64,000 bases of DNA. Origin: Sinomicrobium weinanense (GTDB lineage: Bacteria > Bacteroidota > Bacteroidia > Flavobacteriales > Flavobacteriaceae). The stretch's first letter is position 1. Every line of letters begins with the position of its first letter. The translations under genes and the position numbers were made by a program. The stretch spans positions 1 to 64,000 of the forward strand of contig NZ_JAHKRR010000013.1 of the NCBI RefSeq assembly GCF_018863395.1, in the 5' to 3' direction. A model generated the notes under the pieces. That model searched no databases. It saw nothing but the letters and a program-made list of their open reading frames with translations, and was not told the origin of the DNA. Of this stretch, positions 1 through 64,000 are shown one piece after another.

Positions 1-137
1 AGCCTAACGCAATTCGTATCGTTAGCTGTTCTAATTTTGTCAAAAGAGTGATACTCTATTAAGTTGTGAGAAATCTGAATGTTTTTCAATTCCCAATTTT
101 GGGATGTTCTTTTCTTTATGTTATCAATGTTGTTCAT
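1..137 (-). CDS. partial hypothetical protein (runs off the left edge)
   Basis: An open frame begins with ATG at 137 on the minus strand and runs 45 codons without a stop to the window edge. It starts MNNIDNIKKRTSQNWELKNI. It lies 34 bp downstream of the next minus-strand gene, in the same direction, so it may be the last visible member of that operon. I recognise no family. A chance open frame of this length in AT-rich DNA is possible, so confidence is limited. Confidence 0.35.
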   Translation of the reverse strand, partial: MNNIDNIKKRTSQNWELKNIQISHNLIEYHSFDKIRTANDTNCVR

Positions 138-171
138 TTTTTGTTTTGCTTGCTTTTGGGGCTGTACTTTT

Positions 172-528
172 TCAGCGTTTCCATAGATCGAATGTCTTGT
201 TGTCAGCACAACTTGCCGATTTTATCACGTTCTCAAAATTAAATCCTTCATAGTTTGAAACAATGTCGTAAACTTTATTCCAACCCTCAGAACCCTGGGG
301 AATCGAACACCCTTTCCCGTTACCCATTAAAATCAGCCAAACATCAGGCAAAAAGGGGCCTTCGTCCATGTTTACAAGTTTTATTTCTTCTATTTCGTTC
401 CAATTGATTTGTTCGTCATTCCTTTTCGGGTGGGTTACTTTTATATTGGTATTTGAGATTTCCATCTGATATAGTTCTTCTGGTTGTTGTCGTTGGTTTA
501 CCCCAAAGAGCTTTTTCCATACTCCCAT
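172..528 (-). CDS. hypothetical protein, 118 aa
   Basis: Small soluble protein without signal peptide or membrane segment. It starts MGVWKKLFGV and has an acidic, tryptophan-containing middle (INWNEIEEIKLV, then PDVWLILMG), which suggests a compact alpha/beta or PH-like fold. That is a guess from composition. Its ATG overlaps the stop of the upstream 528-740 gene by one base (TAATG), indicating translational coupling. No family recognised. Base composition is more AT-rich than the PUL further right. Confidence 0.6.
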   Translation of the reverse strand: MGVWKKLFGVNQRQQPEELYQMEISNTNIKVTHPKRNDEQINWNEIEEIKLVNMDEGPFLPDVWLILMGNGKGCSIPQGSEGWNKVYDIVSNYEGFNFENVIKSASCADNKTFDLWKR

Positions 529-740
529 TAGCTTAATTGGTTTAGTTCGTTGATTATGTTTTCTTTGGCTTGATTTTCGTATTTGGCCTTGAAAAATTCA
601 GTTTTAAAGATAGAGTCCAAGTTCAATAAGTTTTTCAGGACATTTTTTCTCCCTTTTCGGTACATGAAGTTCGGATATATTTTATACTCTTTTCTGATGT
701 TCCGACAGTAAACTTGATATTCGGTTGTACAATCCGTCAA
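528..740 (-). CDS. hypothetical protein, 70 aa, possibly 5'-truncated
   Basis: Basic protein rich in Lys, Asn and Tyr, ending NIINELNQLS. The only available start in this frame is a TTG at 740, directly preceded by an in-frame TGA, and it lies inside the 3' end of the upstream gene (682-954). The stop overlaps the ATG of the next gene by one base. The coupling suggests a translated gene. The missing normal start and the embedded 5' end suggest that a longer gene lost its N-terminal part in a deletion (inference). No family recognised. Confidence 0.4.
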   Translation of the reverse strand: MTDCTTEYQVYCRNIRKEYKIYPNFMYRKGRKNVLKNLLNLDSIFKTEFFKAKYENQAKENIINELNQLS

Positions 741-954
741 TCAATAAATGTATTTTGTATGGAATCACCCGAATCAAACCTAATTGATGGTCTGTGAATA
801 CGGTCAGGATTAAAGCAGTTATCCCTATCACTACCGACAGGTATAATGCTGTTACATTAGAACGGCCCAAGCCCAAAAGATAGGGAAGGGCTATTAAAGC
901 AAAGGCTACCGGATAATCCCAATATGCGTGAATTTGTTTTGTTACGAATTTCAT
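682..954 (-). CDS. SPW-repeat-like small membrane protein, C-terminus replaced
   Basis: The first about 75 residues resemble small two-unit integral membrane proteins of the SPW type: a basic N-terminus, the motif WDYPVAFALIALPYLLGLG forming a first hydrophobic hairpin, a second helix around residues 38-53 (VVIGITALILTVFTD), then HQLGLIRVIPYKIHLLIDG. In the family as I remember it, another pair of helices would follow. Here the sequence turns abruptly into a short polar tail (YNRISSLLSEHQKRV), so the second half seems missing. The switch lies near 730, where the downstream 70-aa frame also begins. It is 12 bp downstream of the SnoaL-like gene and probably cotranscribed with it. Confidence 0.5.
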   Translation of the reverse strand: MKFVTKQIHAYWDYPVAFALIALPYLLGLGRSNVTALYLSVVIGITALILTVFTDHQLGLIRVIPYKIHLLIDGLYNRISSLLSEHQKRV

Positions 955-966
955 AAGATGCCCGGT

Positions 967-1320
967 CTAAGATTTAAAGTATTGCTCTTCTACAATTTGT
1001 CCATTTTGCCAAACGGTGCGGAGTATTTCGTGCCATAGTATTTTGCTTCCGTCTTTCATATCAAAATCAAAAGTGAACTCGGAAAAAGAAACATTGCCGT
1101 TCAATGAGGTGTAATGCAGGGTAATGCCATTTACTTTGGCAATAGTATTGGCAAAGCCTTGCATTTTGGTTAGCATTTCGGATTTATTGTTGGTTATAGT
1201 GCCATCAAAATCAATGGTTCTAGCCTTCGGCGCAAAATACTTTTCCGTAGCTTCTACAATTTGTCCTTTTTTTACCAGTTCGTTTTTGGCAGACAAGATT
1301 TCATTTAATGATTGTTCCAT
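967..1320 (-). CDS. SnoaL-like / NTF2-fold protein, 117 aa
   Basis: Small cytosolic protein with the layout of SnoaL-like (NTF2-superfamily) domains: an N-terminal helical part ending VEATEKYFAPKARTIDFDGT, a central segment about dosing or targeting loops (KSEMLTKMQGFANTI), and C-terminal beta strands with the family-type ending ILWHEILRTVWQNGQIVEEQYF. Such domains may be small enzymes or ligand-binding proteins and substrate cannot be read from sequence. The gene precedes the truncated membrane protein by 12 bp on the same strand and follows the Crp-type regulator gene by about 100 bp, so that regulator may control it. ATG at 1320 is the natural start. Confidence 0.65.
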   Translation of the reverse strand: MEQSLNEILSAKNELVKKGQIVEATEKYFAPKARTIDFDGTITNNKSEMLTKMQGFANTIAKVNGITLHYTSLNGNVSFSEFTFDFDMKDGSKILWHEILRTVWQNGQIVEEQYFKS

Positions 1321-1422
1321 TTCTCTTTAATTTAAAATTAGGTGTCATTATTGACCATGTAAAGATCAGCAGGGAAATGATGGGGAAAAATGAAATAAAT
1401 CAAGAAATTCCATTGATGTAGT

Positions 1423-2016
1423 TCAACTTTTTCTATTGCCTTGTTTGTTACGGATGCGTGATAAAAATTCAGTACTCATCCCCAAGTAAGAAGCAAGGGC
1501 ATATTGGGGTACCCGTTGAACAAAATTTGGGTAATTCAGTAAAAAGTTCTCATACCGGGCTTCTGCCGGGTGCGACAGATTAAACAGTATTCTTCTATGC
1601 TCAAAGGCCAGGCCCTTTTCTGCCATAATCCTAAAAAATGTTTCAAACTTATGATTGCTGTTCTTTAACTCTTGTTCTTTGACGTATTGAATTTGAAGAA
1701 TGGTGCTGTCTTCCAAAGCTATAATAAATAGTGTGGCTGGATATTGATAGATATAGCTGTTAAAATCTGAAACCCACCAATTCTCTATTGCGAATTGTAA
1801 GGTGTGTTCCTGTCCATTATCGGTTATGGCATAAGTCCTGAAGGCCCCTTTTACGACAAATGCCCTATGCCTGTTTATAAAATTGGGCTGAACAATAAAT
1901 TGTCTTTTTTTAACTTTGACCTCTTCAAAGCTCAAAGCAAATTGCTCTGCTTCAATGTCGGTCAAGGAAACAAAGTTTTGTACATATTTTAGCAGCTGTT
2001 CTTTAGTCTTGTGCAA
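1423..2016 (-). CDS. Crp/Fnr-family transcriptional regulator
   Basis: 197-aa protein with the layout of Bacteroidota Crp/Fnr-like regulators: an N-terminal cyclic-nucleotide-binding-type beta barrel (residues about 10-120, with VKKRQFIVQP, VVKGAFRTYAITDNGQEHTL and the WWVSDFNSY segment), a long dimer helix around residues 125-150 and a C-terminal helix-turn-helix (VPQYALASYLGMSTEFLSRI). The Arg and Glu residues that bind cAMP in E. coli Crp are not evident, which is usual in this subgroup, so the ligand is unknown. It is transcribed toward the SnoaL-like gene and is a candidate local regulator. Length is normal for the family. Confidence 0.85.
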   Translation of the reverse strand: MHKTKEQLLKYVQNFVSLTDIEAEQFALSFEEVKVKKRQFIVQPNFINRHRAFVVKGAFRTYAITDNGQEHTLQFAIENWWVSDFNSYIYQYPATLFIIALEDSTILQIQYVKEQELKNSNHKFETFFRIMAEKGLAFEHRRILFNLSHPAEARYENFLLNYPNFVQRVPQYALASYLGMSTEFLSRIRNKQGNRKS

Positions 2017-2557
2017 ATCTGGTTATAATTTTATAGTTTTCAGCATCCTCACTAACGGTTAAATATAGCATGGACTTCCCGAAATAATGTAAATGTTAGC
2101 TCAAGAAATCAATAGCGTTTCTTTTAAATGGGGAATTGCAACGAACAGTCCATAACCATCAGTTATAGGGTTAAAGTTAAGGTTTTTCAGTTTAGAACAG
2201 ACGCAATTGTAGCTATACATGGAGCTTGTTGCACAAATACGTCAAAATACAAAAGAAAAAGCCCGAAGGAGAAAATTTCGAATCGATACCAAAAGGATTC
2301 CCTACACTTGAAGAAAATCAAAATAAGTGACGCTATTTCAAAAGTCTCGATAAAATTTTTTTTATATGATCAAGACTACTTTACGGTCGATAGGAAGAAC
2401 CCTACCTTTGACCAGTCTCACACAGCATAGGAGGTATAATGTTATGGATTTGCTACAAAATGGTTTTGTTGTTAACCTTCGGCTAACTTGCTGATTTGCT
2501 TTTGTGTTTTTTGTGAGATTCCCGCATTTTGCTCTGTAAAGATTAGGAACATTGCTT

Positions 2558-2593
2558 AAATGTCAAGTAAACGAAACAAAATACTTGACATTT
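2558..2593. promoter_or_regulatory. 12-nt inverted repeat, candidate operator
   Basis: AAATGTCAAGTA (2558-2569) and its exact reverse complement TACTTGACATTT (2582-2593) are separated by 12 bp. Arms this long and perfect are unlikely by chance and the spacing fits a dimeric DNA-binding protein. There is no T-tract typical of a terminator. It is about 440 bp upstream of the sensor-kinase start, and no regulated gene is obvious. Confidence 0.4.
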
Positions 2594-2717
2594 TATTGAA
2601 TGATTTAATTTGAAAGGGATTATGTTTGTACGATACAGCTTTAGGCATCATTCGATGAATTTTAAGACTCTTGTTTGTTCTTTTTTTCCATCTTTTGTAG
2701 GAATGGAGGTGATAAAA

Positions 2718-2762
2718 ATGAGAAAGGAAAGCGATGTGCAGGGTCCGAGGTTTGCCGGTTAG
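2718..2762 (+). CDS. possible 14-codon leader ORF with strong SD
   Basis: ATG at 2718 is preceded by GGAGGTGAT at 2705-2713, an almost perfect match to the 16S 3' end and uncommon in Bacteroidota. It opens a frame of 14 codons (MRKESDVQGPRFAG) ending in TAG. It could be a leader peptide or chance. No product is known. Confidence 0.15.
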   Translation: MRKESDVQGPRFAG

Positions 2763-3032
2763 TTGTTTGCAGGTAAATAGTTTATGAGAAGGACTTTTTT
2801 ATAAGTTTTTTCTAATTTCATCATATTCTAAAGAAGTCGATTTAAATTATAGGTATCAAGTAGTCTAAACTCATTATTTTTGTATGTTACATATAACCAG
2901 TATTTTTTAATCTAAGGAATTCCTCGACCCTTTGCGTCGGGGTTAGGCTGAAAAGTTTGAAAACCGGAGAGTTTTTATGACGCTTTGAAAAAGTGTGTTT
3001 TCGGTATATTACCCCGTAATTTCATTAATATC

Positions 3033-4985
3033 ATGGATAAACCTATACTTCTCCTGTTCCTCTTTATTGTTTTTCAGCTTACCTGCAATGCACAGGATCA
3101 TGTAAAAATCGATAGTTTATTAAATGCGTTGAAGCAAGTAGGGACCGATACCTCCCGTATCAGTATCCAGGGAGAACTCGTTAGGGAATATGTCCGAATC
3201 GGTGAAAGTGGCAAAGCATTTTCCACTGTTTATGAAATGCTGACAATGGCCGATAACACCAAATTCACATGGTATAAAGCCAAAGCAAATCAATTGGCGG
3301 GATATGTACACACCGTGGAAATGAATACTGACAGTGTACTATTTTATAGTAATAAGGCCCTGGACTTACTTGAAAGTGAAAACAGCCTGGCTACACTTCG
3401 GGTAAAAGTTACGGCTACTAACAACCTGGCGGTCGCCTATTCTGCCAGTGGTAATATGCAGAAGGCAGTAGAACTGATCATTTCCAATTTGCCCCGGCTG
3501 GAAGCACTCAAAGATACCCGTTTGTATCACTTAACGGTTCATAATATTTCTTCCAGCCTGGTGATGCTGAAAGAATACCAAAAGGCTTATGAATATATGC
3601 TGGAAGATGTGAAATTGGCTGATAAAACAGACGCAGACAAAGAGTTTCGTGCACTGGCTTATCTAAATGCCAATGTGTTGTGCTATAATATGCAAAAACT
3701 CGACCAGCAACAAGCCTATTTGACTAAAGCCAGGAAAAGCCTGGAAGCATTGGGCCCCAACAGGTATTGGGGCCAGTACTATGCTTATGAAACAATGTAC
3801 TTTGCGGCGCGCAAAAAAATAGGTGAAGCCAGAAGGGCCCTGGCAAAAGCTTTCGATCAGGCGGAGAACTATAAAGATAGGATGAACCTCTACCTGGCCT
3901 ATGAGGCGAAACGCGAAGTGGAAACCGCCGCCGGTAATACCCAAAAAGCCAGGGAAGCGGCTTTTGTCCTTTATAGCATGGGGAAGGAAGACCAATATGA
4001 TGAAGCAACCATCGTTGCACTAAAAGATGTTGCAGATCTTTCGAGCCGGATGGAGGATTATAAAACAGCTTACCAATATTTACAAAAACATACCGCCTAT
4101 AAGGACAGTGTAGATCAACAACAAACGTTGAAAAATGTTCACGAACTGGAAGTAAAGTATCAGACATCCGAAAAGGAAAAGCAGATCCTTCAATTGCAAA
4201 AACAAAAAATACAGGCCGAACTAACCGCTGAAAATAATCGTTTACTTAATTGGCTTTTGGGTATTGGCGCGTTGATCTGCCTTTTGATCATTCTTTTTCT
4301 GATCAATACTTATCGCAATCATAAAAAGCAAAGTTTGCAACGGGTCCGGGACATGGAACAACAACAGGCATTGAAGCTAACGCAAACGATGCTGGAAGGT
4401 GAAGAACGGGAACGGCAACGCATCGCACGAGATTTACACGATAGTCTCGGGGGCTCATTATTGGGTGTGAAGTTCAAACTTCTGGAGCAACAGGAAAGGG
4501 AAGCTATTGCAATGGCAGATGAGGTTACATCATTACTGGATAAGTCGATCACCGAACTTCGTCATATTACCCGAAATATGATGCCCGAATCACTCATCCA
4601 TATAGGATTGAAGGGAGCCCTGGAAGATCTGTGTCTTTCCCTCAATTCCTCCCATACAAAAATTGAATTTCAATCAAACGGAGTTGATCAAAGCCTGCCA
4701 ATAGCCTCACAAATAAATATCTTCCGGATTATCCAGGAATTGCTCTCCAATGCCCTGCGCCATGGAAAAGCCGGCAATATCCTGGTACAGTGTGTCCAGG
4801 ACGAGCAGGTTTTCCTGATTACCATCGAAGACGACGGTTGTGGCTTTGATACTTCCGGGAAGAAAAACTCGAAAGGGATTGGACTTAGCAACATTCACAA
4901 CCGGGTGGAGTATATGAAAGGCAAGCTGGAAATAGATTCTGCACTTAATCAGGGAACGACTGTTAATATTGAGCTTTTTATTTAA
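3033..4985 (+). CDS. TPR-containing NarL/DesK-type sensor histidine kinase
   Basis: A sensor kinase of the family with extracytoplasmic tetratricopeptide repeats. ATG at 3033 is preferred over the upstream TTG at 2985 because it gives a clean signal peptide (MDKPILLLFLFIVFQLTCNA). Residues about 25-370 form helical TPR-like repeats. A coiled coil (about 370-405) leads to one membrane helix (LLGIGALICLLIILFLI), then the HisKA_3 dimerisation helix with phospho-acceptor His469 in ERQRIARDLHDSLGG, and a C-terminal HATPase domain with N-box LSNALRHG and G-boxes DDGCGFD and KGIGLSNIHNRV. Such kinases normally pair with a LuxR-type response regulator encoded next door. None is adjacent, so it is an orphan here. 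The signal sensed is unknown. Confidence 0.88.
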   Translation: MDKPILLLFLFIVFQLTCNAQDHVKIDSLLNALKQVGTDTSRISIQGELVREYVRIGESGKAFSTVYEMLTMADNTKFTWYKAKANQLAGYVHTVEMNTDSVLFYSNKALDLLESENSLATLRVKVTATNNLAVAYSASGNMQKAVELIISNLPRLEALKDTRLYHLTVHNISSSLVMLKEYQKAYEYMLEDVKLADKTDADKEFRALAYLNANVLCYNMQKLDQQQAYLTKARKSLEALGPNRYWGQYYAYETMYFAARKKIGEARRALAKAFDQAENYKDRMNLYLAYEAKREVETAAGNTQKAREAAFVLYSMGKEDQYDEATIVALKDVADLSSRMEDYKTAYQYLQKHTAYKDSVDQQQTLKNVHELEVKYQTSEKEKQILQLQKQKIQAELTAENNRLLNWLLGIGALICLLIILFLINTYRNHKKQSLQRVRDMEQQQALKLTQTMLEGEERERQRIARDLHDSLGGSLLGVKFKLLEQQEREAIAMADEVTSLLDKSITELRHITRNMMPESLIHIGLKGALEDLCLSLNSSHTKIEFQSNGVDQSLPIASQINIFRIIQELLSNALRHGKAGNILVQCVQDEQVFLITIEDDGCGFDTSGKKNSKGIGLSNIHNRVEYMKGKLEIDSALNQGTTVNIELFI

Positions 4986-5005
4986 AGTCTTTTGGCTTTT
5001 GATCC

Positions 5006-5809
5006 TTATAAAGGCTCGGGATCCGTGTAGTATAGCCCTTTGCCGATGCCGACCGCCTCGCCGTTGACTTTGGTTTCAGAAAAGAGGACTCCCAGCAAGA
5101 GCCCACCAGCGTAATTTTTATTGAGCCAGATGTATTGCACCAGGTTTGTTTGGGTTTGAGGGATTAGGGGATCAGGATAGTCAACTACGACAGTATAGGA
5201 CATTTTAACACGCAGGGTATTGGAAAATGTCCCGGCTGCAGTTGTCAGGGTCCCATATCCGTCGACCTCGATGTCCTTTGTAGCGGTAGTGATTTCGCCA
5301 TTACTGCCCGTTTCATGGTAATCATCCGAAAATTCTTGCTGATAGGCAATCGGAAACTTCCATACGGTTTCCGGATCATTCATAGTTGTTTGAATATCAT
5401 CGTTTATACCTCCAATCCGGAGATATTCATTTTTCGAGAGTGTAAAATAGCTATAGCTGTCAATGTCCCCGTGCAGTAGGAAGGCCCTGTTGGCTTCTGG
5501 AAAAACATCACAACCCTCGGTATCAGGACAGTTTAAGGCTTCCTGAAAATTTGAGGAAAACGGGTTGTCGAATTTTGAAAAATCCCAACTGACCCCGGAT
5601 CCTGACGGACCGGGATCAACTTCCTGATTGCTCACATCCACACTGAACCTTGTATGATCTCCCAGGGTTGCGTCAAACTCAGCTTGAGTGATCGTGTTCC
5701 CAGGCTCATCCGGTCCCTCATCTGGTTTGCCATTGTCATCGGAACAGGAAAAAAGGATCAGCACGGAAAAAACGAAAAATGTGTAATGATATAACGGTTG
5801 CTTCTTCAT
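5006..5809 (-). CDS. exported lipoprotein of unknown function, 267 aa
   Basis: N-terminal lipoprotein signal with lipobox LFSC (Cys22), followed by an Asp/Gly/Pro-rich linker. The mature part looks all-beta, with repeated short strands and Gly/Asp turns (SGSGVSWDFSKFDNPF, then GYGTLTTAAGTFSNTLRVKMSYTVVVDYPDP and a C-terminal YIWLNKNYAGGLLLGVLFSE). The GTLTTPAGTFNNTLRVK-like segment occurs in secreted Bacteroidota proteins, often of unknown role. It is convergent with the sensor kinase (20 bp between stops). A 9-nt inverted repeat lies 44-73 bp upstream of its ATG and may control it. No enzymatic motif seen. Confidence 0.7.
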   Translation of the reverse strand: MKKQPLYHYTFFVFSVLILFSCSDDNGKPDEGPDEPGNTITQAEFDATLGDHTRFSVDVSNQEVDPGPSGSGVSWDFSKFDNPFSSNFQEALNCPDTEGCDVFPEANRAFLLHGDIDSYSYFTLSKNEYLRIGGINDDIQTTMNDPETVWKFPIAYQQEFSDDYHETGSNGEITTATKDIEVDGYGTLTTAAGTFSNTLRVKMSYTVVVDYPDPLIPQTQTNLVQYIWLNKNYAGGLLLGVLFSETKVNGEAVGIGKGLYYTDPEPL

Positions 5810-6139
5810 CGGTTCAATTTGTTTTGAAGTTACTCTTTACGAAAATAAGCCGCGTTTTCGGATATGAAAATACCCGAAAACGAGTATTTTTAAGAGCTAT
5901 CGGTTCATTTTAACCAAGGCCTGTTGTAGCCTTCCCTAGCGTTGAAAAAAGCAATGTGTGCGATAGCACTCTTTGCTTGTGCGGTGGGTTTTCAGCTTCT
6001 GACTAACATATAGAAAAATACAATTAATTACCTTTTAAAATTACAATTTCTCAAAGCTATTCCTAAGCCTTTTACATGCTTCCAATCGTTTGTGCAACGA
6101 GTACCGTTATCGTGCGTAGGCTTTTTATTTTCATTTCAG
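5810..6139. other. intergenic region upstream of the lipoprotein gene
   Basis: 330 bp between the lipoprotein start and the 3' end of the next minus-strand gene. Apart from the inverted repeat at 5853-5882 I see no gene, RNA or repeat in it. Confidence 0.4.
5853..5882. promoter_or_regulatory. 9-nt inverted repeat upstream of lipoprotein gene
   Basis: CGTTTTCGG (5853-5861) and its exact complement CCGAAAACG (5874-5882) are separated by 12 bp, overlapping a second possible hairpin (AAAATAC with GTATTTT). It sits in the 5' leader or promoter of the lipoprotein gene (start 5809). It could be an operator or an mRNA leader hairpin. Confidence 0.4.
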
Positions 6140-6415
6140 TTAATCTAATGTTGTTAGATAGTCCAATATTTCGCTAGAAGCCTCAATCATTTTGGTTTCT
6201 ATTCTCTCAGCTAGTTTGTCCAGGTTATTAAAATCAGGATTCTCAACCAAAGTCATTTCAAGAATAGAATATTTTGGCATTTCCGTTTTTTCTTTACTCC
6301 ATTTTGTGTTTTTCAACAATTCCCAATATTTTTTCTGAATCGGTTGTAGCCTTACCCAATCTGACCCACAGAATTTTTGCAATTCCTGTTTAATTTTCTT
6401 AACTTTATTTTTCAT
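6140..6415 (-). CDS. hypothetical protein, 91 aa
   Basis: Small charged, mostly helical protein (MKNKVKKIKQELQKFC at the start, KLAERIETKMIEASSEILDYL near the end) without membrane or signal segments. It follows the ssb gene on the same strand, separated by a hairpin. Small proteins of this kind accompany ssb and DUF932 genes on mobile elements, but I recognise no family. Confidence 0.5.
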   Translation of the reverse strand: MKNKVKKIKQELQKFCGSDWVRLQPIQKKYWELLKNTKWSKEKTEMPKYSILEMTLVENPDFNNLDKLAERIETKMIEASSEILDYLTTLD

Positions 6416-6446
6416 AATTCATGATTTTATGGATTATTAGAAATTG

Positions 6447-6484
6447 GAAAGAGGGTGTTTCCGTCGAAAGTTGCACCCTCTTTC
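6447..6484 (-). terminator. hairpin after ssb, probable terminator
   Basis: GAAAGAGGGTG (6447-6457) and CACCCTCTTTC (6474-6484) form an 11-bp perfect stem with a 16-nt loop, eight bases after the ssb stop. On the minus strand a short pyrimidine-rich stretch follows, and on the plus strand a T-rich run follows. Likely Rho-independent, possibly bidirectional. Confidence 0.55.
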
Positions 6485-6492
6485 TTTTTGAA

Positions 6493-6834
6493 CTATTCCG
6501 ATTTAGTACCTAAGAAAAGAATTTCATTAGCTACGACCTCGGTCACATACCTTCTTTCCCCGTTGGCATTCTCGTAGGAACGGTGGGTCAGTTTGCCCTC
6601 GATGGCAATTTCCTTCCCTTTCTCGCCGTATTTTTCAATAACTTCGGCGTTTCTTCCCCAGGCTACAATGCTATGCCATTGGGTAGATTGTACCTTTTCC
6701 CCCTTTTTGTTTTTATAATACTCGTTGGTAGCGAGTGAAAAACGGGTCACTTTCTTACCACTCTCCAAAGTGGTTATTTCCGGGTCATCGCCCAGGTTTC
6801 CGATGAGTTGAACCCTGTTTCTGATCGTACTCAT
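6493..6834 (-). CDS. ssb: single-stranded DNA-binding protein, short mobile-element type
   Basis: OB-fold SSB that coats single-stranded DNA during replication, repair or conjugative transfer. The N-terminus MSTIRNRVQLIGNLGDDPE, the core VTRFSLATNEYYKNKKGEK, WHSIVAWGRNAEVIEKYGEKG and EGKLTHRSYENANGERRY are typical family segments. At 113 aa it ends right after the OB fold and lacks the disordered linker and acidic C-terminal tip of chromosomal SSB. This short form is common on Bacteroidota plasmids and conjugative transposons, in agreement with the neighbouring DUF932 gene. It is probably not the cell's main SSB. Confidence 0.93.
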   Translation of the reverse strand: MSTIRNRVQLIGNLGDDPEITTLESGKKVTRFSLATNEYYKNKKGEKVQSTQWHSIVAWGRNAEVIEKYGEKGKEIAIEGKLTHRSYENANGERRYVTEVVANEILFLGTKSE

Positions 6835-6853
6835 AATTGAAAAAATTTAAAGG

Positions 6854-7093
6854 TTAATAAATACCCCTTTCTGTATTTAATTGCGGGGAGGGGATGATTC
6901 GACCAGGTATTTTATAGCTGCGAGAAATGTGGGTATGGAATACAATTAAAAACAGTTTTAATTGACGTTTCTCCAGATCGCCCAACCGTTTTTCTTTGAG
7001 ATACTTTTGCCATTTCTTTAAATTTTGATGTGTTATGTGCATTAAAAACTCCGGTTTTGAGAAGGCTCCGGAGCAGCCTTTTGTTAGCGTCAT
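6854..7093 (-). CDS. possible small basic protein, 79 aa
   Basis: Starts MTLTKGCSGAFSKPEF and continues with a basic helical stretch (HQNLKKWQKYLKEKRLGDLEKRQLKLF). It overlaps the extended DUF932 frame. If the DUF932 gene is read with its C-terminal frameshift repaired, its TGA at 7090-7092 overlaps this ATG as ATGA, the usual sign of translational coupling, which is the main argument for reality. It ends 20 bp before the ssb start. No family recognised, and a spurious frame remains possible. Confidence 0.3.
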   Translation of the reverse strand: MTLTKGCSGAFSKPEFLMHITHQNLKKWQKYLKEKRLGDLEKRQLKLFLIVFHTHISRSYKIPGRIIPSPQLNTERGIY

Positions 7094-7925
7094 GCCATCT
7101 CGCAGATCTCCTGGAACAACTGTGTATCCAGTCTTTCCTGCCTGGAAAAGCTTTTTTTAGGTTACGGTGCAAAACGGCGTTAAAAGCATTGTACCCCAAC
7201 CAAAGGTTTGGTGCTTCATGGAGCAGCAAAGATTCACGGTCCAGAATCTCCAGGATTTCCCTGGCTTTTTTAGAAGGATCGTCATTTTTATCACTGCACT
7301 CATAACGAAATAGTTTGGTGCGTTCCAAAACTTCCCTGACGAATTCTTCGGGATCCAGAATTGGGACAGTCATCATCGGGCTGAACTGGTCGGAGATGGT
7401 ATAAAATTCGTTGTCCAGGAATTTTTGAAAAAGCAGTTCTAACTTCGGCATGATCAGTTGTACGCTGTTCGTACTGTGTTTTACAAAAAAGGCAATCTGT
7501 GACTGTGCCACGTGCAGGCCGTTGGCACAAACTTTTCTAAAAAAACCGAAATGTCCTAAAGTTCGTTCACTACCATCGTATGAATTGGTGAACCGTAGCA
7601 TCGGTAGTATTTGATCCTCCTGATGATTTACCGCAAACTGAGAATGATCTTCAATGATAAAATCCATACTGAAGGACCGGTCGGACCTGTTGATGGTCTG
7701 ACGATGATAGTTCAGCTCGGCATCAATAAGCATTTGCTCGGCTTTTGTAAAGAAAAGTTCATTGGGAATATGCCCATAGCCTTTGGACACGATGTTGACA
7801 ATCTTACCATTGGAGATAATGACATTTTCAAGCCCCCTGCGGGGTTCCATGGAGGTGAGTTCCTGTAAAGGTTTCATTTCCGTTTTTACAAAAACCTCGT
7901 CCTGCTGTAAATTGTTTAAATACAT
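6912..7925 (-). CDS. DUF932 phage/plasmid-like protein with probable C-terminal frameshift
   Basis: Protein of the DUF932 family, found on phages, plasmids and conjugative elements, function unknown. Family-type segments: GLENVIISNGKIVNIVSKGYGHIPNELF, MLRFTNSYDGSERTLGHFGFFRKVCANGLHV, and a helical C-terminal half. The frame as it stands gives 337 aa, but after NLKKAFPG it turns into Arg/Ser/Trp-rich sequence unlike the rest. Shifting one frame at about 7139-7143 gives QERLDTQLFQEICEMA and a stop at 7090-7092, a typical ending, with the next frame overlapping as ATGA. So the intact gene was probably 7090-7925 (about 279 aa) and lost one base in a GGCAGG context, by mutation or sequencing error. 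Genes ssb and 6140-6415 follow. Confidence 0.75.
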   Translation of the reverse strand: MYLNNLQQDEVFVKTEMKPLQELTSMEPRRGLENVIISNGKIVNIVSKGYGHIPNELFFTKAEQMLIDAELNYHRQTINRSDRSFSMDFIIEDHSQFAVNHQEDQILPMLRFTNSYDGSERTLGHFGFFRKVCANGLHVAQSQIAFFVKHSTNSVQLIMPKLELLFQKFLDNEFYTISDQFSPMMTVPILDPEEFVREVLERTKLFRYECSDKNDDPSKKAREILEILDRESLLLHEAPNLWLGYNAFNAVLHRNLKKAFPGRKDWIHSCSRRSARWHDANKRLLRSLLKTGVFNAHNTSKFKEMAKVSQRKTVGRSGETSIKTVFNCIPYPHFSQL

Positions 7926-7974
7926 AACATTATAATTTTAAGTTAAACAATATTTGCAGGTCAACCCAAACGGA

Positions 7975-7990
7975 AGACAAAATTTTGTCT
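7975..7990. promoter_or_regulatory. 16-bp perfect palindrome, candidate operator of the DUF932-ssb cluster
   Basis: AGACAAAATTTTGTCT is fully self-complementary and lies 50 bp upstream of the DUF932 ATG (7925), where an operator or promoter would be. A regulator of the mobile element may bind here. No regulator gene is present. Confidence 0.45.
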
Positions 7991-8747
7991 CAAATTTTCA
8001 AGTAAAAAATTGGGGGACCTTTAGGGGGTCCGATTTTTTAGGCAGATAAATTTGAATGCAAATATTTTGCGGGTTTAACTTTCGGTAATATTGTATGAAG
8101 ACTTATTACATACTACTGATGATTTTGACAGTACTGCGTAAGCGGACTTAACCCATTTCATTTTGAGCAAGTGCAGTGTCCCCTTCCAGGGCTATCCGGA
8201 CCAGGGCAACGGAGTGGAAATAAAAAGGAAGGTGGCGTGTCCAAGACCTTTTCGACGTAGCGCTTTTCCCAAAAAAAGGAAACGGAATGTCTACCTGTAA
8301 AACGGGCAGGCTGGGGAATGGGTTGAGAAACTGAGTTTACGGGTTTAAATTTGGATAAAGAAGGGTGGTTTCAAAAGACTTGTTGTGTAGGTTTCCCTAA
8401 AAGCTGGGTAAGGCTACACCTGCGTGTAAAGCACAATGAATGAATCCTTAAAACTTATGAGCCTTAACCGGGTTTTTGGCTATTCGACCAGCAAATGTGT
8501 GGGGAAGCATTTGCCGAGATAATTATGTTAAATACTTCAATGGGTATTCTTTCTTCGTGAATACTGGCCTTTGGTCAATTGCTATCAATTATTCCGTTGC
8601 ATGATTTTTAAGAGCATTTGACAGATTATTAAGAATAGTCCAGTTGATATCGGACTAACTTTGATTGCGGATTTGATAATTAAAATCAATTTATATGAAA
8701 AAAAATAAAACAATATGCTAAATATTAATATAAAATAATCTTCACGT
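7991..8747. other. intergenic region between mobile remnant and PUL
   Basis: Divergent region between DUF932 (minus) and susC1 (plus). It contains a short terminator-like repeat (GGACC 8015-8019, GGTCC 8027-8031, then GATTTTTT) and an 18-codon hydrophobic frame at 8095-8151 (MKTYYILLMILTVLRKRT), neither assignable. The final 100 bp are very AT-rich, with TAACTTTG at 8656-8663, a match to the Bacteroidota -7 consensus TAnnTTTG. No clear -33 element pairs with it. Confidence 0.35.
8656..8663 (+). promoter_or_regulatory. candidate -7 promoter element of susC1
   Basis: TAACTTTG matches the Bacteroidota sigma-ABfrI -7 consensus TAnnTTTG. It lies 85 bp before the susC1 ATG. No TTTG at the expected -33 spacing is present, so this is tentative. 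Confidence 0.3.
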
Positions 8748-11700
8748 ATGAGAAAAACTTTATTAACCACCATTGCTTTAACAATTGATCGAAGAAAAAA
8801 GGTCCCCTTAATGATGTGTTGTTTATTTACAGTGCTCATAACTTTTGTGGGACGGGCCTCTGTTTTTTATTCCCAGTCAACGATAACGATTTCAGGAACC
8901 GTTACTGATGAGAAAGGAGTTCCCATGCCGGGGGTCAATGTTATCGAGTTGAACAGCTCACGGGGAACAACAACAGATTTTGACGGAAACTTCAGTTTAA
9001 AAGTGAAGGAAGGGGCCACGGTTGAATTTAGTTATATAGGGTATAACAAGTATATTTTAGAAAACACTTCCGAGGCTATGAAAAATCTGGAAGTAAAGCT
9101 GGAACCGGATTCTTCTGAACTGGACGAGGTTGTTGTTATAGGATATAGTACCCAGTCTAAAAAGGATTTGACAGGTGCTGTTGCTACAGTGAGTTCCGAG
9201 GATATTACACAGCGGAATGTGACAAATATCTCTCAGGCCATTCAGGGAGCCATGCCAGGGGTCACGGTTACCAATAACGGATCTGCTCCCGGGTCCGGTG
9301 CTTCGATAAGAGTAAGAGGGATTACGACATTACAGGGGAGTACCAGCCCCCTGATCCTCGTAGATGATGTACCGGTAGGGAGCCTTGATGATGTAAACCC
9401 GAACGATGTAGAGTCCATTTCCGTATTAAAGGATGCGGCAGCAGCAGCTATTTACGGTTCCAGGGCGGCAGCAGGCGTGGTCATTGTTACGACAAAAAGG
9501 GGGAGGGAAGGAGTCTTCAATATCAATTACAGCGGAACCCAGATCGTAAATACGCCCACAGAGATCAGATCTACGGTTGGGCCATTGCGTTATATGGAAA
9601 TGAGTAATGAGATGTCCTGGAATGATGTAGGCAACGGAGACAATGAATTTCCTATATATTCACAGGATTTTATTGATTCTTATCTGGAAAATAACATAGA
9701 AAACCCGGATGAATACCCGTTAACGGACTATAAAGACCTTATTCTTAAAGATTATGCTTTCGGATACCGGCACAACCTGACCATCAGTGGAGGCGGAGAA
9801 AAGGTAAAAACCCTTGCTAGTCTGGGATATGAGAAGCAGGAGGCGCTATACGACCATCGCGAATGGAAACGCTATACCGCCAGGGTAAATACCGATATTA
9901 AACTAAGTGATAAATTCGGGGCTAATCTCGATATTTCGGCCCGGCTTGGGAATGCTGAAGGGCCTATTGTTGATCCGACCAATCTGGCTATAGAGTCCCC
10001 TTCCATCTTCCCGGCAGTGTGGTCAGATGGGCGTATTTCCGGGGGGAAACAGGGAGAAAATATCTATGCCGAGTTGCATCATGGAGGATTTACCAATACC
10101 GATACCTATCAGTTCTTTGGGAAGTTTGGAGTATACTATAAACCGGTAAAAGATCTGAAAATATCTCTGAACCTTTCTCCTCGTTATAATTTTACCCGGT
10201 ACAAATCCTTTAACAAAACCATACCCTACTGGGATTATGATGATCCTTTGATGACCGGGGAACCCAATTATATCAAAGGACATAACGTTCTGGATACGAG
10301 GCTTACCGAAAGACGGAAATTTTATAAGGCACTTACCACACAGGTGCTCGTAAATTACGACAAATCTTTCGGAAAGCATCATATAGAAGCCTTATTGGGA
10401 TTTGAGGAATTTTCATCCGAAGACGAAGTGCTGGGCGTAGCAGGCCGTGAGTACGATGTTGTGGAATACCCTTTTCTTAATCAGGCCCCTGTAGATAAGG
10501 TGTTTAACGACAATACCAGTATATCGGAACTGGCGTATTCTTCGCACTTCGGGCGTGTCGCCTATAATTATGACAGTAAATATTATGCCCAGGTCAATGT
10601 GAGGAGAGATGCTTCCTCCAGGTTTGGTTCAGCCTATCGGTGGGGAACTTTTCCCTCGGTTTCCCTGGGGTGGGTACCATCCAATGAAGATTTCTTTTCC
10701 GGACTCAATTCTCTGGTATCTTTCTTAAAGTTCAGAGGGTCTTATGGTAAACTTGGTAACGACAGGCTGGGAAATTACCTGTACCTGTCTGTATTACAAT
10801 TCAGTAACACCCTTTTTGCCAACGGGTCCGAAGTGGAATCGCTCAGAACAGCGGCACAGCACTTTCTCGCTATCAATGACATTACCTGGGAAAGCACAAC
10901 TACGCTAGACCTGGGAGTGGATGTCTCTCTTTTTGACAGCAAATTGTCAATTACCGCAGATTATTACGATAAGGAAACCAAAGATATGTTGCTCAACCTG
11001 AGCATTCCGGATTTCAGCGGCTATGAAGACCCTACGGATAATGTGGGAACCATGCACACCAAGGGGTGGGAAGTTGCGGTTTCCTGGAAAGATCATATCG
11101 GGCAGTTAAAGTATTCTGCAGCTTTTAATATGTTCGATTCCAAGTCTGTGATCGGAGATATCGCAGGCAAGAGGATTATCGGAGATCGGACCATCTCTCA
11201 GGAGGGAGATCTCTATAATGCATGGTACGGGTATAAATCGGATGGGATCTATCAAACACAGGAAGAAGTGGATAATTCAGCCACTACCTCTGATAATGTA
11301 AGCCCCGGTGACATCAGGTATGTAGATATCAGTGGCCCCGATGGGGAACCGGATGGTATTATCAATGAACTGGACAGGACACAGCTCGGAGGTTCCACCC
11401 TACCCAGATATGAGTACGGAGGAAATATCAGGCTGGAATATAAGGGCTTCGATCTCGGCCTGGCTTTTCAGGGAGTGGGGAAACAGAAAGCCTACCTGAG
11501 GTCACGGTATGTACAACCGTTGTATTCCGGATGGCAGCTTCCTCCCTCTCTCATTGACGGCAATTACTGGAGCGTATATAATTCGGCATCCGAAAATGCT
11601 CGCGCTGCATATCCCCGACTGTCTAGTGTATCTAAGAATAACAATTACCGGTTTTCCGATTTCTGGCTGATAGACGGTTCGTATTTCAGAATGAAAAATA

Positions 11701-11885
11701 TCACTATAGGATATTCACTGCCTGGTAATGTTATGGATAAGGTCGGGATTTCGGGACTTCGTATCTACCTGTCGGGGAATGATCTTTTCTCGATTGATAA
11801 TTACCCGGAAGGAATTGACCCCGAAGATAATGCCGGGTATTTATTTACCAAGTCGTATCTAGTAGGGATAAATGTTAATTTATAA
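8748..11885 (+). CDS. SusC1: TonB-dependent glycan import channel
   Basis: Outer-membrane TonB-dependent transporter of the SusC/RagA family, 1045 aa, which imports oligosaccharides with its SusD partner. After an N-terminal signal region (residues about 1-43) comes a carboxypeptidase-D-like beta-sandwich (ISGTVTDEKGVPMPGVNV, TTTDFDGNFSL), a canonical TonB box DEVVVIGYS (126-134), a plug with IRGITTLQGSTSPLILVDDVP and VLKDAAAAAIYGSRAAAGVVIVTTK, and a 22-strand barrel ending in a C-terminal aromatic-free strand YLVGINVNL. It heads the left PUL block and is followed by its susD after 10 bp. The start at 8748 gives a long positively charged N-terminus. HTCS1 in the same block is the likely activator. 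Confidence 0.96.
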   Translation: MRKTLLTTIALTIDRRKKVPLMMCCLFTVLITFVGRASVFYSQSTITISGTVTDEKGVPMPGVNVIELNSSRGTTTDFDGNFSLKVKEGATVEFSYIGYNKYILENTSEAMKNLEVKLEPDSSELDEVVVIGYSTQSKKDLTGAVATVSSEDITQRNVTNISQAIQGAMPGVTVTNNGSAPGSGASIRVRGITTLQGSTSPLILVDDVPVGSLDDVNPNDVESISVLKDAAAAAIYGSRAAAGVVIVTTKRGREGVFNINYSGTQIVNTPTEIRSTVGPLRYMEMSNEMSWNDVGNGDNEFPIYSQDFIDSYLENNIENPDEYPLTDYKDLILKDYAFGYRHNLTISGGGEKVKTLASLGYEKQEALYDHREWKRYTARVNTDIKLSDKFGANLDISARLGNAEGPIVDPTNLAIESPSIFPAVWSDGRISGGKQGENIYAELHHGGFTNTDTYQFFGKFGVYYKPVKDLKISLNLSPRYNFTRYKSFNKTIPYWDYDDPLMTGEPNYIKGHNVLDTRLTERRKFYKALTTQVLVNYDKSFGKHHIEALLGFEEFSSEDEVLGVAGREYDVVEYPFLNQAPVDKVFNDNTSISELAYSSHFGRVAYNYDSKYYAQVNVRRDASSRFGSAYRWGTFPSVSLGWVPSNEDFFSGLNSLVSFLKFRGSYGKLGNDRLGNYLYLSVLQFSNTLFANGSEVESLRTAAQHFLAINDITWESTTTLDLGVDVSLFDSKLSITADYYDKETKDMLLNLSIPDFSGYEDPTDNVGTMHTKGWEVAVSWKDHIGQLKYSAAFNMFDSKSVIGDIAGKRIIGDRTISQEGDLYNAWYGYKSDGIYQTQEEVDNSATTSDNVSPGDIRYVDISGPDGEPDGIINELDRTQLGGSTLPRYEYGGNIRLEYKGFDLGLAFQGVGKQKAYLRSRYVQPLYSGWQLPPSLIDGNYWSVYNSASENARAAYPRLSSVSKNNNYRFSDFWLIDGSYFRMKNITIGYSLPGNVMDKVGISGLRIYLSGNDLFSIDNYPEGIDPEDNAGYLFTKSYLVGINVNL

Positions 11886-11895
11886 GAGCACTGTT

Positions 11896-13668
11896 ATGAA
11901 GAAATATACTTATTATTGCTTGTTTGGTATACTGATTATTTTGTTTAACTACTCCTGTACCGAACTCGACCTGGCTCAGCAGGATGCGGCAAGCTCAGGA
12001 AACTGGTATACTACAAGGGATCAGTTCCGCCAATCTATTAATGAATTGTACAGGGATGAGTTCTGGAATCAGGATGGAGGTGATATGGGGTCTAAGGATT
12101 GGACTGATGACATTCAAAAAAGGCCCAATGTCATAGGAGCCATTAAGTCAGGGACCTTATCGTCGGAAGATGGAACTACAGCACAGATATGGTCTTTTCT
12201 GTATAAAGCGATAACCCGCGCCAACATAATTGCCAGGGAAATAGCAGCACAGGATGATATACTTCCGGAAGAAGAAGCGGCTAATTTTATGGCAGAGGTT
12301 AACTTTTGCCGCGCTTCGTTCTGGTCTTACCTGATCACTCATTTCGGAGATGTTCCCTTCTATGAAGGAGAGATATCCATAGAAGAGTCCTTTGAAATGA
12401 GCAGGACGGACAAAAGCGAAATTCTTGAGAAGATCTATGAATATTACGATCTCGCCGCAGAAGCATTACCCATGGAATATTCCGGAACCGAGTTTGCTGC
12501 CAAAGGAGCTGCGTATGGCATGAAAGCCAGGACGGCACTTTATATGGGAGATTATAACATTGCTGCCGATGCGGCACAAAAATGTATGGAGCTGGACGTA
12601 TATGAATTGCACCCCGATTTCGAAAGCCTGTTTTACCCGGATACCAAGCAATCCAAAGAGATCATCTTTAAGATGCCAAGAGGGGAAGAGTTTAATAAGG
12701 TATTTCCCGGCGGCACCGTTTTGGGTTTACTTCCCAGAAATGAAGGCGGGTACGGCTCCATGTTCCCTTCGTGGAACCTGTTGGCTTCATTTCAATGCGT
12801 GGACGGATTGCCGATAGACGAATCTCCCCTGTTTGACCTGCGGAATCCATTTAAGAACAGGGATCCCAGATGTGCAATGACCATAGTGCCTTTCGGCTCG
12901 CTTAAGGACGGAGATGGACTGGAATCTGACTCAGGAATTCGATTTCTAAATTTCGAATACAATCCCCACCCTCAACACAAACAGGTATTGAATTATGGTA
13001 ACGGACAAATGACGAGAAACAATGATACCCGCTCGGTAACCCAGCACGCATCTTATAACGGGTTGATGATGAAAAAGGGAATTACCGAAGACTGGATCGA
13101 TTTCAGAACAGCTCCGGATCGTATTATCATGCGTTATGCAGAGGTGCTTCTGGTCTATGCGGAGGCAAAGATAGAATTGAATCAGATTGATGAGAGTGTG
13201 CTGAAAGCCATTAATGACGTCAGAGGTCGTGCCTATCGGGGGACCGGTTTCCCCACTCCCGAGGTGAGTACCACAGATCAGGATCAACTCCGGTATGAGG
13301 TCAGGAGTGAAAGACGTTCAGAATTGGCTTTCGAAGGCTTGAGATATATGGATCTGATCCGATGGCGGTTGGCCGATAAAGTGCTTTCGGGTAATGCCTA
13401 TGGCCTTCTCAATGTTGCTACAAGTGCTAATGTCAACACAGCCCCTACGGGAGATCTAATGGATCATGTAGTAAACCCGGGACTGTGGTTCTGGGGAGCA
13501 ATTCCGGAAATAGACGAAAACGGAGTACCCGACTTCGACCATTTATATGAGAATAATCTATGCGAAGTGCTCAATGTGATGTCCTTTCCGGAAAGACAAT
13601 ATCTTTGGCCGATCCCTGCGGATGAACTTCTCCTGAATACCAATCTTAAACAGAATCCGGGCTATTGA
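11896..13668 (+). CDS. SusD1: surface glycan-binding lipoprotein
   Basis: SusD/RagB-family lipoprotein, 590 aa from ATG 11896, which caps the SusC1 channel at the cell surface and binds the glycan. The upstream ATG at 11872 lies inside susC1 and spoils the signal peptide. From 11896 there is a lipobox with Cys21 (FNYSCTELD). TPR-like helical features typical of the family are present: NFMAEVNFCRASFWSYLITHFGDVPFYEG, DIAADAAQKC-like repeats, RYAEVLLVYAEAKIELNQID, INDVRGRAY and RSERRSELAFEGLRYMDLIRWR, with the ending LWPIPADELLLNTNLKQNPGY. It is 10 bp after susC1 and surely cotranscribed. Confidence 0.95.
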   Translation: MKKYTYYCLFGILIILFNYSCTELDLAQQDAASSGNWYTTRDQFRQSINELYRDEFWNQDGGDMGSKDWTDDIQKRPNVIGAIKSGTLSSEDGTTAQIWSFLYKAITRANIIAREIAAQDDILPEEEAANFMAEVNFCRASFWSYLITHFGDVPFYEGEISIEESFEMSRTDKSEILEKIYEYYDLAAEALPMEYSGTEFAAKGAAYGMKARTALYMGDYNIAADAAQKCMELDVYELHPDFESLFYPDTKQSKEIIFKMPRGEEFNKVFPGGTVLGLLPRNEGGYGSMFPSWNLLASFQCVDGLPIDESPLFDLRNPFKNRDPRCAMTIVPFGSLKDGDGLESDSGIRFLNFEYNPHPQHKQVLNYGNGQMTRNNDTRSVTQHASYNGLMMKKGITEDWIDFRTAPDRIIMRYAEVLLVYAEAKIELNQIDESVLKAINDVRGRAYRGTGFPTPEVSTTDQDQLRYEVRSERRSELAFEGLRYMDLIRWRLADKVLSGNAYGLLNVATSANVNTAPTGDLMDHVVNPGLWFWGAIPEIDENGVPDFDHLYENNLCEVLNVMSFPERQYLWPIPADELLLNTNLKQNPGY

Positions 13669-13835
13669 ATGTCACGAACGAGTGATAAGTTCTTTGAATT
13701 TAGCACACGGTGCCTTATAGATCTCTATGCCATAGATGGGCATGGTAAAGGAGCGGTTGTGAAACCGGCCGTATCCAACTGTTTAGAGGTCGGCGCCGGG
13801 ATATATTATAAAATTGACTCATAAAATTAACAATC

Positions 13836-15857
13836 ATGAAAAAAAATATTTTTAAACACTGCGGAAGGAATATCATCGAGAGAACTTTACTCGTTTTATC
13901 GATAGCCTGTACAAGTATATTTTCGTTGACATCTTGTAGTAAGCTCGAAGAACAACCAGCTTCAGAAACCAATATGGTCACAGGGGAAAACGAATTACTA
14001 GGTGAATTTACCTTTACGACCGGAAGTGCTAAAAACAAGCCCTCGGATGTGAAAATGGGAGCTATTCTATCCAATATTTCGATCGGTGACCTGCAATCGG
14101 AGTATACAAATAATGCTCTTGCTCTCAGTGACTGGGTAAAATTATACGTGGGTGGAGGGAAATGGTTTGGCTTTAAACTCACCAACCTTTACGGTTATGA
14201 GTTTGAAGTGGACAGCGTGGCTGTGATAATGCGCCGCTCTGATAATCAACCGGATAAAATCCGTTTGAGTTATGGCGATGACAAGCAAAACACTACACAA
14301 TACCAGGGAGTTATCATTGAAGCAGGTTCGTCGGTTTACGAAACTTATGTATTAAAGCCCAATCCTGCCAAAAAGCCGGACCACACCACTCCCTTTTTCG
14401 CAATTGGAGTAGAAGCCGATAGCCGGGAAACAACGGTCGAATTTGACAAAGTGTCCATTTACGGTCGTGTTACAGAGGCAGACCTTCCCACTTCGGGTTA
14501 TTATACGATTCGTTTTGACCAGCCCAGGCAGGTTATCGAAGGGCTTGGGGTGGAGATCCAGAGCGATCGGTTTGGTCCTAACTATGTAAACAGCGACCCG
14601 GTAAGTGGGGTGCCTTACGAGTTGATAGACACTGAAAAACAACGGTTAGCAGAAGTTTTAACAGGTTTCAGATATCTTCGGATGGCCATGGGGCTTTGGT
14701 TTCGCGGAACAACCGAAGACCGTAAAAATATTATTGAGCGTTACCCCGGACAATTACAATCGATCAAGAACCTTATCGCAGATGCCGATATGGAAGGTAT
14801 ATCCATGGAATACTGGTCACCCGCACCATTTTGGAAATCTACGGATGATTTTCGTAACGGAACCTTAAAGAGTTTTGATCCCGGTTTTCTTTCCGATTTT
14901 GGGGATGCGGTGGTCAGTGACATGGAGTATTTGCAGAACAACGGGATAACAATCTCAACATGGGGGCTTCAGAACGAACCGGCTTTAAAGGCTACGGGTG
15001 GGCTGGAAACCGACGAAGTAGGAGGATATTCCCATGCATATTATACTCCGGAGAATTATTTGGCGACATTCAAAAGCGTAGCCCCAAAGGTGAGGGCTAC
15101 TGCACCAAATGCCGAGATTATTGTAGATTCATGGGATGGGAATGTAGGAGCCATCAGCAGGCAAATTAAAGATGATGCTGCAGCATTGCCGTATGTAGAT
15201 GCCTGGGTTTATCATAGGATAGGCCGTGATGCCAATACGCTGATAGAAGGACAAAGCCGTTACCTTTGGGACAATAAAGGGAAGCCTATATATCAAAACG
15301 AATACGAATATTTTGACTATCAGGTCGATCGATACACGGGCGAATGGCGGATGGTCAACACCGCTCAATCCGTGATGAACTGGATGACGTTTATCAATTC
15401 TCCCAAATGGTATTGGCTTCATGCCCTGAAACCTATAAATTCGAACTGGGAAGGCTTCGGGTTAGGGATGTACAGGTCGTTGAACGATAACAACTTCACC
15501 CAGTTTCCCGATATGGCTAAAGGAACGTTTCAGCTGAACTGGAGGAATTATAACGCCCTTGCAGGGTTTTTAACATATATGCCCTGGGATTCCCGTCGTT
15601 ACGAGGTAGATGAAGAAGAAGTGTTATACAACCAGCGTATCATGGTATGGAAAAAACCGGATGGCAAGTTTGTTTACGCACTGACCAACCGTAGTAACCA
15701 GGCATTTGAATTTAATATTACCCTGGATGGAAATCGTACTTTTACAGGGCACCGCTATAATAAGGACGAACTGAATGAGACGCTCCAGTCGGTATCGGGG
15801 AGTGAGCACAGCATTACGTTAGAACCCTGGAGTATTGAGTTCTGGGTAGAAGATTAA
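13836..15857 (+). CDS. GH30-like glycoside hydrolase lipoprotein
   Basis: Exported lipoprotein (lipobox LTSC, Cys34), 673 aa. An N-terminal beta-sandwich (about 45-225) precedes a clan GH-A TIM barrel with GH30 character: GLGVEIQSDRF at strand 1, FRYLRMAMGLWFRG, MEYWSPAPFWK, the acid/base Glu381 in WGLQNEPA, and the nucleophile Glu489 in PIYQNEYEYF. A short C-terminal beta domain follows (VWKKPDGKFVYALTNRSN to LEPWSIEFW). GH30 members include beta-1,6-galactanases, glucanases and xylanases, and the specificity here is not readable. Given the sulfatases and galactosidases nearby, a galactan backbone or branch is a reasonable guess. It lies 167 bp after susD1, probably in the same operon. Confidence 0.82.
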   Translation: MKKNIFKHCGRNIIERTLLVLSIACTSIFSLTSCSKLEEQPASETNMVTGENELLGEFTFTTGSAKNKPSDVKMGAILSNISIGDLQSEYTNNALALSDWVKLYVGGGKWFGFKLTNLYGYEFEVDSVAVIMRRSDNQPDKIRLSYGDDKQNTTQYQGVIIEAGSSVYETYVLKPNPAKKPDHTTPFFAIGVEADSRETTVEFDKVSIYGRVTEADLPTSGYYTIRFDQPRQVIEGLGVEIQSDRFGPNYVNSDPVSGVPYELIDTEKQRLAEVLTGFRYLRMAMGLWFRGTTEDRKNIIERYPGQLQSIKNLIADADMEGISMEYWSPAPFWKSTDDFRNGTLKSFDPGFLSDFGDAVVSDMEYLQNNGITISTWGLQNEPALKATGGLETDEVGGYSHAYYTPENYLATFKSVAPKVRATAPNAEIIVDSWDGNVGAISRQIKDDAAALPYVDAWVYHRIGRDANTLIEGQSRYLWDNKGKPIYQNEYEYFDYQVDRYTGEWRMVNTAQSVMNWMTFINSPKWYWLHALKPINSNWEGFGLGMYRSLNDNNFTQFPDMAKGTFQLNWRNYNALAGFLTYMPWDSRRYEVDEEEVLYNQRIMVWKKPDGKFVYALTNRSNQAFEFNITLDGNRTFTGHRYNKDELNETLQSVSGSEHSITLEPWSIEFWVED

Positions 15858-15903
15858 CAGTAGTACAACCAAAAAAGAGAATATTAAAAAGTTTGGGTAG
15901 AAT

Positions 15904-17355
15904 ATGGTATCATTTCTTATTTCGATGGTTGTACTGGTCATCGGGTATTTTGTTTACGGAACTATCGTAGAGAAGGTTTTCGGGATCAACCCCGGCAATA
16001 AGACTCCGGCGGTGAAATTTAACGACAAGGTAGATTTCGTACCTCTGCCCGCCTGGAAGGTCTTTCTTATCCAATTTCTGAATATTGCCGGGCTCGGACC
16101 CATTTTCGGTGCCATAGCAGGGGCCATGTTCGGCCCTGCCGCCTTTATCTGGATCGTAGTCGGGAGCATATTTGCCGGAGGGGTACACGATTACCTCTCC
16201 GGGATGTTATCGGTTAGGCACAATGGTTTAAGTATTAGTGAAATTGTAGGGGTCTATCTCGGTAAATACCTGAAACAGGTAATGCGTGTCTTTATCATTG
16301 TGCTGCTCATTTTTGTAGGAACTGTTTTTTTGGTGGGGCCGGCTAAAATAATAGCGGAGATGTTCCAAAACGGATGGGGTACGGGAATGTGGATAGCGAT
16401 CATCCTGGTTTATTACATACTCTCTACACTGTTGCCCATAGATAAAATTATAAGTAAATTATACCCGCTTTTCGGAATAGCCATGTTAATCATGGCCATA
16501 GGCTTGATCATTGCCCTTTTTTCAGGAGTGTATCACATTCCGGAAATTACAGGGGCAACCATGCGTAATATGACCATTAACCCGGAAAAAACATCTTTGT
16601 TCCCTATACTTTTTGTGACTATTGCGTGTGGGGCCATTTCGGGGTTTCACGCTACGCAGTCACCTTTAATGTCAAGATGTATCAGGAGTGAAAAAGAGGG
16701 GAAGAAGATATTTTTTGGAGCAATGATCACGGAAGGGATCGTAGCTTTGATATGGGCGGCAGCGGCAATGGCGTTTTTCGGGAATGTCGAAGGACTGAAT
16801 TTTGCAATGGCAGATCACGAAAATAATGCTGCATGGGCGGCTCATGAGATCACCAATGGCATGCTGGGAAATATTGGCGGAATATTGGCAGTTATAGGGT
16901 TGGTTGCAGCTCCTATTACATCCGGAGATACAGCTTTCAGGTCTGCGCGGCTTATTTTAGCCGATATTTTTAATTACGATCAAAAGCTTTTGAAAAAACG
17001 GCTTTTAATGAGTGGCCCATTGTTCATTATAGCTTTAATACTGAGTCAGATCGAATTCGGGATTATCTGGAGGTATTTTGCCTGGAGCAATCAGGTCCTG
17101 GCTATGGTGGTGCTTTGGACAGTTACAGCCTATTTGATGTATAAAGATAAATTATATATTATAAGCCTTGTCCCCGCCATTTTTATGACCCTGGTGTGCA
17201 GTACATATATTTTATTGGCCCCTGAAGGTTTTGAATTAAACCACATCCTTGCTTACGGGCTGGGAATTTTGATTACGGTTGCTATCTCATTGCTCTTTTG
17301 GAATTACGCGAAAAGAAAAAGAATCCCCGGCATAACCATGGAGATTGTAGAATAG
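15904..17355 (+). CDS. CstA-family transporter (carbon starvation protein type)
   Basis: Inner-membrane protein of the CstA family, 483 aa with about 13 hydrophobic segments. Family signatures: FLNIAGLGPIFGAIAGAMFGPAAFIWIVVGSIFAGGVHDYLSGMLSVRHNG, ISGFHATQSPLMSRC, NIGGILAVIGLVAAPITSGDTAFRSARLI and FGIIWRYFAWSNQVLA. E. coli CstA and its relative BtsT take up pyruvate, and peptides have also been proposed. This shorter form, common outside Proteobacteria, lacks the C-terminal extension of the 701-aa E. coli protein. It stands between the GH30-like gene (46 bp upstream) and HTCS1, an unusual place for CstA. That suggests a released small acid such as pyruvate is a product of this PUL (inference). 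Confidence 0.9.
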   Translation: MVSFLISMVVLVIGYFVYGTIVEKVFGINPGNKTPAVKFNDKVDFVPLPAWKVFLIQFLNIAGLGPIFGAIAGAMFGPAAFIWIVVGSIFAGGVHDYLSGMLSVRHNGLSISEIVGVYLGKYLKQVMRVFIIVLLIFVGTVFLVGPAKIIAEMFQNGWGTGMWIAIILVYYILSTLLPIDKIISKLYPLFGIAMLIMAIGLIIALFSGVYHIPEITGATMRNMTINPEKTSLFPILFVTIACGAISGFHATQSPLMSRCIRSEKEGKKIFFGAMITEGIVALIWAAAAMAFFGNVEGLNFAMADHENNAAWAAHEITNGMLGNIGGILAVIGLVAAPITSGDTAFRSARLILADIFNYDQKLLKKRLLMSGPLFIIALILSQIEFGIIWRYFAWSNQVLAMVVLWTVTAYLMYKDKLYIISLVPAIFMTLVCSTYILLAPEGFELNHILAYGLGILITVAISLLFWNYAKRKRIPGITMEIVE

Positions 17356-17431
17356 GAAACCGTTTAAACTTTTTTATCCCTGTAACCCCGGCATCGGCAT
17401 ATTTTCATTAACGAAGTTGATAATCAACCAT

Positions 17432-20400
17432 ATGTTTAGTAAGAACAATTCACAGAGGTTAAAGAAGAAAAAAGTCCTGTTCGGGCTGTTTAAACCGGTT
17501 TTCGTTTTGCAGAAAGCCGTGTGCCTGCTGCTTTTTTGTGTCCTGACCGGTTTTCAGAGCATGGAGGATAATGGCGATATCAGGTTTTCCTATATCACCT
17601 CGGAACAGGGGCTGGACTCGGATGAATGCAATTTTGTTTTTGAGGATTCCGAAGGTTTTTTATGGATAGGTACGAATGGAGGTTTATTCAGATATGACGG
17701 ATATGAATTATTGAATTTTGAGAATATTGTTCGGGATACTAATAATATCATCGGAAAAAGTAAGTATTTGGGAATTGCCGAAGGGAAAGATGATGTACTG
17801 TGGATAGCGTCATCACAAGGTGTTTATTCATATCACAGAAAAACATCTGCTATCGAATTGCTGATAAAAAGCGAAGATATATTTGACGTTACTATATCAG
17901 ATGCGAGGATTGCCATAGCTTATGATCCTGCGGGAAAAGTTTGGTTGGGAGGTACTAAGGGAATCTTTATATATGATTTGGAACGAGAAAAGTTTGAGTA
18001 CTTTAATTCTATAAAAGGACAAAGAGTTCGCGGGGTTAAAGATATAATGGTCAGTTCTTCCGGAGATATTTGGATTGCCACTTGGGGTGATGGCCTGGGA
18101 CGATACGATCCGTCCGGCAACACCTTTGATATTTTTGAGGGTTTTACCAGGGGGCCGGATACAGATCAGCATAATGTGCTAAGTGCATTATATGAAGATG
18201 ATCATGGAGATTTATGGACCGGCACCTGGGGAGATGGTTTATACCGCCTGGATATTACTGCGCCAGATAACCCCCGGATTCTCGATTGGTTTTATATTGA
18301 CGGCCGGGAGGAGAACCCCGGTTTGCCCAGTTACATAATTTATGACATATCCGAGGATATTCGGGGACGTATCTGGGTGGGGACCCCGTTTGGGATAAGC
18401 ATTCTGAAAAAATCTTCTCAAAAAGAAGGATATACAATTCGCAATCACAATTCCAGGGAAGAAAACGAAAAATTAAATAACAATGAAGTAAAAAGCATTA
18501 CGAGGGGGAGCTCAGGGCTTATGTGGCTGTCAACTTATGGAGGAGGTATTAATAAGGTGGATTTGAGGAAAGACAGGTTTCCCTTATTTCATATAGCCAC
18601 GGAAGACCCCATACGAAAGAGTCAGTCCGTCTATGCCTTTACCAGGGATTCCAAAGACAGGCTGTTTCTGGGCATACACAGCTTGGGGTTTGGCATATAT
18701 GATACGGAGACCAATATTTTTACACCTTATACCGATATTCCCGATTACAGGCCATTGGCCGATTTTGATATTAATACGGTAAGAAACTTTACCTGGGACA
18801 AAAAGGGGGATTTGTGGTTAGGTACCAGGTACAAAGGATTAATTAAGTATAATGTAGAGCGTAAAGAATATATAGCTGTGGGCAGGAGCGGAAAAGGATT
18901 GCCTTTGTTTAAAGAGGTCTTTCAGGTAAGGCTGGACCTGAAGAACAATTTGTGGAGCCTGACCAACAAGGGAATTTTTCACGTGGTGCAGAGCGATGAT
19001 TTTAAGAGTTGCGATGTGCAACCTTTTGAACCTGTACAGGCAGATTCCTGCAAGCCCATAGATGCCGGTTTTTCGGATTTTGTAATAGACCGGGGAGGCT
19101 ATTTTTATCTCGCCACAAAAGACGGCAATCTCTGGAAATCTACCGAAAGTATATATGAGGCTGTTCAGGACCTGTACTTCAAAGAGATACGGAGACCCGG
19201 ACAAAAAAATAAATCGATCAATTCCCTTTTTGTCGACAGCAGGCAGAAATTGTGGGTAGGTACCAATAACGGACTGGAGGTTTATGGAAAAAACGGAAAG
19301 CCACATAATACCAATTTGCTCAGTGAGATCAATAACCTGTCTGTTCATTCCATGGAAGAGGATGAACGGGGAAACCTTCTGGTCACTTCCAATAAGGGAG
19401 TGATCTATATAAATATCACCTCGGGAAATCCGGATCATAAGATTTTTACTACCCGGAACGGGCTTCAGGCCAATTTTTTTATCAAGGATGTTATTTATAA
19501 AGACACCGAAGGCGGAATCTACATCGGTGGGCATCGCGGGTTTAATTATATCAACCCCATAGAAATAACAGATGAGCTTAACCTTCCGGCCCTTGTTTTT
19601 ACAAATTTGCAAAACTCAAGTGAAGTATATTTTAATTCGGACGGATTTTCGAAGGAAACGCCTTTTAGAATTCCGTACGATGATAATATTATAAGTATAA
19701 CGTTTGCCTCCCTGGACCTGAGAAACCCGGAAAGCCTTTACTACGCATATAAGTTAGAAGGATTGGAAGAAGAATGGAAATATGTCTCATCCGGCAACAG
19801 AACGGCCACATATGTTAATTTGCCCCCGGGAAATTACACGTTTAAAGTAAAGGGTACAAACAGTAGCGGGCAGTGGTCTCCACAAACCATAGAATTACCG
19901 GTTTATGTACAAACAGCACCCTATTTAACATGGTGGGCGTATACCCTGTATGCCCTTTTGTCCCTCACTTTGTTTACCTTGATTTTCGTGCTCTATATTA
20001 GAAAATCCAGGGCCAAGGAAGCCTTGAAAATAGAAAATATAGAAAGGGTGAAGTCAGAGAGGCTTACACAGTTTAAACTGCAGTTTTTCACCAATTTATC
20101 GCATGAACTCCTAACCCCTTTATCCATTCTGATGGTCCTTGCAGAAAAAACGATGGGGCAAAAGGGAAAGATCACCGAAGAAAAGAAGATCTTTAAACGG
20201 AATATTCAAAAACTCGATGACCATATAAAGCAGATGCTGAATTTCAGAAAAGCTGAAACAGGGAATATGAAAGTACATACCCGAAGGCGGAATATTACTG
20301 AAGTTCTGGAAGAAATCGGGGAGAACCACCAATTGCTGGCCAAAGAAAAGTCATTGATATTCCGTATAGATATCGAGAGTGGTATAACCGGGTATATAGA

Positions 20401-21646
20401 CGCCGAGAAACTGGAAATATGTGTAGACAACCTGTTGTCCAATGCCTTTAAATATACCTCTCCGGGTGACCGGGTTCATTTGGAGACCCATAGTACGGGA
20501 TACAATGGCAACAGGGAACTTGTTATAAAAGTGTCGGATACCGGAAAAGGAATTCCGGAAAAGGACTTAAAGCAGATATTCAATAGATATTACAGGCAAA
20601 CCTCCATAGAGCGAAATGAAGAAGGGTTAGGGATAGGCCTTTCCTTGGTGCAGCATTTGGTGGCTTTGCAAAAAGGAACGATCACCGTGAACAGTAAAGT
20701 GCATTCCGGGGCCTGTTTTGTGATTACGCTACCCGTTAACAAGGATCAATCGGAACGCAACCCGGACCAACAAATAAAAAGACTGATTGACCAGGACCGT
20801 ATAGAGCCCGTCGAAGAAAACCAGCTTGAGGATATTCTTGTAGAGATCGAATATTCAGGTAAGAGAATACTGGTCGTTGAAGATAATAAAGATTATCTTA
20901 AACTTGTAGAAACACACCTTCAGGGTTTTTATAAGGTATTTACTTCTACAAATGGCGAAGAGGCATTCGAAATTGCCAACCGGGAAGATATAGACCTTAT
21001 TGTTTCCGACCTTCGTATACCGGGAATGAATGGTTCTGATTTTTGCCAGGCCGTAAAAAACCATGTCAATACAAGCCATATCCCTTTTATTATTATTACG
21101 GCCAATACCGAAGACCAGGCACGTATACAGGGATACGGATCCGGGGCAGATTCGTACTTTATTAAGCCATTAAGCCTTAATGTGTTGGTCTATAGGATAG
21201 AATCCCTTCTTAAGAAAAAAGAAAAGATATACAATAAATTCAACAAGGGGCAGTATCTGGAACCCGAAAAAATTGTCTCCACAAGGATCGATGAAGATTT
21301 TCTGGAAAAAGCCAAACAAGCCGTAGAAGATCATATGTCTGAAACAGATTTTTCCGTAAAGAAGCTCTGTACCGAGATGGGAATGAGTAATTCCATGTTC
21401 TATCGGAAAATAAAAGGGATCTTAAACTTAACCCCCAATGAGTTTATTAAAAACATCAAGCTGAGACGTGCAGCACAACTACTTGAAGATAAAGAAATAC
21501 ATATCTCGGAAGTGGCATATATGACAGGCTTTAATGATTTGAGCTATTTTGGGGTATGTTTTAAAAAGCAGTATGGTATCTCTCCCAGTGCATATCAAAA
21601 GGACAACGATACAAAAAGTTTAAAATCCGATGAACCCGGAAGATAA
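17432..21646 (+). CDS. HTCS1: hybrid two-component sensor/regulator
   Basis: One-protein signalling system, 1404 aa from ATG 17432, that senses glycan breakdown products in the periplasm and activates PUL transcription. Order: signal/anchor region (to about 45), two seven-bladed-propeller halves of Reg_prop repeats (FEDSEGFLWIGTNGGLFRYDG and many WIGT/WLGT repeats, about 50-740), Y_Y_Y domain (about 760-825), membrane helix (about 832-853), HisKA with His891 (LSHELLTPLS), HATPase (DNLLSNAFKYTSPGD, DTGKGIP, GLGIGLSLVQHLV), receiver with Asp1193 (LIVSDLRIPGMNG), and a C-terminal AraC helix-turn-helix pair (MSNSMFYRKIKGI, ISEVAYMTGFNDLSYF). It lies 76 bp after the CstA gene and is closely related to HTCS2 at 38634-42827. 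Confidence 0.94.
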   Translation: MFSKNNSQRLKKKKVLFGLFKPVFVLQKAVCLLLFCVLTGFQSMEDNGDIRFSYITSEQGLDSDECNFVFEDSEGFLWIGTNGGLFRYDGYELLNFENIVRDTNNIIGKSKYLGIAEGKDDVLWIASSQGVYSYHRKTSAIELLIKSEDIFDVTISDARIAIAYDPAGKVWLGGTKGIFIYDLEREKFEYFNSIKGQRVRGVKDIMVSSSGDIWIATWGDGLGRYDPSGNTFDIFEGFTRGPDTDQHNVLSALYEDDHGDLWTGTWGDGLYRLDITAPDNPRILDWFYIDGREENPGLPSYIIYDISEDIRGRIWVGTPFGISILKKSSQKEGYTIRNHNSREENEKLNNNEVKSITRGSSGLMWLSTYGGGINKVDLRKDRFPLFHIATEDPIRKSQSVYAFTRDSKDRLFLGIHSLGFGIYDTETNIFTPYTDIPDYRPLADFDINTVRNFTWDKKGDLWLGTRYKGLIKYNVERKEYIAVGRSGKGLPLFKEVFQVRLDLKNNLWSLTNKGIFHVVQSDDFKSCDVQPFEPVQADSCKPIDAGFSDFVIDRGGYFYLATKDGNLWKSTESIYEAVQDLYFKEIRRPGQKNKSINSLFVDSRQKLWVGTNNGLEVYGKNGKPHNTNLLSEINNLSVHSMEEDERGNLLVTSNKGVIYINITSGNPDHKIFTTRNGLQANFFIKDVIYKDTEGGIYIGGHRGFNYINPIEITDELNLPALVFTNLQNSSEVYFNSDGFSKETPFRIPYDDNIISITFASLDLRNPESLYYAYKLEGLEEEWKYVSSGNRTATYVNLPPGNYTFKVKGTNSSGQWSPQTIELPVYVQTAPYLTWWAYTLYALLSLTLFTLIFVLYIRKSRAKEALKIENIERVKSERLTQFKLQFFTNLSHELLTPLSILMVLAEKTMGQKGKITEEKKIFKRNIQKLDDHIKQMLNFRKAETGNMKVHTRRRNITEVLEEIGENHQLLAKEKSLIFRIDIESGITGYIDAEKLEICVDNLLSNAFKYTSPGDRVHLETHSTGYNGNRELVIKVSDTGKGIPEKDLKQIFNRYYRQTSIERNEEGLGIGLSLVQHLVALQKGTITVNSKVHSGACFVITLPVNKDQSERNPDQQIKRLIDQDRIEPVEENQLEDILVEIEYSGKRILVVEDNKDYLKLVETHLQGFYKVFTSTNGEEAFEIANREDIDLIVSDLRIPGMNGSDFCQAVKNHVNTSHIPFIIITANTEDQARIQGYGSGADSYFIKPLSLNVLVYRIESLLKKKEKIYNKFNKGQYLEPEKIVSTRIDEDFLEKAKQAVEDHMSETDFSVKKLCTEMGMSNSMFYRKIKGILNLTPNEFIKNIKLRRAAQLLEDKEIHISEVAYMTGFNDLSYFGVCFKKQYGISPSAYQKDNDTKSLKSDEPGR

Positions 21647-21661
21647 AAACAGTTTTTGGAG

Positions 21662-21683
21662 CCGGGAATTTTTTAATGCCCGG
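21662..21683 (+). terminator. weak hairpin after HTCS1
   Basis: CCGGG (21662-21666) pairs with CCCGG (21679-21683) around a T-rich loop, 16 bp after the HTCS1 stop. There is only a short AT-rich tail, so this terminator is tentative. Confidence 0.3.
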
Positions 21684-21870
21684 TAATTATTAATATTTGA
21701 CTGTTTTCTAAGAGTCTTTTCAGAATACGAGAACTTCGTTCAGGATCTCAAAGTTTAAATTTTAGCCGGCTTTTAACTTTTGCAGGACGTATTTGAGACA
21801 TATTCACACTTTTGAATTTAAATCAAGAATATTTGAATGATTTTTCAGGATAGGACCTGGTTCTACAAAT

Positions 21871-21878
21871 TACTTTTG
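21871..21878 (+). promoter_or_regulatory. candidate -7 element of the GH2/sulfatase operon
   Basis: TACTTTTG fits the Bacteroidota -7 consensus TAnnTTTG and lies 57 bp before the GH2 ATG, in the 289-bp gap after HTCS1. No clear -33 element was found. The gap is long enough for a separate promoter. Confidence 0.3.
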
Positions 21879-21929
21879 GGATTTAGACAGATTCCGAAAC
21901 TTAAACAGTTTCTTAAAACATTATTATAA

Positions 21930-25121
<3,192 letters not shown>

Positions 25122-25170
25122 AACTTTTTCTGTTTACTTGGATAACCTCTATAATGAAAATCATATACAA

Positions 25171-27642
25171 ATGAAGAAATTGATATATTTATTTTTGGCT
25201 TTTTGTCAATTTACCTACGGCCAGGACAATAAACGGGAACAGCAGGAATTTTTGAGTTATAGCGGTATTTATCCGCATTTGGCATATTACAATAACGAAG
25301 GAGAATGTGGCACGGGAGCTGTTGTAAATTGGGCCGGCCGTTTATGGGTCATCACTTACGGTCCGCATTTGCCTTTCGGATCTTCTGATAAGCTGTATGA
25401 AATCACCCCAGGGCTGCAACAGATCACACGGAAGGAAAGTATAGGAGGGACACCGGCCAACAGGTTTATCCATAAAAAAAGCAATCAGTTATTTATAGGG
25501 CCTTATGTAATAGATGATGAGCGCAACGTAAGGGCAATACCCCTTTCTGAATATCCGGGACGTTATACGGGGACCGCACCACATTTATTCAACCCGGAAA
25601 ACAAGATATATACCGCAACCATGGAAGAAGGTTTTTATGAAGTGGATGTACATACCTTAAAAGCTAAAACGTTGTATGTAGACGGTAATGTAATAAATAA
25701 ACACGGAGAAGATACAGAAGCCAATAAACCCAACCCCCTGCTCCCCGGTGCACATGGCAAAGGGCTGTATTCAGGACAGGGGGTGATGGTCTATTCGAAC
25801 AACGGAGAAGCAGATAAAAAGGCCCTGACCGATTTTAACCATACCTCAGGAGCCTTGTCGGAATGGGACGGAAAAAACTGGAAGATTGTTCGGCGTAATC
25901 AGTTCGTAGAGGTTACCGGCCCCGGAGGAATATATGGGAACCCCAACCCGGAAACAGACCCGATTTGGGTCACGGGATGGGATTCCCGTTCGGTATTGGT
26001 CGGGGTGAGGGATAGTGGAACATGGTCTTTTTACCGTTTGCCAAAAGCGAGTAATAGTTATGACGGTGCACATGGCTGGAATACCGAATGGCCGAGAATC
26101 AGGGATATAGGTACAGAAGGTGATCCGGATTATCTGATGACCATGCACGGAATGTTCTGGCATTTCCCAAAAACCTTTTCATCCGGTCGGACAGCAGGAA
26201 TCCGCCCCCGGTCGGCCTATCTGAAAGTAATCGGTGATTTTACACGATGGAATGATCAGCTTGTGTTTGGATGTGATGATTCGGCCCATAAGGAGTTTTT
26301 AAATAAACGCAAGGTAAAAGGCAATATTGAGGGGCCCGGACAATCCAATTCAAATCTCTGGTTTACCGATATTAATAAGCCGGATAACCTGGGGAATACC
26401 ACGGCCATAGGAGCAGTATGGGTTGACGATTCCGTAAAACGCGGAGAGGCCTCGGAACCTTTTCTTTTCGCCGGATGGGAAAAGCGTTGCGCATGGCTTC
26501 GGAATTCCGGAAACCATACTGCTAATATTTCACTAGAAGTAGATAAGGCCGGAAATAATGAATGGCGGCCATTAAAGACCATAACCGTTGCCCCGAAACA
26601 ATCCGTATTTATTGATTTTGATAGTTCCGAGACAGGTGAATGGATACGTGCCATATCTGATAAAACAGCCACTCTGAGCCTGGAATTTGCATATAGTGAT
26701 AAAAGGGTTTCAAAAGAATCACCGGACATTTTTAAAGGCATAACAAGCGTAGAAGACAAGACCTCCAGGGGGGCTTTATTCTACGGATTGGGCGATGATC
26801 GTCGTGCCCTGGGGATATTGGCCGGAACATTTGAAGAGGATAAGTTTACCGAAACAGCATATTATGAACTGGACGGAAACATGAAACTGGAAAAGAAGAA
26901 CGATCCGGTTATGAAAAAATTTATCAGCAACCACTTTGCAATACCTGAAAATGTTGTTGCTATCGAAGAATCGTCTGTCCTGATAGTCGATGATAACAAC
27001 CGCCGTTGGCGTTTACCCCTGGGGAATGAGGCCTACAGGCCTTTGACAGATGCAGGAGCTTTGCGGATATGTCGTGAGGTAGCTACCGAGCGAGATCTGT
27101 TTAACCTTATGGGCACGTTTTTCGAATTGCCCGCAGAGAATGCCGACGGGTTTGCAAAAATACGGCCGGTTTCGTCCCATAATTTTCGGATTCACGATTA
27201 TGCTTCATACAGGGGGCTTTTGGTTATAAGCGGATTAAAACCGGACGGGTTTGAGAACAATCCTCATATTGTACGTTCTTCCGATGGTAAAGCAATGCTG
27301 TGGGCCGGTGTGATAGACGACCTTTGGACTCTGGGAAAGCCCGTAGGGCACGGAGGGCCATGGAAAAATTCTAAAGTAAAGGCCGGAGAGCTTTCCGATC
27401 CGTATTTAATAGGTTTCTACGACAAAAAGGAATTACTGCTTTCACACGATCAGGCCTCCGATGTCACTTTTACATTAGAAGTGAATCCAATAGGGCACGG
27501 GGAGTGGATACATTATAAGAAAATAAGTGTAAAGGCCGGAGAAAAATTAAAATTCGATTTTCCGGATAATTTTCAGGCCAGGTGGATCCGATTTTCTGTG
27601 GATAAGAATTGCAGGGCAACTACTTTTTTGACCTATCGGTAA
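25171..27642 (+). CDS. unrecognised exported protein, beta-propeller-like with duplicated module, 823 aa
   Basis: I do not recognise this family. ATG 25171 is preferred over 25114 (which overlaps the GH2 gene) because it gives a signal peptide MKKLIYLFLAFCQFTYGQ. The mature protein is rich in Trp, Gly and Asp strands (GAVVNWAGRLWVITYGPHLP, WNTEWPRIRDIGTEGDPDYLMTMHG), resembling a beta-propeller. Two copies of a C-terminal-type module of about 85 residues occur at 424-511 (from GEASEPFLFAGW) and 739-823 (from GELSDPYLIGFY). Each carries a central E-W segment (NNEWRPLKTITV and HGEWIHYKKISV) and an ending W-I-R. They follow similar tryptophan-rich segments, so the protein seems to be two homologous halves. 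Its place between GH2 and sulfatase genes suggests a role in glycan recognition or cleavage. Confidence 0.8.
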   Translation: MKKLIYLFLAFCQFTYGQDNKREQQEFLSYSGIYPHLAYYNNEGECGTGAVVNWAGRLWVITYGPHLPFGSSDKLYEITPGLQQITRKESIGGTPANRFIHKKSNQLFIGPYVIDDERNVRAIPLSEYPGRYTGTAPHLFNPENKIYTATMEEGFYEVDVHTLKAKTLYVDGNVINKHGEDTEANKPNPLLPGAHGKGLYSGQGVMVYSNNGEADKKALTDFNHTSGALSEWDGKNWKIVRRNQFVEVTGPGGIYGNPNPETDPIWVTGWDSRSVLVGVRDSGTWSFYRLPKASNSYDGAHGWNTEWPRIRDIGTEGDPDYLMTMHGMFWHFPKTFSSGRTAGIRPRSAYLKVIGDFTRWNDQLVFGCDDSAHKEFLNKRKVKGNIEGPGQSNSNLWFTDINKPDNLGNTTAIGAVWVDDSVKRGEASEPFLFAGWEKRCAWLRNSGNHTANISLEVDKAGNNEWRPLKTITVAPKQSVFIDFDSSETGEWIRAISDKTATLSLEFAYSDKRVSKESPDIFKGITSVEDKTSRGALFYGLGDDRRALGILAGTFEEDKFTETAYYELDGNMKLEKKNDPVMKKFISNHFAIPENVVAIEESSVLIVDDNNRRWRLPLGNEAYRPLTDAGALRICREVATERDLFNLMGTFFELPAENADGFAKIRPVSSHNFRIHDYASYRGLLVISGLKPDGFENNPHIVRSSDGKAMLWAGVIDDLWTLGKPVGHGGPWKNSKVKAGELSDPYLIGFYDKKELLLSHDQASDVTFTLEVNPIGHGEWIHYKKISVKAGEKLKFDFPDNFQARWIRFSVDKNCRATTFLTYR

Positions 27643-27651
27643 TATACTGGT

Positions 27652-27786
27652 ATGGAAATAACGGCAAAAACATACATTTGAACCATTGCCCTTTTGTGTA
27701 TTGCAACGGCGAGAGGACAGGAATCGCGTTACGACCAGGTAGAAATATATAAGAAAACAGCACAAGGGGAGTCGATGATAGGATGA
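27652..27786 (+). pseudogene. relic of an esterase N-terminus
   Basis: Reading from ATG 27652 gives MEITAKTYI, a stop, then TIALLCIATARGQESRYDQ and VEIYKKTAQGESMIG before a second stop. The part after the first stop looks like the end of a signal peptide and a mature N-terminus. It resembles the start of the esterase at 29816 (YDREEFYKKTPQ against YDQVEIYKKTAQ). It seems to be the remains of a duplicated or deleted esterase gene. Confidence 0.45.
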
Positions 27787-27890
27787 CATATATTGTCTAT
27801 TCTTTTCGGGCTTACTGATATAAACTTGTACTGCCATATGATTAATAAACTTCAGGACTATCAATACCAGATAACTCTAATAAAAAGATA

Positions 27891-29801
27891 ATGGATCGAG
27901 TATTAGTTTTTTTAGCCTTTTTTATGTTTAATTGTATAGCTCAGGCCCAGCAGCCCAATATACTGTGGGTTACGATAGAGGATACCTCGCCTCATTTTAT
28001 AGGCTGTTATGGTAATGCAGATGCCAAAACACCCAATATAGACCGGTTATCAAGGGAAGGGGTAAAGTTTACCAATGCCTTTGCCAATGCCCCCGTATGC
28101 TCTCCCGCACGGACCACGATCATTACCGGGGTACTCAATGAAGTCCTGGGCACGGGGAACCATAGAAGTAAATACCCTTTACCTGATAAGATCAAGGGGT
28201 TTCCTTCCTATTTGAAAAAGGCGGGATGGTATACCTCCAACAATGCCAAAACTGATTATTCCGTGGGCGGTGCCCGTAAAATGATACGGGACTCCTGGAA
28301 CGAATCGTCCCGGGAGGCAGGCTGGTGGAAACGCACGGACGGGCAACCTTTTTTCAGTGTTTTTAACCATATGAACAGCCACCAGTCGCGCACCATGACC
28401 AACCCTTACAGATGGTACAGGGCCATGATCTACGATAGCTTGTCTGGGGAAGAACGTATAGGAGAAGCCGCATTCGAAATGCCTCCCCATTTTAATGACA
28501 GTGCAGAGATGCGCAGGTATTTTGCCAGGGTATACAATGCCATTTCGCTGACCGATAAAGAAATAGGAAAGCTACTCGATAAACTGGAAAAGGATGGCCT
28601 TAAGGACGATACCATTATCTTTTTTTATGCAGATCACGGAGAGGCCATTCCCCGTGGGAAATCCGGCTCCGCAGGAATAGGTTATAAGGTGCCCATGGTG
28701 GTCTGGTTCCCTGATAAGTACAAGGAATTATCTCCCTGGCCCATAGGTTCCGAAACGGACGAATTGATCTGTTTTGACGACCTGGCCCCTACGGTGCTCA
28801 GCCTGGCAGGGATAAAGCCACCGGAATATATGACAGGACGGCCCTTTATGGGAAAATACAGGAAAACCCCGGGAAAATATGTTTTTACCTCCCGGAACCG
28901 TATCGATGAAAGCCCCCAGCTGGCCAGGAGCATAACAGACGGCCGCTATATGTATACCAAGGTTTTTCAACCGCAATTCCCCGAGTTGGAATATCAGAAA
29001 TATGCCGATGTATCGGATATCGTAAAACAGATCAGGCAGGATTACAGCGATAATAAGCTTAACAAAGTGCAAAGTGAAATGATGGACAGCAGAAACGGAA
29101 GCGAGTACCTGTATGATATGGACAACGACCCCTGGAAGCTGCACAACCTGGCAAAAAAACCGGAATACAGGGAGAAGGTTTTTCTGCTGAAAGAAAAACT
29201 TTACCAGCATATTCTGGAGGTCAGGGACGTCATGTTCCTGCCGGAGTACACCATGGACAGTATTTCCGCGGAAATGACACCCTTTGAATACAGGTTACAA
29301 AAGGGATATGAACTAAAGAAAATCCTGGATCAGGCATTTCTATGCGGAGAACGGAAAAAGCCTGAGGAAATTCTGTCGGGACTGGAAAGTGAAAACAGGG
29401 ACGTGGTATACTGGAGCCTGATGGGAATTCAAAGCCTTCGGGAGATTGACCTTTCGGGGGTACGGCATAAGATCATGGAGAAGATGCACTCGTCCTATCT
29501 GCCGGTCAGAATATTGGCCGCTGCCATTGCTTTTGAAAGGCTGGGGGCAAAAGAAAAGGCGGCTTCGGCATTACGGCCCTTGCTGAAGTTCGATAATGAC
29601 CTTGTAACGTTACAGATGCTTCAGAATGTTCAGTATATGAAAGGAGGCCCCGAATTTTTTAAGGACGACCTCAAGGCATTTGTTGCACTCCGGAAACAGG
29701 ACAAAAGCTTTCTCAACAGTGTAAGTGTTGCCGAAACCACGCTTTTTATGCTGGGAGAAGGGGAGCTTTACTACGACAATATGAAAAAATGGATGGATTA
29801 A
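27891..29801 (+). CDS. sulfatase 1 (family S1, Cys type) with C-terminal helical extension
   Basis: Exported type I sulfatase, 636 aa, signal peptide ending at AQAQ. Metal-binding start PNILWVTIEDTSPHFIGCYG, formylglycine motif C-S-P-A-R with Cys70 (needs a maturation enzyme not encoded here), the metal site FYADHGEAIPRGKSG, and the GYKVPMVVWFPDK segment. The opening resembles N-sulfoglucosamine sulfohydrolase-like S1_8 members, but I would not fix the subfamily. After the sulfatase fold, about residues 480-636 form repeated helices (AAAIAFERLGAKEKAASALRPLL), HEAT-like and uncommon in sulfatases. It is in the operon with the GH2 gene and overlaps the esterase region downstream. The substrate is presumably a sulfate on the PUL glycan. 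Confidence 0.9.
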   Translation: MDRVLVFLAFFMFNCIAQAQQPNILWVTIEDTSPHFIGCYGNADAKTPNIDRLSREGVKFTNAFANAPVCSPARTTIITGVLNEVLGTGNHRSKYPLPDKIKGFPSYLKKAGWYTSNNAKTDYSVGGARKMIRDSWNESSREAGWWKRTDGQPFFSVFNHMNSHQSRTMTNPYRWYRAMIYDSLSGEERIGEAAFEMPPHFNDSAEMRRYFARVYNAISLTDKEIGKLLDKLEKDGLKDDTIIFFYADHGEAIPRGKSGSAGIGYKVPMVVWFPDKYKELSPWPIGSETDELICFDDLAPTVLSLAGIKPPEYMTGRPFMGKYRKTPGKYVFTSRNRIDESPQLARSITDGRYMYTKVFQPQFPELEYQKYADVSDIVKQIRQDYSDNKLNKVQSEMMDSRNGSEYLYDMDNDPWKLHNLAKKPEYREKVFLLKEKLYQHILEVRDVMFLPEYTMDSISAEMTPFEYRLQKGYELKKILDQAFLCGERKKPEEILSGLESENRDVVYWSLMGIQSLREIDLSGVRHKIMEKMHSSYLPVRILAAAIAFERLGAKEKAASALRPLLKFDNDLVTLQMLQNVQYMKGGPEFFKDDLKAFVALRKQDKSFLNSVSVAETTLFMLGEGELYYDNMKKWMD

Positions 29802-29815
29802 GCCTAAAAAAGATT

Positions 29816-30661
29816 ATGGGAAATACCACAAAATCAGGAGCCGTACTCCTGTTCGTTGCCCTGTTTGCAGTGATGCAGATAAGGGCACAATCATTCACTT
29901 ATGACAGGGAGGAATTCTACAAAAAAACACCTCAAAGGGCCCTGAAAATATCATTTGTCTATCCCGGTAAATGGAAGGAGAGGACGGATTGGCCCTTGGT
30001 GGTCTTTTTTCACGGAGGGGGCTGGAACTCGGGAAAAATAGGACAATTTGCCCCGTATGCCGAATATTTTGCAGAAAAAGGAATGGTCTGCGCCCTGGTA
30101 CAATACCGCCTGAAAAAGACAGACGGGACCGACCCGATAGCCTCCCTGATGGATGCCAAATCAGCCATAAGATACCTGAAAACAAATAGTGCCAAATACC
30201 GTATTGACCCCGAAAAGATAGTAGCTTCCGGAGGGTCGGCAGGAGGGCACCTTGCAGCAGCGGTAGAGCTTGTAAAGGACTTTAACGATGTTGGGGATGA
30301 TCTGTCTGTAAATACCAGGGTGGCAGCACTGGTGTTGTTCAATCCTGTGGTAGACAATGGCCCTGACGGGTATGGCTATGAAAGGCTGGGAGAACGTTAC
30401 AGAAAGTTTTCACCTTTTCACCAGGACAAGAAGGGGATGGCCGATGTGCTTGTTATGGTAGGAACAAAAGATAAACTTATTCCCGTGAAAACCATGGAGG
30501 ACTTTTGTAATGATATTGAAAATTCCGGTGGAAACTGTACGCTGGTCCTCTATGAAGGCGAAGGCCATGGTTTTTTTAATATAGCCCGTAAAAATGGGAG
30601 GTATTTCAGGGAAACCAGGGATGAGATGGAGAAGTTTCTCCGTGAAAGGAAATTCTTTTAG
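29816..30661 (+). CDS. alpha/beta-hydrolase esterase, carbohydrate esterase-like
   Basis: Exported serine esterase of the BD-FAE/Abhydrolase_3 type, 281 aa from ATG 29816 (a clean signal peptide ending IRAQ; ATG 29789 overlaps the sulfatase). Visible machinery: oxyanion loop FFHGGGWNSGK, nucleophile elbow GGSAGG with Ser141, acid residue in VGTKDKLIPV, and catalytic His in YEGEGHGFFN. Related enzymes remove acetyl, feruloyl or other acyl groups from plant and algal polysaccharides. It sits 14 bp after the sulfatase and 28 bp before a GH2, so it most likely deacylates an oligosaccharide of the same pathway. A relic of a related gene is at 27652-27786. Confidence 0.85.
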   Translation: MGNTTKSGAVLLFVALFAVMQIRAQSFTYDREEFYKKTPQRALKISFVYPGKWKERTDWPLVVFFHGGGWNSGKIGQFAPYAEYFAEKGMVCALVQYRLKKTDGTDPIASLMDAKSAIRYLKTNSAKYRIDPEKIVASGGSAGGHLAAAVELVKDFNDVGDDLSVNTRVAALVLFNPVVDNGPDGYGYERLGERYRKFSPFHQDKKGMADVLVMVGTKDKLIPVKTMEDFCNDIENSGGNCTLVLYEGEGHGFFNIARKNGRYFRETRDEMEKFLRERKFF

Positions 30662-30689
30662 AAGACAGGACCGGTCCTGTTGATCGTTT

Positions 30690-33143
30690 ATGGATATGAC
30701 AACAACAACAATAGTAAAAACATTTCTTTTTTGGGGACTGCTGTTTTCGCTTTCGGCTTTTGCCGGTACCGGCAGGGAACAGGTTACTTTGGACAGAAGC
30801 TGGCGTTTTTATTTGGGAGAAGCAGAACACGCCTATAAAAAAGATTATGACGACAGCCACTGGCGTATGCTGGACCTTCCCCATGACTGGAGTATAGAAG
30901 GGGAATATGACAAGAACAATCCGGCCGGAATCAGCGGTGCATTTTTACCTACGGGTATAGGATGGTATAGAAAAAAGATCGAATATCGGCCGGACTGGAA
31001 TACAAAAAGGGTCTATATTCTTTTCGACGGGGTATACATGAATTCAACCGTATACATCAACGGAAAGAAACTGAGAACGCGGCCGTATGGTTATATAGGC
31101 TTTCAGTACGATCTCACGGACCACTTGGTGCCCGGCACAAATACGATTGCCGTAAAAGTGGACCATTCCAAAGCCCCGAGCGGAAGGTGGTATACGGGAT
31201 CGGGCATATACCGGCATGTAAATCTCCTGGTAACGAACCAGGTTCACCTGTCCAGGCACGGGGTGCAGGTAAAAAGTGGCCTGGAGCGGCTGGGCCTCGC
31301 TTTTGCCCGGATCACTTCCACCGTTGAAAACCATACACCGTCATCTCAGTCCATAGTATTGGAACAGGTACTCAAAGACAGGGAAGGCCATATGGTCCTA
31401 AAACAGAGATCCGGGGAAATAAAAGTCCTGGGCAAAGAAGATATTGACCAGGAAATAAAACTGAAAAACCCGTTATTGTGGTCGGCTGAAAGCCCTGAAA
31501 ACAGGTATGTGCTACAAACAAAGGTGTTGAACCCCGAAGGAGGTGTACTGGACGAGAGATCAACCGTTATAGGTTTCCGAAAAATTGAAGTATCGGTAGA
31601 AGAAGGCTTGCGGGTCAATGGAAAAAAAACGATCATAAAGGGCATGTGCATGCACCACGATGCCGGTCCCGTAGGAACAGCCGTCCCGGAAGATGTGTTG
31701 CGCAGAAGGTTAAAACTGCTCAGGGAAATGGGATGTAATGCGATAAGGACCACACACAATCCCTTTGCCCCGGAATTTTACAGGATGTGCGACGAAATGG
31801 GATTTTATGTGATGGACGAAGCCTTCGACGGATGGGAAGTGGCCAAGGCCGAACATGACTATGGCAATTATTTTGAAGAATGGTGGAAGAAAGACCTCGA
31901 AGAGTTTATTAAAAGGGACATCAACCACCCCAGCATAATATTCTGGAGCATAGGGAATGAAGTACGCGGTTTTACGGATAAACGCCAGCATGAACTGGTA
32001 GACTTTATTAAGGAATTGGACGATTCCCGCCCGATAACACAGGGGGAAGGAAGCAAGGGAACCGCAATTGAGATCGCCGGTATGAACGGACACGGGGAAT
32101 TTAAGGGGGCCATAGCCGGTTTTCATAAAAAACATCCCAGTAAACCTGTCATTGGCACCGAAATTACCCATACCTATCAGACCCGGGGAGTGTACAGGAC
32201 GAAGACCAGTTACAGGCGAAGGGACTTCCCGGCTCCCTGGGAAAAAGGACAGTCATTTGCCCCGATGAAAGACAAGGTATATCTGATCCCTGACCTTTTC
32301 GAAAAAGAAGTGTTTACGGAATATGAACTCCCTTACCAATCTTCTTACGACAATTCGATAGTCCGGATGGGGATCAGGGACTACTGGAAGGAAACAAAAG
32401 ATAAGCCATACTTTTTAGGGGCGTTCCGGTGGACGGCTTTTGACTACCTGGGAGAATCATTCGGATGGCCGGCACGTACGGCCCCTTTCGGCATTCTGGA
32501 CCTATGCGGGTTCCCTACGGATAATTATTACCTGTACCAGGCGATCTGGAGTGATAAACCCATGGTACATGTATTACCGCACTGGACCCACCCCGGGAAA
32601 GAAAATGTGAATATTCCTGTGGTCGTCTATACCAATACCGACGGGGCAGAACTTTTTCTGAACGGAAAATCCCTGGGTAAAAAGAAGCTGAAAGAAGGAG
32701 AACTGCAATTGGTATGGCAGGTTCCTTATTGCCCGGGAGAATTAAAGGCCGTGGCACAAACAGCTTCCAGACAAACCGTGACAAAGGCATATAAAACCGC
32801 CGGGAATCCCGAAACCATAAAGATCAGTACCGATCGCAAAAGCCTGTCCTATCAGGACAGGGATGTAGCCCACCTCGAAGTAAGTATTGCAGACAGCAAA
32901 GGTATTGAAGTCCCCCGGGCAAACAGGGAACTGCATGTCGAGGTTAAGGGCGGAGGGGAACTCATCGGACTGGAGAATGGAGATATTCTTGACCTCACAC
33001 CCCATATGGCACAAAACAGGAGGACTTTTAACGGTAAACTTCTGGCCCTGGTCCGGGCCGTTGACACAAATGAAGATATTGAGGTACTGATATCCGGAAA
33101 AGGCCTGGCCCCGGCCCGGATCCTACTGGAAAGATTACCCTGA
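30690..33143 (+). CDS. GH2 family glycoside hydrolase, 817 aa
   Basis: Second GH2 enzyme, shorter than LacZ and of a different subfamily, exported (signal up to SAFAG). Sugar-binding domain with WRFYLGEAEHAY, DLPHDWSIEGEYD and GAFLPTGIGWYRK, immunoglobulin domain, TIM barrel starting IKGMCMHHDAGPVG, with IRTTHNPFAPEFY, acid/base Glu424 in FWSIGNEVRG, and nucleophile Glu491 in IGTEITHTYQ. C-terminal beta domains follow (DUF4982-like NIPVVVYTNTDGAELFLNGKSLGKK and a final Big-like sandwich with EVKGGGELIGLENGD). Members are beta-galactosidases, glucuronidases or related exo-enzymes. It stands between esterase and sulfatase genes, so it may act after the ester and sulfate groups are removed. Confidence 0.9.
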   Translation: MDMTTTTIVKTFLFWGLLFSLSAFAGTGREQVTLDRSWRFYLGEAEHAYKKDYDDSHWRMLDLPHDWSIEGEYDKNNPAGISGAFLPTGIGWYRKKIEYRPDWNTKRVYILFDGVYMNSTVYINGKKLRTRPYGYIGFQYDLTDHLVPGTNTIAVKVDHSKAPSGRWYTGSGIYRHVNLLVTNQVHLSRHGVQVKSGLERLGLAFARITSTVENHTPSSQSIVLEQVLKDREGHMVLKQRSGEIKVLGKEDIDQEIKLKNPLLWSAESPENRYVLQTKVLNPEGGVLDERSTVIGFRKIEVSVEEGLRVNGKKTIIKGMCMHHDAGPVGTAVPEDVLRRRLKLLREMGCNAIRTTHNPFAPEFYRMCDEMGFYVMDEAFDGWEVAKAEHDYGNYFEEWWKKDLEEFIKRDINHPSIIFWSIGNEVRGFTDKRQHELVDFIKELDDSRPITQGEGSKGTAIEIAGMNGHGEFKGAIAGFHKKHPSKPVIGTEITHTYQTRGVYRTKTSYRRRDFPAPWEKGQSFAPMKDKVYLIPDLFEKEVFTEYELPYQSSYDNSIVRMGIRDYWKETKDKPYFLGAFRWTAFDYLGESFGWPARTAPFGILDLCGFPTDNYYLYQAIWSDKPMVHVLPHWTHPGKENVNIPVVVYTNTDGAELFLNGKSLGKKKLKEGELQLVWQVPYCPGELKAVAQTASRQTVTKAYKTAGNPETIKISTDRKSLSYQDRDVAHLEVSIADSKGIEVPRANRELHVEVKGGGELIGLENGDILDLTPHMAQNRRTFNGKLLALVRAVDTNEDIEVLISGKGLAPARILLERLP

Positions 33144-33158
33144 AAAATAAGATATCAA

Positions 33159-34679
33159 ATGCAAAAGCAATTAGTACACATTTCGGTTATGACCCTGTTT
33201 CTTTTGACAGCCCCGGTAGCATGTAAAAAAGATAAAAAGGGGGAACAATACCCTGAAAAACCCAATATTGTAATCATATATACGGACGATCTGGGGTATG
33301 GTGATGTAAGTTGCTATGGAGCACAGAAGATACAAACCCCGAATATAGACAGGCTGGCAAAAGAAGGGGTAAAGTTTACTTCCGGTTACGCCAGTTCAGC
33401 GACCTGCACCCCGAGCCGTTATGCTTTGCTGACCGGGAGCTACCCCTGGCGGAACAAGAAAGCGAAAATACTGCCGGGAACCGCACCTTTACTGATAGAT
33501 ACTGCACAGCAGACATTACCCGAAATGCTCAGAAAGGCAGGGTACTACACCGGTATTGTAGGAAAGTGGCACCTCGGGCTGGGAACGGGAAATGTAGACT
33601 GGAACGGGCATATATCGCCCGGGCCCAATGAAGTGGGGTTCGATTACTCGTTTATCATGGCCGCCACACAAGACAGGGTACCTACGGTCTATATAGAAAA
33701 CGGTAATGTCGTAGGGTTAGACCCCGAAGACCCCATAGCCGTCAGTTATAAAGAGAATTTCCCGGGAGAACCTACCGGGCTGGAAAATCCCGAAATGCTG
33801 CGTATGAAATGGCATCACGGGCATAATAACAGTATCGTGAACGGTATTCCGAGAATCGGATTTATGAAAGGAGGAGATCAGGCCAGATGGATCGATGAGG
33901 ATATGGCCGACCGTTTTCTTGAAAAGGCTCAGTCCTATGTCAGGGGCCATAAAGATAGCCCGTTCTTTTTGTATTATGCCATGCAACAACCCCATGTGCC
34001 CCGTACGCCCCATCCGAGGTTTGCCGGGACTACAGGTTTGGGGCCGAGGGGAGATGTCATTGCCGAGGCCGACTGGTGTATCGGTGAATTTCTGAAAACA
34101 CTGGAGGAAGAAGGCGTACTGGAAAACACCCTGATCGTATTTACCAGTGATAACGGCCCGGTATTGAATGACGGCTATTACGATGATGCCGTAGAAAAAC
34201 TCGGTGACCACAAACCGGCAGGACGGTTAAGAGGAGGCAAATACAGCCTGTTCGAGGGAGGTACGAGGGTTCCGTTTATAACCTACTGGAAAGGAAGAAT
34301 AAGTCCGCAGGTATCTGATGCCCTGGTATGCCAAATGGATCTATTGAAGTCCGTTTCCAGGCTGGTAGGAGGAGAAACAACAGGGACAGACAGCCGGGAT
34401 ATGCTCGATGAGTTCCTGGGCCAAAACACAAAAGGGCGGGAAACCCTGGTCTTGGAAGCTAACGGCAGAACAGCCATAAGAATGCGAAACTGGGTGATGA
34501 TACCACCTTACGAAGGGCCTGGGATCAGTCGCAATGTGAATATTGAAACAGGGAATGCCGACAGCTACCAGCTTTACGACCTGAAAATGGATATAGGACA
34601 ATGGGAAAACCTGGCTAAAACTTATCCCGATACCCTTAAACAAATGATCACCCGCCTGGACTCGATTAAGAAAAATTAG
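33159..34679 (+). CDS. sulfatase 2 (family S1, Cys type)
   Basis: Exported lipoprotein sulfatase (lipobox around Cys22), 506 aa. Hallmarks: PNIVIIYTDDLGYGDVSCYG (metal-binding Asp pair), formylglycine motif C-T-P-S-R with Cys83, GIVGKWHLGLG, YAMQQPHVPRTPHP, and VFTSDNGPVLNDG. The middle contains a long segment GNVVGLDPEDPIAVS that looks like an S1_15-type (galactose or GalNAc 6-sulfate) insertion, but this is a weak assignment. It directly follows the GH2 gene by 15 bp and precedes the GH30-like lipoprotein. It would remove a sulfate ester from galactose-like units. A maturation enzyme (anSME or FGE) must be elsewhere in the genome. Confidence 0.9.
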   Translation: MQKQLVHISVMTLFLLTAPVACKKDKKGEQYPEKPNIVIIYTDDLGYGDVSCYGAQKIQTPNIDRLAKEGVKFTSGYASSATCTPSRYALLTGSYPWRNKKAKILPGTAPLLIDTAQQTLPEMLRKAGYYTGIVGKWHLGLGTGNVDWNGHISPGPNEVGFDYSFIMAATQDRVPTVYIENGNVVGLDPEDPIAVSYKENFPGEPTGLENPEMLRMKWHHGHNNSIVNGIPRIGFMKGGDQARWIDEDMADRFLEKAQSYVRGHKDSPFFLYYAMQQPHVPRTPHPRFAGTTGLGPRGDVIAEADWCIGEFLKTLEEEGVLENTLIVFTSDNGPVLNDGYYDDAVEKLGDHKPAGRLRGGKYSLFEGGTRVPFITYWKGRISPQVSDALVCQMDLLKSVSRLVGGETTGTDSRDMLDEFLGQNTKGRETLVLEANGRTAIRMRNWVMIPPYEGPGISRNVNIETGNADSYQLYDLKMDIGQWENLAKTYPDTLKQMITRLDSIKKN

Positions 34680-34688
34680 GGGTGTAGG

Positions 34689-34740
34689 GACACTTATGAA
34701 GACTGCTGACGCTTCACTGGCAGTGACGCTTTTAAGTGTC
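34689..34740 (+). terminator. inverted repeat after sulfatase 2
   Basis: GACACTTA (34689-34696) pairs with TAAGTGTC (34733-34740), enclosing another small palindrome CACTGGCAGTG. It follows the sulfatase 2 stop by 9 bp and is followed by ATTTCAATTTTT. A plausible terminator separating the operon from the next gene. Confidence 0.4.
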
Positions 34741-34784
34741 ATTTCAATTTTTAGTGATTGGTACACTGCGCAAAAATTGATGGT

Positions 34785-34839
34785 AATTGATTGGTTTTTC
34801 ACAATAATTTAAGCGAAATAATATCAAATTCGTGATGTT
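34785..34839 (+). promoter_or_regulatory. PUL regulatory motif copy 1 (upstream of GH-A lipoprotein)
   Basis: The core is AATTGAT-N7-TCACAAT-A-ATT at 34785-34809. Ten bases on comes AATATCAAATTCGTGATGTT (34820-34839). The same layout and orientation relative to transcription are found at copies 2 and 3. It lies 84 bp before the ATG at 34894. It is a candidate binding site for an HTCS AraC domain. Confidence 0.55.
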
Positions 34840-34893
34840 GGTCATGGAATTTTCTTTTTGTTAACCAATCATAAAAACCAATTTCGTTAAATT

Positions 34894-36294
34894 ATGAAAA
34901 CACCTTTTTATTTAACCCCCAGAATCGTCGCGGTAGGAGCTGTTGCGATGATATTCCTTGTTTTTGCATGTGAAGAAAACCTTCGGGACACGGACCCGGG
35001 TGCGGGAGAAATGTCAATAAGTGTCCTTGCATCCGATTCGGAACTCGAAGTATTTCCCGATGTAACCTATCAGTATATGGATATGTATGGCACCGACAAT
35101 AAACTTTGTGTAGGTTCTTATCTGCGGGCCATCAGGAATGGAAACACGGCCTTTAAGGACAGCCTGGTTCAATATCTTTTTACGGATATCCAACACGATG
35201 TGCTCAGGATCCCCATCCGGCAGTGGCTTCATACGGAAGGAGGGACGACCCTCAATACCATGGACAGCATTTATAGTGACCTGGACAGTGTACTAACTTA
35301 TTTGACGGTAGATAAGCCCGGACTGGCCTATTTTGCAAGCCCAGCGGAAACCAGTACGCCCGACGAATATCCCGACTGGTTATTTCGAACCCCCGGTGAT
35401 AAAACGACATTTAAGCACTATGCATACGGCCAGCTTGTCGGGGAATACCTGAACTATCTGCAATCCAAAGGCTATAATATCCAATACCTGGGTCTTTATA
35501 ACGAAGATAGTTTTGTGAAACCTCAACATATCAGGTACTGTAAGAATGGCCTGGAAAGCGTCATCGGTTCGGCGGCCATGGACCAGCTCACATTTGTAGG
35601 CCCGGACCGATGGGGGATCTACTGGATGGTTGATTGGCTGAACAATCATTTCATAGGTTCGGATTATATGGATGAACTCGATGTGATCGGAACGCATTTC
35701 TATGACGATGGAGAAGAGGGAAATGACAATAATACTTCGTCCTGGACCGATTTTGCCACAGCAATGAATTCGGTAAACAAACCCTCCTGGTTCACCGAAT
35801 CGAACAGGTTTAACCTGGGTACGGGGATGGATGGATTAACGGCAGGCCTGGACCATATCTGGGACCCCATTAAAAAAGGTAAGGTGAACGGCGTTATCAG
35901 CTACTGGGGCTCATTATGGATATTAAAACAGAATTTTTCCACCGGGAAACCCATGCGGGATAAGGAATACTACGGATACAAAAAATTTGTCAATACATCG
36001 AAAGGCAAACAGCAGGTAAGGGCGTACGGAGGGCCCAATGTCAGGTTAATGGCCTTCAGGGACGGTTCCCGGCTTGTCATTATGATATTGAATAGATCTA
36101 CCATTGATTTCGAAGGGGTAACGATTAAAATTAATGACGGATACCAGATTGACAGAAGCCTTACCAGGACCAGGTGGACTCCGGGCTCGGCGGTTGAAGG
36201 TGATACCACTACGTGGACGCCCCCGGATTCCACCACGCTCACCCAGCCGGTTCCGGCAAAGTCGTTCATCGTCTTTACGATGGATATTATATGA
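34894..36294 (+). CDS. clan GH-A glycoside hydrolase lipoprotein, GH30-like, unclassified
   Basis: Exported lipoprotein (lipobox VFAC, Cys26), 466 aa. The fold is read as a TIM barrel plus a small C-terminal beta domain. DVLRIPIRQWLH is an early strand, LAYFASPAETSTPDEYP a substrate-loop region, and YLGLYNEDSF carries a likely acid/base Glu204 after a strand-4-type motif. SWFTESNRFNLG contains the likely nucleophile Glu302. The tail VRLMAFRDGSRLVIMILNRS is a GH30-type beta-sandwich. The sequence is too divergent for me to name the GH family. It stands alone behind the shared regulatory motif, separated from sulfatase 2 by a hairpin, and converges with the GH59-like gene. Confidence 0.7.
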   Translation: MKTPFYLTPRIVAVGAVAMIFLVFACEENLRDTDPGAGEMSISVLASDSELEVFPDVTYQYMDMYGTDNKLCVGSYLRAIRNGNTAFKDSLVQYLFTDIQHDVLRIPIRQWLHTEGGTTLNTMDSIYSDLDSVLTYLTVDKPGLAYFASPAETSTPDEYPDWLFRTPGDKTTFKHYAYGQLVGEYLNYLQSKGYNIQYLGLYNEDSFVKPQHIRYCKNGLESVIGSAAMDQLTFVGPDRWGIYWMVDWLNNHFIGSDYMDELDVIGTHFYDDGEEGNDNNTSSWTDFATAMNSVNKPSWFTESNRFNLGTGMDGLTAGLDHIWDPIKKGKVNGVISYWGSLWILKQNFSTGKPMRDKEYYGYKKFVNTSKGKQQVRAYGGPNVRLMAFRDGSRLVIMILNRSTIDFEGVTIKINDGYQIDRSLTRTRWTPGSAVEGDTTTWTPPDSTTLTQPVPAKSFIVFTMDII

Positions 36295-36357
36295 TGTTTT
36301 TATCTTTCGGATAAATCTTTGAAAAACGATTGTTAAACAGGACCCTAAATTTAAGGA

Positions 36358-36430
36358 GGTGTCTAAAAAGTGGATCACACGTCAACCTGACTTGTTTCGG
36401 AATGACGATTTACAAAACTTTTTAGACACC
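36358..36430. repeat. 14-nt inverted repeat between convergent genes
   Basis: GGTGTCTAAAAAGT (36358-36371) and ACTTTTTAGACACC (36417-36430) are exact reverse complements, 45 bp apart. They lie between the stops of the GH-A lipoprotein (plus) and the GH59-like gene (minus). It may be a bidirectional terminator or a small MITE-like relic resembling the repeat before susC2. Confidence 0.5.
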
Positions 36431-36476
36431 CTTCTAAGCTTTAATGCCCTGATTTTTTTGGGATATTCCCGGAACC

Positions 36477-38567
36477 CTATGGCCGCCTGGAAATAGGAGT
36501 AACATGCAGGTTATCGAAACGGGCATTTGACCATTTATCGGAAGCAGAAAAAGGATCTTTACATCCCAGTCCCAGTGTCCCCAAGGCTACATTACCGTTT
36601 TTATAGGCCTCATCAACGACCTCAGCTACTTTTTTATTTCTTATGAACACCTTGATCACGGGCCCGTTAAATTCCAGCCCGACAGTGATCCACTGATTGA
36701 GACTGGCTCCCGGTACAACACCCGATGATAAGGTAACAAATGTTCCCGTGTCTTTTCTGTTGTCCGGGTTTTCGGGAGGGTCTTTTCGGATCAACTCCCA
36801 TTTTCCCCGGTTATCAAGAGAAAGCCAGTAACCTTCGAGCAGAAAGTCCCCGCTGTTTTCCTTTTTACCGTCGAACCTTCCGCTTAAAAGAACTTTCCCC
36901 GGATTTTCCATTAAAACATCGGCCCGGACCTTATAGTCTGTCCATTCGATATTTCCCATTTCGGTGAGCGGCTGTTTTAAAGGCCTGTTGTGCCACATGC
37001 GTGGGGCTTCGGTAACGACCTGTCGCAGTGCGTTGCCTTTTCGGTTTTTGCCGGGACCTGCAATGGTGAATATGCCGTTGGCATCGATAAAATACCGGGC
37101 CATATCGTCTTTTTCGTAAGATTCGAACGTTTCGGTATAGGGGAACGGAAATTCTTCAGCCGGGGGAATTACCGTTGTTCCCCTATGTTGCCCTTTCGTT
37201 GTAGACAGGGTATAAACACAGCCCTTATCCAGGTGAACTATTATCTTTTTCTTTGCGGGAGGCAAGGACCTTACCTGTCTAAACCATTCCGATGGTTTCA
37301 TGAAATCGGAACGCCACAGATATGCGGGGCCTTTTGAAAGGTCGTCGGACAAATTGATCTCCAGGTCGATCCCCGCTTCCGGGAAATTATGGTCGTGCGT
37401 ATTGATAACAATAGTATAATCATCACCCGTATTATCCTTAAATGCAATAAACCGCCCGGCTTTGGTCCCGTTATGGTTATACACATTGGTCTTACCGGTA
37501 TTTAGAATATTCCAGCCGGGTTCTGTAAACTGGGTAAAATGAGAGAAAGCCCACAGGTTTGAGCCTGTTTCATAATGCCCGCTCCAGGGTTCATCAGCTT
37601 TTATAAAGCCGTTATTGGCCCAGGGCATGTTGTCGTATACCGAAGCAGTAGCAGACCAGCGGATAATACCGTTCATTTTTACATCCAGTAACAGCCGTAT
37701 GATCTGATTTACCCAGTCATAGCCGCTTTTTATATTCCGATAGCTTCCGCCCCCGTCTTCACTGGACCATAAGGGTTTCCCCAGTTTGTAGGCGATATCG
37801 GGCATAAAGCTTGCAGGCCGGTTTTTGTAATGTACACCGATAATATCTACGGCTTCGGCATAAAGAGAATCTTTCTGTATTTCGTCAAATACCCGGTATT
37901 TCCTGACTTTCGCCCCTTCGTCGGCAGTGACAATTTTAACCTTGTCATAACCGTTGGCATTCAGCAGTTGTCTTAATTTTATGGTCAGGGCCCTGTTGAT
38001 AAACGGTTTGCCTTCCTTGTACTGTTCGTTCTGGTTTCCGCCGATATAATCGATACGAAGGCCGTACTTTTCTTTTGCCCCCTGTACAAAACCGAAAATA
38101 TATCCGGCTTTCTGGTCATCGGTCCTTGCCCAGGCGGGATAGCCCCAATGCAGAGCCGAAAGCCGGATATCCGGGTTTCTTTTTTTGGCTTCGTTCATGA
38201 GCCACCAGACGTAGCCCCTCTCGAAATCCGGGGTTTCCCCGAGGGTTCTTTTATAACTCGGCCAGGAAACGGCCGTATTGTTCCCGTCATAACCTATTTC
38301 AACCTTGAGCACTTGCAGGGATGCCCCGTAACCGGGTAAAAAAAGATAATCGAGAATTTCTTTTCGCTGTGGTTCGGGGTAGTCGTATAACAGTTTCTCA
38401 TAGCTGGGTATGGCGCCCAATCCTTCAAAGGTGTTCAGGATGGCGGTCCCGTCTATGTCAATGGCCTGGGAGGCAGGCAAATTCCTGTTTTTCTCAGCGT
38501 TTCCAAAAGATAAAAGGCTTATGGCCATAAGGAATAGCGCAGCCTTTATGGTTGTGTTTTTTTTCAT
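36477..38567 (-). CDS. GH59-like galactocerebrosidase-type beta-galactosidase
   Basis: Exported 696-aa protein (signal ending near SFGNA) with the layout of GH59 galactocerebrosidases. A TIM barrel starts NTFEGLGAIPSYEKLLYDYPE (family-like) and KRNPDIRLSALHWGYPAWA. The acid/base is Glu181 in YIGGNQNEQY, and the nucleophile Glu270 in PLWSSEDGGG corresponds to the LWSSED-type motif of human GALC. A beta-sandwich (about 390-450) and a C-terminal lectin-like domain (about 490-690, ending WSNARFDNLHV) follow. GH59 is retaining and acts on beta-galactosides. Bacterial members are few. It is the last gene of the sulfatase 3-HTCS2-GH59 run, with regulatory motif copy 2 47 bp upstream. Confidence 0.85.
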   Translation of the reverse strand: MKKNTTIKAALFLMAISLLSFGNAEKNRNLPASQAIDIDGTAILNTFEGLGAIPSYEKLLYDYPEPQRKEILDYLFLPGYGASLQVLKVEIGYDGNNTAVSWPSYKRTLGETPDFERGYVWWLMNEAKKRNPDIRLSALHWGYPAWARTDDQKAGYIFGFVQGAKEKYGLRIDYIGGNQNEQYKEGKPFINRALTIKLRQLLNANGYDKVKIVTADEGAKVRKYRVFDEIQKDSLYAEAVDIIGVHYKNRPASFMPDIAYKLGKPLWSSEDGGGSYRNIKSGYDWVNQIIRLLLDVKMNGIIRWSATASVYDNMPWANNGFIKADEPWSGHYETGSNLWAFSHFTQFTEPGWNILNTGKTNVYNHNGTKAGRFIAFKDNTGDDYTIVINTHDHNFPEAGIDLEINLSDDLSKGPAYLWRSDFMKPSEWFRQVRSLPPAKKKIIVHLDKGCVYTLSTTKGQHRGTTVIPPAEEFPFPYTETFESYEKDDMARYFIDANGIFTIAGPGKNRKGNALRQVVTEAPRMWHNRPLKQPLTEMGNIEWTDYKVRADVLMENPGKVLLSGRFDGKKENSGDFLLEGYWLSLDNRGKWELIRKDPPENPDNRKDTGTFVTLSSGVVPGASLNQWITVGLEFNGPVIKVFIRNKKVAEVVDEAYKNGNVALGTLGLGCKDPFSASDKWSNARFDNLHVTPISRRP

Positions 38568-38584
38568 GATATCAAATTAGAGTT

Positions 38585-38639
38585 AACATCACGAATGTTG
38601 CATCATTTCAGGAAAATGATTGTGAGATAATGATCAATT
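38585..38639 (-). promoter_or_regulatory. PUL regulatory motif copy 2 (upstream of GH59-like gene)
   Basis: On the minus strand AATTGAT-N7-TCACAAT-C-ATT occupies 38639-38615. Ten bases on comes GATGCAACATTCGTGATGTT (38604-38585), identical to copy 1 in the last 12 bases and with the same spacing. It overlaps the HTCS2 stop codon and ends 18 bp before the GH59 ATG. Confidence 0.55.
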
Positions 38640-41600
38640 GTCATTAAATTTTTCCCATTCGTCATTTTCCCGGATGCTTTGCTGTATGGAAGAAGACGCC
38701 TGCTTCTGTTCCCGGTACGTTTTTTTCCGGTATGCACTGGGGGAAGCACCGTATTGCTTTTTAAAGCATGCGCTGAAATAGCTCAGATCATTAAAACCGA
38801 TCATATAGGCTACTTCCGAAATATGAATATTGTTGTCGGCCAGTAATTGTGCCGCGCGTCGCAGGCGGATATTCTTGATAAATTCGTTGGGAGTGAGGTC
38901 GAGAATACCTTTTATTTTTCTGTAGAACATGGAATTGCTCATTCCCAGGTCCCTGCAAAGTACCTTTACTGAAAAATCCGATTCGGACATCCGGTTTTCC
39001 ACAGATTTTTTGGCTTTGGTCAGAAATTCTTCATCAATACTGGTCGATACGATTTTTTCCGGTTCGAGGAACTGGCCCCTGTTGAACTTATGGTATACAT
39101 TTTCGCGTTTTTTCAGGAGCGACTCGATGCGATAGACCAGGACATCCAGGCTTATGGGCTTGGAGAAATAGGTGTCCACACCCGCTTCATACCCTTTTTT
39201 TCTTTCCTCGTCATCGGCATGGGCCGTAACGATTACCACAGGGATATGGCTGGTATTGACATCGTTTTTAACGGCCCTGCACAATTCATGCCCGTTCATA
39301 TCGGGGATGCGCAGATCAGAAACGATAAGGTCTATTTCTTCCCGGTTTGCAAGCTGAAGGGCACTCTTTCCGTCAAGGCAGCTAAATACCTTGTAATAAT
39401 TCCGGAGATAGGACTGTACGAGTTCCAGGTAATCTTCATTGTCTTCGACAAGGAGTATGGTTTTTCCCGAGTATTCCACATCTTCGGGCTTATGGGAGGT
39501 TTTATGATCTTCGGGCAGCCTGATGTTTTTTTCGGTGATCAGGGGCCCGGATTGTCTCCTGTTTTTCAATCCCGATATATCCTTGCCTATCGGTACGGTA
39601 ATTTTAAAACGGGTCCCCACTCCCGTTTCGCTTTCTACCCCGATAGTCCCCTGCTGAATTTTCACAAGATGATGGGTCAGTGCAAGCCCTATGCCCAGGC
39701 CGTCTTCACAACCCTGCACGGATTTTGGGCGATAATAACGGTCGAATATCCTTTCGAGATCATCCCGGGGAATGCCTTTTCCCGTGTCTGCTACCGAGAT
39801 GATCAGGCCCTGCTTACCGTTATAACCCTGGGTGTGTAATTCGAATATTACGGAACCCTGTACCGGGGTATATTTAAACGCATTGGAAAGCAGGTTGTTC
39901 ATACAGATCTTTATCTTCTCAAGGTCGATATAGCCCGTCAGGTCATGTTGTACCTTCACCTTAAAGTCAATCCCTTTTTCTTCGGCCAGGACTTCGTAGT
40001 CTTTTTTGAGGTCATATACGATCCCAGAAATATCCTGCCATGAAATATTCAGCTCCATATTGCCGGTTTCGGCTTTCCTGAAATTGAGCATCTGTTTAAT
40101 ACGGTCATTGAGGATTTTGATATTGCGTTTTAGTATTTTATCCTTTTCCCGGGCATCTTTATTCCCGTTGAGGTTCTTGTCCGAGAGGATGGTCAATACG
40201 GACAGGGGAGTGAGCAGCTCATGCGAAAGATTGGTAAAGAACTGTAGTTTGAACCGGTGCAGTTTTTCCGATTTTACCCTCTCGATATTTTCGACCCTCA
40301 GGGCCTCCCGTATCCTGATCTTTCTTCGGTAGAGAACAAAAATGGCGGCAATGACGCCCACTGCGGCCAGCGTATACAGGGTGTAAGCCCACCAGGAAAA
40401 GTAGGGAGCGGTTTCTACCACAAGGGGAAGTGATATGGTATTTTCCGACCATTGGCCGTTGGCATTGGTAGCTTTTAACTGAAACGTATAATTGCCGGGC
40501 TTGAGGTTTACATAGGTTGCGGTCCTGTTATTGGAGGTAACGTATATCCATTTGTTCTCAAGCCCTTCTAGTTTATAGGCATAGTTCAAATTGTCCGGAT
40601 CTCTCATATCTATGGAAGAAAAAGACAATGTTATGATGTTGTCATTGTAATGGAGGACAAACGGGTTTTCGGCATTAAATGCACGATCGCTGTAATAGTT
40701 CTTACGGGAGGTGCGCAGATTGGTAAATACCAGGGAAGGCTGTATATGATCGTCCTTGATGTTCAATGGGTTTATGTGATTGAACCCCTGATGTCCGCCA
40801 GCAAATAAAGTACCGTCCTTGTCTTTGAAGATGGACCCTTTGATAAAATAATTTGCTTGTAGCCCGTTGCGCATGGTATATAAGCCGATTTGGGTATCAT
40901 CAGTCAGCATGTTTATATAGATCAGGCCCTTATTGGAAGTCGCGATAATATTTCCCTTTTCATCTTCTTCGAAGGCGTGCAGGGATAGGTTTTTTATTCC
41001 CGACAGCATACCGGATTCTATGGGTTCCCCATCTTCGGTATAGGTTTCAAGCCCATTATTCGTTCCTACCCACAACCTGTTTTTTCCATCGATGAACAAG
41101 GTGTTCAGGCTTTTGTTGTTCTTCCCGGGGCGTGGTATTTTCCTGAAAAAATAGCGATCGGCGGTATCCGAATAAATACTGGTTTCCGATTTCCAGATAT
41201 CCCCGCTGTGTGTGGCGATATACAGGTACCCGTTCTTACTGATGTTAAAATCGGAATATGCATTTTCTATGACTGCGGAATCCTTTGATATCCGGGGGGA
41301 AAATGGTTTGACGGAATTATCACCGAAACGATCTCCCTGTTCTACATAAAAAAAACCTCTCTTGGTAAGGATCCATATCCTGTCATTGAGGTCCGGGACT
41401 GTGCGGAGTACTTCCTTGAATATCCTGTTGTTGTTTTTTCTCCTGGATACATGGGCGTAATTCTTACGGGAAGGGCTGTATTTAATAAGTCCTTTGAATC
41501 TTGTTCCCAGCCATAGATTCCCTTTTTTGTCCCAGGTAAAATTTCTTATCGTATTGAGCTCGAGATCGTATAACGGTTTGTAATCGTCTATATGCTCAAA

Positions 41601-42827
41601 GGGTGTCAGGGTCTTGTTGTTCATGTCATATACCCCGAAGCCCAGGCTTTGTACCCCTAACAGCAACCTCTTCTTATGATCTCTGGTAAAGGCATAGACG
41701 GATTGACTTTTCCTGTTGTCGGATAGGGATATGTGATATAGTGGAAATTTATTTCGCCTGAGATCAAATTTATTGACCCCACCTCCAAACGTCGCCAGCC
41801 ACATAGGGCCGGACCTGTCCTGAATAATACCCCTGACTTCATGGCTTCTCCATTTTGTGGTATGATCTGCATATTTAAAATGAAGGAATTCGAATTCCCG
41901 GTCCTTTACGGTTTTGATGATGCCGGGGCCAAAGGGTGTCCCTACCCATATGTTGCCGTAAATATCTTCATTGATATCATAGATAATGTTGCTCGGAAGC
42001 CCTTCTTCCTTGCCGGTTGCTTCTCCGAACCATTCCAGGATCTCGGGAGATCCGGGGTCTGAAATATCCATAACATACAACCCCCCGTCCCAGGTACCTA
42101 CCCATAATCTTCCCTTGCGGTCCTGGTAGAGGGCATTCAAAACATTGTCTTTTTGCCGGAAAGGCCCGGACGTAAATTTATCAACAACCTCAAACGTCCC
42201 TTTTTCGGGAAGATACCTTCCCAGCCCGTCTTTCCAGGTGGCCAGCCATACATCCCCGGAAGAACTGATGAGTACATCCCTTAATCCCCTGGTATGATCC
42301 TTGTTTTTAATGGTACTGTAGTGCGTTATTTTTTGTGTCTGAAGGTCATAGAAAAAAATTCCTTTGCTCCCGCCAAACCAGACTTTTCCGGAAGGATCAT
42401 ATTCTATGGTCACCCGATCTCCGGGACTGGTACTGTTATAGACCTGGGGGCCTTTTTTGATCAGTCGGATGGAAGCTTTCTTTTTATCATAGGAAAATAT
42501 GCCTGCCGAAGATGCCACCCAGAGTTTTTGGTCCTCACTCTCGGTCATTTCAAAATATTGTGCCTTTCCCGGTATTTTTTTGCTGTCCCGGACCAGCGTT
42601 TCAAAATTCAGGACCTCATAACCGTCATAGCGGAAGAGGCCCCCGTTTGTTCCTATCCATATAAAACCGTCACTGTCCTGGAAGACAAAATTACTTTCAT
42701 CGGAGTCCAGTCCGTCTTCCGATGTTATTCGCGAAGAAAGAATATCTTCCCGGTCTACGCTTTGGAAACTGCAAAGCATGGCACCCATGAAAAGAAGTAA
42801 TAAATATCTGGAATAACCGAACAGCAT
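38634..42827 (-). CDS. HTCS2: hybrid two-component sensor/regulator
   Basis: Closely related to HTCS1 over its full length, e.g. ITSEDGLDSDESNFVFQDSD against ITSEQGLDSDECNFVFEDSE. About 1397 aa from ATG 42827; an earlier ATG (42908) overlaps the sulfatase gene. Reg_prop propellers (about 40-730), Y_Y_Y domain, membrane helix near 815, HisKA with His869 (LSHELLTPLS), HATPase with GLGIGLALTHHLV, receiver with Asp1171 (LIVSDLRIPDMNG), and AraC helix-turn-helix (MSNSMFYRKIKGI) at the end. It lies 14 bp after the sulfatase 3 gene and 67 bp before the GH59-like gene, so it is in their operon. It probably regulates these and other operons in the window. Confidence 0.94.
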   Translation of the reverse strand: MLFGYSRYLLLLFMGAMLCSFQSVDREDILSSRITSEDGLDSDESNFVFQDSDGFIWIGTNGGLFRYDGYEVLNFETLVRDSKKIPGKAQYFEMTESEDQKLWVASSAGIFSYDKKKASIRLIKKGPQVYNSTSPGDRVTIEYDPSGKVWFGGSKGIFFYDLQTQKITHYSTIKNKDHTRGLRDVLISSSGDVWLATWKDGLGRYLPEKGTFEVVDKFTSGPFRQKDNVLNALYQDRKGRLWVGTWDGGLYVMDISDPGSPEILEWFGEATGKEEGLPSNIIYDINEDIYGNIWVGTPFGPGIIKTVKDREFEFLHFKYADHTTKWRSHEVRGIIQDRSGPMWLATFGGGVNKFDLRRNKFPLYHISLSDNRKSQSVYAFTRDHKKRLLLGVQSLGFGVYDMNNKTLTPFEHIDDYKPLYDLELNTIRNFTWDKKGNLWLGTRFKGLIKYSPSRKNYAHVSRRKNNNRIFKEVLRTVPDLNDRIWILTKRGFFYVEQGDRFGDNSVKPFSPRISKDSAVIENAYSDFNISKNGYLYIATHSGDIWKSETSIYSDTADRYFFRKIPRPGKNNKSLNTLFIDGKNRLWVGTNNGLETYTEDGEPIESGMLSGIKNLSLHAFEEDEKGNIIATSNKGLIYINMLTDDTQIGLYTMRNGLQANYFIKGSIFKDKDGTLFAGGHQGFNHINPLNIKDDHIQPSLVFTNLRTSRKNYYSDRAFNAENPFVLHYNDNIITLSFSSIDMRDPDNLNYAYKLEGLENKWIYVTSNNRTATYVNLKPGNYTFQLKATNANGQWSENTISLPLVVETAPYFSWWAYTLYTLAAVGVIAAIFVLYRRKIRIREALRVENIERVKSEKLHRFKLQFFTNLSHELLTPLSVLTILSDKNLNGNKDAREKDKILKRNIKILNDRIKQMLNFRKAETGNMELNISWQDISGIVYDLKKDYEVLAEEKGIDFKVKVQHDLTGYIDLEKIKICMNNLLSNAFKYTPVQGSVIFELHTQGYNGKQGLIISVADTGKGIPRDDLERIFDRYYRPKSVQGCEDGLGIGLALTHHLVKIQQGTIGVESETGVGTRFKITVPIGKDISGLKNRRQSGPLITEKNIRLPEDHKTSHKPEDVEYSGKTILLVEDNEDYLELVQSYLRNYYKVFSCLDGKSALQLANREEIDLIVSDLRIPDMNGHELCRAVKNDVNTSHIPVVIVTAHADDEERKKGYEAGVDTYFSKPISLDVLVYRIESLLKKRENVYHKFNRGQFLEPEKIVSTSIDEEFLTKAKKSVENRMSESDFSVKVLCRDLGMSNSMFYRKIKGILDLTPNEFIKNIRLRRAAQLLADNNIHISEVAYMIGFNDLSYFSACFKKQYGASPSAYRKKTYREQKQASSSIQQSIRENDEWEKFNDN

Positions 42828-42841
42828 ATTAATACGAAAGT

Positions 42842-44932
42842 CTATTGCGGATAGTGATAAAATGCCGACGGGGGAACCGCAGATCCTTCCCGGTCTGCGT
42901 ACTTCCACATCAGTTGCAGGTTCTTGCCAGTTACCGGTTGATCTCCCATAACATATAATTTGATGGGGTGATATCCTTTGGAGAGGCTGACCTCATATTC
43001 CCGGTCCCTGTCTTTGTTAAAGTCCCCGTCTATGACCGAAATATCATGAAGCCTCATAAAACACTTTTTATCCGTGTTTACAGAGAACCTGTACTTTCCA
43101 TCCTCGGGAATTTTGATGTAACCTTCGAGGCATACCAGGTTTCCTTCGAATTGTGCTTCACCGGGATTATCGATCCGGGCCACGGCCACAGGGTTTTCAG
43201 GGGCGGACGGAATCCATGGCAGATCATTGCGAAAAGATTTTGCCATGAGCCCGTTGACAAGGGATTTACCGGGGGCCGCCGGAACCAGAGCATTGTCATA
43301 GGTCCGCGGGGCAGAAGCATCGGTATGCCGCATTTGGATCACCCTGGCCTTCATCAGGTCCTGGAGGTCGGTATGCTGGCCGGCAAGGTCGTTTTGCTGG
43401 GCCGGATCGTCCACCACATTGTAAATATTAAAATCGTCTGCGGCCGAAGTAATGTTATACCGTACCCCGGCCATATCGCCAATTCTTATCATTTGCATCT
43501 GTTTTCGCCTGGTGTTTTGATGGTTTTCCCCGAATTCGGCATAAGAAGGCGTTGTCCCGGGATGGAAATATTCGACATAGATCCTGCTTTCTTCCTGTTT
43601 TCCTTTCCCGGTCAGGGAGGGGAGCAGGGAAATGCCATCTGTCCTTACCGGGGCTGTTGTTCCTGCGGCGGCTGCAAATGTGGGCATCCAGTCATAGGAA
43701 ATGCTGGGACTGTTTACCACGCTTCCCGCGGGGATGGTCCCCGGCCAGAAGGCAATGGTCGACGTGCGCAGACCCCCTTCGTAAGTATCTCTTTTAATGC
43801 CGTCAAAATACCCGAAATTGTTAAAGAATTCCGGACTGTATTCCACGTACTCGTCTTTGGAAAGATAAGATTCTTTGGAAGGGCCGTTATCGGATGTAAA
43901 TATCACGAGGGTGTTTTGGTCTATCTCCAGGTCCTTCAACAATTGTATGAGGTCCCCGACCTGGTCATCGATCCGCCTGTTTACCGTTGCATAGCGCTTG
44001 TAGGTATCGGGCCAGGGGACTTCCGGGGTATCGGGGTTTTTATCATCGTCCCAGGTGGCATTTTCATATTCCGGATATACATAGGAATCTACCTCACCGG
44101 AAGCCGTATTAATCATTTCTCCCGGTTTCCCCTGCCACTGTAACCCTCCGTTCAGTCCACGGCCTTCCGGGTAGGCCTGGGTGGGTAATTCGAGCACGGC
44201 ATGCGGGGTGTCATAAGACAGGTACATAAAAAAGGGCTTGTTCTTATGATTTTCCCGGTGCTCGGTGATATACTTTTTTGCCCGGGCGGTGAAAAGATCG
44301 CCCGTGTAGCATTTATCAAGGCTTTCACTGACTTCCTTATAATTTTCATAAACTTCCTTGGGCCCCCGGTATGTCCCTTCTTTCGGATAGTGCTCATGTC
44401 CGTCCCTGTGCCTGATATAACCGTAATAGGCATCGAACCCCCGTTTTAAAGGGTGTGAAGGCCAGTCCGGTCCGTCGCCTTTTCCCTGTAATCCCCATTT
44501 GCCGATGGCTACGGTACGGTAACCGGCCTGTTTTAGTACGTTGGCCATGGTGTAATTATCTTCCAGGGCTTTGTCGAACTGGTTGTCGCGTACGTTGGAA
44601 TGCCCCTGGTTGACACCCAGGAGTATCGAAGCCCTGGAGGGCGCACAGACAGGGGCTGCCGTATAATGCTGTGTGAGTTGCGCACCTTCTTCTGCCATGG
44701 CATCGAGGTAAGGTGTTTCGAGCCAGGGTTCACTTCGGTCGCCCTTTTCTTTTCTTTGGTTCTGGAAGAATATGCCGATATCCCCGTAACCGAGGTCATC
44801 CGTGAGAATGAATATGATATTGGGCTTTACGGGCTCGGCCTCTGCCGCTTTTTCTTTTTGTTCATTCTTGCAGGAAGAAAGACAAACGGTACTGAAAAAA
44901 GATAGGAATAGAAATGATTTGATCCTGTTCAT
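42842..44932 (-). CDS. sulfatase 3 (S1) with C-terminal PA14-like domain
   Basis: Exported lipoprotein sulfatase (Cys21 in CLSSC), 696 aa, longer than the usual 450-550. Motifs: PNIIFILTDDLGYGDIGIFF, formylglycine motif C-A-P-S-R with Cys96, TVAIGKWGLQGKGDGP, YDTPHAVLELP, and VIFTSDNGPSKE. After the catalytic fold, residues about 575-695 form a beta-sandwich with PA14-like features (GYIKIPEDGKYRFSVNTDKK, then IKLYVMGDQPVTGKNLQLMW), likely carbohydrate binding. The gene starts the minus-strand run followed by HTCS2 and GH59. It follows the GH5-like gene by 300 bp. Confidence 0.9.
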   Translation of the reverse strand: MNRIKSFLFLSFFSTVCLSSCKNEQKEKAAEAEPVKPNIIFILTDDLGYGDIGIFFQNQRKEKGDRSEPWLETPYLDAMAEEGAQLTQHYTAAPVCAPSRASILLGVNQGHSNVRDNQFDKALEDNYTMANVLKQAGYRTVAIGKWGLQGKGDGPDWPSHPLKRGFDAYYGYIRHRDGHEHYPKEGTYRGPKEVYENYKEVSESLDKCYTGDLFTARAKKYITEHRENHKNKPFFMYLSYDTPHAVLELPTQAYPEGRGLNGGLQWQGKPGEMINTASGEVDSYVYPEYENATWDDDKNPDTPEVPWPDTYKRYATVNRRIDDQVGDLIQLLKDLEIDQNTLVIFTSDNGPSKESYLSKDEYVEYSPEFFNNFGYFDGIKRDTYEGGLRTSTIAFWPGTIPAGSVVNSPSISYDWMPTFAAAAGTTAPVRTDGISLLPSLTGKGKQEESRIYVEYFHPGTTPSYAEFGENHQNTRRKQMQMIRIGDMAGVRYNITSAADDFNIYNVVDDPAQQNDLAGQHTDLQDLMKARVIQMRHTDASAPRTYDNALVPAAPGKSLVNGLMAKSFRNDLPWIPSAPENPVAVARIDNPGEAQFEGNLVCLEGYIKIPEDGKYRFSVNTDKKCFMRLHDISVIDGDFNKDRDREYEVSLSKGYHPIKLYVMGDQPVTGKNLQLMWKYADREGSAVPPSAFYHYPQ

Positions 44933-45232
44933 GTAATATTAGTATAAGTGAAACCCGCCGGGATCTCCGGTTTGTTAATCAATAATCGCGCTGTTCCCGG
45001 TGTTGAAACCTGCAATATATCCACATTTTGCCGGGGCCGATAAAATGGCACCAATAAAAGGGATATCATCGGGCGGGTAAATATCAAAAAATAAACACAT
45101 TTAAAATATAAATCTTTAATCAAAGATTATGAGAAATTGAACCTGTTTAAACGAGTTATTGTTAAAAATACATATTTAAAGGGCTTTTTGTGCTGATAAG
45201 GTACTAAAAATGTATTATGGTATGGAATTATT
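44933..45232. other. 300-bp gap between GH5-like and sulfatase 3 genes
   Basis: Contains the promoter or leader of the sulfatase 3 operon presumably, but no recognisable element; the shared regulatory motif is not clearly present. No gene seen. Confidence 0.3.
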
Positions 45233-46483
45233 TTAGAAGGATAAAAAATAATCCCTGATAATTTCTCCCGTACCACGGCCTGCCCAGGTTGAGCATTGAT
45301 TTCCTAAAACAGTAGGTTCTATGGGGTCTGTTCTGAAATCTCTGATCGTTGTAAAGGGGACATCGAGTGCATAGGCCATCATCCCGATATTTTTGGAGTC
45401 GATATAGTTCAGAAATTCTATAGGCTTATTTAACCCGAATTCATCACACCATCCATGTGCCAGTGGTGCTCCCCATGCCGTAATTAAAAATGGGTATTGT
45501 TCGGCCATGAATCCGAAATTTCCATCCCAGTCTATCCTTTCCGGATCTGAGCCATCCCCGAAAAATGGATGGACAGAGTAGACGATCTTGTCCAGAGGAT
45601 CTACAAAACCACCGGGAAATCCTTTAAAAGATGTTTTCAAACCCTGCACTATAATTAAATTTTTAGCCCCTTTGTCACGCATGGCCTGGATTATGGTATT
45701 GACCCCGACAAATTCTACACCCGGACAACAACCGGCACTTGGAGTACCACCATCCCTGTAGAACTCCCAGCCAAAATCCCGCCGGGTAGGTGACCAGGGT
45801 TCGTTTAGTGTTTCCAACATAATATAGGGATCATCCCCGAAAAGTTCCGCGAGTTTTACACAAGCTCCAAGGGATATCGGATTATTTATGGGAATATTCG
45901 GATTTTCATCTTGCATGGGCTGAGGTATATTTTTATTGGCAGCAACAAAAATGGTTAAAATAACAACGAAATCTTTATTCCTGGCAGCACTGACAGCTCT
46001 CCGGACCAATTGTACATAATTCTCGGAATAATATTGATTCTGAGGGTCAAGAGCTCCCTGGTTTAAGTTTAGCCTGATGGTATTGGCTCCCCATGCCCGG
46101 GCCAGGTCCAGACCGGAATTGTCTGTAAAATCACCTTTGCCGAAGTAATAATCCTGTGCTGCCAACTGCCTGGTACAAAATTCCTCATATTCCGGATACT
46201 GGGCATATTCGATCAGATTTTCTTTTTTATAAAGTAAAGATTCAAATACATAGCCCCTCGGATAAAAAGGAGCTCCGTCGAGTAGTATTTCTTTACCATT
46301 CAGACTTAAACCTATGTTGTACTGGTAAGTATCAGATGAGATGTTCTCGTTCTCAAGAGGAGGGACCTCGTCTGTTTTACAGCCTGCCAGGACAATACAT
46401 AAAATCAGGGACAATAATAATGTCCATGTGCCTGTTGGAATACGTTTTGGAAGCTTGCTCAGGGTTTGTACACTTGTTTTCAT
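45233..46483 (-). CDS. GH5-like lipoprotein with Ala at the nucleophile position
   Basis: Exported lipoprotein (lipobox VLAGC, Cys35), 416 aa, TIM barrel of the GH5 type. Seen: DLARAWGANTIRLNLNQGAL (strand 2-3 region), VVILTIFVAANKN, the acid/base Glu228 in ETLNEPW, KNLIIVQG, and IVYSVHPFFGDG with the usual Tyr and His. The strand-7 motif, normally P-V-x-x-x-E-W/F-G, reads PFLITAWGAP, so the nucleophile Glu is replaced by Ala336 (codon GCA, one base from GAA). The C-terminal MMAYALDVPF segment corresponds to the strand-8 tryptophan region. It might be a binding pseudoenzyme, or use a different mechanism. Regulatory motif copy 3 lies 130 bp upstream of its ATG. Confidence 0.8.
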   Translation of the reverse strand: MKTSVQTLSKLPKRIPTGTWTLLLSLILCIVLAGCKTDEVPPLENENISSDTYQYNIGLSLNGKEILLDGAPFYPRGYVFESLLYKKENLIEYAQYPEYEEFCTRQLAAQDYYFGKGDFTDNSGLDLARAWGANTIRLNLNQGALDPQNQYYSENYVQLVRRAVSAARNKDFVVILTIFVAANKNIPQPMQDENPNIPINNPISLGACVKLAELFGDDPYIMLETLNEPWSPTRRDFGWEFYRDGGTPSAGCCPGVEFVGVNTIIQAMRDKGAKNLIIVQGLKTSFKGFPGGFVDPLDKIVYSVHPFFGDGSDPERIDWDGNFGFMAEQYPFLITAWGAPLAHGWCDEFGLNKPIEFLNYIDSKNIGMMAYALDVPFTTIRDFRTDPIEPTVLGNQCSTWAGRGTGEIIRDYFLSF

Positions 46484-46591
46484 AATTATTGGTTTTGGGT
46501 GTTATAAAATTGGTTTGAGATCTGATTTCCTGACAGGGGTTAGGTGTCATTCGTCAAATGGATTATTTTCAACGACTTGCTTTAGCGGTGT

Positions 46592-46638
46592 GAATATGAT
46601 ATTTTTTAAAGGGAATTATTGTGAAGTAATAATCAATT
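46592..46638 (-). promoter_or_regulatory. PUL regulatory motif copy 3 (upstream of GH5-like gene)
   Basis: On the minus strand AATTGAT-N7-TCACAAT-A-ATT spans 46638-46614. Ten bases on comes AATATCATATTC, matching copy 1 at 11 of 12 positions. It lies 130 bp before the GH5 ATG and could also serve susC2 in the other direction. Confidence 0.5.
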
Positions 46639-46901
46639 CTTGTTGATTTTTATATATTACCCACTTTTTTTAACATAAAAAGGATTCGGCATTTATTCAT
46701 GAATATATATTCACAGTATTTGATGAAATTTTAATGATGCTCACCGCCAGGCCCTTTTACATTTGCGATACTGTTTTTTGATATTTTGTAAAATAATGCC
46801 TTGAAAAATGTGGATCCATAAAAACAGGCTCGATTCATTTGTGAAATAGTCAGGTGTATTGGAAATATTTATAAAGCAGGGAGAGAAAACAACTAAAACT
46901 A

Positions 46902-47063
46902 AGAGCCTGTCTAAATTTTGTTTTTGGAATATTTTATAGTGCATTTTTTTGTCAGACGAAGGTATTTTGAGGCACATAGCCATAGCTACGTGGCGAAAAA
47001 TAGCTGAAGTATAGCGGGAAAAGGCGCATAAAAGAACCAAAGGATAAAACTTAGACAGACTCT
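46902..47063. repeat. MITE-like inverted-repeat element upstream of susC2
   Basis: AGAGCCTGTCTAAATTTT (46902-46919) and AAAACTTAGACAGACTCT (47046-47063) are imperfect inverted terminal repeats (16 of 18 match). Between them is a central imperfect stem at 46963-47002 (TATTTTGAGGCAC pairing with GTGGCGAAAAATA). The element ends 27 bp before the susC2 ATG. It has no coding capacity and looks like a small non-autonomous transposable element that now forms the promoter or leader of susC2. Confidence 0.65.
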
Positions 47064-47090
47064 AAATAACAACCATTCAATTCATTGATA

Positions 47091-50000
47091 ATGAAGGAAA
47101 CCTTTACTAAGTTAATTTTAATTCGGGGGGTAATAGGAATTTGTTTCGGCTGTATAGCATTGTGTGGTTACAATGTTCGTGCATTCACCTTTTATCAGTC
47201 TGTGATAAGTGTTTCGGGAACGGTGGTGGACGAAAATAACATTCCCATGATTGGGGTTACCGTGATGCAAGAAAATACTTCGAGAGGAGTTGCCACCGAT
47301 TTTGACGGAAATTTCACTTTGGAAATAGAAGCGGGATCTACGCTTACTTTCAGTTATGTAGGGTACCTTACCGAACGTATTGAAGACGTAACAGAAACCG
47401 ATGCCTTGCATATTGTAATGAAGCCCGATGCCACCAACCTGGACGAGGTCGTGGTCATAGGATATGGTGAACAGACCAAACAGACCCTGGTGGGGTCTGT
47501 AAGTTCGGTAAAAGGAGAGGATATTTTGCAGACCGGTTCGGTAAGTACGATCTCGGAGGCCTTACAGGGACAATCCCCCGGAATGACGATCATCAATTCA
47601 AACGGGAAACCGGGAGCAGATGCAGGAGAAATATTTATCAGGGGAAAGTCTACGTGGAGAAATGCTTCGCCCTTATTCCTGGTAGATGGCGTGGAGAGGG
47701 ACGTGAACAATATAGATCCTAACGAAATAGAAACCATCTCCGTACTTAAAGATGCAGCCTCCACCGCAGTTTACGGGGTAAGAGGGGCCAACGGTGTGAT
47801 CCTGGTGACCACCAAGACCGGAAAACTGTCAGACCCGGTCTTTAACTTTTCGGCCAACCTGGGGATAAAACAGCCTACCAAAACCCCGAAAAAGGCAGAT
47901 TATCTTACGGCCATGAGGGCTTACAATGAAGCGGCATTTAACGACAGGAACTATGATCAGCTCATTCCCCGGTCCACGATAGATGCATGGACAGAACACT
48001 ATGACGAACGCGGGCCCTACAATCCTTATTTCCCGGAAATAGATTGGTACGACGAGTTGATCGGTACGGGCTTTGAGCAAACCTATAACCTGAATGTGAG
48101 GGGAGGGGGAAATAAGATTAAATACTTTGCTTCTCTCGGATACCGGGACGACGGGGATATTTTTCAGACAGAGAAGAACCCCGACTACGACCCGTCCTAT
48201 CGGCTCAGGAAATACAACTGGCGTACCAATCTCGATTTTGACATTACCGCTACTACAAAGTTCAGCGTGCGGTTTTCAGGGAATTATCGGGTGAGGAACC
48301 AACCGGCTTATCGTATTAGTAATGGGGTGGAGGATGGTTATGGACAGGCCCAGTTTTATGAGCGTATTTATTATGCCCCTCAAAACCTGTTCCCGATCAC
48401 CCATCCGGACGGGTATCCCGGTGATGCTTCCGATGGAGAAGGGAACCTGCTGGTCTACTTAAATGAAGGAGGACAACGGACCTATCAGTATTTCCAAGGG
48501 TTTTACGACGCGCAATTAGACCAGAAACTGGATTTTATCACTAAGGGGCTATCGTTTAATGCCAGTATTAATTACTCTTCACTTTCCAACTATTCCAAGC
48601 AGATTCTCCGGGACGGGGTGCAAGGCGCTTTTTCGGGTTTGAATATTATCCGTTATTACCGGCGTTACGATTATTCCCTGCCCACGGTAGATGAACAGGG
48701 GAATGTGTCTTACCCGTTGATCGAAGAATTGCGCTGGCCTGATAACCAGGCCCAGGAAGGCCCTGTAAACGGGAGCCTCCCCAATCTGTATGGCTATAAC
48801 CGAAGGTTGAATTATCGTTTTCAACTGGAATACAGACGCAGGTTTAATGATCATAACCTGAATGTAACGGCTTTGATGCTCCGGCAGAATGATGTATGGA
48901 GAAATGGCTATCCTGCCCGAAGGGAGGAGTGGATAGGTCGTTTGAGCTATAATTACAAAGAACGGTATATGATTGAAGCCTCGGGGAACTATTCCGGGAC
49001 CGAAAAATTCGCCCCGGGGCTGAGATTCGGATTTTTCCCGGCCATAGGCGGGGCCTGGGTGATTTCGGAAGAACCCTTTGCAAAAAAACTGGCCGGCAAC
49101 TGGTTGGACTTCCTCAAGGTCAATTATTCCTATGGTGAAGTGGGAAATGACAGAACGGACAGTTTTCAGTATGTGCAAACCTATGACAGTGCGGGAGATG
49201 TGAGGTTTGGCTATGAAACCCCGACGGGTTACGGACCTCGCTATATGGAAGGGGCCATTGCCAACCCCAATGCCACATGGGAGAAAAGTACACAGCAGAA
49301 CCTTAAGATCAGTGCCGATCTCATAGAGAAGGTCAGCTTTGAGCTGGATATGTACAAATCAGACCGGGAGGATATCCTGATGCAAAGAAGGACCGTCCCT
49401 ACTTTTGTGGGATATTCGGACCTTCCGGATGCCAATATAGGACGGACCAAAAGCCATGGGTATGAACTTACCCTGGGGTGGAACGACCGGATAGGTTCCG
49501 ACTTCAGGTACAACGTGAGTTTCGGTACTTCTTTTACGGAAAACAGGGTTGTCTTCAGGGATGATCCTGCGATGATGGACAGGTATCTCAAGGACGCGGG
49601 CAAGCCCATTGACTGGAAATCCCTGCCCATTGCAGGAGGATATTACCAGTCGCTGGACGATATCTACAACGGCCCGGGCCAGAATCACGGGTCGGGTTTA
49701 AGCAACCTGGTTCCCGGGGACATCCTGTATGTCGACTATAACGGGGATGGTGTTTCCGACAATAATGACAGGGTGCCGATGAAGGATGTGGAAGCATATC
49801 CGTTGCGTACCTATAATTTACGCCTGGGATTTAACTGGAAAAATCTTGGTTTCAATGCCCTTTTATACGGAGTGACCAATACGGGATATACGGTTCCGGA
49901 CCTGTTGTTCTATGATTTCGCGGGAGGATTTGTTCAGGCCCAGCCCGATGTATTGACCCGGTGGACCCCGGAAACCGCGGACACTGCCGAAAAACCCGCG

Positions 50001-50270
50001 CTTCACCTTGTCAATAATCACAACAGTACTAACAGCACCTTATTATATAGGGATGGCTCCTACCTGCGCCTTAAAAATATTGAGATCAATTATGCTTTTA
50101 AAGGGCGGGTCCTCGAATCATTGGGACTAAAACAACTACAGCTTTATGCCAATGGAAACAATGTGTTAACGTGGTCCAAACTGGATATTCCCGTTGATCC
50201 GGAAACCAGCGGCGCAGGGGTATATCCTGTGTTAAAACGGTATAACTTCGGATTAAGGGTCACATTTTAA
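47091..50270 (+). CDS. SusC2: TonB-dependent glycan import channel
   Basis: SusC/RagA-family outer-membrane channel, 1060 aa from ATG 47091 (a TTG at 47085 is less likely). Signal region up to about residue 36, CarboxypepD_reg sandwich (VSGTVVDENNIPMIGVTVM, GVATDFDGNFTLEIE), canonical TonB box DEVVVIGYG (118-126), plug with IFIRGKSTWRNASPLFLVDG and VLKDAASTAVYGVRGANGVILVTT, then a beta barrel to the C-terminal strand YNFGLRVTF. It leads a five-gene plus-strand run of two SusC/D pairs. A transposon-like repeat sits 27 bp before the start. Confidence 0.95.
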   Translation: MKETFTKLILIRGVIGICFGCIALCGYNVRAFTFYQSVISVSGTVVDENNIPMIGVTVMQENTSRGVATDFDGNFTLEIEAGSTLTFSYVGYLTERIEDVTETDALHIVMKPDATNLDEVVVIGYGEQTKQTLVGSVSSVKGEDILQTGSVSTISEALQGQSPGMTIINSNGKPGADAGEIFIRGKSTWRNASPLFLVDGVERDVNNIDPNEIETISVLKDAASTAVYGVRGANGVILVTTKTGKLSDPVFNFSANLGIKQPTKTPKKADYLTAMRAYNEAAFNDRNYDQLIPRSTIDAWTEHYDERGPYNPYFPEIDWYDELIGTGFEQTYNLNVRGGGNKIKYFASLGYRDDGDIFQTEKNPDYDPSYRLRKYNWRTNLDFDITATTKFSVRFSGNYRVRNQPAYRISNGVEDGYGQAQFYERIYYAPQNLFPITHPDGYPGDASDGEGNLLVYLNEGGQRTYQYFQGFYDAQLDQKLDFITKGLSFNASINYSSLSNYSKQILRDGVQGAFSGLNIIRYYRRYDYSLPTVDEQGNVSYPLIEELRWPDNQAQEGPVNGSLPNLYGYNRRLNYRFQLEYRRRFNDHNLNVTALMLRQNDVWRNGYPARREEWIGRLSYNYKERYMIEASGNYSGTEKFAPGLRFGFFPAIGGAWVISEEPFAKKLAGNWLDFLKVNYSYGEVGNDRTDSFQYVQTYDSAGDVRFGYETPTGYGPRYMEGAIANPNATWEKSTQQNLKISADLIEKVSFELDMYKSDREDILMQRRTVPTFVGYSDLPDANIGRTKSHGYELTLGWNDRIGSDFRYNVSFGTSFTENRVVFRDDPAMMDRYLKDAGKPIDWKSLPIAGGYYQSLDDIYNGPGQNHGSGLSNLVPGDILYVDYNGDGVSDNNDRVPMKDVEAYPLRTYNLRLGFNWKNLGFNALLYGVTNTGYTVPDLLFYDFAGGFVQAQPDVLTRWTPETADTAEKPALHLVNNHNSTNSTLLYRDGSYLRLKNIEINYAFKGRVLESLGLKQLQLYANGNNVLTWSKLDIPVDPETSGAGVYPVLKRYNFGLRVTF

Positions 50271-50293
50271 AAATCAAAGTAAAAACAAGATCG

Positions 50294-52153
50294 ATGAGAA
50301 CAAGAAAACATTTATATACCCTGCTGCTTGTACTATTGAGTTGCGCTATCCTTTCTTGTGAAGATTACCTGGACGTAGACCCGGATTTCGGGATTGCCGA
50401 AGATGATGTGTTTTCGGAATACGAGTCTGCCCGCGGTTATCTGGACAACTGCTACGAGGTTTTACTGGATATCCATAACTGGCAATCGCAATACCTGGGC
50501 AGAAGTAATATCAATGCGCTGTCTGACGAGGCAGGAGTAATTTTTAATATGAGCCGGATAGTGAATGTGATCAACACGGGTTCCTGGATAAACCGGGGAG
50601 CGGAAGGGGAGATCGGGTGGACAGGAACAGGGACTCCGAGCTGGAACCAGGGAAAAGTGATAGGCAATGCTTTTTATGCCATACGTATTGCGAATAAGGT
50701 GATTGAGCGTATAGATGATATACCCAACATGACACAGGAGGAGTACGACCATTTGTTGGGGCAGGCTTATTTTTTCAGGGCATGGTATACTTTCCAGGTC
50801 ATTCAGCGTATGGGAGGGATGCCAAGGCTGGACAAGGCTTTTGGCCCGGACGATGATGTCGACCTTCCCAGGCTGACGTATTCCGAAAATTCCGAATTTA
50901 TCATGGAAGACCTCGACAAGGCCATTGCATTGCTGCCAGGGGCCTGGGAAGATGCAGAATACGGAAGGGCCAACAAGGTAGCGGCCATGGCCGTAAAGGA
51001 AATGGCAGCGCTCTATGCGGCCAGTCCCCTGATGCAAAATGGCCTGGAAAGTACGCAGTATTTGCCTTATGGGCAGGAATGGAGCGAACGTGCGGCCGAA
51101 TATGCCCATGATGTATTGGCCTATATCGACGAGGGGGCAGGAGGGGCCCGTGTACGGCTGATGAACGGGAACGAATACGAATTCATATTTTATTCGGAAG
51201 GCGCCCAGGTTACCGAAGAATCGATATGGTACCGTCTGGATGCCGGTAAACGCGATCAGGGACGCGGGTTCAGGGTGTTCTACCTGCCCCAGTATTTTTG
51301 CGGTAATAATACGGGGAGCGACCAGACGGCCTATACCAATCCGACACAGAATATTGTGGATATGTTTGAAGTACTCAATAATGGCCGGGCCTACCCCATA
51401 TCGGACCCCCGGTCAGGCTATGACCCGCAAAACCCTTATGCCAACCGGGACCCCCGGTTTTATAACAATATTTTGGTGCCCGGAGAAGAATGGGGAGTGA
51501 ACCAGTCCGGAAAACCCATTTATCAGGAGCTTTATGTGGGGGGACGCGACTGGAACCGCACGGTGAATAGCAGCTGGACCAACGCCCGCCAGTTATCGGG
51601 ATATATGTGTAAAAAATTTATATGGCCCGAAGCGAACGGGTATAGCTGGCAATACAGGAAATATAGTGTCAATACCATTTATATCCGGGTTTCCCAGGTT
51701 TACCTGGATTATGCCGAAGCCATGAATGAGGCCTATGGGCCCGATAGTGACCCGAAAGGGTATGGGATGACCGCGGTAGATGCTGTCAATATCATCCGCA
51801 ACCGGGTAGGTATGCCCGATGTAAGGAGTGAACTCACCGCATCCAAGGAAACCTTCAGGGATAAGATAAGACAGGAGCGGGCTGTTGAACTGATGTGGGA
51901 AAATCATCGCTGGCACGACCTCAGGAGGTGGATGATCGCCGAAGAGGTATTTTCAGACCCCATCAGGGGTGTCCGGGCCAATCCGCCTGCAGGTCACAAA
52001 CAGGTCACAGATAAAAGTACCCTTGATTTCTCTTACGAGGTCACCGACCTGACTACGGAACAGAGGGTTTTTGATTTGAAACACTATTGGTATCCCATGC
52101 CCCAGGCGGATGCCTTGAATCTCACTAATCTAAAGCAAAACCCGGGATGGTAA
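50294..52153 (+). CDS. SusD2: surface glycan-binding lipoprotein
   Basis: SusD/RagB-family lipoprotein of 619 aa, partner of SusC2, 23 bp downstream of it. Lipobox ILSC (Cys22) and a mature start EDYLDVDPDFGIAEDDVF. Family segments: NAFYAIRIANKVIERIDD, LLGQAYFFRAWYTFQVIQRMGGMP, AAMAVKEMAALYAAS, VSQVYLDYAEAMNEAYGP, AVDAVNIIRNRVGMPDV, ERAVELMWENHRWHDLRRW, and the ending YPMPQADALNLTNLKQNPGW. The segment GRDWNRTVNSSWTNARQLSG is a typical glycan-face loop. Its last codons overlap the 5' region of the susC3 frame. Confidence 0.95.
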   Translation: MRTRKHLYTLLLVLLSCAILSCEDYLDVDPDFGIAEDDVFSEYESARGYLDNCYEVLLDIHNWQSQYLGRSNINALSDEAGVIFNMSRIVNVINTGSWINRGAEGEIGWTGTGTPSWNQGKVIGNAFYAIRIANKVIERIDDIPNMTQEEYDHLLGQAYFFRAWYTFQVIQRMGGMPRLDKAFGPDDDVDLPRLTYSENSEFIMEDLDKAIALLPGAWEDAEYGRANKVAAMAVKEMAALYAASPLMQNGLESTQYLPYGQEWSERAAEYAHDVLAYIDEGAGGARVRLMNGNEYEFIFYSEGAQVTEESIWYRLDAGKRDQGRGFRVFYLPQYFCGNNTGSDQTAYTNPTQNIVDMFEVLNNGRAYPISDPRSGYDPQNPYANRDPRFYNNILVPGEEWGVNQSGKPIYQELYVGGRDWNRTVNSSWTNARQLSGYMCKKFIWPEANGYSWQYRKYSVNTIYIRVSQVYLDYAEAMNEAYGPDSDPKGYGMTAVDAVNIIRNRVGMPDVRSELTASKETFRDKIRQERAVELMWENHRWHDLRRWMIAEEVFSDPIRGVRANPPAGHKQVTDKSTLDFSYEVTDLTTEQRVFDLKHYWYPMPQADALNLTNLKQNPGW

Positions 52154-52167
52154 AATTTTATTTGGAA

Positions 52168-55100
52168 ATGGTACTAAAACGCAATACGCTCCACATGATC
52201 ATTTTTTTAATGTCCGGATGGTTTACAATGTCTTATGGTCAGCAGGGCCCGGATATGGCAAAGCATATACGTGCCGTAGTGGTCAACGATAAAGAAGCCC
52301 CCGTACCCCGTGCAAAAGTAACATTGGGTCACGGCAATATCCAGGTGTATACCGACGACTCCGGGGCCTTTAGCCTGATGGTAAGGACCGATAATGTACT
52401 GATCATCTCCGCAAACGGATTTAAGGAAAAAGTCATCGATCTTTCCCAAAGCGGTCTTCCGGATCGCATAATGCTCGAAAGTGAAGGGCTGTACGGCTCC
52501 GATATGATCGATTTACCGGCTTCCTTACAGACTACCCAGAGGGAATTTGTGGGAGCGACAGATAAGATCGCCGGGAAAGACCTGGAGTCCCAGCCCGATA
52601 TGGTCTTCTCAAATACCTTACAGGGAAGACTGGCGGGCCTGACAGCACGAATGACGACCGACGGGCCGGGAAACAACAATGCGGAATTATATGTGCGTGG
52701 TTTGTCCAGGCAAACGGACAACCAGGCCATTACGGTCGTGGATGGTATCGAAAGGCCCATAGATTTTTTAAATCCGCAGGAAATAGAAAGCGTGGAAGTG
52801 CTGAAGGATGTCAACGCCAAGATCCTTTATGGACCGAGGGCGGCAAACGGGGTAGTGCTCATCACCACTAAAAAAGGTAAGGAAAACACCAGGATTTTTG
52901 AGGTTTCTGCAGAATACGGGGTAAATATGAATACGCGTATGGCCGAATATCTCAACAGTGCGGAATATGCAAGGCTGTATAATGAGGCCCGGGCCAATGA
53001 CGGGTTGTCTTCATTTTATACCCAACAACAGATACAAGGGTATGAGCAAAGCACCGGTGCAAACGACCTTTTGTATCCCGATGTCGATTACAACGATTAT
53101 TTTATCGAGGACCTGAACCCTTTCAGAAGGGTAAACCTCGAGTATTCCGGGGGAGAAAAAGGGGTCCGTTACGCCCTGCTCGCCGGTTACAGGGGGAACC
53201 AGGGTATAGAAAAAGTGGGGAAGGCCGTAGAACAGGACCGGTTTAATGTGCGCGGAAACCTCAGTATAGACCTGTCCCGGTCCATTACGGCACACCTCGG
53301 GGCCAACGGGATCATAGAGAGCAGGAAATGGGGCAAGCTGCACCAGGGCGATTTTTATTCAGCCCTTAAGACCCAGAGACCCAATGAATTTCCTTTTGTG
53401 ATAACAGACCCAGATTTTATGGGAGAAGAAACCCCTTTGGGAGAGGAGCAGATCCCTCCCCTAGGCGGAAGCCTGCTGAACCCCCAAAGCCTCTATGGCG
53501 ATGTGGTATACGGGGGCTACCAGGAACACCAGTTCTTCTATGGGCAGACCAATTTCGGACTGGACTTTGACCTCGGTAACCTGCTCAAAGGGCTGTCTGT
53601 GAGTGCTGAGGTGACTTTTGATAATTACCAATATCATCGGGCCCAGCAGATCAACAATCCCGTGCGCTATGCCGTAAGGGCCGTTACCCCGGATTCGCTG
53701 GTGTATACCAAACTGAACAACCGGCTCATAGGGGGCAACCGTTCGGAAAGCGGGAACGATATTGAGAGAAACCTGGGCTGGTCGGCCAAAGCCAATTACA
53801 GGGTTACGGTCAATAACGACAACCATCTTTCATTGACCCTTTCTCATTTTTACTATCTGAACGATCAAAAAAACAACCGCCAGCATACCGAAAATACCAA
53901 TACGTTTTTAAAAAGCACCTATGCCTATAAAGACAGGGTTTATATAGACTGGGTACAGAGTGTTATGGGCAGCAACCGTTTTGCCCGTAAGAACCGGTAC
54001 AAATATTTTAGTACTTTCGGGGTGGCATGGGTGCTTTCCGAAGAGGAATTTCTCAAGGGCGCCAAAAACCTGGACTATCTGAAAGTTAAGGGAACTTACG
54101 GGATGATGGGCTATGACCGGGCTACCGGGTTCTATTTATACAACACGCGTTTCAGCAACGGGGGGAATGTAAATTTTGGAGAACGCAACCAGCAGGGTGT
54201 CGGGAGAACGATCTATAATAATTTGGGCAACCCGGACCTTAAATGGGAGACCTCCGCAGAGTTAAACCTTGGGGTAGAAGGGCTTTTCTTTAATAGGTCT
54301 CTGGCCGTTGAAGTGAATTATTTCAATGAAGTAAGGGATGATATTATTTTCAATAGTCCCTCTTCCATCTATTCTTCCACCTTTAATCCCTATGCACCGC
54401 ATAATCTCGGAAAGGTCGTCAACAACGGTATAGATGGCAAGGTCACGTATTACGGAGGCTCCGGGAGGCTCAGGTATGAAGTAGGGGCCAATGTTTTATA
54501 TGCCAGGAACCGCGTGGTCAGGGCAGATGCCATAGACAATTCCGATGCGTACCTGAATGTGGAAGGGAATCCTTCTGATGCGATCTTCGGGTATGTTTCC
54601 AACGGCCTGTTCAGGAGCGAAGAAGCGGTGGCCGAAGCCCCATATCAGGCACTGGGGCCTTATAAGGCAGGAAATATCAGTTATCAGAACCTCAACAATG
54701 ACGGGATCGTCAATGAGCAGGACAGAAAAGTGATCGGAAATTCATTTCCCCGGACCAGTATAGGGATCAATGCCAATCTTAAATACAAGGGATTCGGGCT
54801 AAGCCTGCTGGGAACTTCCGAACTGGGTGTTGATTTTATGCGTAACAATACCTATTACAGAAATTCCGGCGAAGGTAAATACTCGGTACTGGCAAGGGAC
54901 AGGTTTCACCCTGTAAATAACCCCGGGGGAAATTTGCCGGCGCTCACCACCTACAACCCGACAAACGACTTTCAGGGGTCTACGTTCTGGATACAGGATG
55001 CCTCTTTTTTCAGGCTGAAGAACGTGGAAGTGAGCTATACCTTTTCCAACGATACCCGGGTGGCCAGGAATATCACGGTCTATCTAAGAGGTACGAACCT

Positions 55101-55209
55101 GTTTGTGCTGTCTGGCGAAAAAGACCTGGACCCCGAAGTCCCTGCATCGGGTGTTGATAACTATCCCCTGATGCGGGTAATTACGGGAGGACTTACCATA
55201 GGATTTTAA
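52168..55209 (+). CDS. SusC3: SusC-type channel without canonical TonB box
   Basis: 1013 aa from ATG 52168 (or 52147, which overlaps susD2). Signal region to about residue 25 (SYGQQ). A CarboxypepD-like sandwich (IRAVVVNDKEAPVPRAKVTLG), then plug with LQGRLAGLTARMTTDGPG, YVRGLSRQTDNQAITVVDG and VLKDVNAKILYGPRAANGVVLITTK, and a barrel ending MRVITGGLTIGF. Where SusC1 and SusC2 have DEVVVIGYx, this has GSDMIDLPASLQTTQREFVG, with no recognisable TonB box, so TonB coupling may differ. Sequence is divergent from SusC2, so it is not a recent copy. susD3 follows by 12 bp. Confidence 0.9.
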   Translation: MVLKRNTLHMIIFLMSGWFTMSYGQQGPDMAKHIRAVVVNDKEAPVPRAKVTLGHGNIQVYTDDSGAFSLMVRTDNVLIISANGFKEKVIDLSQSGLPDRIMLESEGLYGSDMIDLPASLQTTQREFVGATDKIAGKDLESQPDMVFSNTLQGRLAGLTARMTTDGPGNNNAELYVRGLSRQTDNQAITVVDGIERPIDFLNPQEIESVEVLKDVNAKILYGPRAANGVVLITTKKGKENTRIFEVSAEYGVNMNTRMAEYLNSAEYARLYNEARANDGLSSFYTQQQIQGYEQSTGANDLLYPDVDYNDYFIEDLNPFRRVNLEYSGGEKGVRYALLAGYRGNQGIEKVGKAVEQDRFNVRGNLSIDLSRSITAHLGANGIIESRKWGKLHQGDFYSALKTQRPNEFPFVITDPDFMGEETPLGEEQIPPLGGSLLNPQSLYGDVVYGGYQEHQFFYGQTNFGLDFDLGNLLKGLSVSAEVTFDNYQYHRAQQINNPVRYAVRAVTPDSLVYTKLNNRLIGGNRSESGNDIERNLGWSAKANYRVTVNNDNHLSLTLSHFYYLNDQKNNRQHTENTNTFLKSTYAYKDRVYIDWVQSVMGSNRFARKNRYKYFSTFGVAWVLSEEEFLKGAKNLDYLKVKGTYGMMGYDRATGFYLYNTRFSNGGNVNFGERNQQGVGRTIYNNLGNPDLKWETSAELNLGVEGLFFNRSLAVEVNYFNEVRDDIIFNSPSSIYSSTFNPYAPHNLGKVVNNGIDGKVTYYGGSGRLRYEVGANVLYARNRVVRADAIDNSDAYLNVEGNPSDAIFGYVSNGLFRSEEAVAEAPYQALGPYKAGNISYQNLNNDGIVNEQDRKVIGNSFPRTSIGINANLKYKGFGLSLLGTSELGVDFMRNNTYYRNSGEGKYSVLARDRFHPVNNPGGNLPALTTYNPTNDFQGSTFWIQDASFFRLKNVEVSYTFSNDTRVARNITVYLRGTNLFVLSGEKDLDPEVPASGVDNYPLMRVITGGLTIGF

Positions 55210-55221
55210 AAAAAGATCGAG

Positions 55222-56991
55222 ATGAAGAAAATACTAAATACGCGAATTCGTATACTTGCCATATCGGTATGCTCTGCTATTGTGGTTTCCTGTTCTTTAG
55301 ACCCGGAGATCGACAATACCTACGGAGGGGAGTATGCCTTTACACTTCCTGAAAAAGCCGAAGGCTTACTGATGAATGCCTATTCCAATCTTCCCAATAC
55401 GATTGTGGATGATTACGGAGGAAATTTTCTGGATGCAGCTACCGACAATGCGGTAACCAACAATTTCAGCAGTGATATTTACCGGATGTCACAAGGGGGG
55501 CTTACAGCGAGCACCAACCCGGTTTCGGTATGGGGCGCGGCATATAATCAGTTCAGGAATGTACATTTCTTTTTAGAGAATGGCCTTGGCCCCCAGGTCA
55601 ACTACGATATTACCAATGAGGAAAACAATATCCGGAAAAAGCGCAACCTTAAGGGAGAGGCTTTTTATTTAAGGGCATGGTGGGGCTTCCGGTTGTTACA
55701 GGTATACGGAGGTAAGACCGGAGAAGGCGAAGCCCTGGGATATCCGATAATACGTTCCCTGAAATCGGACGAAGAAGCACAGGACCTCGATGCAGTGGAA
55801 CGAAACACTTATAAGGAATGTGTAGCGCAGATCATGCAGGACCTCGATTCGGCCGTGGTATACCTGCCTGTCGAATATGCGGGAAGCGATCCGGTGACCG
55901 GACAACTTCAGATCGGAAGGGCTGACCAGAAGGTTGCCCTGGCCCTGAAGTCAAGGGTAGCAGTCTATGGGGCAAGTCCGGCATACCAGCCCGATGAAGT
56001 GGTCAGGCTTACCGGAATGGGACAGTTTTCCATTACGGACCAGGGTACTTTTGTAGCACAATGGGAGGAGGCAGCCCGGGCGACGCAGGAAGCGATAGAT
56101 GTTGTCGGTGCCCTGAAGGGACTGTCAGAAGCAGATTTTAACAATAACAATACCCCTGATGAGTTTATCTGGAGGAGTTACCATCAAAACCGGTCGCTGG
56201 AAAGCCAGAATTATCCTTTCGGGGAATACGGCCAGGCCCGTACGGGACCTTCACAAAACCTCGTAGAAGCCTTTTACAGTGAGAACGGTTTTCCGATAAC
56301 CGATACGCGTTCGGGCTATGATCCGCAGCATCCTTATGAGAACCGGGACCCCCGCCTGTACCTCAATGTGCTTTACAACGGGGCAATACTCAATAACAGC
56401 CCTTTGCAGATATATGAAGGGGGCAGGGATTCCCGCGATGCCTATCCGCAAAATACCCGGACGGGGTACTATCTGAGAAAGTGGTTGTCCCTGAAACCGG
56501 GTATTATCAGTGTAGAGAACCCGGGGAACGATCATCATTACAACCCGTATCTCCGGAAAACCGAAGTATATTTGAATTTTGCAGAAGCTTCCAATGAAGC
56601 TTACGGGCCGGATGTGGCAGGCCCGGGGATGGCCTGGTCGGCCGTAGATGTGATCAAGATGATCAGGGCCAAGGCCGGTATTACCGACAACACCTATGTA
56701 GATGAGGTGGCAGCCCGGGGAAAGGAAGCCTTCCGGGAACTGGTATTAAGAGAGAGAAGACTGGAACTCGCCTTTGAAAACCATCGCTATTTCGATATGA
56801 GGCGATGGCTGATGCCGCTTGATGAGGCCGTAAGAGGAATAAGGATTGAACGGAACGAAGACGACACCTATTCGTATACTGTTTTTGAAGTGGAAGAACG
56901 CAGGTTCAACGATATAAAATATTACTATGCGCCATTGCCCTATGAAGAACTGGCCAAGAGCCCGAAACTGATCGATAACCTGGGATGGTAA
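55222..56991 (+). CDS. SusD3: surface glycan-binding lipoprotein
   Basis: SusD/RagB-family lipoprotein, 589 aa, partner of SusC3. Lipobox VVSC with Cys24. Seen: LKGEAFYLRAWWGFRLLQVYGG, YKECVAQIMQDLDSAVVYLP, KVALALKSRVAVYGASPAYQ, RKTEVYLNFAEASNEAYGPD, AVDVIKMIRAKAGITDN, RERRLELAFENHRYFDMRRW, and a C-terminal RRFNDIKYYYAPLPYEELAK. The last bases overlap the start region of the DUF1735-type gene (56985), consistent with one transcript. The mature N-terminus SLDPEIDNTYGGEYAF is typical of surface-exposed members. Confidence 0.95.
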   Translation: MKKILNTRIRILAISVCSAIVVSCSLDPEIDNTYGGEYAFTLPEKAEGLLMNAYSNLPNTIVDDYGGNFLDAATDNAVTNNFSSDIYRMSQGGLTASTNPVSVWGAAYNQFRNVHFFLENGLGPQVNYDITNEENNIRKKRNLKGEAFYLRAWWGFRLLQVYGGKTGEGEALGYPIIRSLKSDEEAQDLDAVERNTYKECVAQIMQDLDSAVVYLPVEYAGSDPVTGQLQIGRADQKVALALKSRVAVYGASPAYQPDEVVRLTGMGQFSITDQGTFVAQWEEAARATQEAIDVVGALKGLSEADFNNNNTPDEFIWRSYHQNRSLESQNYPFGEYGQARTGPSQNLVEAFYSENGFPITDTRSGYDPQHPYENRDPRLYLNVLYNGAILNNSPLQIYEGGRDSRDAYPQNTRTGYYLRKWLSLKPGIISVENPGNDHHYNPYLRKTEVYLNFAEASNEAYGPDVAGPGMAWSAVDVIKMIRAKAGITDNTYVDEVAARGKEAFRELVLRERRLELAFENHRYFDMRRWLMPLDEAVRGIRIERNEDDTYSYTVFEVEERRFNDIKYYYAPLPYEELAKSPKLIDNLGW

Positions 56992-57008
56992 TAATTAAAG
57001 TGAGAAAA

Positions 57009-57938
57009 ATGATGACAATCAGAAAAATAACCATAATAGTACTGATCTTCACGACAATGGTTTCCTGTGAAAAGTATGAAGATTACGTCGAGGATTACGA
57101 TTTTACCATCGCCTATTTTAATAGCCAGAAACCTTTGAGAACTGTTGTTGCCTATGACGAGATGCAGTTTAAAGTAGGGGTTGCGATGGGAGGAAAGCGG
57201 TATAACACCGTTGAAGAAACCGCCACATTCGTTATAGACCCGTCTTTGCTCGACAATGAGGTGCTGGACGGGGCGGGAGCGTTCAAACTGCTTCCCGAAG
57301 CCTATTATTCCCTGAGTAACGGGAATACCATGACCTTTCCGGAAGGCCGGTATATAGGAGATGTCACCGTGACCCTGAACCGGGAGGAATTTATTACGGA
57401 CTCACTGTCAACATCCAATACCTACGCCCTCCCTGTACGGATTACCGAAACTTCCCTGGACTCCATAGCCTCAGGAAGTTTTGACGACCAGGGAAACCAG
57501 GTCACAGCCCCCAAAAATTACGCGATTGTGGTCATAAAATATATAAGCCGGTATCAGGGAACGTATTATCATACGGGAAACCAGCTCGAAACTACTTCAG
57601 ACGGGCAAACGAACGAAGTCGTCTATGATCATCCGGATCTGGTTAAAAACGGGACGTGGAACCTTTCCACGATCAATGCCAATACCGTAGAAACTTCGGG
57701 TATGGGAAATTTTAACGATGCCGGCCTTATACTGCATATTGATGAAGGAAATACCGTTGACCTGTCAACAGTCAGCAGTGAGGTTACGAATTTTTCAGGA
57801 TCGGGAACATATGACCCCGAAGACCGGAGCCTCTCCCTTGAGTATTCGTTTACGAGGGGCGATAGCGATTACACCGTCACGGAAGTGTTATATTTAAGAC
57901 GCCCGCCCGAAGAAGACCTCGTTTTTGAAGAATGGTGA
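57009..57938 (+). CDS. DUF1735/DUF4361-type surface glycan-binding lipoprotein
   Basis: Lipoprotein of 310 aa from ATG 57009 (or 57012; lipobox VSC near Cys20). It resembles the BT_3987-type proteins that follow susCD pairs: an N-terminal DUF1735 beta-sandwich (about 25-160: YDFTIAYFNSQKPLRTVVAYDEM, FKLLPEAYYSLSNGNTMTFPEGRYIGDVTVTL) and a C-terminal half (about 175-310: YQGTYYHTGNQLETT, YDPEDRSLSLEYSF). Such proteins act as SusE/F-like accessory glycan binders on the outer surface. It is 17 bp after the susD3 stop and ends the susC2-D2-C3-D3 run. No catalytic residues. Confidence 0.83.
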   Translation: MMTIRKITIIVLIFTTMVSCEKYEDYVEDYDFTIAYFNSQKPLRTVVAYDEMQFKVGVAMGGKRYNTVEETATFVIDPSLLDNEVLDGAGAFKLLPEAYYSLSNGNTMTFPEGRYIGDVTVTLNREEFITDSLSTSNTYALPVRITETSLDSIASGSFDDQGNQVTAPKNYAIVVIKYISRYQGTYYHTGNQLETTSDGQTNEVVYDHPDLVKNGTWNLSTINANTVETSGMGNFNDAGLILHIDEGNTVDLSTVSSEVTNFSGSGTYDPEDRSLSLEYSFTRGDSDYTVTEVLYLRRPPEEDLVFEEW

Positions 57939-57978
57939 CTTTACGGGATGTACCGGGGAATAGATATAAAATAAAACG

Positions 57979-58176
57979 TGAGTTTGAAATAGGCTAAAGA
58001 GCATTACTTTGATAAGTAATAGATAATAATCATCCGTCACTGCGAGCGGAGCGCGGCAGTCTCCCGGCAGGTATGCGCATGCCATTGAAGATATCTGCCA
58101 GCCCCCATGAGATTGCCACGTCACCTCCCTTCGGTCGGTTCCTCGCAATGACGGTTTCAGCTTATTTCAAACTCAT
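57979..58176. repeat. nested inverted-repeat (MITE-like) element
   Basis: Outer arms GTGAGTTTGAAATAGGCTAAAG (57979-58000) and 58155-58176 are reverse complements at all but a few positions. Inside, 58034-58154 is a second inverted repeat with CCGTCACTGCGAG at one end and CTCGCAATGACGG at the other, the pattern of the dispersed CGTCATTGCGAGG palindromes common in Bacteroidota genomes. It fills the gap between the DUF1735-type gene and sulfatase 4. Confidence 0.6.
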
Positions 58177-58195
58177 GTTAAAATAAAATCATATA

Positions 58196-59794
58196 ATGAT
58201 GAAAAATATTAATATTACTTTTTTGGTATTTTCTGTACTGTTACTCAATTCCTGCAGTGAAAAGGGTAAGGAGCAAACGGAAATTCCCGGGAAACCCAAT
58301 ATACTCTTTGTATTGGCCGATGATTTCGGCCTGAAGGATATGAGCTTTGTGGGAAGTGACTTTTACGAAACCCCTAATATAGACCGGTTGGCATCGAAAG
58401 GGATGATTTTTACACAAGGCTATGCCGGAAGCCGGGTTTGTAGCCCTGCCCGTGCCACGATCATGACAGGGCAATTTACGGCAAGGCATGGAGTAACGGA
58501 CTGGATAGGGGCTAAAAGCGGAGCGGATTGGCGTAAAACCAAAAGGTTCGACAGATTGTTGCCTGCGGGGTATAAACATCATTTGCCTGAAAACGGGACG
58601 ACCCTGGCAGAAGTATTGAAAGCCCATGGCTATAAAACCTTTTTTGCAGGAAAATGGCATTTGGGAGGAGAAGGGTCCTATCCGGAAGATCATGGATTCG
58701 AAATAAACAAGGGAGGATGGGAGAAAGGAAACCCTAACGGGGGATATTTTTCACCCTTTGACAACCCGAAATTAAAGGATATACGCGACGGTGAAAATTT
58801 GTCCATGCGCCTGGCCAAAGAAACCGTAGCGTTTATGGAGGAAAATAAAAGGTCCGGATTTTTTGCTTTTCTCTCCTTTTACGCGGTGCACGGGCCCATC
58901 CAGACCACCCGGGAGAAATGGCAGAAATACAAGAACAAAGCTAAAGCGACGGGGATTGCCGAAAAAGGTTTTGTCATGGAAAAAAACCTGCCGATCAGGC
59001 AAACCCAGGATAATCCTGTTTACGCCGGATTGGTTGAAGCCATGGACGATGCCATAGGGGTTGTACTGGACGGGCTTAAAAGATCGGGCCTGGAAAAAAA
59101 TACGATTGTCATCTTTACGTCAGATAACGGAGGTGTAGCTTCGGGAGATGCCTATTCCACATCCAACCTGCCTTTTCGCGGCGGTAAGGGCTACCAGTGG
59201 GAAGGAGGGATAAGGGTCCCGTATTTGATTCGTGTTCCATGGCAAAATTCCAACGGAAAGCAAAGCGATTACCCGGTGACAGGTGCCGATTTCTATCCCA
59301 CCATCCTGGATTATGCAGGTATAGACCTGCCTGCGGAACAACTCCTGGACGGTGTTAGTTTAAAACCCGTTATCGATAAGGGGGATATACTACCCGAAAG
59401 GCCATTGTACTGGCACTATCCGCATTACGGCAACCAGGGAGGGGACCCGTCTTCCATAATCAGGGAAGGCCGCTGGAAATTAATTCATTACTACGAGGAA
59501 GACAGGAATGAACTGTACAATATCATTGACGATCCTTACGAACAAAAGAACGTGGCAGCCGATCATCCCGAAAAGCTAGCTGAACTCGGGGACAAACTGG
59601 AGCGTTGGCTGGCCGGGGTGGAAGCCAGTTACCCGGCAAAAGATGAAGAGTTCGACCCGGAAAAGAAATCTGCTTATCACAATAAAATAATAAATAAGCG
59701 ATTGCCCAAACTGGAAAAACAGCGCAGGCACTTTTTGTCCGATGGTTTTAGCCCCAATGAGGATTGGTGGGGAAGCATAATTACTGAAGATTAG
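58196..59794 (+). CDS. sulfatase 4 (S1, S1_16-like, Cys type)
   Basis: Exported lipoprotein sulfatase, 532 aa (lipobox LNSC, Cys20). Motifs: PNILFVLADDFGLKDMSFVG, formylglycine motif C-S-P-A-R with Cys82, FFAGKWHLGGEGSYPEDHGF, LSFYAVHGPIQT, and VIFTSDNGGVASGDAYS. The segment FTARHGVTDWIGAKSG and the long loop after it resemble S1_16 members, some of which remove 4-sulfate of galactose or GalNAc (a guess from memory). It follows the transposon-like repeat and ends near a hairpin, so it may have its own promoter. The product is presumably periplasmic or surface-exposed desulfation. Confidence 0.9.
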   Translation: MMKNINITFLVFSVLLLNSCSEKGKEQTEIPGKPNILFVLADDFGLKDMSFVGSDFYETPNIDRLASKGMIFTQGYAGSRVCSPARATIMTGQFTARHGVTDWIGAKSGADWRKTKRFDRLLPAGYKHHLPENGTTLAEVLKAHGYKTFFAGKWHLGGEGSYPEDHGFEINKGGWEKGNPNGGYFSPFDNPKLKDIRDGENLSMRLAKETVAFMEENKRSGFFAFLSFYAVHGPIQTTREKWQKYKNKAKATGIAEKGFVMEKNLPIRQTQDNPVYAGLVEAMDDAIGVVLDGLKRSGLEKNTIVIFTSDNGGVASGDAYSTSNLPFRGGKGYQWEGGIRVPYLIRVPWQNSNGKQSDYPVTGADFYPTILDYAGIDLPAEQLLDGVSLKPVIDKGDILPERPLYWHYPHYGNQGGDPSSIIREGRWKLIHYYEEDRNELYNIIDDPYEQKNVAADHPEKLAELGDKLERWLAGVEASYPAKDEEFDPEKKSAYHNKIINKRLPKLEKQRRHFLSDGFSPNEDWWGSIITED

Positions 59795-59807
59795 GACGTA
59801 CAACTAC

Positions 59808-59891
59808 AGGACTTATGACGTATGACTTTTACCATATTGGTCTTACGTCATAAGTCCTGAAGTCATAGGTCCTGAGATCATAAGTCCGGAA
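59808..59891. terminator. 15-bp hairpin with three tandem 15-bp repeats between convergent genes
   Basis: AGGACTTATGACGTA (59808-59822) and TACGTCATAAGTCCT (59844-59858) are exact complements. The right arm starts a run of three 15-bp near-copies (59847-59861, 59862-59876, 59877-59891) of GTCATAAGTCCTGAA. It lies between the converging sulfatase genes 4 and 5, so it can work as a bidirectional terminator. Confidence 0.55.
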
Positions 59892-59938
59892 GAGAACACA
59901 TTTGGAGTTTTTTTCATGTACTAAAACTTAGCGTTACA

Positions 59939-61387
59939 TCATGGTTTTGCCCCCGCTACCTTTGACAATATTTCCCGTTCAAACCTTGCGTCGTATTCCG
60001 GGTTTTTCTTTTGCGGGACCGGGGCTTTTTTGCCGGTTCTCCACTTCACGAGTTTGTCATACAGCTCCCGGGCTTTTTCGGGATAAGTATCTATCAGGTT
60101 ATTCCGTTCACCGGTATCGGTCTTTAAATAGTACAGTTCCCGGGCACCGTCTTCAAAATATTCGTGTAGTTTCCAGTCGCCCGAGATCATAACAGAACCC
60201 GGCCGTGTCCTGAACAGGGGATCGCGCCCGTCATCCTTTGTTTTGTCGTAGGCCTGTAAATAAACGGGAAAATGAAAAAACAAATCCCTGTTTACCCTCG
60301 TGGTATCCTTAAATTGGGAAACCAGGCTAAGGCCATCGAGGTGTGGTGCTTTTTGTTGCGGCCCTACGATTTCCTGAATGGTAGGGTAAAAGTCCAGGTT
60401 GGTCACCCTGTTGGTGTTTACAGTGCTTTCGGGGATATGTCCCGGCCACCGCATCACTAAAGGGACCCGGATACCTCCCTCATAGTAGGACCCCTTTCCG
60501 GCACGCAGCGGATTTTGCTCCGAAACGGCACGGATGCCCCCGTTATCCGAGGTAAAAATGATCCAGGTGTTCCGGCCCAGTTTAAGCCGGTCTATCGTTT
60601 TTAAGATCCGCCCTATATTCTCGTCCATGGAAGCTACCATGGCGGCATATTCCGGGCGGTTCTGGCCATCATTTCCCTTTTTATCCTTAAATTTTTCGAT
60701 GAGCCCGGGCTTTCCCATGATCGGGGTATGAACAGTATAGTAGGGCAAATACAAAAAGAATGTGGTATCCCTGTTTTCTTCGAGGAATGTAATGGCTTCC
60801 GAGGTCAACCTGTCGGTAAGGTATTCCCCTTCGGGGCCATCTTCGATAAAATCGATGTTATAGGGAGAAAAATATCCTTTTTTGCCGGGCGCCCCTCTGT
60901 CACTGCCTCCTATATTGTAATCGATCCCTTGGCTTGCGGGATTCGTGCCTATATGCCATTTGCCGAAACTGGCGGTCAGATAGCCGGCAGATTTTAACAT
61001 TTCCGGTAGGGTATAAACGCTGTCTTTTAGGTACTTGGTATTCCTTATGGGAACCAGTTTCCGGGTCCTTTGATCTCCGCGGGCAGACGACCCCACGGTA
61101 TAAACGCCATGTTCCGGTGTATTGAGCCCCGAGATCATACAGGCACGGCTCGGGGCACAATTTGCGGCAGAAGCATAGGCATTTGTAAAAACCATCCCTT
61201 CTTTTGAAAATGCGTCCAGGTTAGGGGTTTCGTAGTAATTGCTGCCCATAAACCCCAGGTCTTTCCAGCCCAGGTCATCTACATTGATAAGTATGATATT
61301 GGGTGATGAAGGCACAGGTTTTGACCGTGGCGTACAAGCCATGAATAGGCATCCCGTGATCATAAAAAGAATGTTTTTGACCTTCAT
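59939..61387 (-). CDS. sulfatase 5 (family S1, Cys type)
   Basis: Exported lipoprotein sulfatase, 482 aa (lipobox MAC, Cys18). Motifs: PNIILINVDDLGWKDLGFMG, formylglycine motif C-A-P-S-R with Cys77, TASFGKWHIGTNPASQG, YYTVHTPIMGKPG, and IIFTSDNGGIRAVSEQ. Similar in layout to sulfatase 4 but a different branch, judging from SNYYETPNLDAFS and the region after the active Cys (LNTPEHGVYTVGSSARGDQ). It is 24 bp downstream of the TIM-barrel gene at 61412-63004, so they form an operon under HTCS3 probably. Substrate unknown; a position on the same glycan other than that cut by sulfatase 4 is likely. Confidence 0.9.
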   Translation of the reverse strand: MKVKNILFMITGCLFMACTPRSKPVPSSPNIILINVDDLGWKDLGFMGSNYYETPNLDAFSKEGMVFTNAYASAANCAPSRACMISGLNTPEHGVYTVGSSARGDQRTRKLVPIRNTKYLKDSVYTLPEMLKSAGYLTASFGKWHIGTNPASQGIDYNIGGSDRGAPGKKGYFSPYNIDFIEDGPEGEYLTDRLTSEAITFLEENRDTTFFLYLPYYTVHTPIMGKPGLIEKFKDKKGNDGQNRPEYAAMVASMDENIGRILKTIDRLKLGRNTWIIFTSDNGGIRAVSEQNPLRAGKGSYYEGGIRVPLVMRWPGHIPESTVNTNRVTNLDFYPTIQEIVGPQQKAPHLDGLSLVSQFKDTTRVNRDLFFHFPVYLQAYDKTKDDGRDPLFRTRPGSVMISGDWKLHEYFEDGARELYYLKTDTGERNNLIDTYPEKARELYDKLVKWRTGKKAPVPQKKNPEYDARFEREILSKVAGAKP

Positions 61388-61411
61388 TTTAACTCCGTAT
61401 TTTTTAATATT

Positions 61412-63004
61412 CTACTCATCGAATTCTACGATAAAGCTTCGGTAATGCGTTTCTCCGGTAGGGGGCATTACGAAAGAGGTAGCAGCCTTGTTCATAGTTC
61501 CGTTGGGAAACCCCGAATCTGCAATGTTCCTGTCAAAATTAAGGTATACGGGTTTCATTGATGCATAAAACACCTTGATTTTATTTTCATCTCCCGTGGC
61601 AAATGCAATGACCGAAGCATCTTCATCTTTGGCGATGGAACAGCCCAGGAGGTTGTATTCCGATGCGGCCACCAGCTCCCTGCGAAACGGGCCATTGTTA
61701 TCGTCATCATCGGTATTGTTCAGGTGAGGGTCGCCCCAGAATACGATACCGGTGACTTCGCCTTTGTAAAAAGCTTCGTGCAGTTTAAAAAAGAGTTTTA
61801 TAAAGTTCTCTTGGTTTCCGCCTACGGTTTCCCCATCCCAATCGTATTTACTGTTTAAAGGCCATTGCGGGGAATTTTCCTTGTTATGAGTAGACTTAAT
61901 ATCTGTTACCTCCTGAACCCCGGAAGTCCAGAATTTATCCCCGTTGATCGCATATGCGGCCTCGGGTGAAACAATAAGCGGCGATATGTTAAGGCTGTTT
62001 ACAATATCAATAAAATCGGCCGGGGTCCAGTGTGCGCCCAGTTCGCAACGCGGGGCAAGGTATTTTACGGTTTTGCCGGTATGGGTTTCAATATAGTCCA
62101 TAAAGGCATCTATGCTGGCCGAAAAGCCCCGGATATCGATCCCGTTTTCAGTATAAAAGGGGCCGAAATTGGCATTTCTGTCGGTACTGTGATCTGAGTT
62201 GTCATAAATTTTATGGGAGGCATACAGATCGGGATCCCCGTTATTTTTGGCCCGGTTAATCGCATCGATGATCAGGTCATATTCATTTCCTCCGCCGGAT
62301 AAATATTTATTTTGGCCCCTGTTCAATATGTAGTGATAGCCGTTTCCTGCATCCACCAGTTTCCATTGGGTCCAGGTCCCGATGCTGTTGGTATTGTTCA
62401 CAAGTGTGATATTGCCCTGATGGTCGCCCCGTAAGTGCTTATTGGGATGGCCTTTGCTCTGTATGTGATACCAGCCTTCGCCGGCATCGACAAGTTTCCA
62501 TTGGGTCCAGCTTCCGGTATAGCTAACGGCGTCGATTTCCACGGCATCCGTATTAAGCCCTCTTACATATTTATTATATGCCTTGTTCTTCAGGTAAAAC
62601 CAGTCCCCTTCTGTATGGACCGTTTCCCACTGTACGTTATCAGTGGAATTTGTTGTGGGCAATAAACCGGTCAGGTAATCTTCCCTGACTGTCCCGTCCG
62701 GGTTATGGGCGTTGGAATAAATAGGGATCCTTAAAAGGTTGTATCTGCCGTTTTCAAATAGTTGCTTACAGGCTTCAACGGTCAGGTTCCTGGCTTTTCT
62801 TCCCTGTTTGATGTCATGGCCCCACCGGGTGATCTTTTGTTTGACCTTTTCAGATTCGATCAGGAAGGTATCTGTTTCAACCATCCCCAAAGCATATTCT
62901 GCCACCATAGGCCCTTCAGGTTCGTCCGACATGCCTGTACAGGATGCCAGGGAAGCTAAGGCCGCTGAAGCAAGCATGAGTTTAATCGGGTTCATTTTTT
63001 TCAT
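61412..63004 (-). CDS. TIM-barrel glycan-active lipoprotein with internal beta-trefoil domain
   Basis: Lipoprotein (lipobox LASC, Cys22), 530 aa. The barrel begins VKQKITRWGHDIKQGRKA and QLFENGRYNLLRIPIYSNAHNPD, resembling GH30 or GH86 agarase openings, but is interrupted at about residues 117-238 by three similar lobes (WTQWKLVDAGEGWYHIQSKG, WTQWKLVDAGNGYHYILNRG and a first lobe WETVHTEGDWFYLKNKA), the pattern of a ricin-type beta-trefoil lectin. The barrel resumes at YDLIIDAINRAKNNG. Candidate acid/base is Glu321 (APRCELGAHW), candidate nucleophile Glu392 (YDWDGETVGG), with strand 8 in VTGIVFWGDPHL. I cannot name the family. Operon partner of sulfatase 5. Confidence 0.7.
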   Translation of the reverse strand: MKKMNPIKLMLASAALASLASCTGMSDEPEGPMVAEYALGMVETDTFLIESEKVKQKITRWGHDIKQGRKARNLTVEACKQLFENGRYNLLRIPIYSNAHNPDGTVREDYLTGLLPTTNSTDNVQWETVHTEGDWFYLKNKAYNKYVRGLNTDAVEIDAVSYTGSWTQWKLVDAGEGWYHIQSKGHPNKHLRGDHQGNITLVNNTNSIGTWTQWKLVDAGNGYHYILNRGQNKYLSGGGNEYDLIIDAINRAKNNGDPDLYASHKIYDNSDHSTDRNANFGPFYTENGIDIRGFSASIDAFMDYIETHTGKTVKYLAPRCELGAHWTPADFIDIVNSLNISPLIVSPEAAYAINGDKFWTSGVQEVTDIKSTHNKENSPQWPLNSKYDWDGETVGGNQENFIKLFFKLHEAFYKGEVTGIVFWGDPHLNNTDDDDNNGPFRRELVAASEYNLLGCSIAKDEDASVIAFATGDENKIKVFYASMKPVYLNFDRNIADSGFPNGTMNKAATSFVMPPTGETHYRSFIVEFDE

Positions 63005-63069
63005 AATATCAGGTTTTAAATTGGTTTTTTAAGGAATGCAACGATCTTACGTGCATAAGCATTTCATGG

Positions 63070-63110
63070 GGCAACATACCATTAAGTTACCGGAAAAGGG
63101 GTATGTTGCC
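63070..63110 (-). promoter_or_regulatory. 11-nt inverted repeat upstream of TIM-barrel gene
   Basis: GGCAACATACC (63070-63080) and GGTATGTTGCC (63100-63110) are exact complements 19 bp apart. They lie 66-106 bp upstream of the ATG at 63004, in the HTCS3 to TIM-barrel gap. No T-tract follows on the minus strand, so an operator for HTCS3 is more likely than a terminator. Confidence 0.45.
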
Positions 63111-63169
63111 GTCGCATTCTCAGGGGGCAAATGTTGAATAATAGGGAGAATAGGGGGGAAGAGGAGGGT

Positions 63170-64000
63170 TTAGTCGGAAACCGGGACGTTATTCACCGTT
63201 TTTTTCCGGTCGGCATATTGCCTGGCATAGTCTTTCGGGGCCATGCCATATTCTTTCTTAAAGCAGTTGCTGAAGTATTTTTGATTCCTGAACCCTGTCA
63301 TATAAGCGACTTCCGAAATATAAAGATTATTGTTCTTCAGAAGCTGGGCCCCTCTTTTTAACCTTATCTTTTTTATGAAGTTAACCGGGGTTTCCCCGGC
63401 GATGGCCTGTAATTTCCGATACAGGTTGGCCCTGCTCATCCCCACTTCCGAGGCCAGGTATTCCACGCTGAGCAGGTTGTCGTCCATGGAGTTTTCGATA
63501 ATGGTCACGAGTTTTTTGATGAATTTTTCATCAACTGACGGAATTTCTATTTCCGACGGTCCTCCGGTGATGACCTTGCTGTATTTTTCTTTTAATTGCC
63601 TGCGGACCAAAAGAGTGTTTTTTACCTTCCACTTTACAAAATCAAGGCTGAAAGGTTTTTCGATATAGTCGTCCGCCCCCAAACTGAGGCATTGGACCTT
63701 AACATCATCAGAATCCCTTGCGGTAAGCATAAAAACAGGGATGTGGTTTGTTTCGGTATTTTCCTTGATCTTTTTCAGCATGCCGATACCGTCCTCCACG
63801 GGCATCAGGATATCACTGATGATCAGTTGCGGGGTTTTCTCCGTGGCGAGCGCATACCCTTCGCGCCCGTCGGAGGCTTCCAGGACGTGAAAATCTGCCC
63901 TGAGTTCTTCTTTCATCATGGTACGGAGCTCTACATGGTCCTCGACCAGGAGGATCTTTGGTTTATTGCCCGGTTTAGGAACGGTGTTCCCCTCAGTTAC
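63170..64000 (-). CDS. HTCS3, C-terminal part: receiver and AraC domains (partial)
   Basis: The frame is open to the right edge, so only the last 276 residues are seen. The receiver domain starts KILLVEDHVELRTMMKEEL near the edge and carries the phospho-acceptor Asp in LIISDILMPVEDG and the conserved Thr and Lys in FMLTARDSD and YIEKPFS. A linker leads to an AraC-type double helix-turn-helix (SVEYLASEVGMSRANLYRKL and ISEVAYMTGFRNQKYFSNCF). The order is that of an HTCS whose sensor and kinase part lies beyond the window. It differs clearly from HTCS1 and HTCS2. It is upstream of the TIM-barrel and sulfatase 5 genes on the same strand and presumably controls them. Confidence 0.9.
   Translation of the reverse strand, partial: VTEGNTVPKPGNKPKILLVEDHVELRTMMKEELRADFHVLEASDGREGYALATEKTPQLIISDILMPVEDGIGMLKKIKENTETNHIPVFMLTARDSDDVKVQCLSLGADDYIEKPFSLDFVKWKVKNTLLVRRQLKEKYSKVITGGPSEIEIPSVDEKFIKKLVTIIENSMDDNLLSVEYLASEVGMSRANLYRKLQAIAGETPVNFIKKIRLKRGAQLLKNNNLYISEVAYMTGFRNQKYFSNCFKKEYGMAPKDYARQYADRKKTVNNVPVSD

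Follow-up and report, generated by a model that had tools for sequence, protein, structure and literature searches.

In a 64,000-nucleotide window of Sinomicrobium weinanense DNA, three genes are preceded by copies of one 25-bp pattern, which raises the question of what these copies do and which regulator, if any, reads them. Glycan sensing is the role of the large HTCS protein family, of which the window encodes two members. HTCS2 (38634..42908, minus strand), the regulator proposed here, combines a propeller sensor, a histidine kinase, a receiver and an AraC-type DNA-binding domain in a single protein. Its paralogue HTCS1 (17417..21646, plus strand) is 55 % identical overall and 83 % identical in the DNA-binding domain. 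The listed GTG start of HTCS2 overlaps a sulfatase gene, and an inner ATG is the likelier start.

Operator-like sites around HTCS2

The pattern AATTGAT-N7-TCACAAT-M-ATT (block 1) was present, in all cases exactly, at the three positions and on the strands given by the sequence-only reading. Site 1 (34785..34809, plus strand), a putative HTCS2-type operator half-site, precedes gene 34894 (34894..36294, plus strand), which is without a family assignment here. Site 2 (38615..38639, minus strand), also a putative half-site, overlaps the HTCS2 stop codon (TGA, 38636–38634) and lies before a GH59 gene (36477..38567, minus strand), and putative half-site 3 (46614..46638, minus strand) lies before a GH5 gene (45233..46483, minus strand). 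The last two genes were assigned by Pfam, and both families belong to clan GH-A. The 10-base gap separating block 1 from a second conserved block (block 2) was also as described, with ATTCGTGATGTT common to copies 1 and 2 and AATATCAwATTC common to copies 1 and 3.

A scan of the window allowing up to three mismatches returned three matches, namely the three sites, and 100 shuffled windows gave a mean of 0.24 matches and a maximum of two at the same threshold, with none of the 100 reaching three. Across the 5.36-Mb genome, 25 places matched with up to three mismatches: three with none (the window sites), none with one, three with two and 19 with three; a reversed control pattern matched 12 places. 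From the composition of the window, a Markov estimate of about 0.001 exact copies per genome was obtained. Genome-wide scatter, named beforehand as the outcome that would speak against a regulatory role, was therefore absent, as the only copies in the genome with zero or one mismatch are the three window sites, none of them more than 4 kb from the HTCS2 gene. As judged from sequence, the view that the three window sites resemble the operators of a regulator is supported.

Conservation with the HTCS2 locus

Sinomicrobium sp. N-1-3-6 possesses an HTCS2 orthologue (79 %) and, no more than 2 kb from it, two further copies with an identical gap and second block. Like site 2 of the window, one of these covers the stop codon of HTCS2, and the other precedes the next gene, so that the motif was kept at the orthologous place and the second outcome named as adverse, lack of conservation at orthologous promoters, did not occur. 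The first matrix was built without the second copy (L039:16852), which nevertheless scored 34.8 with it; eight simulated windows gave no score above 9.0. When 397 family genomes were searched with the long pattern, perfect matches were confined to five sites in two genomes, i.e. the three of the window and the two of N-1-3-6, and the distance to an HTCS2 gene was at most 4 kb for all five. Four matches with one mismatch were found in other genera. With up to two mismatches, 69 of the 397 genomes had a match, but the reversed control did so nearly as often (about 55 by hand count), and such matches are thus mostly due to chance. Within the genus, the site occurred in both genomes with HTCS2, whereas the other four members had neither an HTCS2 orthologue (best matches 28–35 % identical) nor a copy with zero or one mismatch.

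Searches for further carriers gave little. At E ≤ 1e-200, 395 class genomes yielded only the genome itself and one 33 % match for HTCS2; at E ≤ 1e-180, 397 family genomes yielded the two genus members and one 31 % match for HTCS1; and a scan of genome contigs for HTCS2 orthologues recovered the relative and an unrelated 27 % match. These searches were draws or pattern-limited scans, and further carriers may exist. The independent sites are few, with two carrier genomes, the GH59 and lecA sites orthologous, and lecA and lecB a tandem pair.

The relative also helps to choose between the two regulators. Its HTCS1 and HTCS2 orthologues do not share a contig, and no copy was present in the part of the HTCS1 locus that was searched (C39:320001-353913; L104, L105), which favours HTCS2. 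The earlier suggestion of HTCS1 or HTCS2 thus appears sound in that an HTCS is the best candidate regulator, with the evidence pointing to HTCS2 as the likelier of the two. The GH59 gene of N-1-3-6 is on a separate contig, and the full site was absent across its 34 kb. Block 1 alone scored 12.4 on L041 and 13.2 between the GH59 gene and a SusC-like gene (L038:12341); neither match was accompanied by block 2, and both were taken as chance.

The proposal that only GH-A enzymes are coordinated was not supported by the comparison. The two sites of the relative precede the paralogues lecA and lecB, in which a ricin-type lectin domain alone was recognized with no sign of GH-A, and for the product of gene 34894 Pfam, NCBIfam and PDB sequences gave no family match. 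Fold models (mean pLDDT 37.0 for gene 34894 and 45.4 for lecA) were too poor to speak against a barrel fold. Homologue searches with these two proteins found only weak relatives outside the genus, of which the one inspected had no assigned catalytic family.

The gene behind the operator at the end of HTCS2 is a GH59 gene in the window and encodes a lectin-domain protein in the relative, the divergence starting near the start codon. We tentatively suggest that an operator-promoter behind an HTCS gene could act as a docking place that species retain even as they exchange the gene that follows, so that one effector could replace another with the sensor left as it is; the last HTCS2 codons (WEKFNDN-stop) may be conserved for their second role as operator DNA. 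This idea has rather less than an even chance of being right.

A proposed sister operator before the GH2 gene

No site had been seen before the GH2 operon. Comparison with the second genome revealed there a related but divergent operator, TTTGAATGATTTTTCAG (21831..21851, plus strand), which is of a TTCAG type and is proposed as the downstream half-site of HTCS1, with an upstream half-site (21810..21830, plus strand) as a direct repeat at 21 bp. The GH2 operator becomes visible only in this comparison; taken singly, its matrix score (0.4) lies within the null and is not significant. Such a block was found in the GH2 set alone when eight orthologous promoter sets were aligned; several of the relative's starts in these alignments are open-frame ends unchecked as start codons and the susC3 set is partial, whilst the matrix scan spans these loci whole.

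With the HTCS1-linked and HTCS2-linked operators placed in register, 131 of 210 letter pairs matched (mean 63 over 61 shifts, next best 108). The DNA-binding domains of the two regulators being 83 % identical, their operators are correspondingly alike. TTCAC was found at all five HTCS2-linked sites and TTCAG at both HTCS1-linked promoters, the latter being an orthologous pair and hence a small sample. The 21-bp repeat ranked top among upstream shifts of 10–35 at the HTCS1-linked sites (25/42), and was weak at the HTCS2 sites (44/105, fourth among the same shifts). Upstream halves of the two types matched at 86 of 210 letters in register, which was outside the best four shifts.

The account that we consider probable is that each site is an activator-dependent promoter under HTCS2. 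Block 1 (TTGAW-N7-TCACAAT) would be the promoter-proximal half-site for one AraC-type domain of HTCS2, at about -52 to -32 and thus over the -33 region, a second, weaker half-site may sit 21 bp further upstream, and block 2 would form a weak -7 box at -12 to -5, with cAnnTTCG in place of TAnnTTTG. On sensing its glycan fragment, perhaps from a galactan to judge by the GH59 and GH2 genes, HTCS2 would be phosphorylated, bind the site and recruit RNA polymerase, turning on the downstream gene; HTCS1 would act likewise at the TTCAG sister operator before the GH2 gene.

It is also conceivable, if somewhat doubtful, that each of the two regulators binds all four sites of the window and that they share one regulon, as has been proposed for BT4111/BT4124; this is compatible with the account above. 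Paralogues in one locus with a single motif have a precedent (PMC3878776). In addition to the overall similarity of the DNA-binding domains, the stretch GMSNSMFYRKIKGIL is the same in HTCS1 and HTCS2. It presumably holds the first recognition helix. The consistent split between TTCAC and TTCAG, which extends to the relative with its two loci on separate contigs, argues for separate operators, although from few sites.

Block 2 and the proposed promoter

In flavobacteria the -7 box occupies -12 to -5, and 5′ UTRs have a median length of 24 bp (PMC9723704). The consensus TAnnTTTG fitted both HTCS1-linked promoters fully at offset 41 (12/12, against 9 at the next best offset), the box of the GH2 promoter being TACTTTTG (21871..21878, plus strand; six of six positions). 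The same offset was also top among 212 for the five HTCS2 sites (19/30), with close runners-up (18/30 at -2 and 17 at -12), and as good a score there was reached by 12 of 840 permutations of the box, counting the true one. Individual HTCS2 sites matched at three or four of six positions: within the window, the proposed boxes are CAAATTCG at site 1 (34825..34832, plus strand; 4/6), AACATTCG at site 2 (38592..38599, minus strand; 4/6) and CATATTCA at site 3 (46591..46598, minus strand; 3/6). With the geometry of PMC9723704, transcription of gene 34894 is predicted to start near 34837, that of the GH59, GH5 and GH2 genes near 38587, 46586 and 21883, respectively, and the proposed starts as a whole imply 5′ UTRs of 20 to 103 nt. 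Across the block 2 region, the two operator types matched at 70 of 170 letters in register, a figure equalled at a shift of -20. Of the two roles, second operator or weak -7 promoter box, the latter is the more probable for block 2, though not proven.

Two other descriptions of block 2 were rejected. An inverted copy of TCACAAT (ATTCGTGA) is true of only three of the five sites. A promoter of the ECF-sigma type, with CGT as its -10 box, was discarded as CGT is present in three of the five sites and lies about 26–30 bases from block 1, which is too far; the spacing in ECF-sigma promoters is far shorter.

An unlikely alternative makes each block an operator half-site (TTCACAAT and TTCGTGAT, at a distance of 31 bp, three helical turns) and puts the promoter box further downstream. 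Compared with the sequence downstream of it, block 1 indeed matches best at a shift of 31 (48/105), block 2 is conserved over more than the eight bases that a -7 box would take up, TTCGTGA occurs in three of the five sites, and a better box (5/6) lies further downstream at three single sites (offset 69 for gene 34894, 77 for GH5 and 92 for lecB). These downstream boxes, however, have no one common distance, whereas the perfect TAnnTTTG of the HTCS1-linked promoters falls exactly at block 2. At the GH59 and lecA sites the start codon follows only 17 nt after block 2, which leaves scant room for a promoter, and known HTCS repeats average 21 bp apart (PMC3878776).

An RNA leader element, or a binding site of an unlinked regulator, is a very improbable reading of the conserved stretch: the motif at the two sites behind HTCS2 could fall in a read-through transcript, but consensus structure prediction found no conserved hairpin (-0.06 kcal/mol, three pairs, none changed on both sides) and the occurrence of the motif tracks the HTCS2 locus. 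Equally remote is a recent duplication of a single promoter that carries no regulatory meaning, for despite the fixed, gap-free spacing of the blocks, the gap bases and flanks have diverged where the blocks have not, the downstream genes are from different families, and the blocks are kept between species.

Relation to known HTCS operators and promoters

The preferred account, a promoter activated by HTCS2, can be set beside described systems. The HTCS1-linked promoters match the TAnnTTTG box of flavobacterial sigma-A promoters in full (PMC9723704, PMC7366714) and the 5′ UTRs predicted here are of ordinary length, whereas the proposed boxes at the HTCS2 sites deviate from the consensus, with C at the seventh position in all five.

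Operators of HTCS regulators are already known as a kind, and the present sites add another member, in two closely related versions. Each of the two paralogues appears to go with an operator of its own, the clearest difference being at one conserved position (TTCAC versus TTCAG), a pairing that makes a recognition code for HTCS proteins testable, and the analysis also yields predicted transcription starts for four genes of the window. In a comparative study, motifs were predicted for 16 of the 36 HTCSs of Bacteroides thetaiotaomicron, the published motifs being direct repeats (PMC3878776). The sites described here resemble those operators, as reported there, in adjoining HTCS genes in polysaccharide loci, in a proposed direct repeat at about 21 bp, clear at the HTCS1-linked site but weak at the HTCS2 sites, and in that kindred regulators have kindred motifs. 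They differ in that the host belongs to the Flavobacteriaceae rather than to Bacteroides, that the strong half at the HTCS2 sites is the promoter-proximal one only, and that one operator overlaps the stop codon of its regulator. A further parallel is the pair BT4111/BT4124 (HTCS_Rgu-1; PMC3878776), likewise two close HTCS paralogues within one gene cluster, for which a single common motif was proposed, whereas two distinguishable variants, one per paralogue, were found here.

Three sites in a polysaccharide utilization region

The window holds a large polysaccharide utilization region with three SusC/SusD-type pairs, five sulfatases, two GH2 enzymes, a GH59 and a GH5, assigned by Pfam except for the SusC-type gene at 47085, which was assigned from similarity to other SusC genes. 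Two paralogous hybrid two-component sensors with AraC-type DNA-binding domains, HTCS1 (17417–21646, plus strand) and HTCS2 (38634–42908, minus strand), are encoded here, and a third is partly contained in the window. At 42842–42908, the GTG annotated as the start of HTCS2 runs into a sulfatase gene; an ATG 27 codons inward seems likelier, as in the relative Sinomicrobium sp. N-1-3-6, whose sulfatase and HTCS2 frames do not overlap. The stretch upstream of these sulfatase–HTCS2 genes (44933–45232), conserved at length with N-1-3-6 and without the operator, is possibly their own promoter or leader. A CstA-like carbon starvation protein (15904–17355; Pfam CstA, 191 bits), odd company for a glycan sensor, directly precedes HTCS1, an order also found in N-1-3-6 (protein 78 % identical). 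N-1-3-6 encodes, close to its HTCS1 gene, a tandem pair of homologues (64 and 56 %) of a 673-aa window protein without Pfam match (13836–15857).

The three two-block sites of the sequence-only reading were located exactly, at 34785–34809 (plus), 38615–38639 (minus) and 46614–46638 (minus), each less than 4 kb from the HTCS2 gene; at up to three mismatches the window contained no others. The 5,357,131-base genome gave 25 matches at this threshold, three of them exact and none with one mismatch, compared with 12 places for a reversed control pattern and about 0.001 exact copies expected by chance. Pfam confirmed the GH59 (36477–38567, minus) and GH5 (45233–46483, minus) targets of the second and third sites. 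For the gene behind the first (34894–36294, plus; gene 34894), searches of Pfam (up to E 5), NCBIfam and PDB sequences returned nothing; it is only partly related to a G602 protein of no assigned family (54/206 columns identical), and fold models were of too low a quality to help in assigning one. A terminator-like hairpin (34722–34743) between a sulfatase gene (end 34679) and the first site could set gene 34894 apart from the preceding genes; the hairpin scan also yields many by chance (21 found vs 14.9 in shuffles).

Copies in a relative and the choice of regulator

The genus sample comprised six genomes, including that of S. weinanense. N-1-3-6, likewise of the Flavobacteriaceae, corresponds to NZ_QLNV01000014.1, whose sequence is identical to the stretch compared here. 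The HTCS2 orthologue of N-1-3-6 is 79 % identical; its HTCS1 orthologue (69 %) lies on a different contig. Two copies, matching the window sites in the 10-base gap and in the second block, were found on the HTCS2 contig: L039:15119, which covers the last HTCS2 codons as in the window, and L039:16852, which scored 34.8 with a matrix built without it (maximum 9.0 in eight simulated windows). Among 397 family genomes, a 47-base pattern spanning both blocks, with up to two mismatches allowed, had perfect matches only at these two and the three window sites, and one-mismatch matches in four other genomes. In total it hit 69 genomes, against about 55 (by hand count) for the reversed control, so the looser matches are mostly chance.

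The operator extends over the 3′ end of the HTCS2 coding sequence. The HTCS2 linker preceding the operator differs between the two species, but the final codons (ENDxWEKFNDN-stop) are retained, and similarity of the DNA remains recognizable up to the point where a different gene starts. This single two-species comparison suggests that the operator stays in place when the downstream gene is replaced by another. The genes behind the N-1-3-6 sites encode paralogues of 529 and 533 aa with a ricin-type lectin domain by Pfam; no site was found at their window homologue (61412–63004). The N-1-3-6 GH59 orthologue (76 % identical) lies on a contig other than that of HTCS2, with no full site in any of its 34,343 bases. 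Judged from these placements, the operator follows HTCS2 rather than GH59, and these data give no link to clan GH-A, the enzymes to which coordination had been suggested to be confined. A further lectin-domain homologue (58 %) with a ricin-type repeat array, outside the window (G000:C5:75607-77448; L127, L129), adjoins another HTCS gene.

Either HTCS1 or HTCS2 had been proposed as regulator. Their DNA-binding domains are 83 % identical (whole proteins 55 %), and either could bind. In N-1-3-6 the contig of HTCS2 is the one that bears the HTCS2-type sites, and only a TTCAG type occurs in the HTCS1 region, which points to HTCS2 as the predicted binder. The SHIP residues, which accompany phosphorylation-controlled DNA binding in most HTCSs (PMC11253607), are present in the sequences of both window proteins.

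Block 2 as a possible promoter element

The three sites are probably HTCS2-controlled, activator-dependent promoters, block 1 being a half-site and block 2 a weak −7 box. Block 1 would then cover about −52 to −32, a usual place for an activator touching polymerase, and a non-consensus box would make a weak promoter dependent on the activator. The flavobacterial −7 box is TAnnTTTG at −12 to −5 (PMC9723704). It is perfect at offset 41 (common numbering) in both HTCS1-linked promoters. For the five HTCS2 sites this offset was the best of 212 (19/30 matches; mean 8.6, SD 3.3), with CAAATTCG in three sites, AACATTCG and CATATTCA; of 840 permutations of the box, 12 did as well there, counting the true box. 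Transcripts would start at position 53, giving predicted 5′ UTRs of 57 (gene 34894), 20 (GH59) and 103 nt (GH5), and 20 and 65 nt in N-1-3-6; the median given in PMC9723704 is 24 bp.

Against a −7 box, three sites match 5 of the 6 positions at another place (offsets 69, 77 and 92), and the block 2 region as a whole agrees between operator types at 70/170 in register and equally at shift −20. The runner-up offsets −2 and −12, scoring 18 and 17, also weaken it slightly and count a little for the alternative that both blocks are operator half-sites, which we regard as rather unlikely.

A proposed sister operator and known HTCS motifs

Eight orthologous promoter sets were aligned. Upstream of the GH2 gene, the first after HTCS1, TTTGAATGATTTTTCAG (21831–21851, plus, in the window) and a few flanking bases are common to both species, together with a box that is TACTTTTG in S. 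weinanense and TATTTTTG in N-1-3-6. When HTCS1-linked sites are set against HTCS2 sites with TTTTTCA as anchor, 131 of 210 letter pairs match, the highest count among 61 shifts, for which the mean is 63 and the runner-up 108; the types differ in TTCAC (5/5 HTCS2 sites) versus TTCAG (2/2 HTCS1-linked sites). The matrix score of the GH2 site, 0.4, falls among the null scores (−0.3 to 9.0), so a scan alone would have missed it; its identification as a putative operator rests on conservation and register. The view that no copy precedes the GH2 operon thus holds for the 25-bp pattern (no match at up to three mismatches) but not for this related TTCAG operator, indicated by the two-species alignment.

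A literature search on Sinomicrobium and polysaccharide utilization found no paper, and no report of this operator was found in the literature searched, subscription papers being mostly outside it; as far as that literature extends, the pair of sister operators and the stop-codon overlap are new. The operator itself is of a known kind, an HTCS operator. In HTCS2 sites, shift 21 ranks only fourth among upstream self-matches (44/105), so a half-site upstream of these is conjectural. In the HTCS1-linked sites, TTTTGAAT has a second copy 21 bp further upstream, and among upstream shifts of 10 to 35 the highest self-match is at 21 (25/42). This spacing is in line with published HTCS motifs, described in PMC3878776 as direct repeats with an average spacing of 21 bp.
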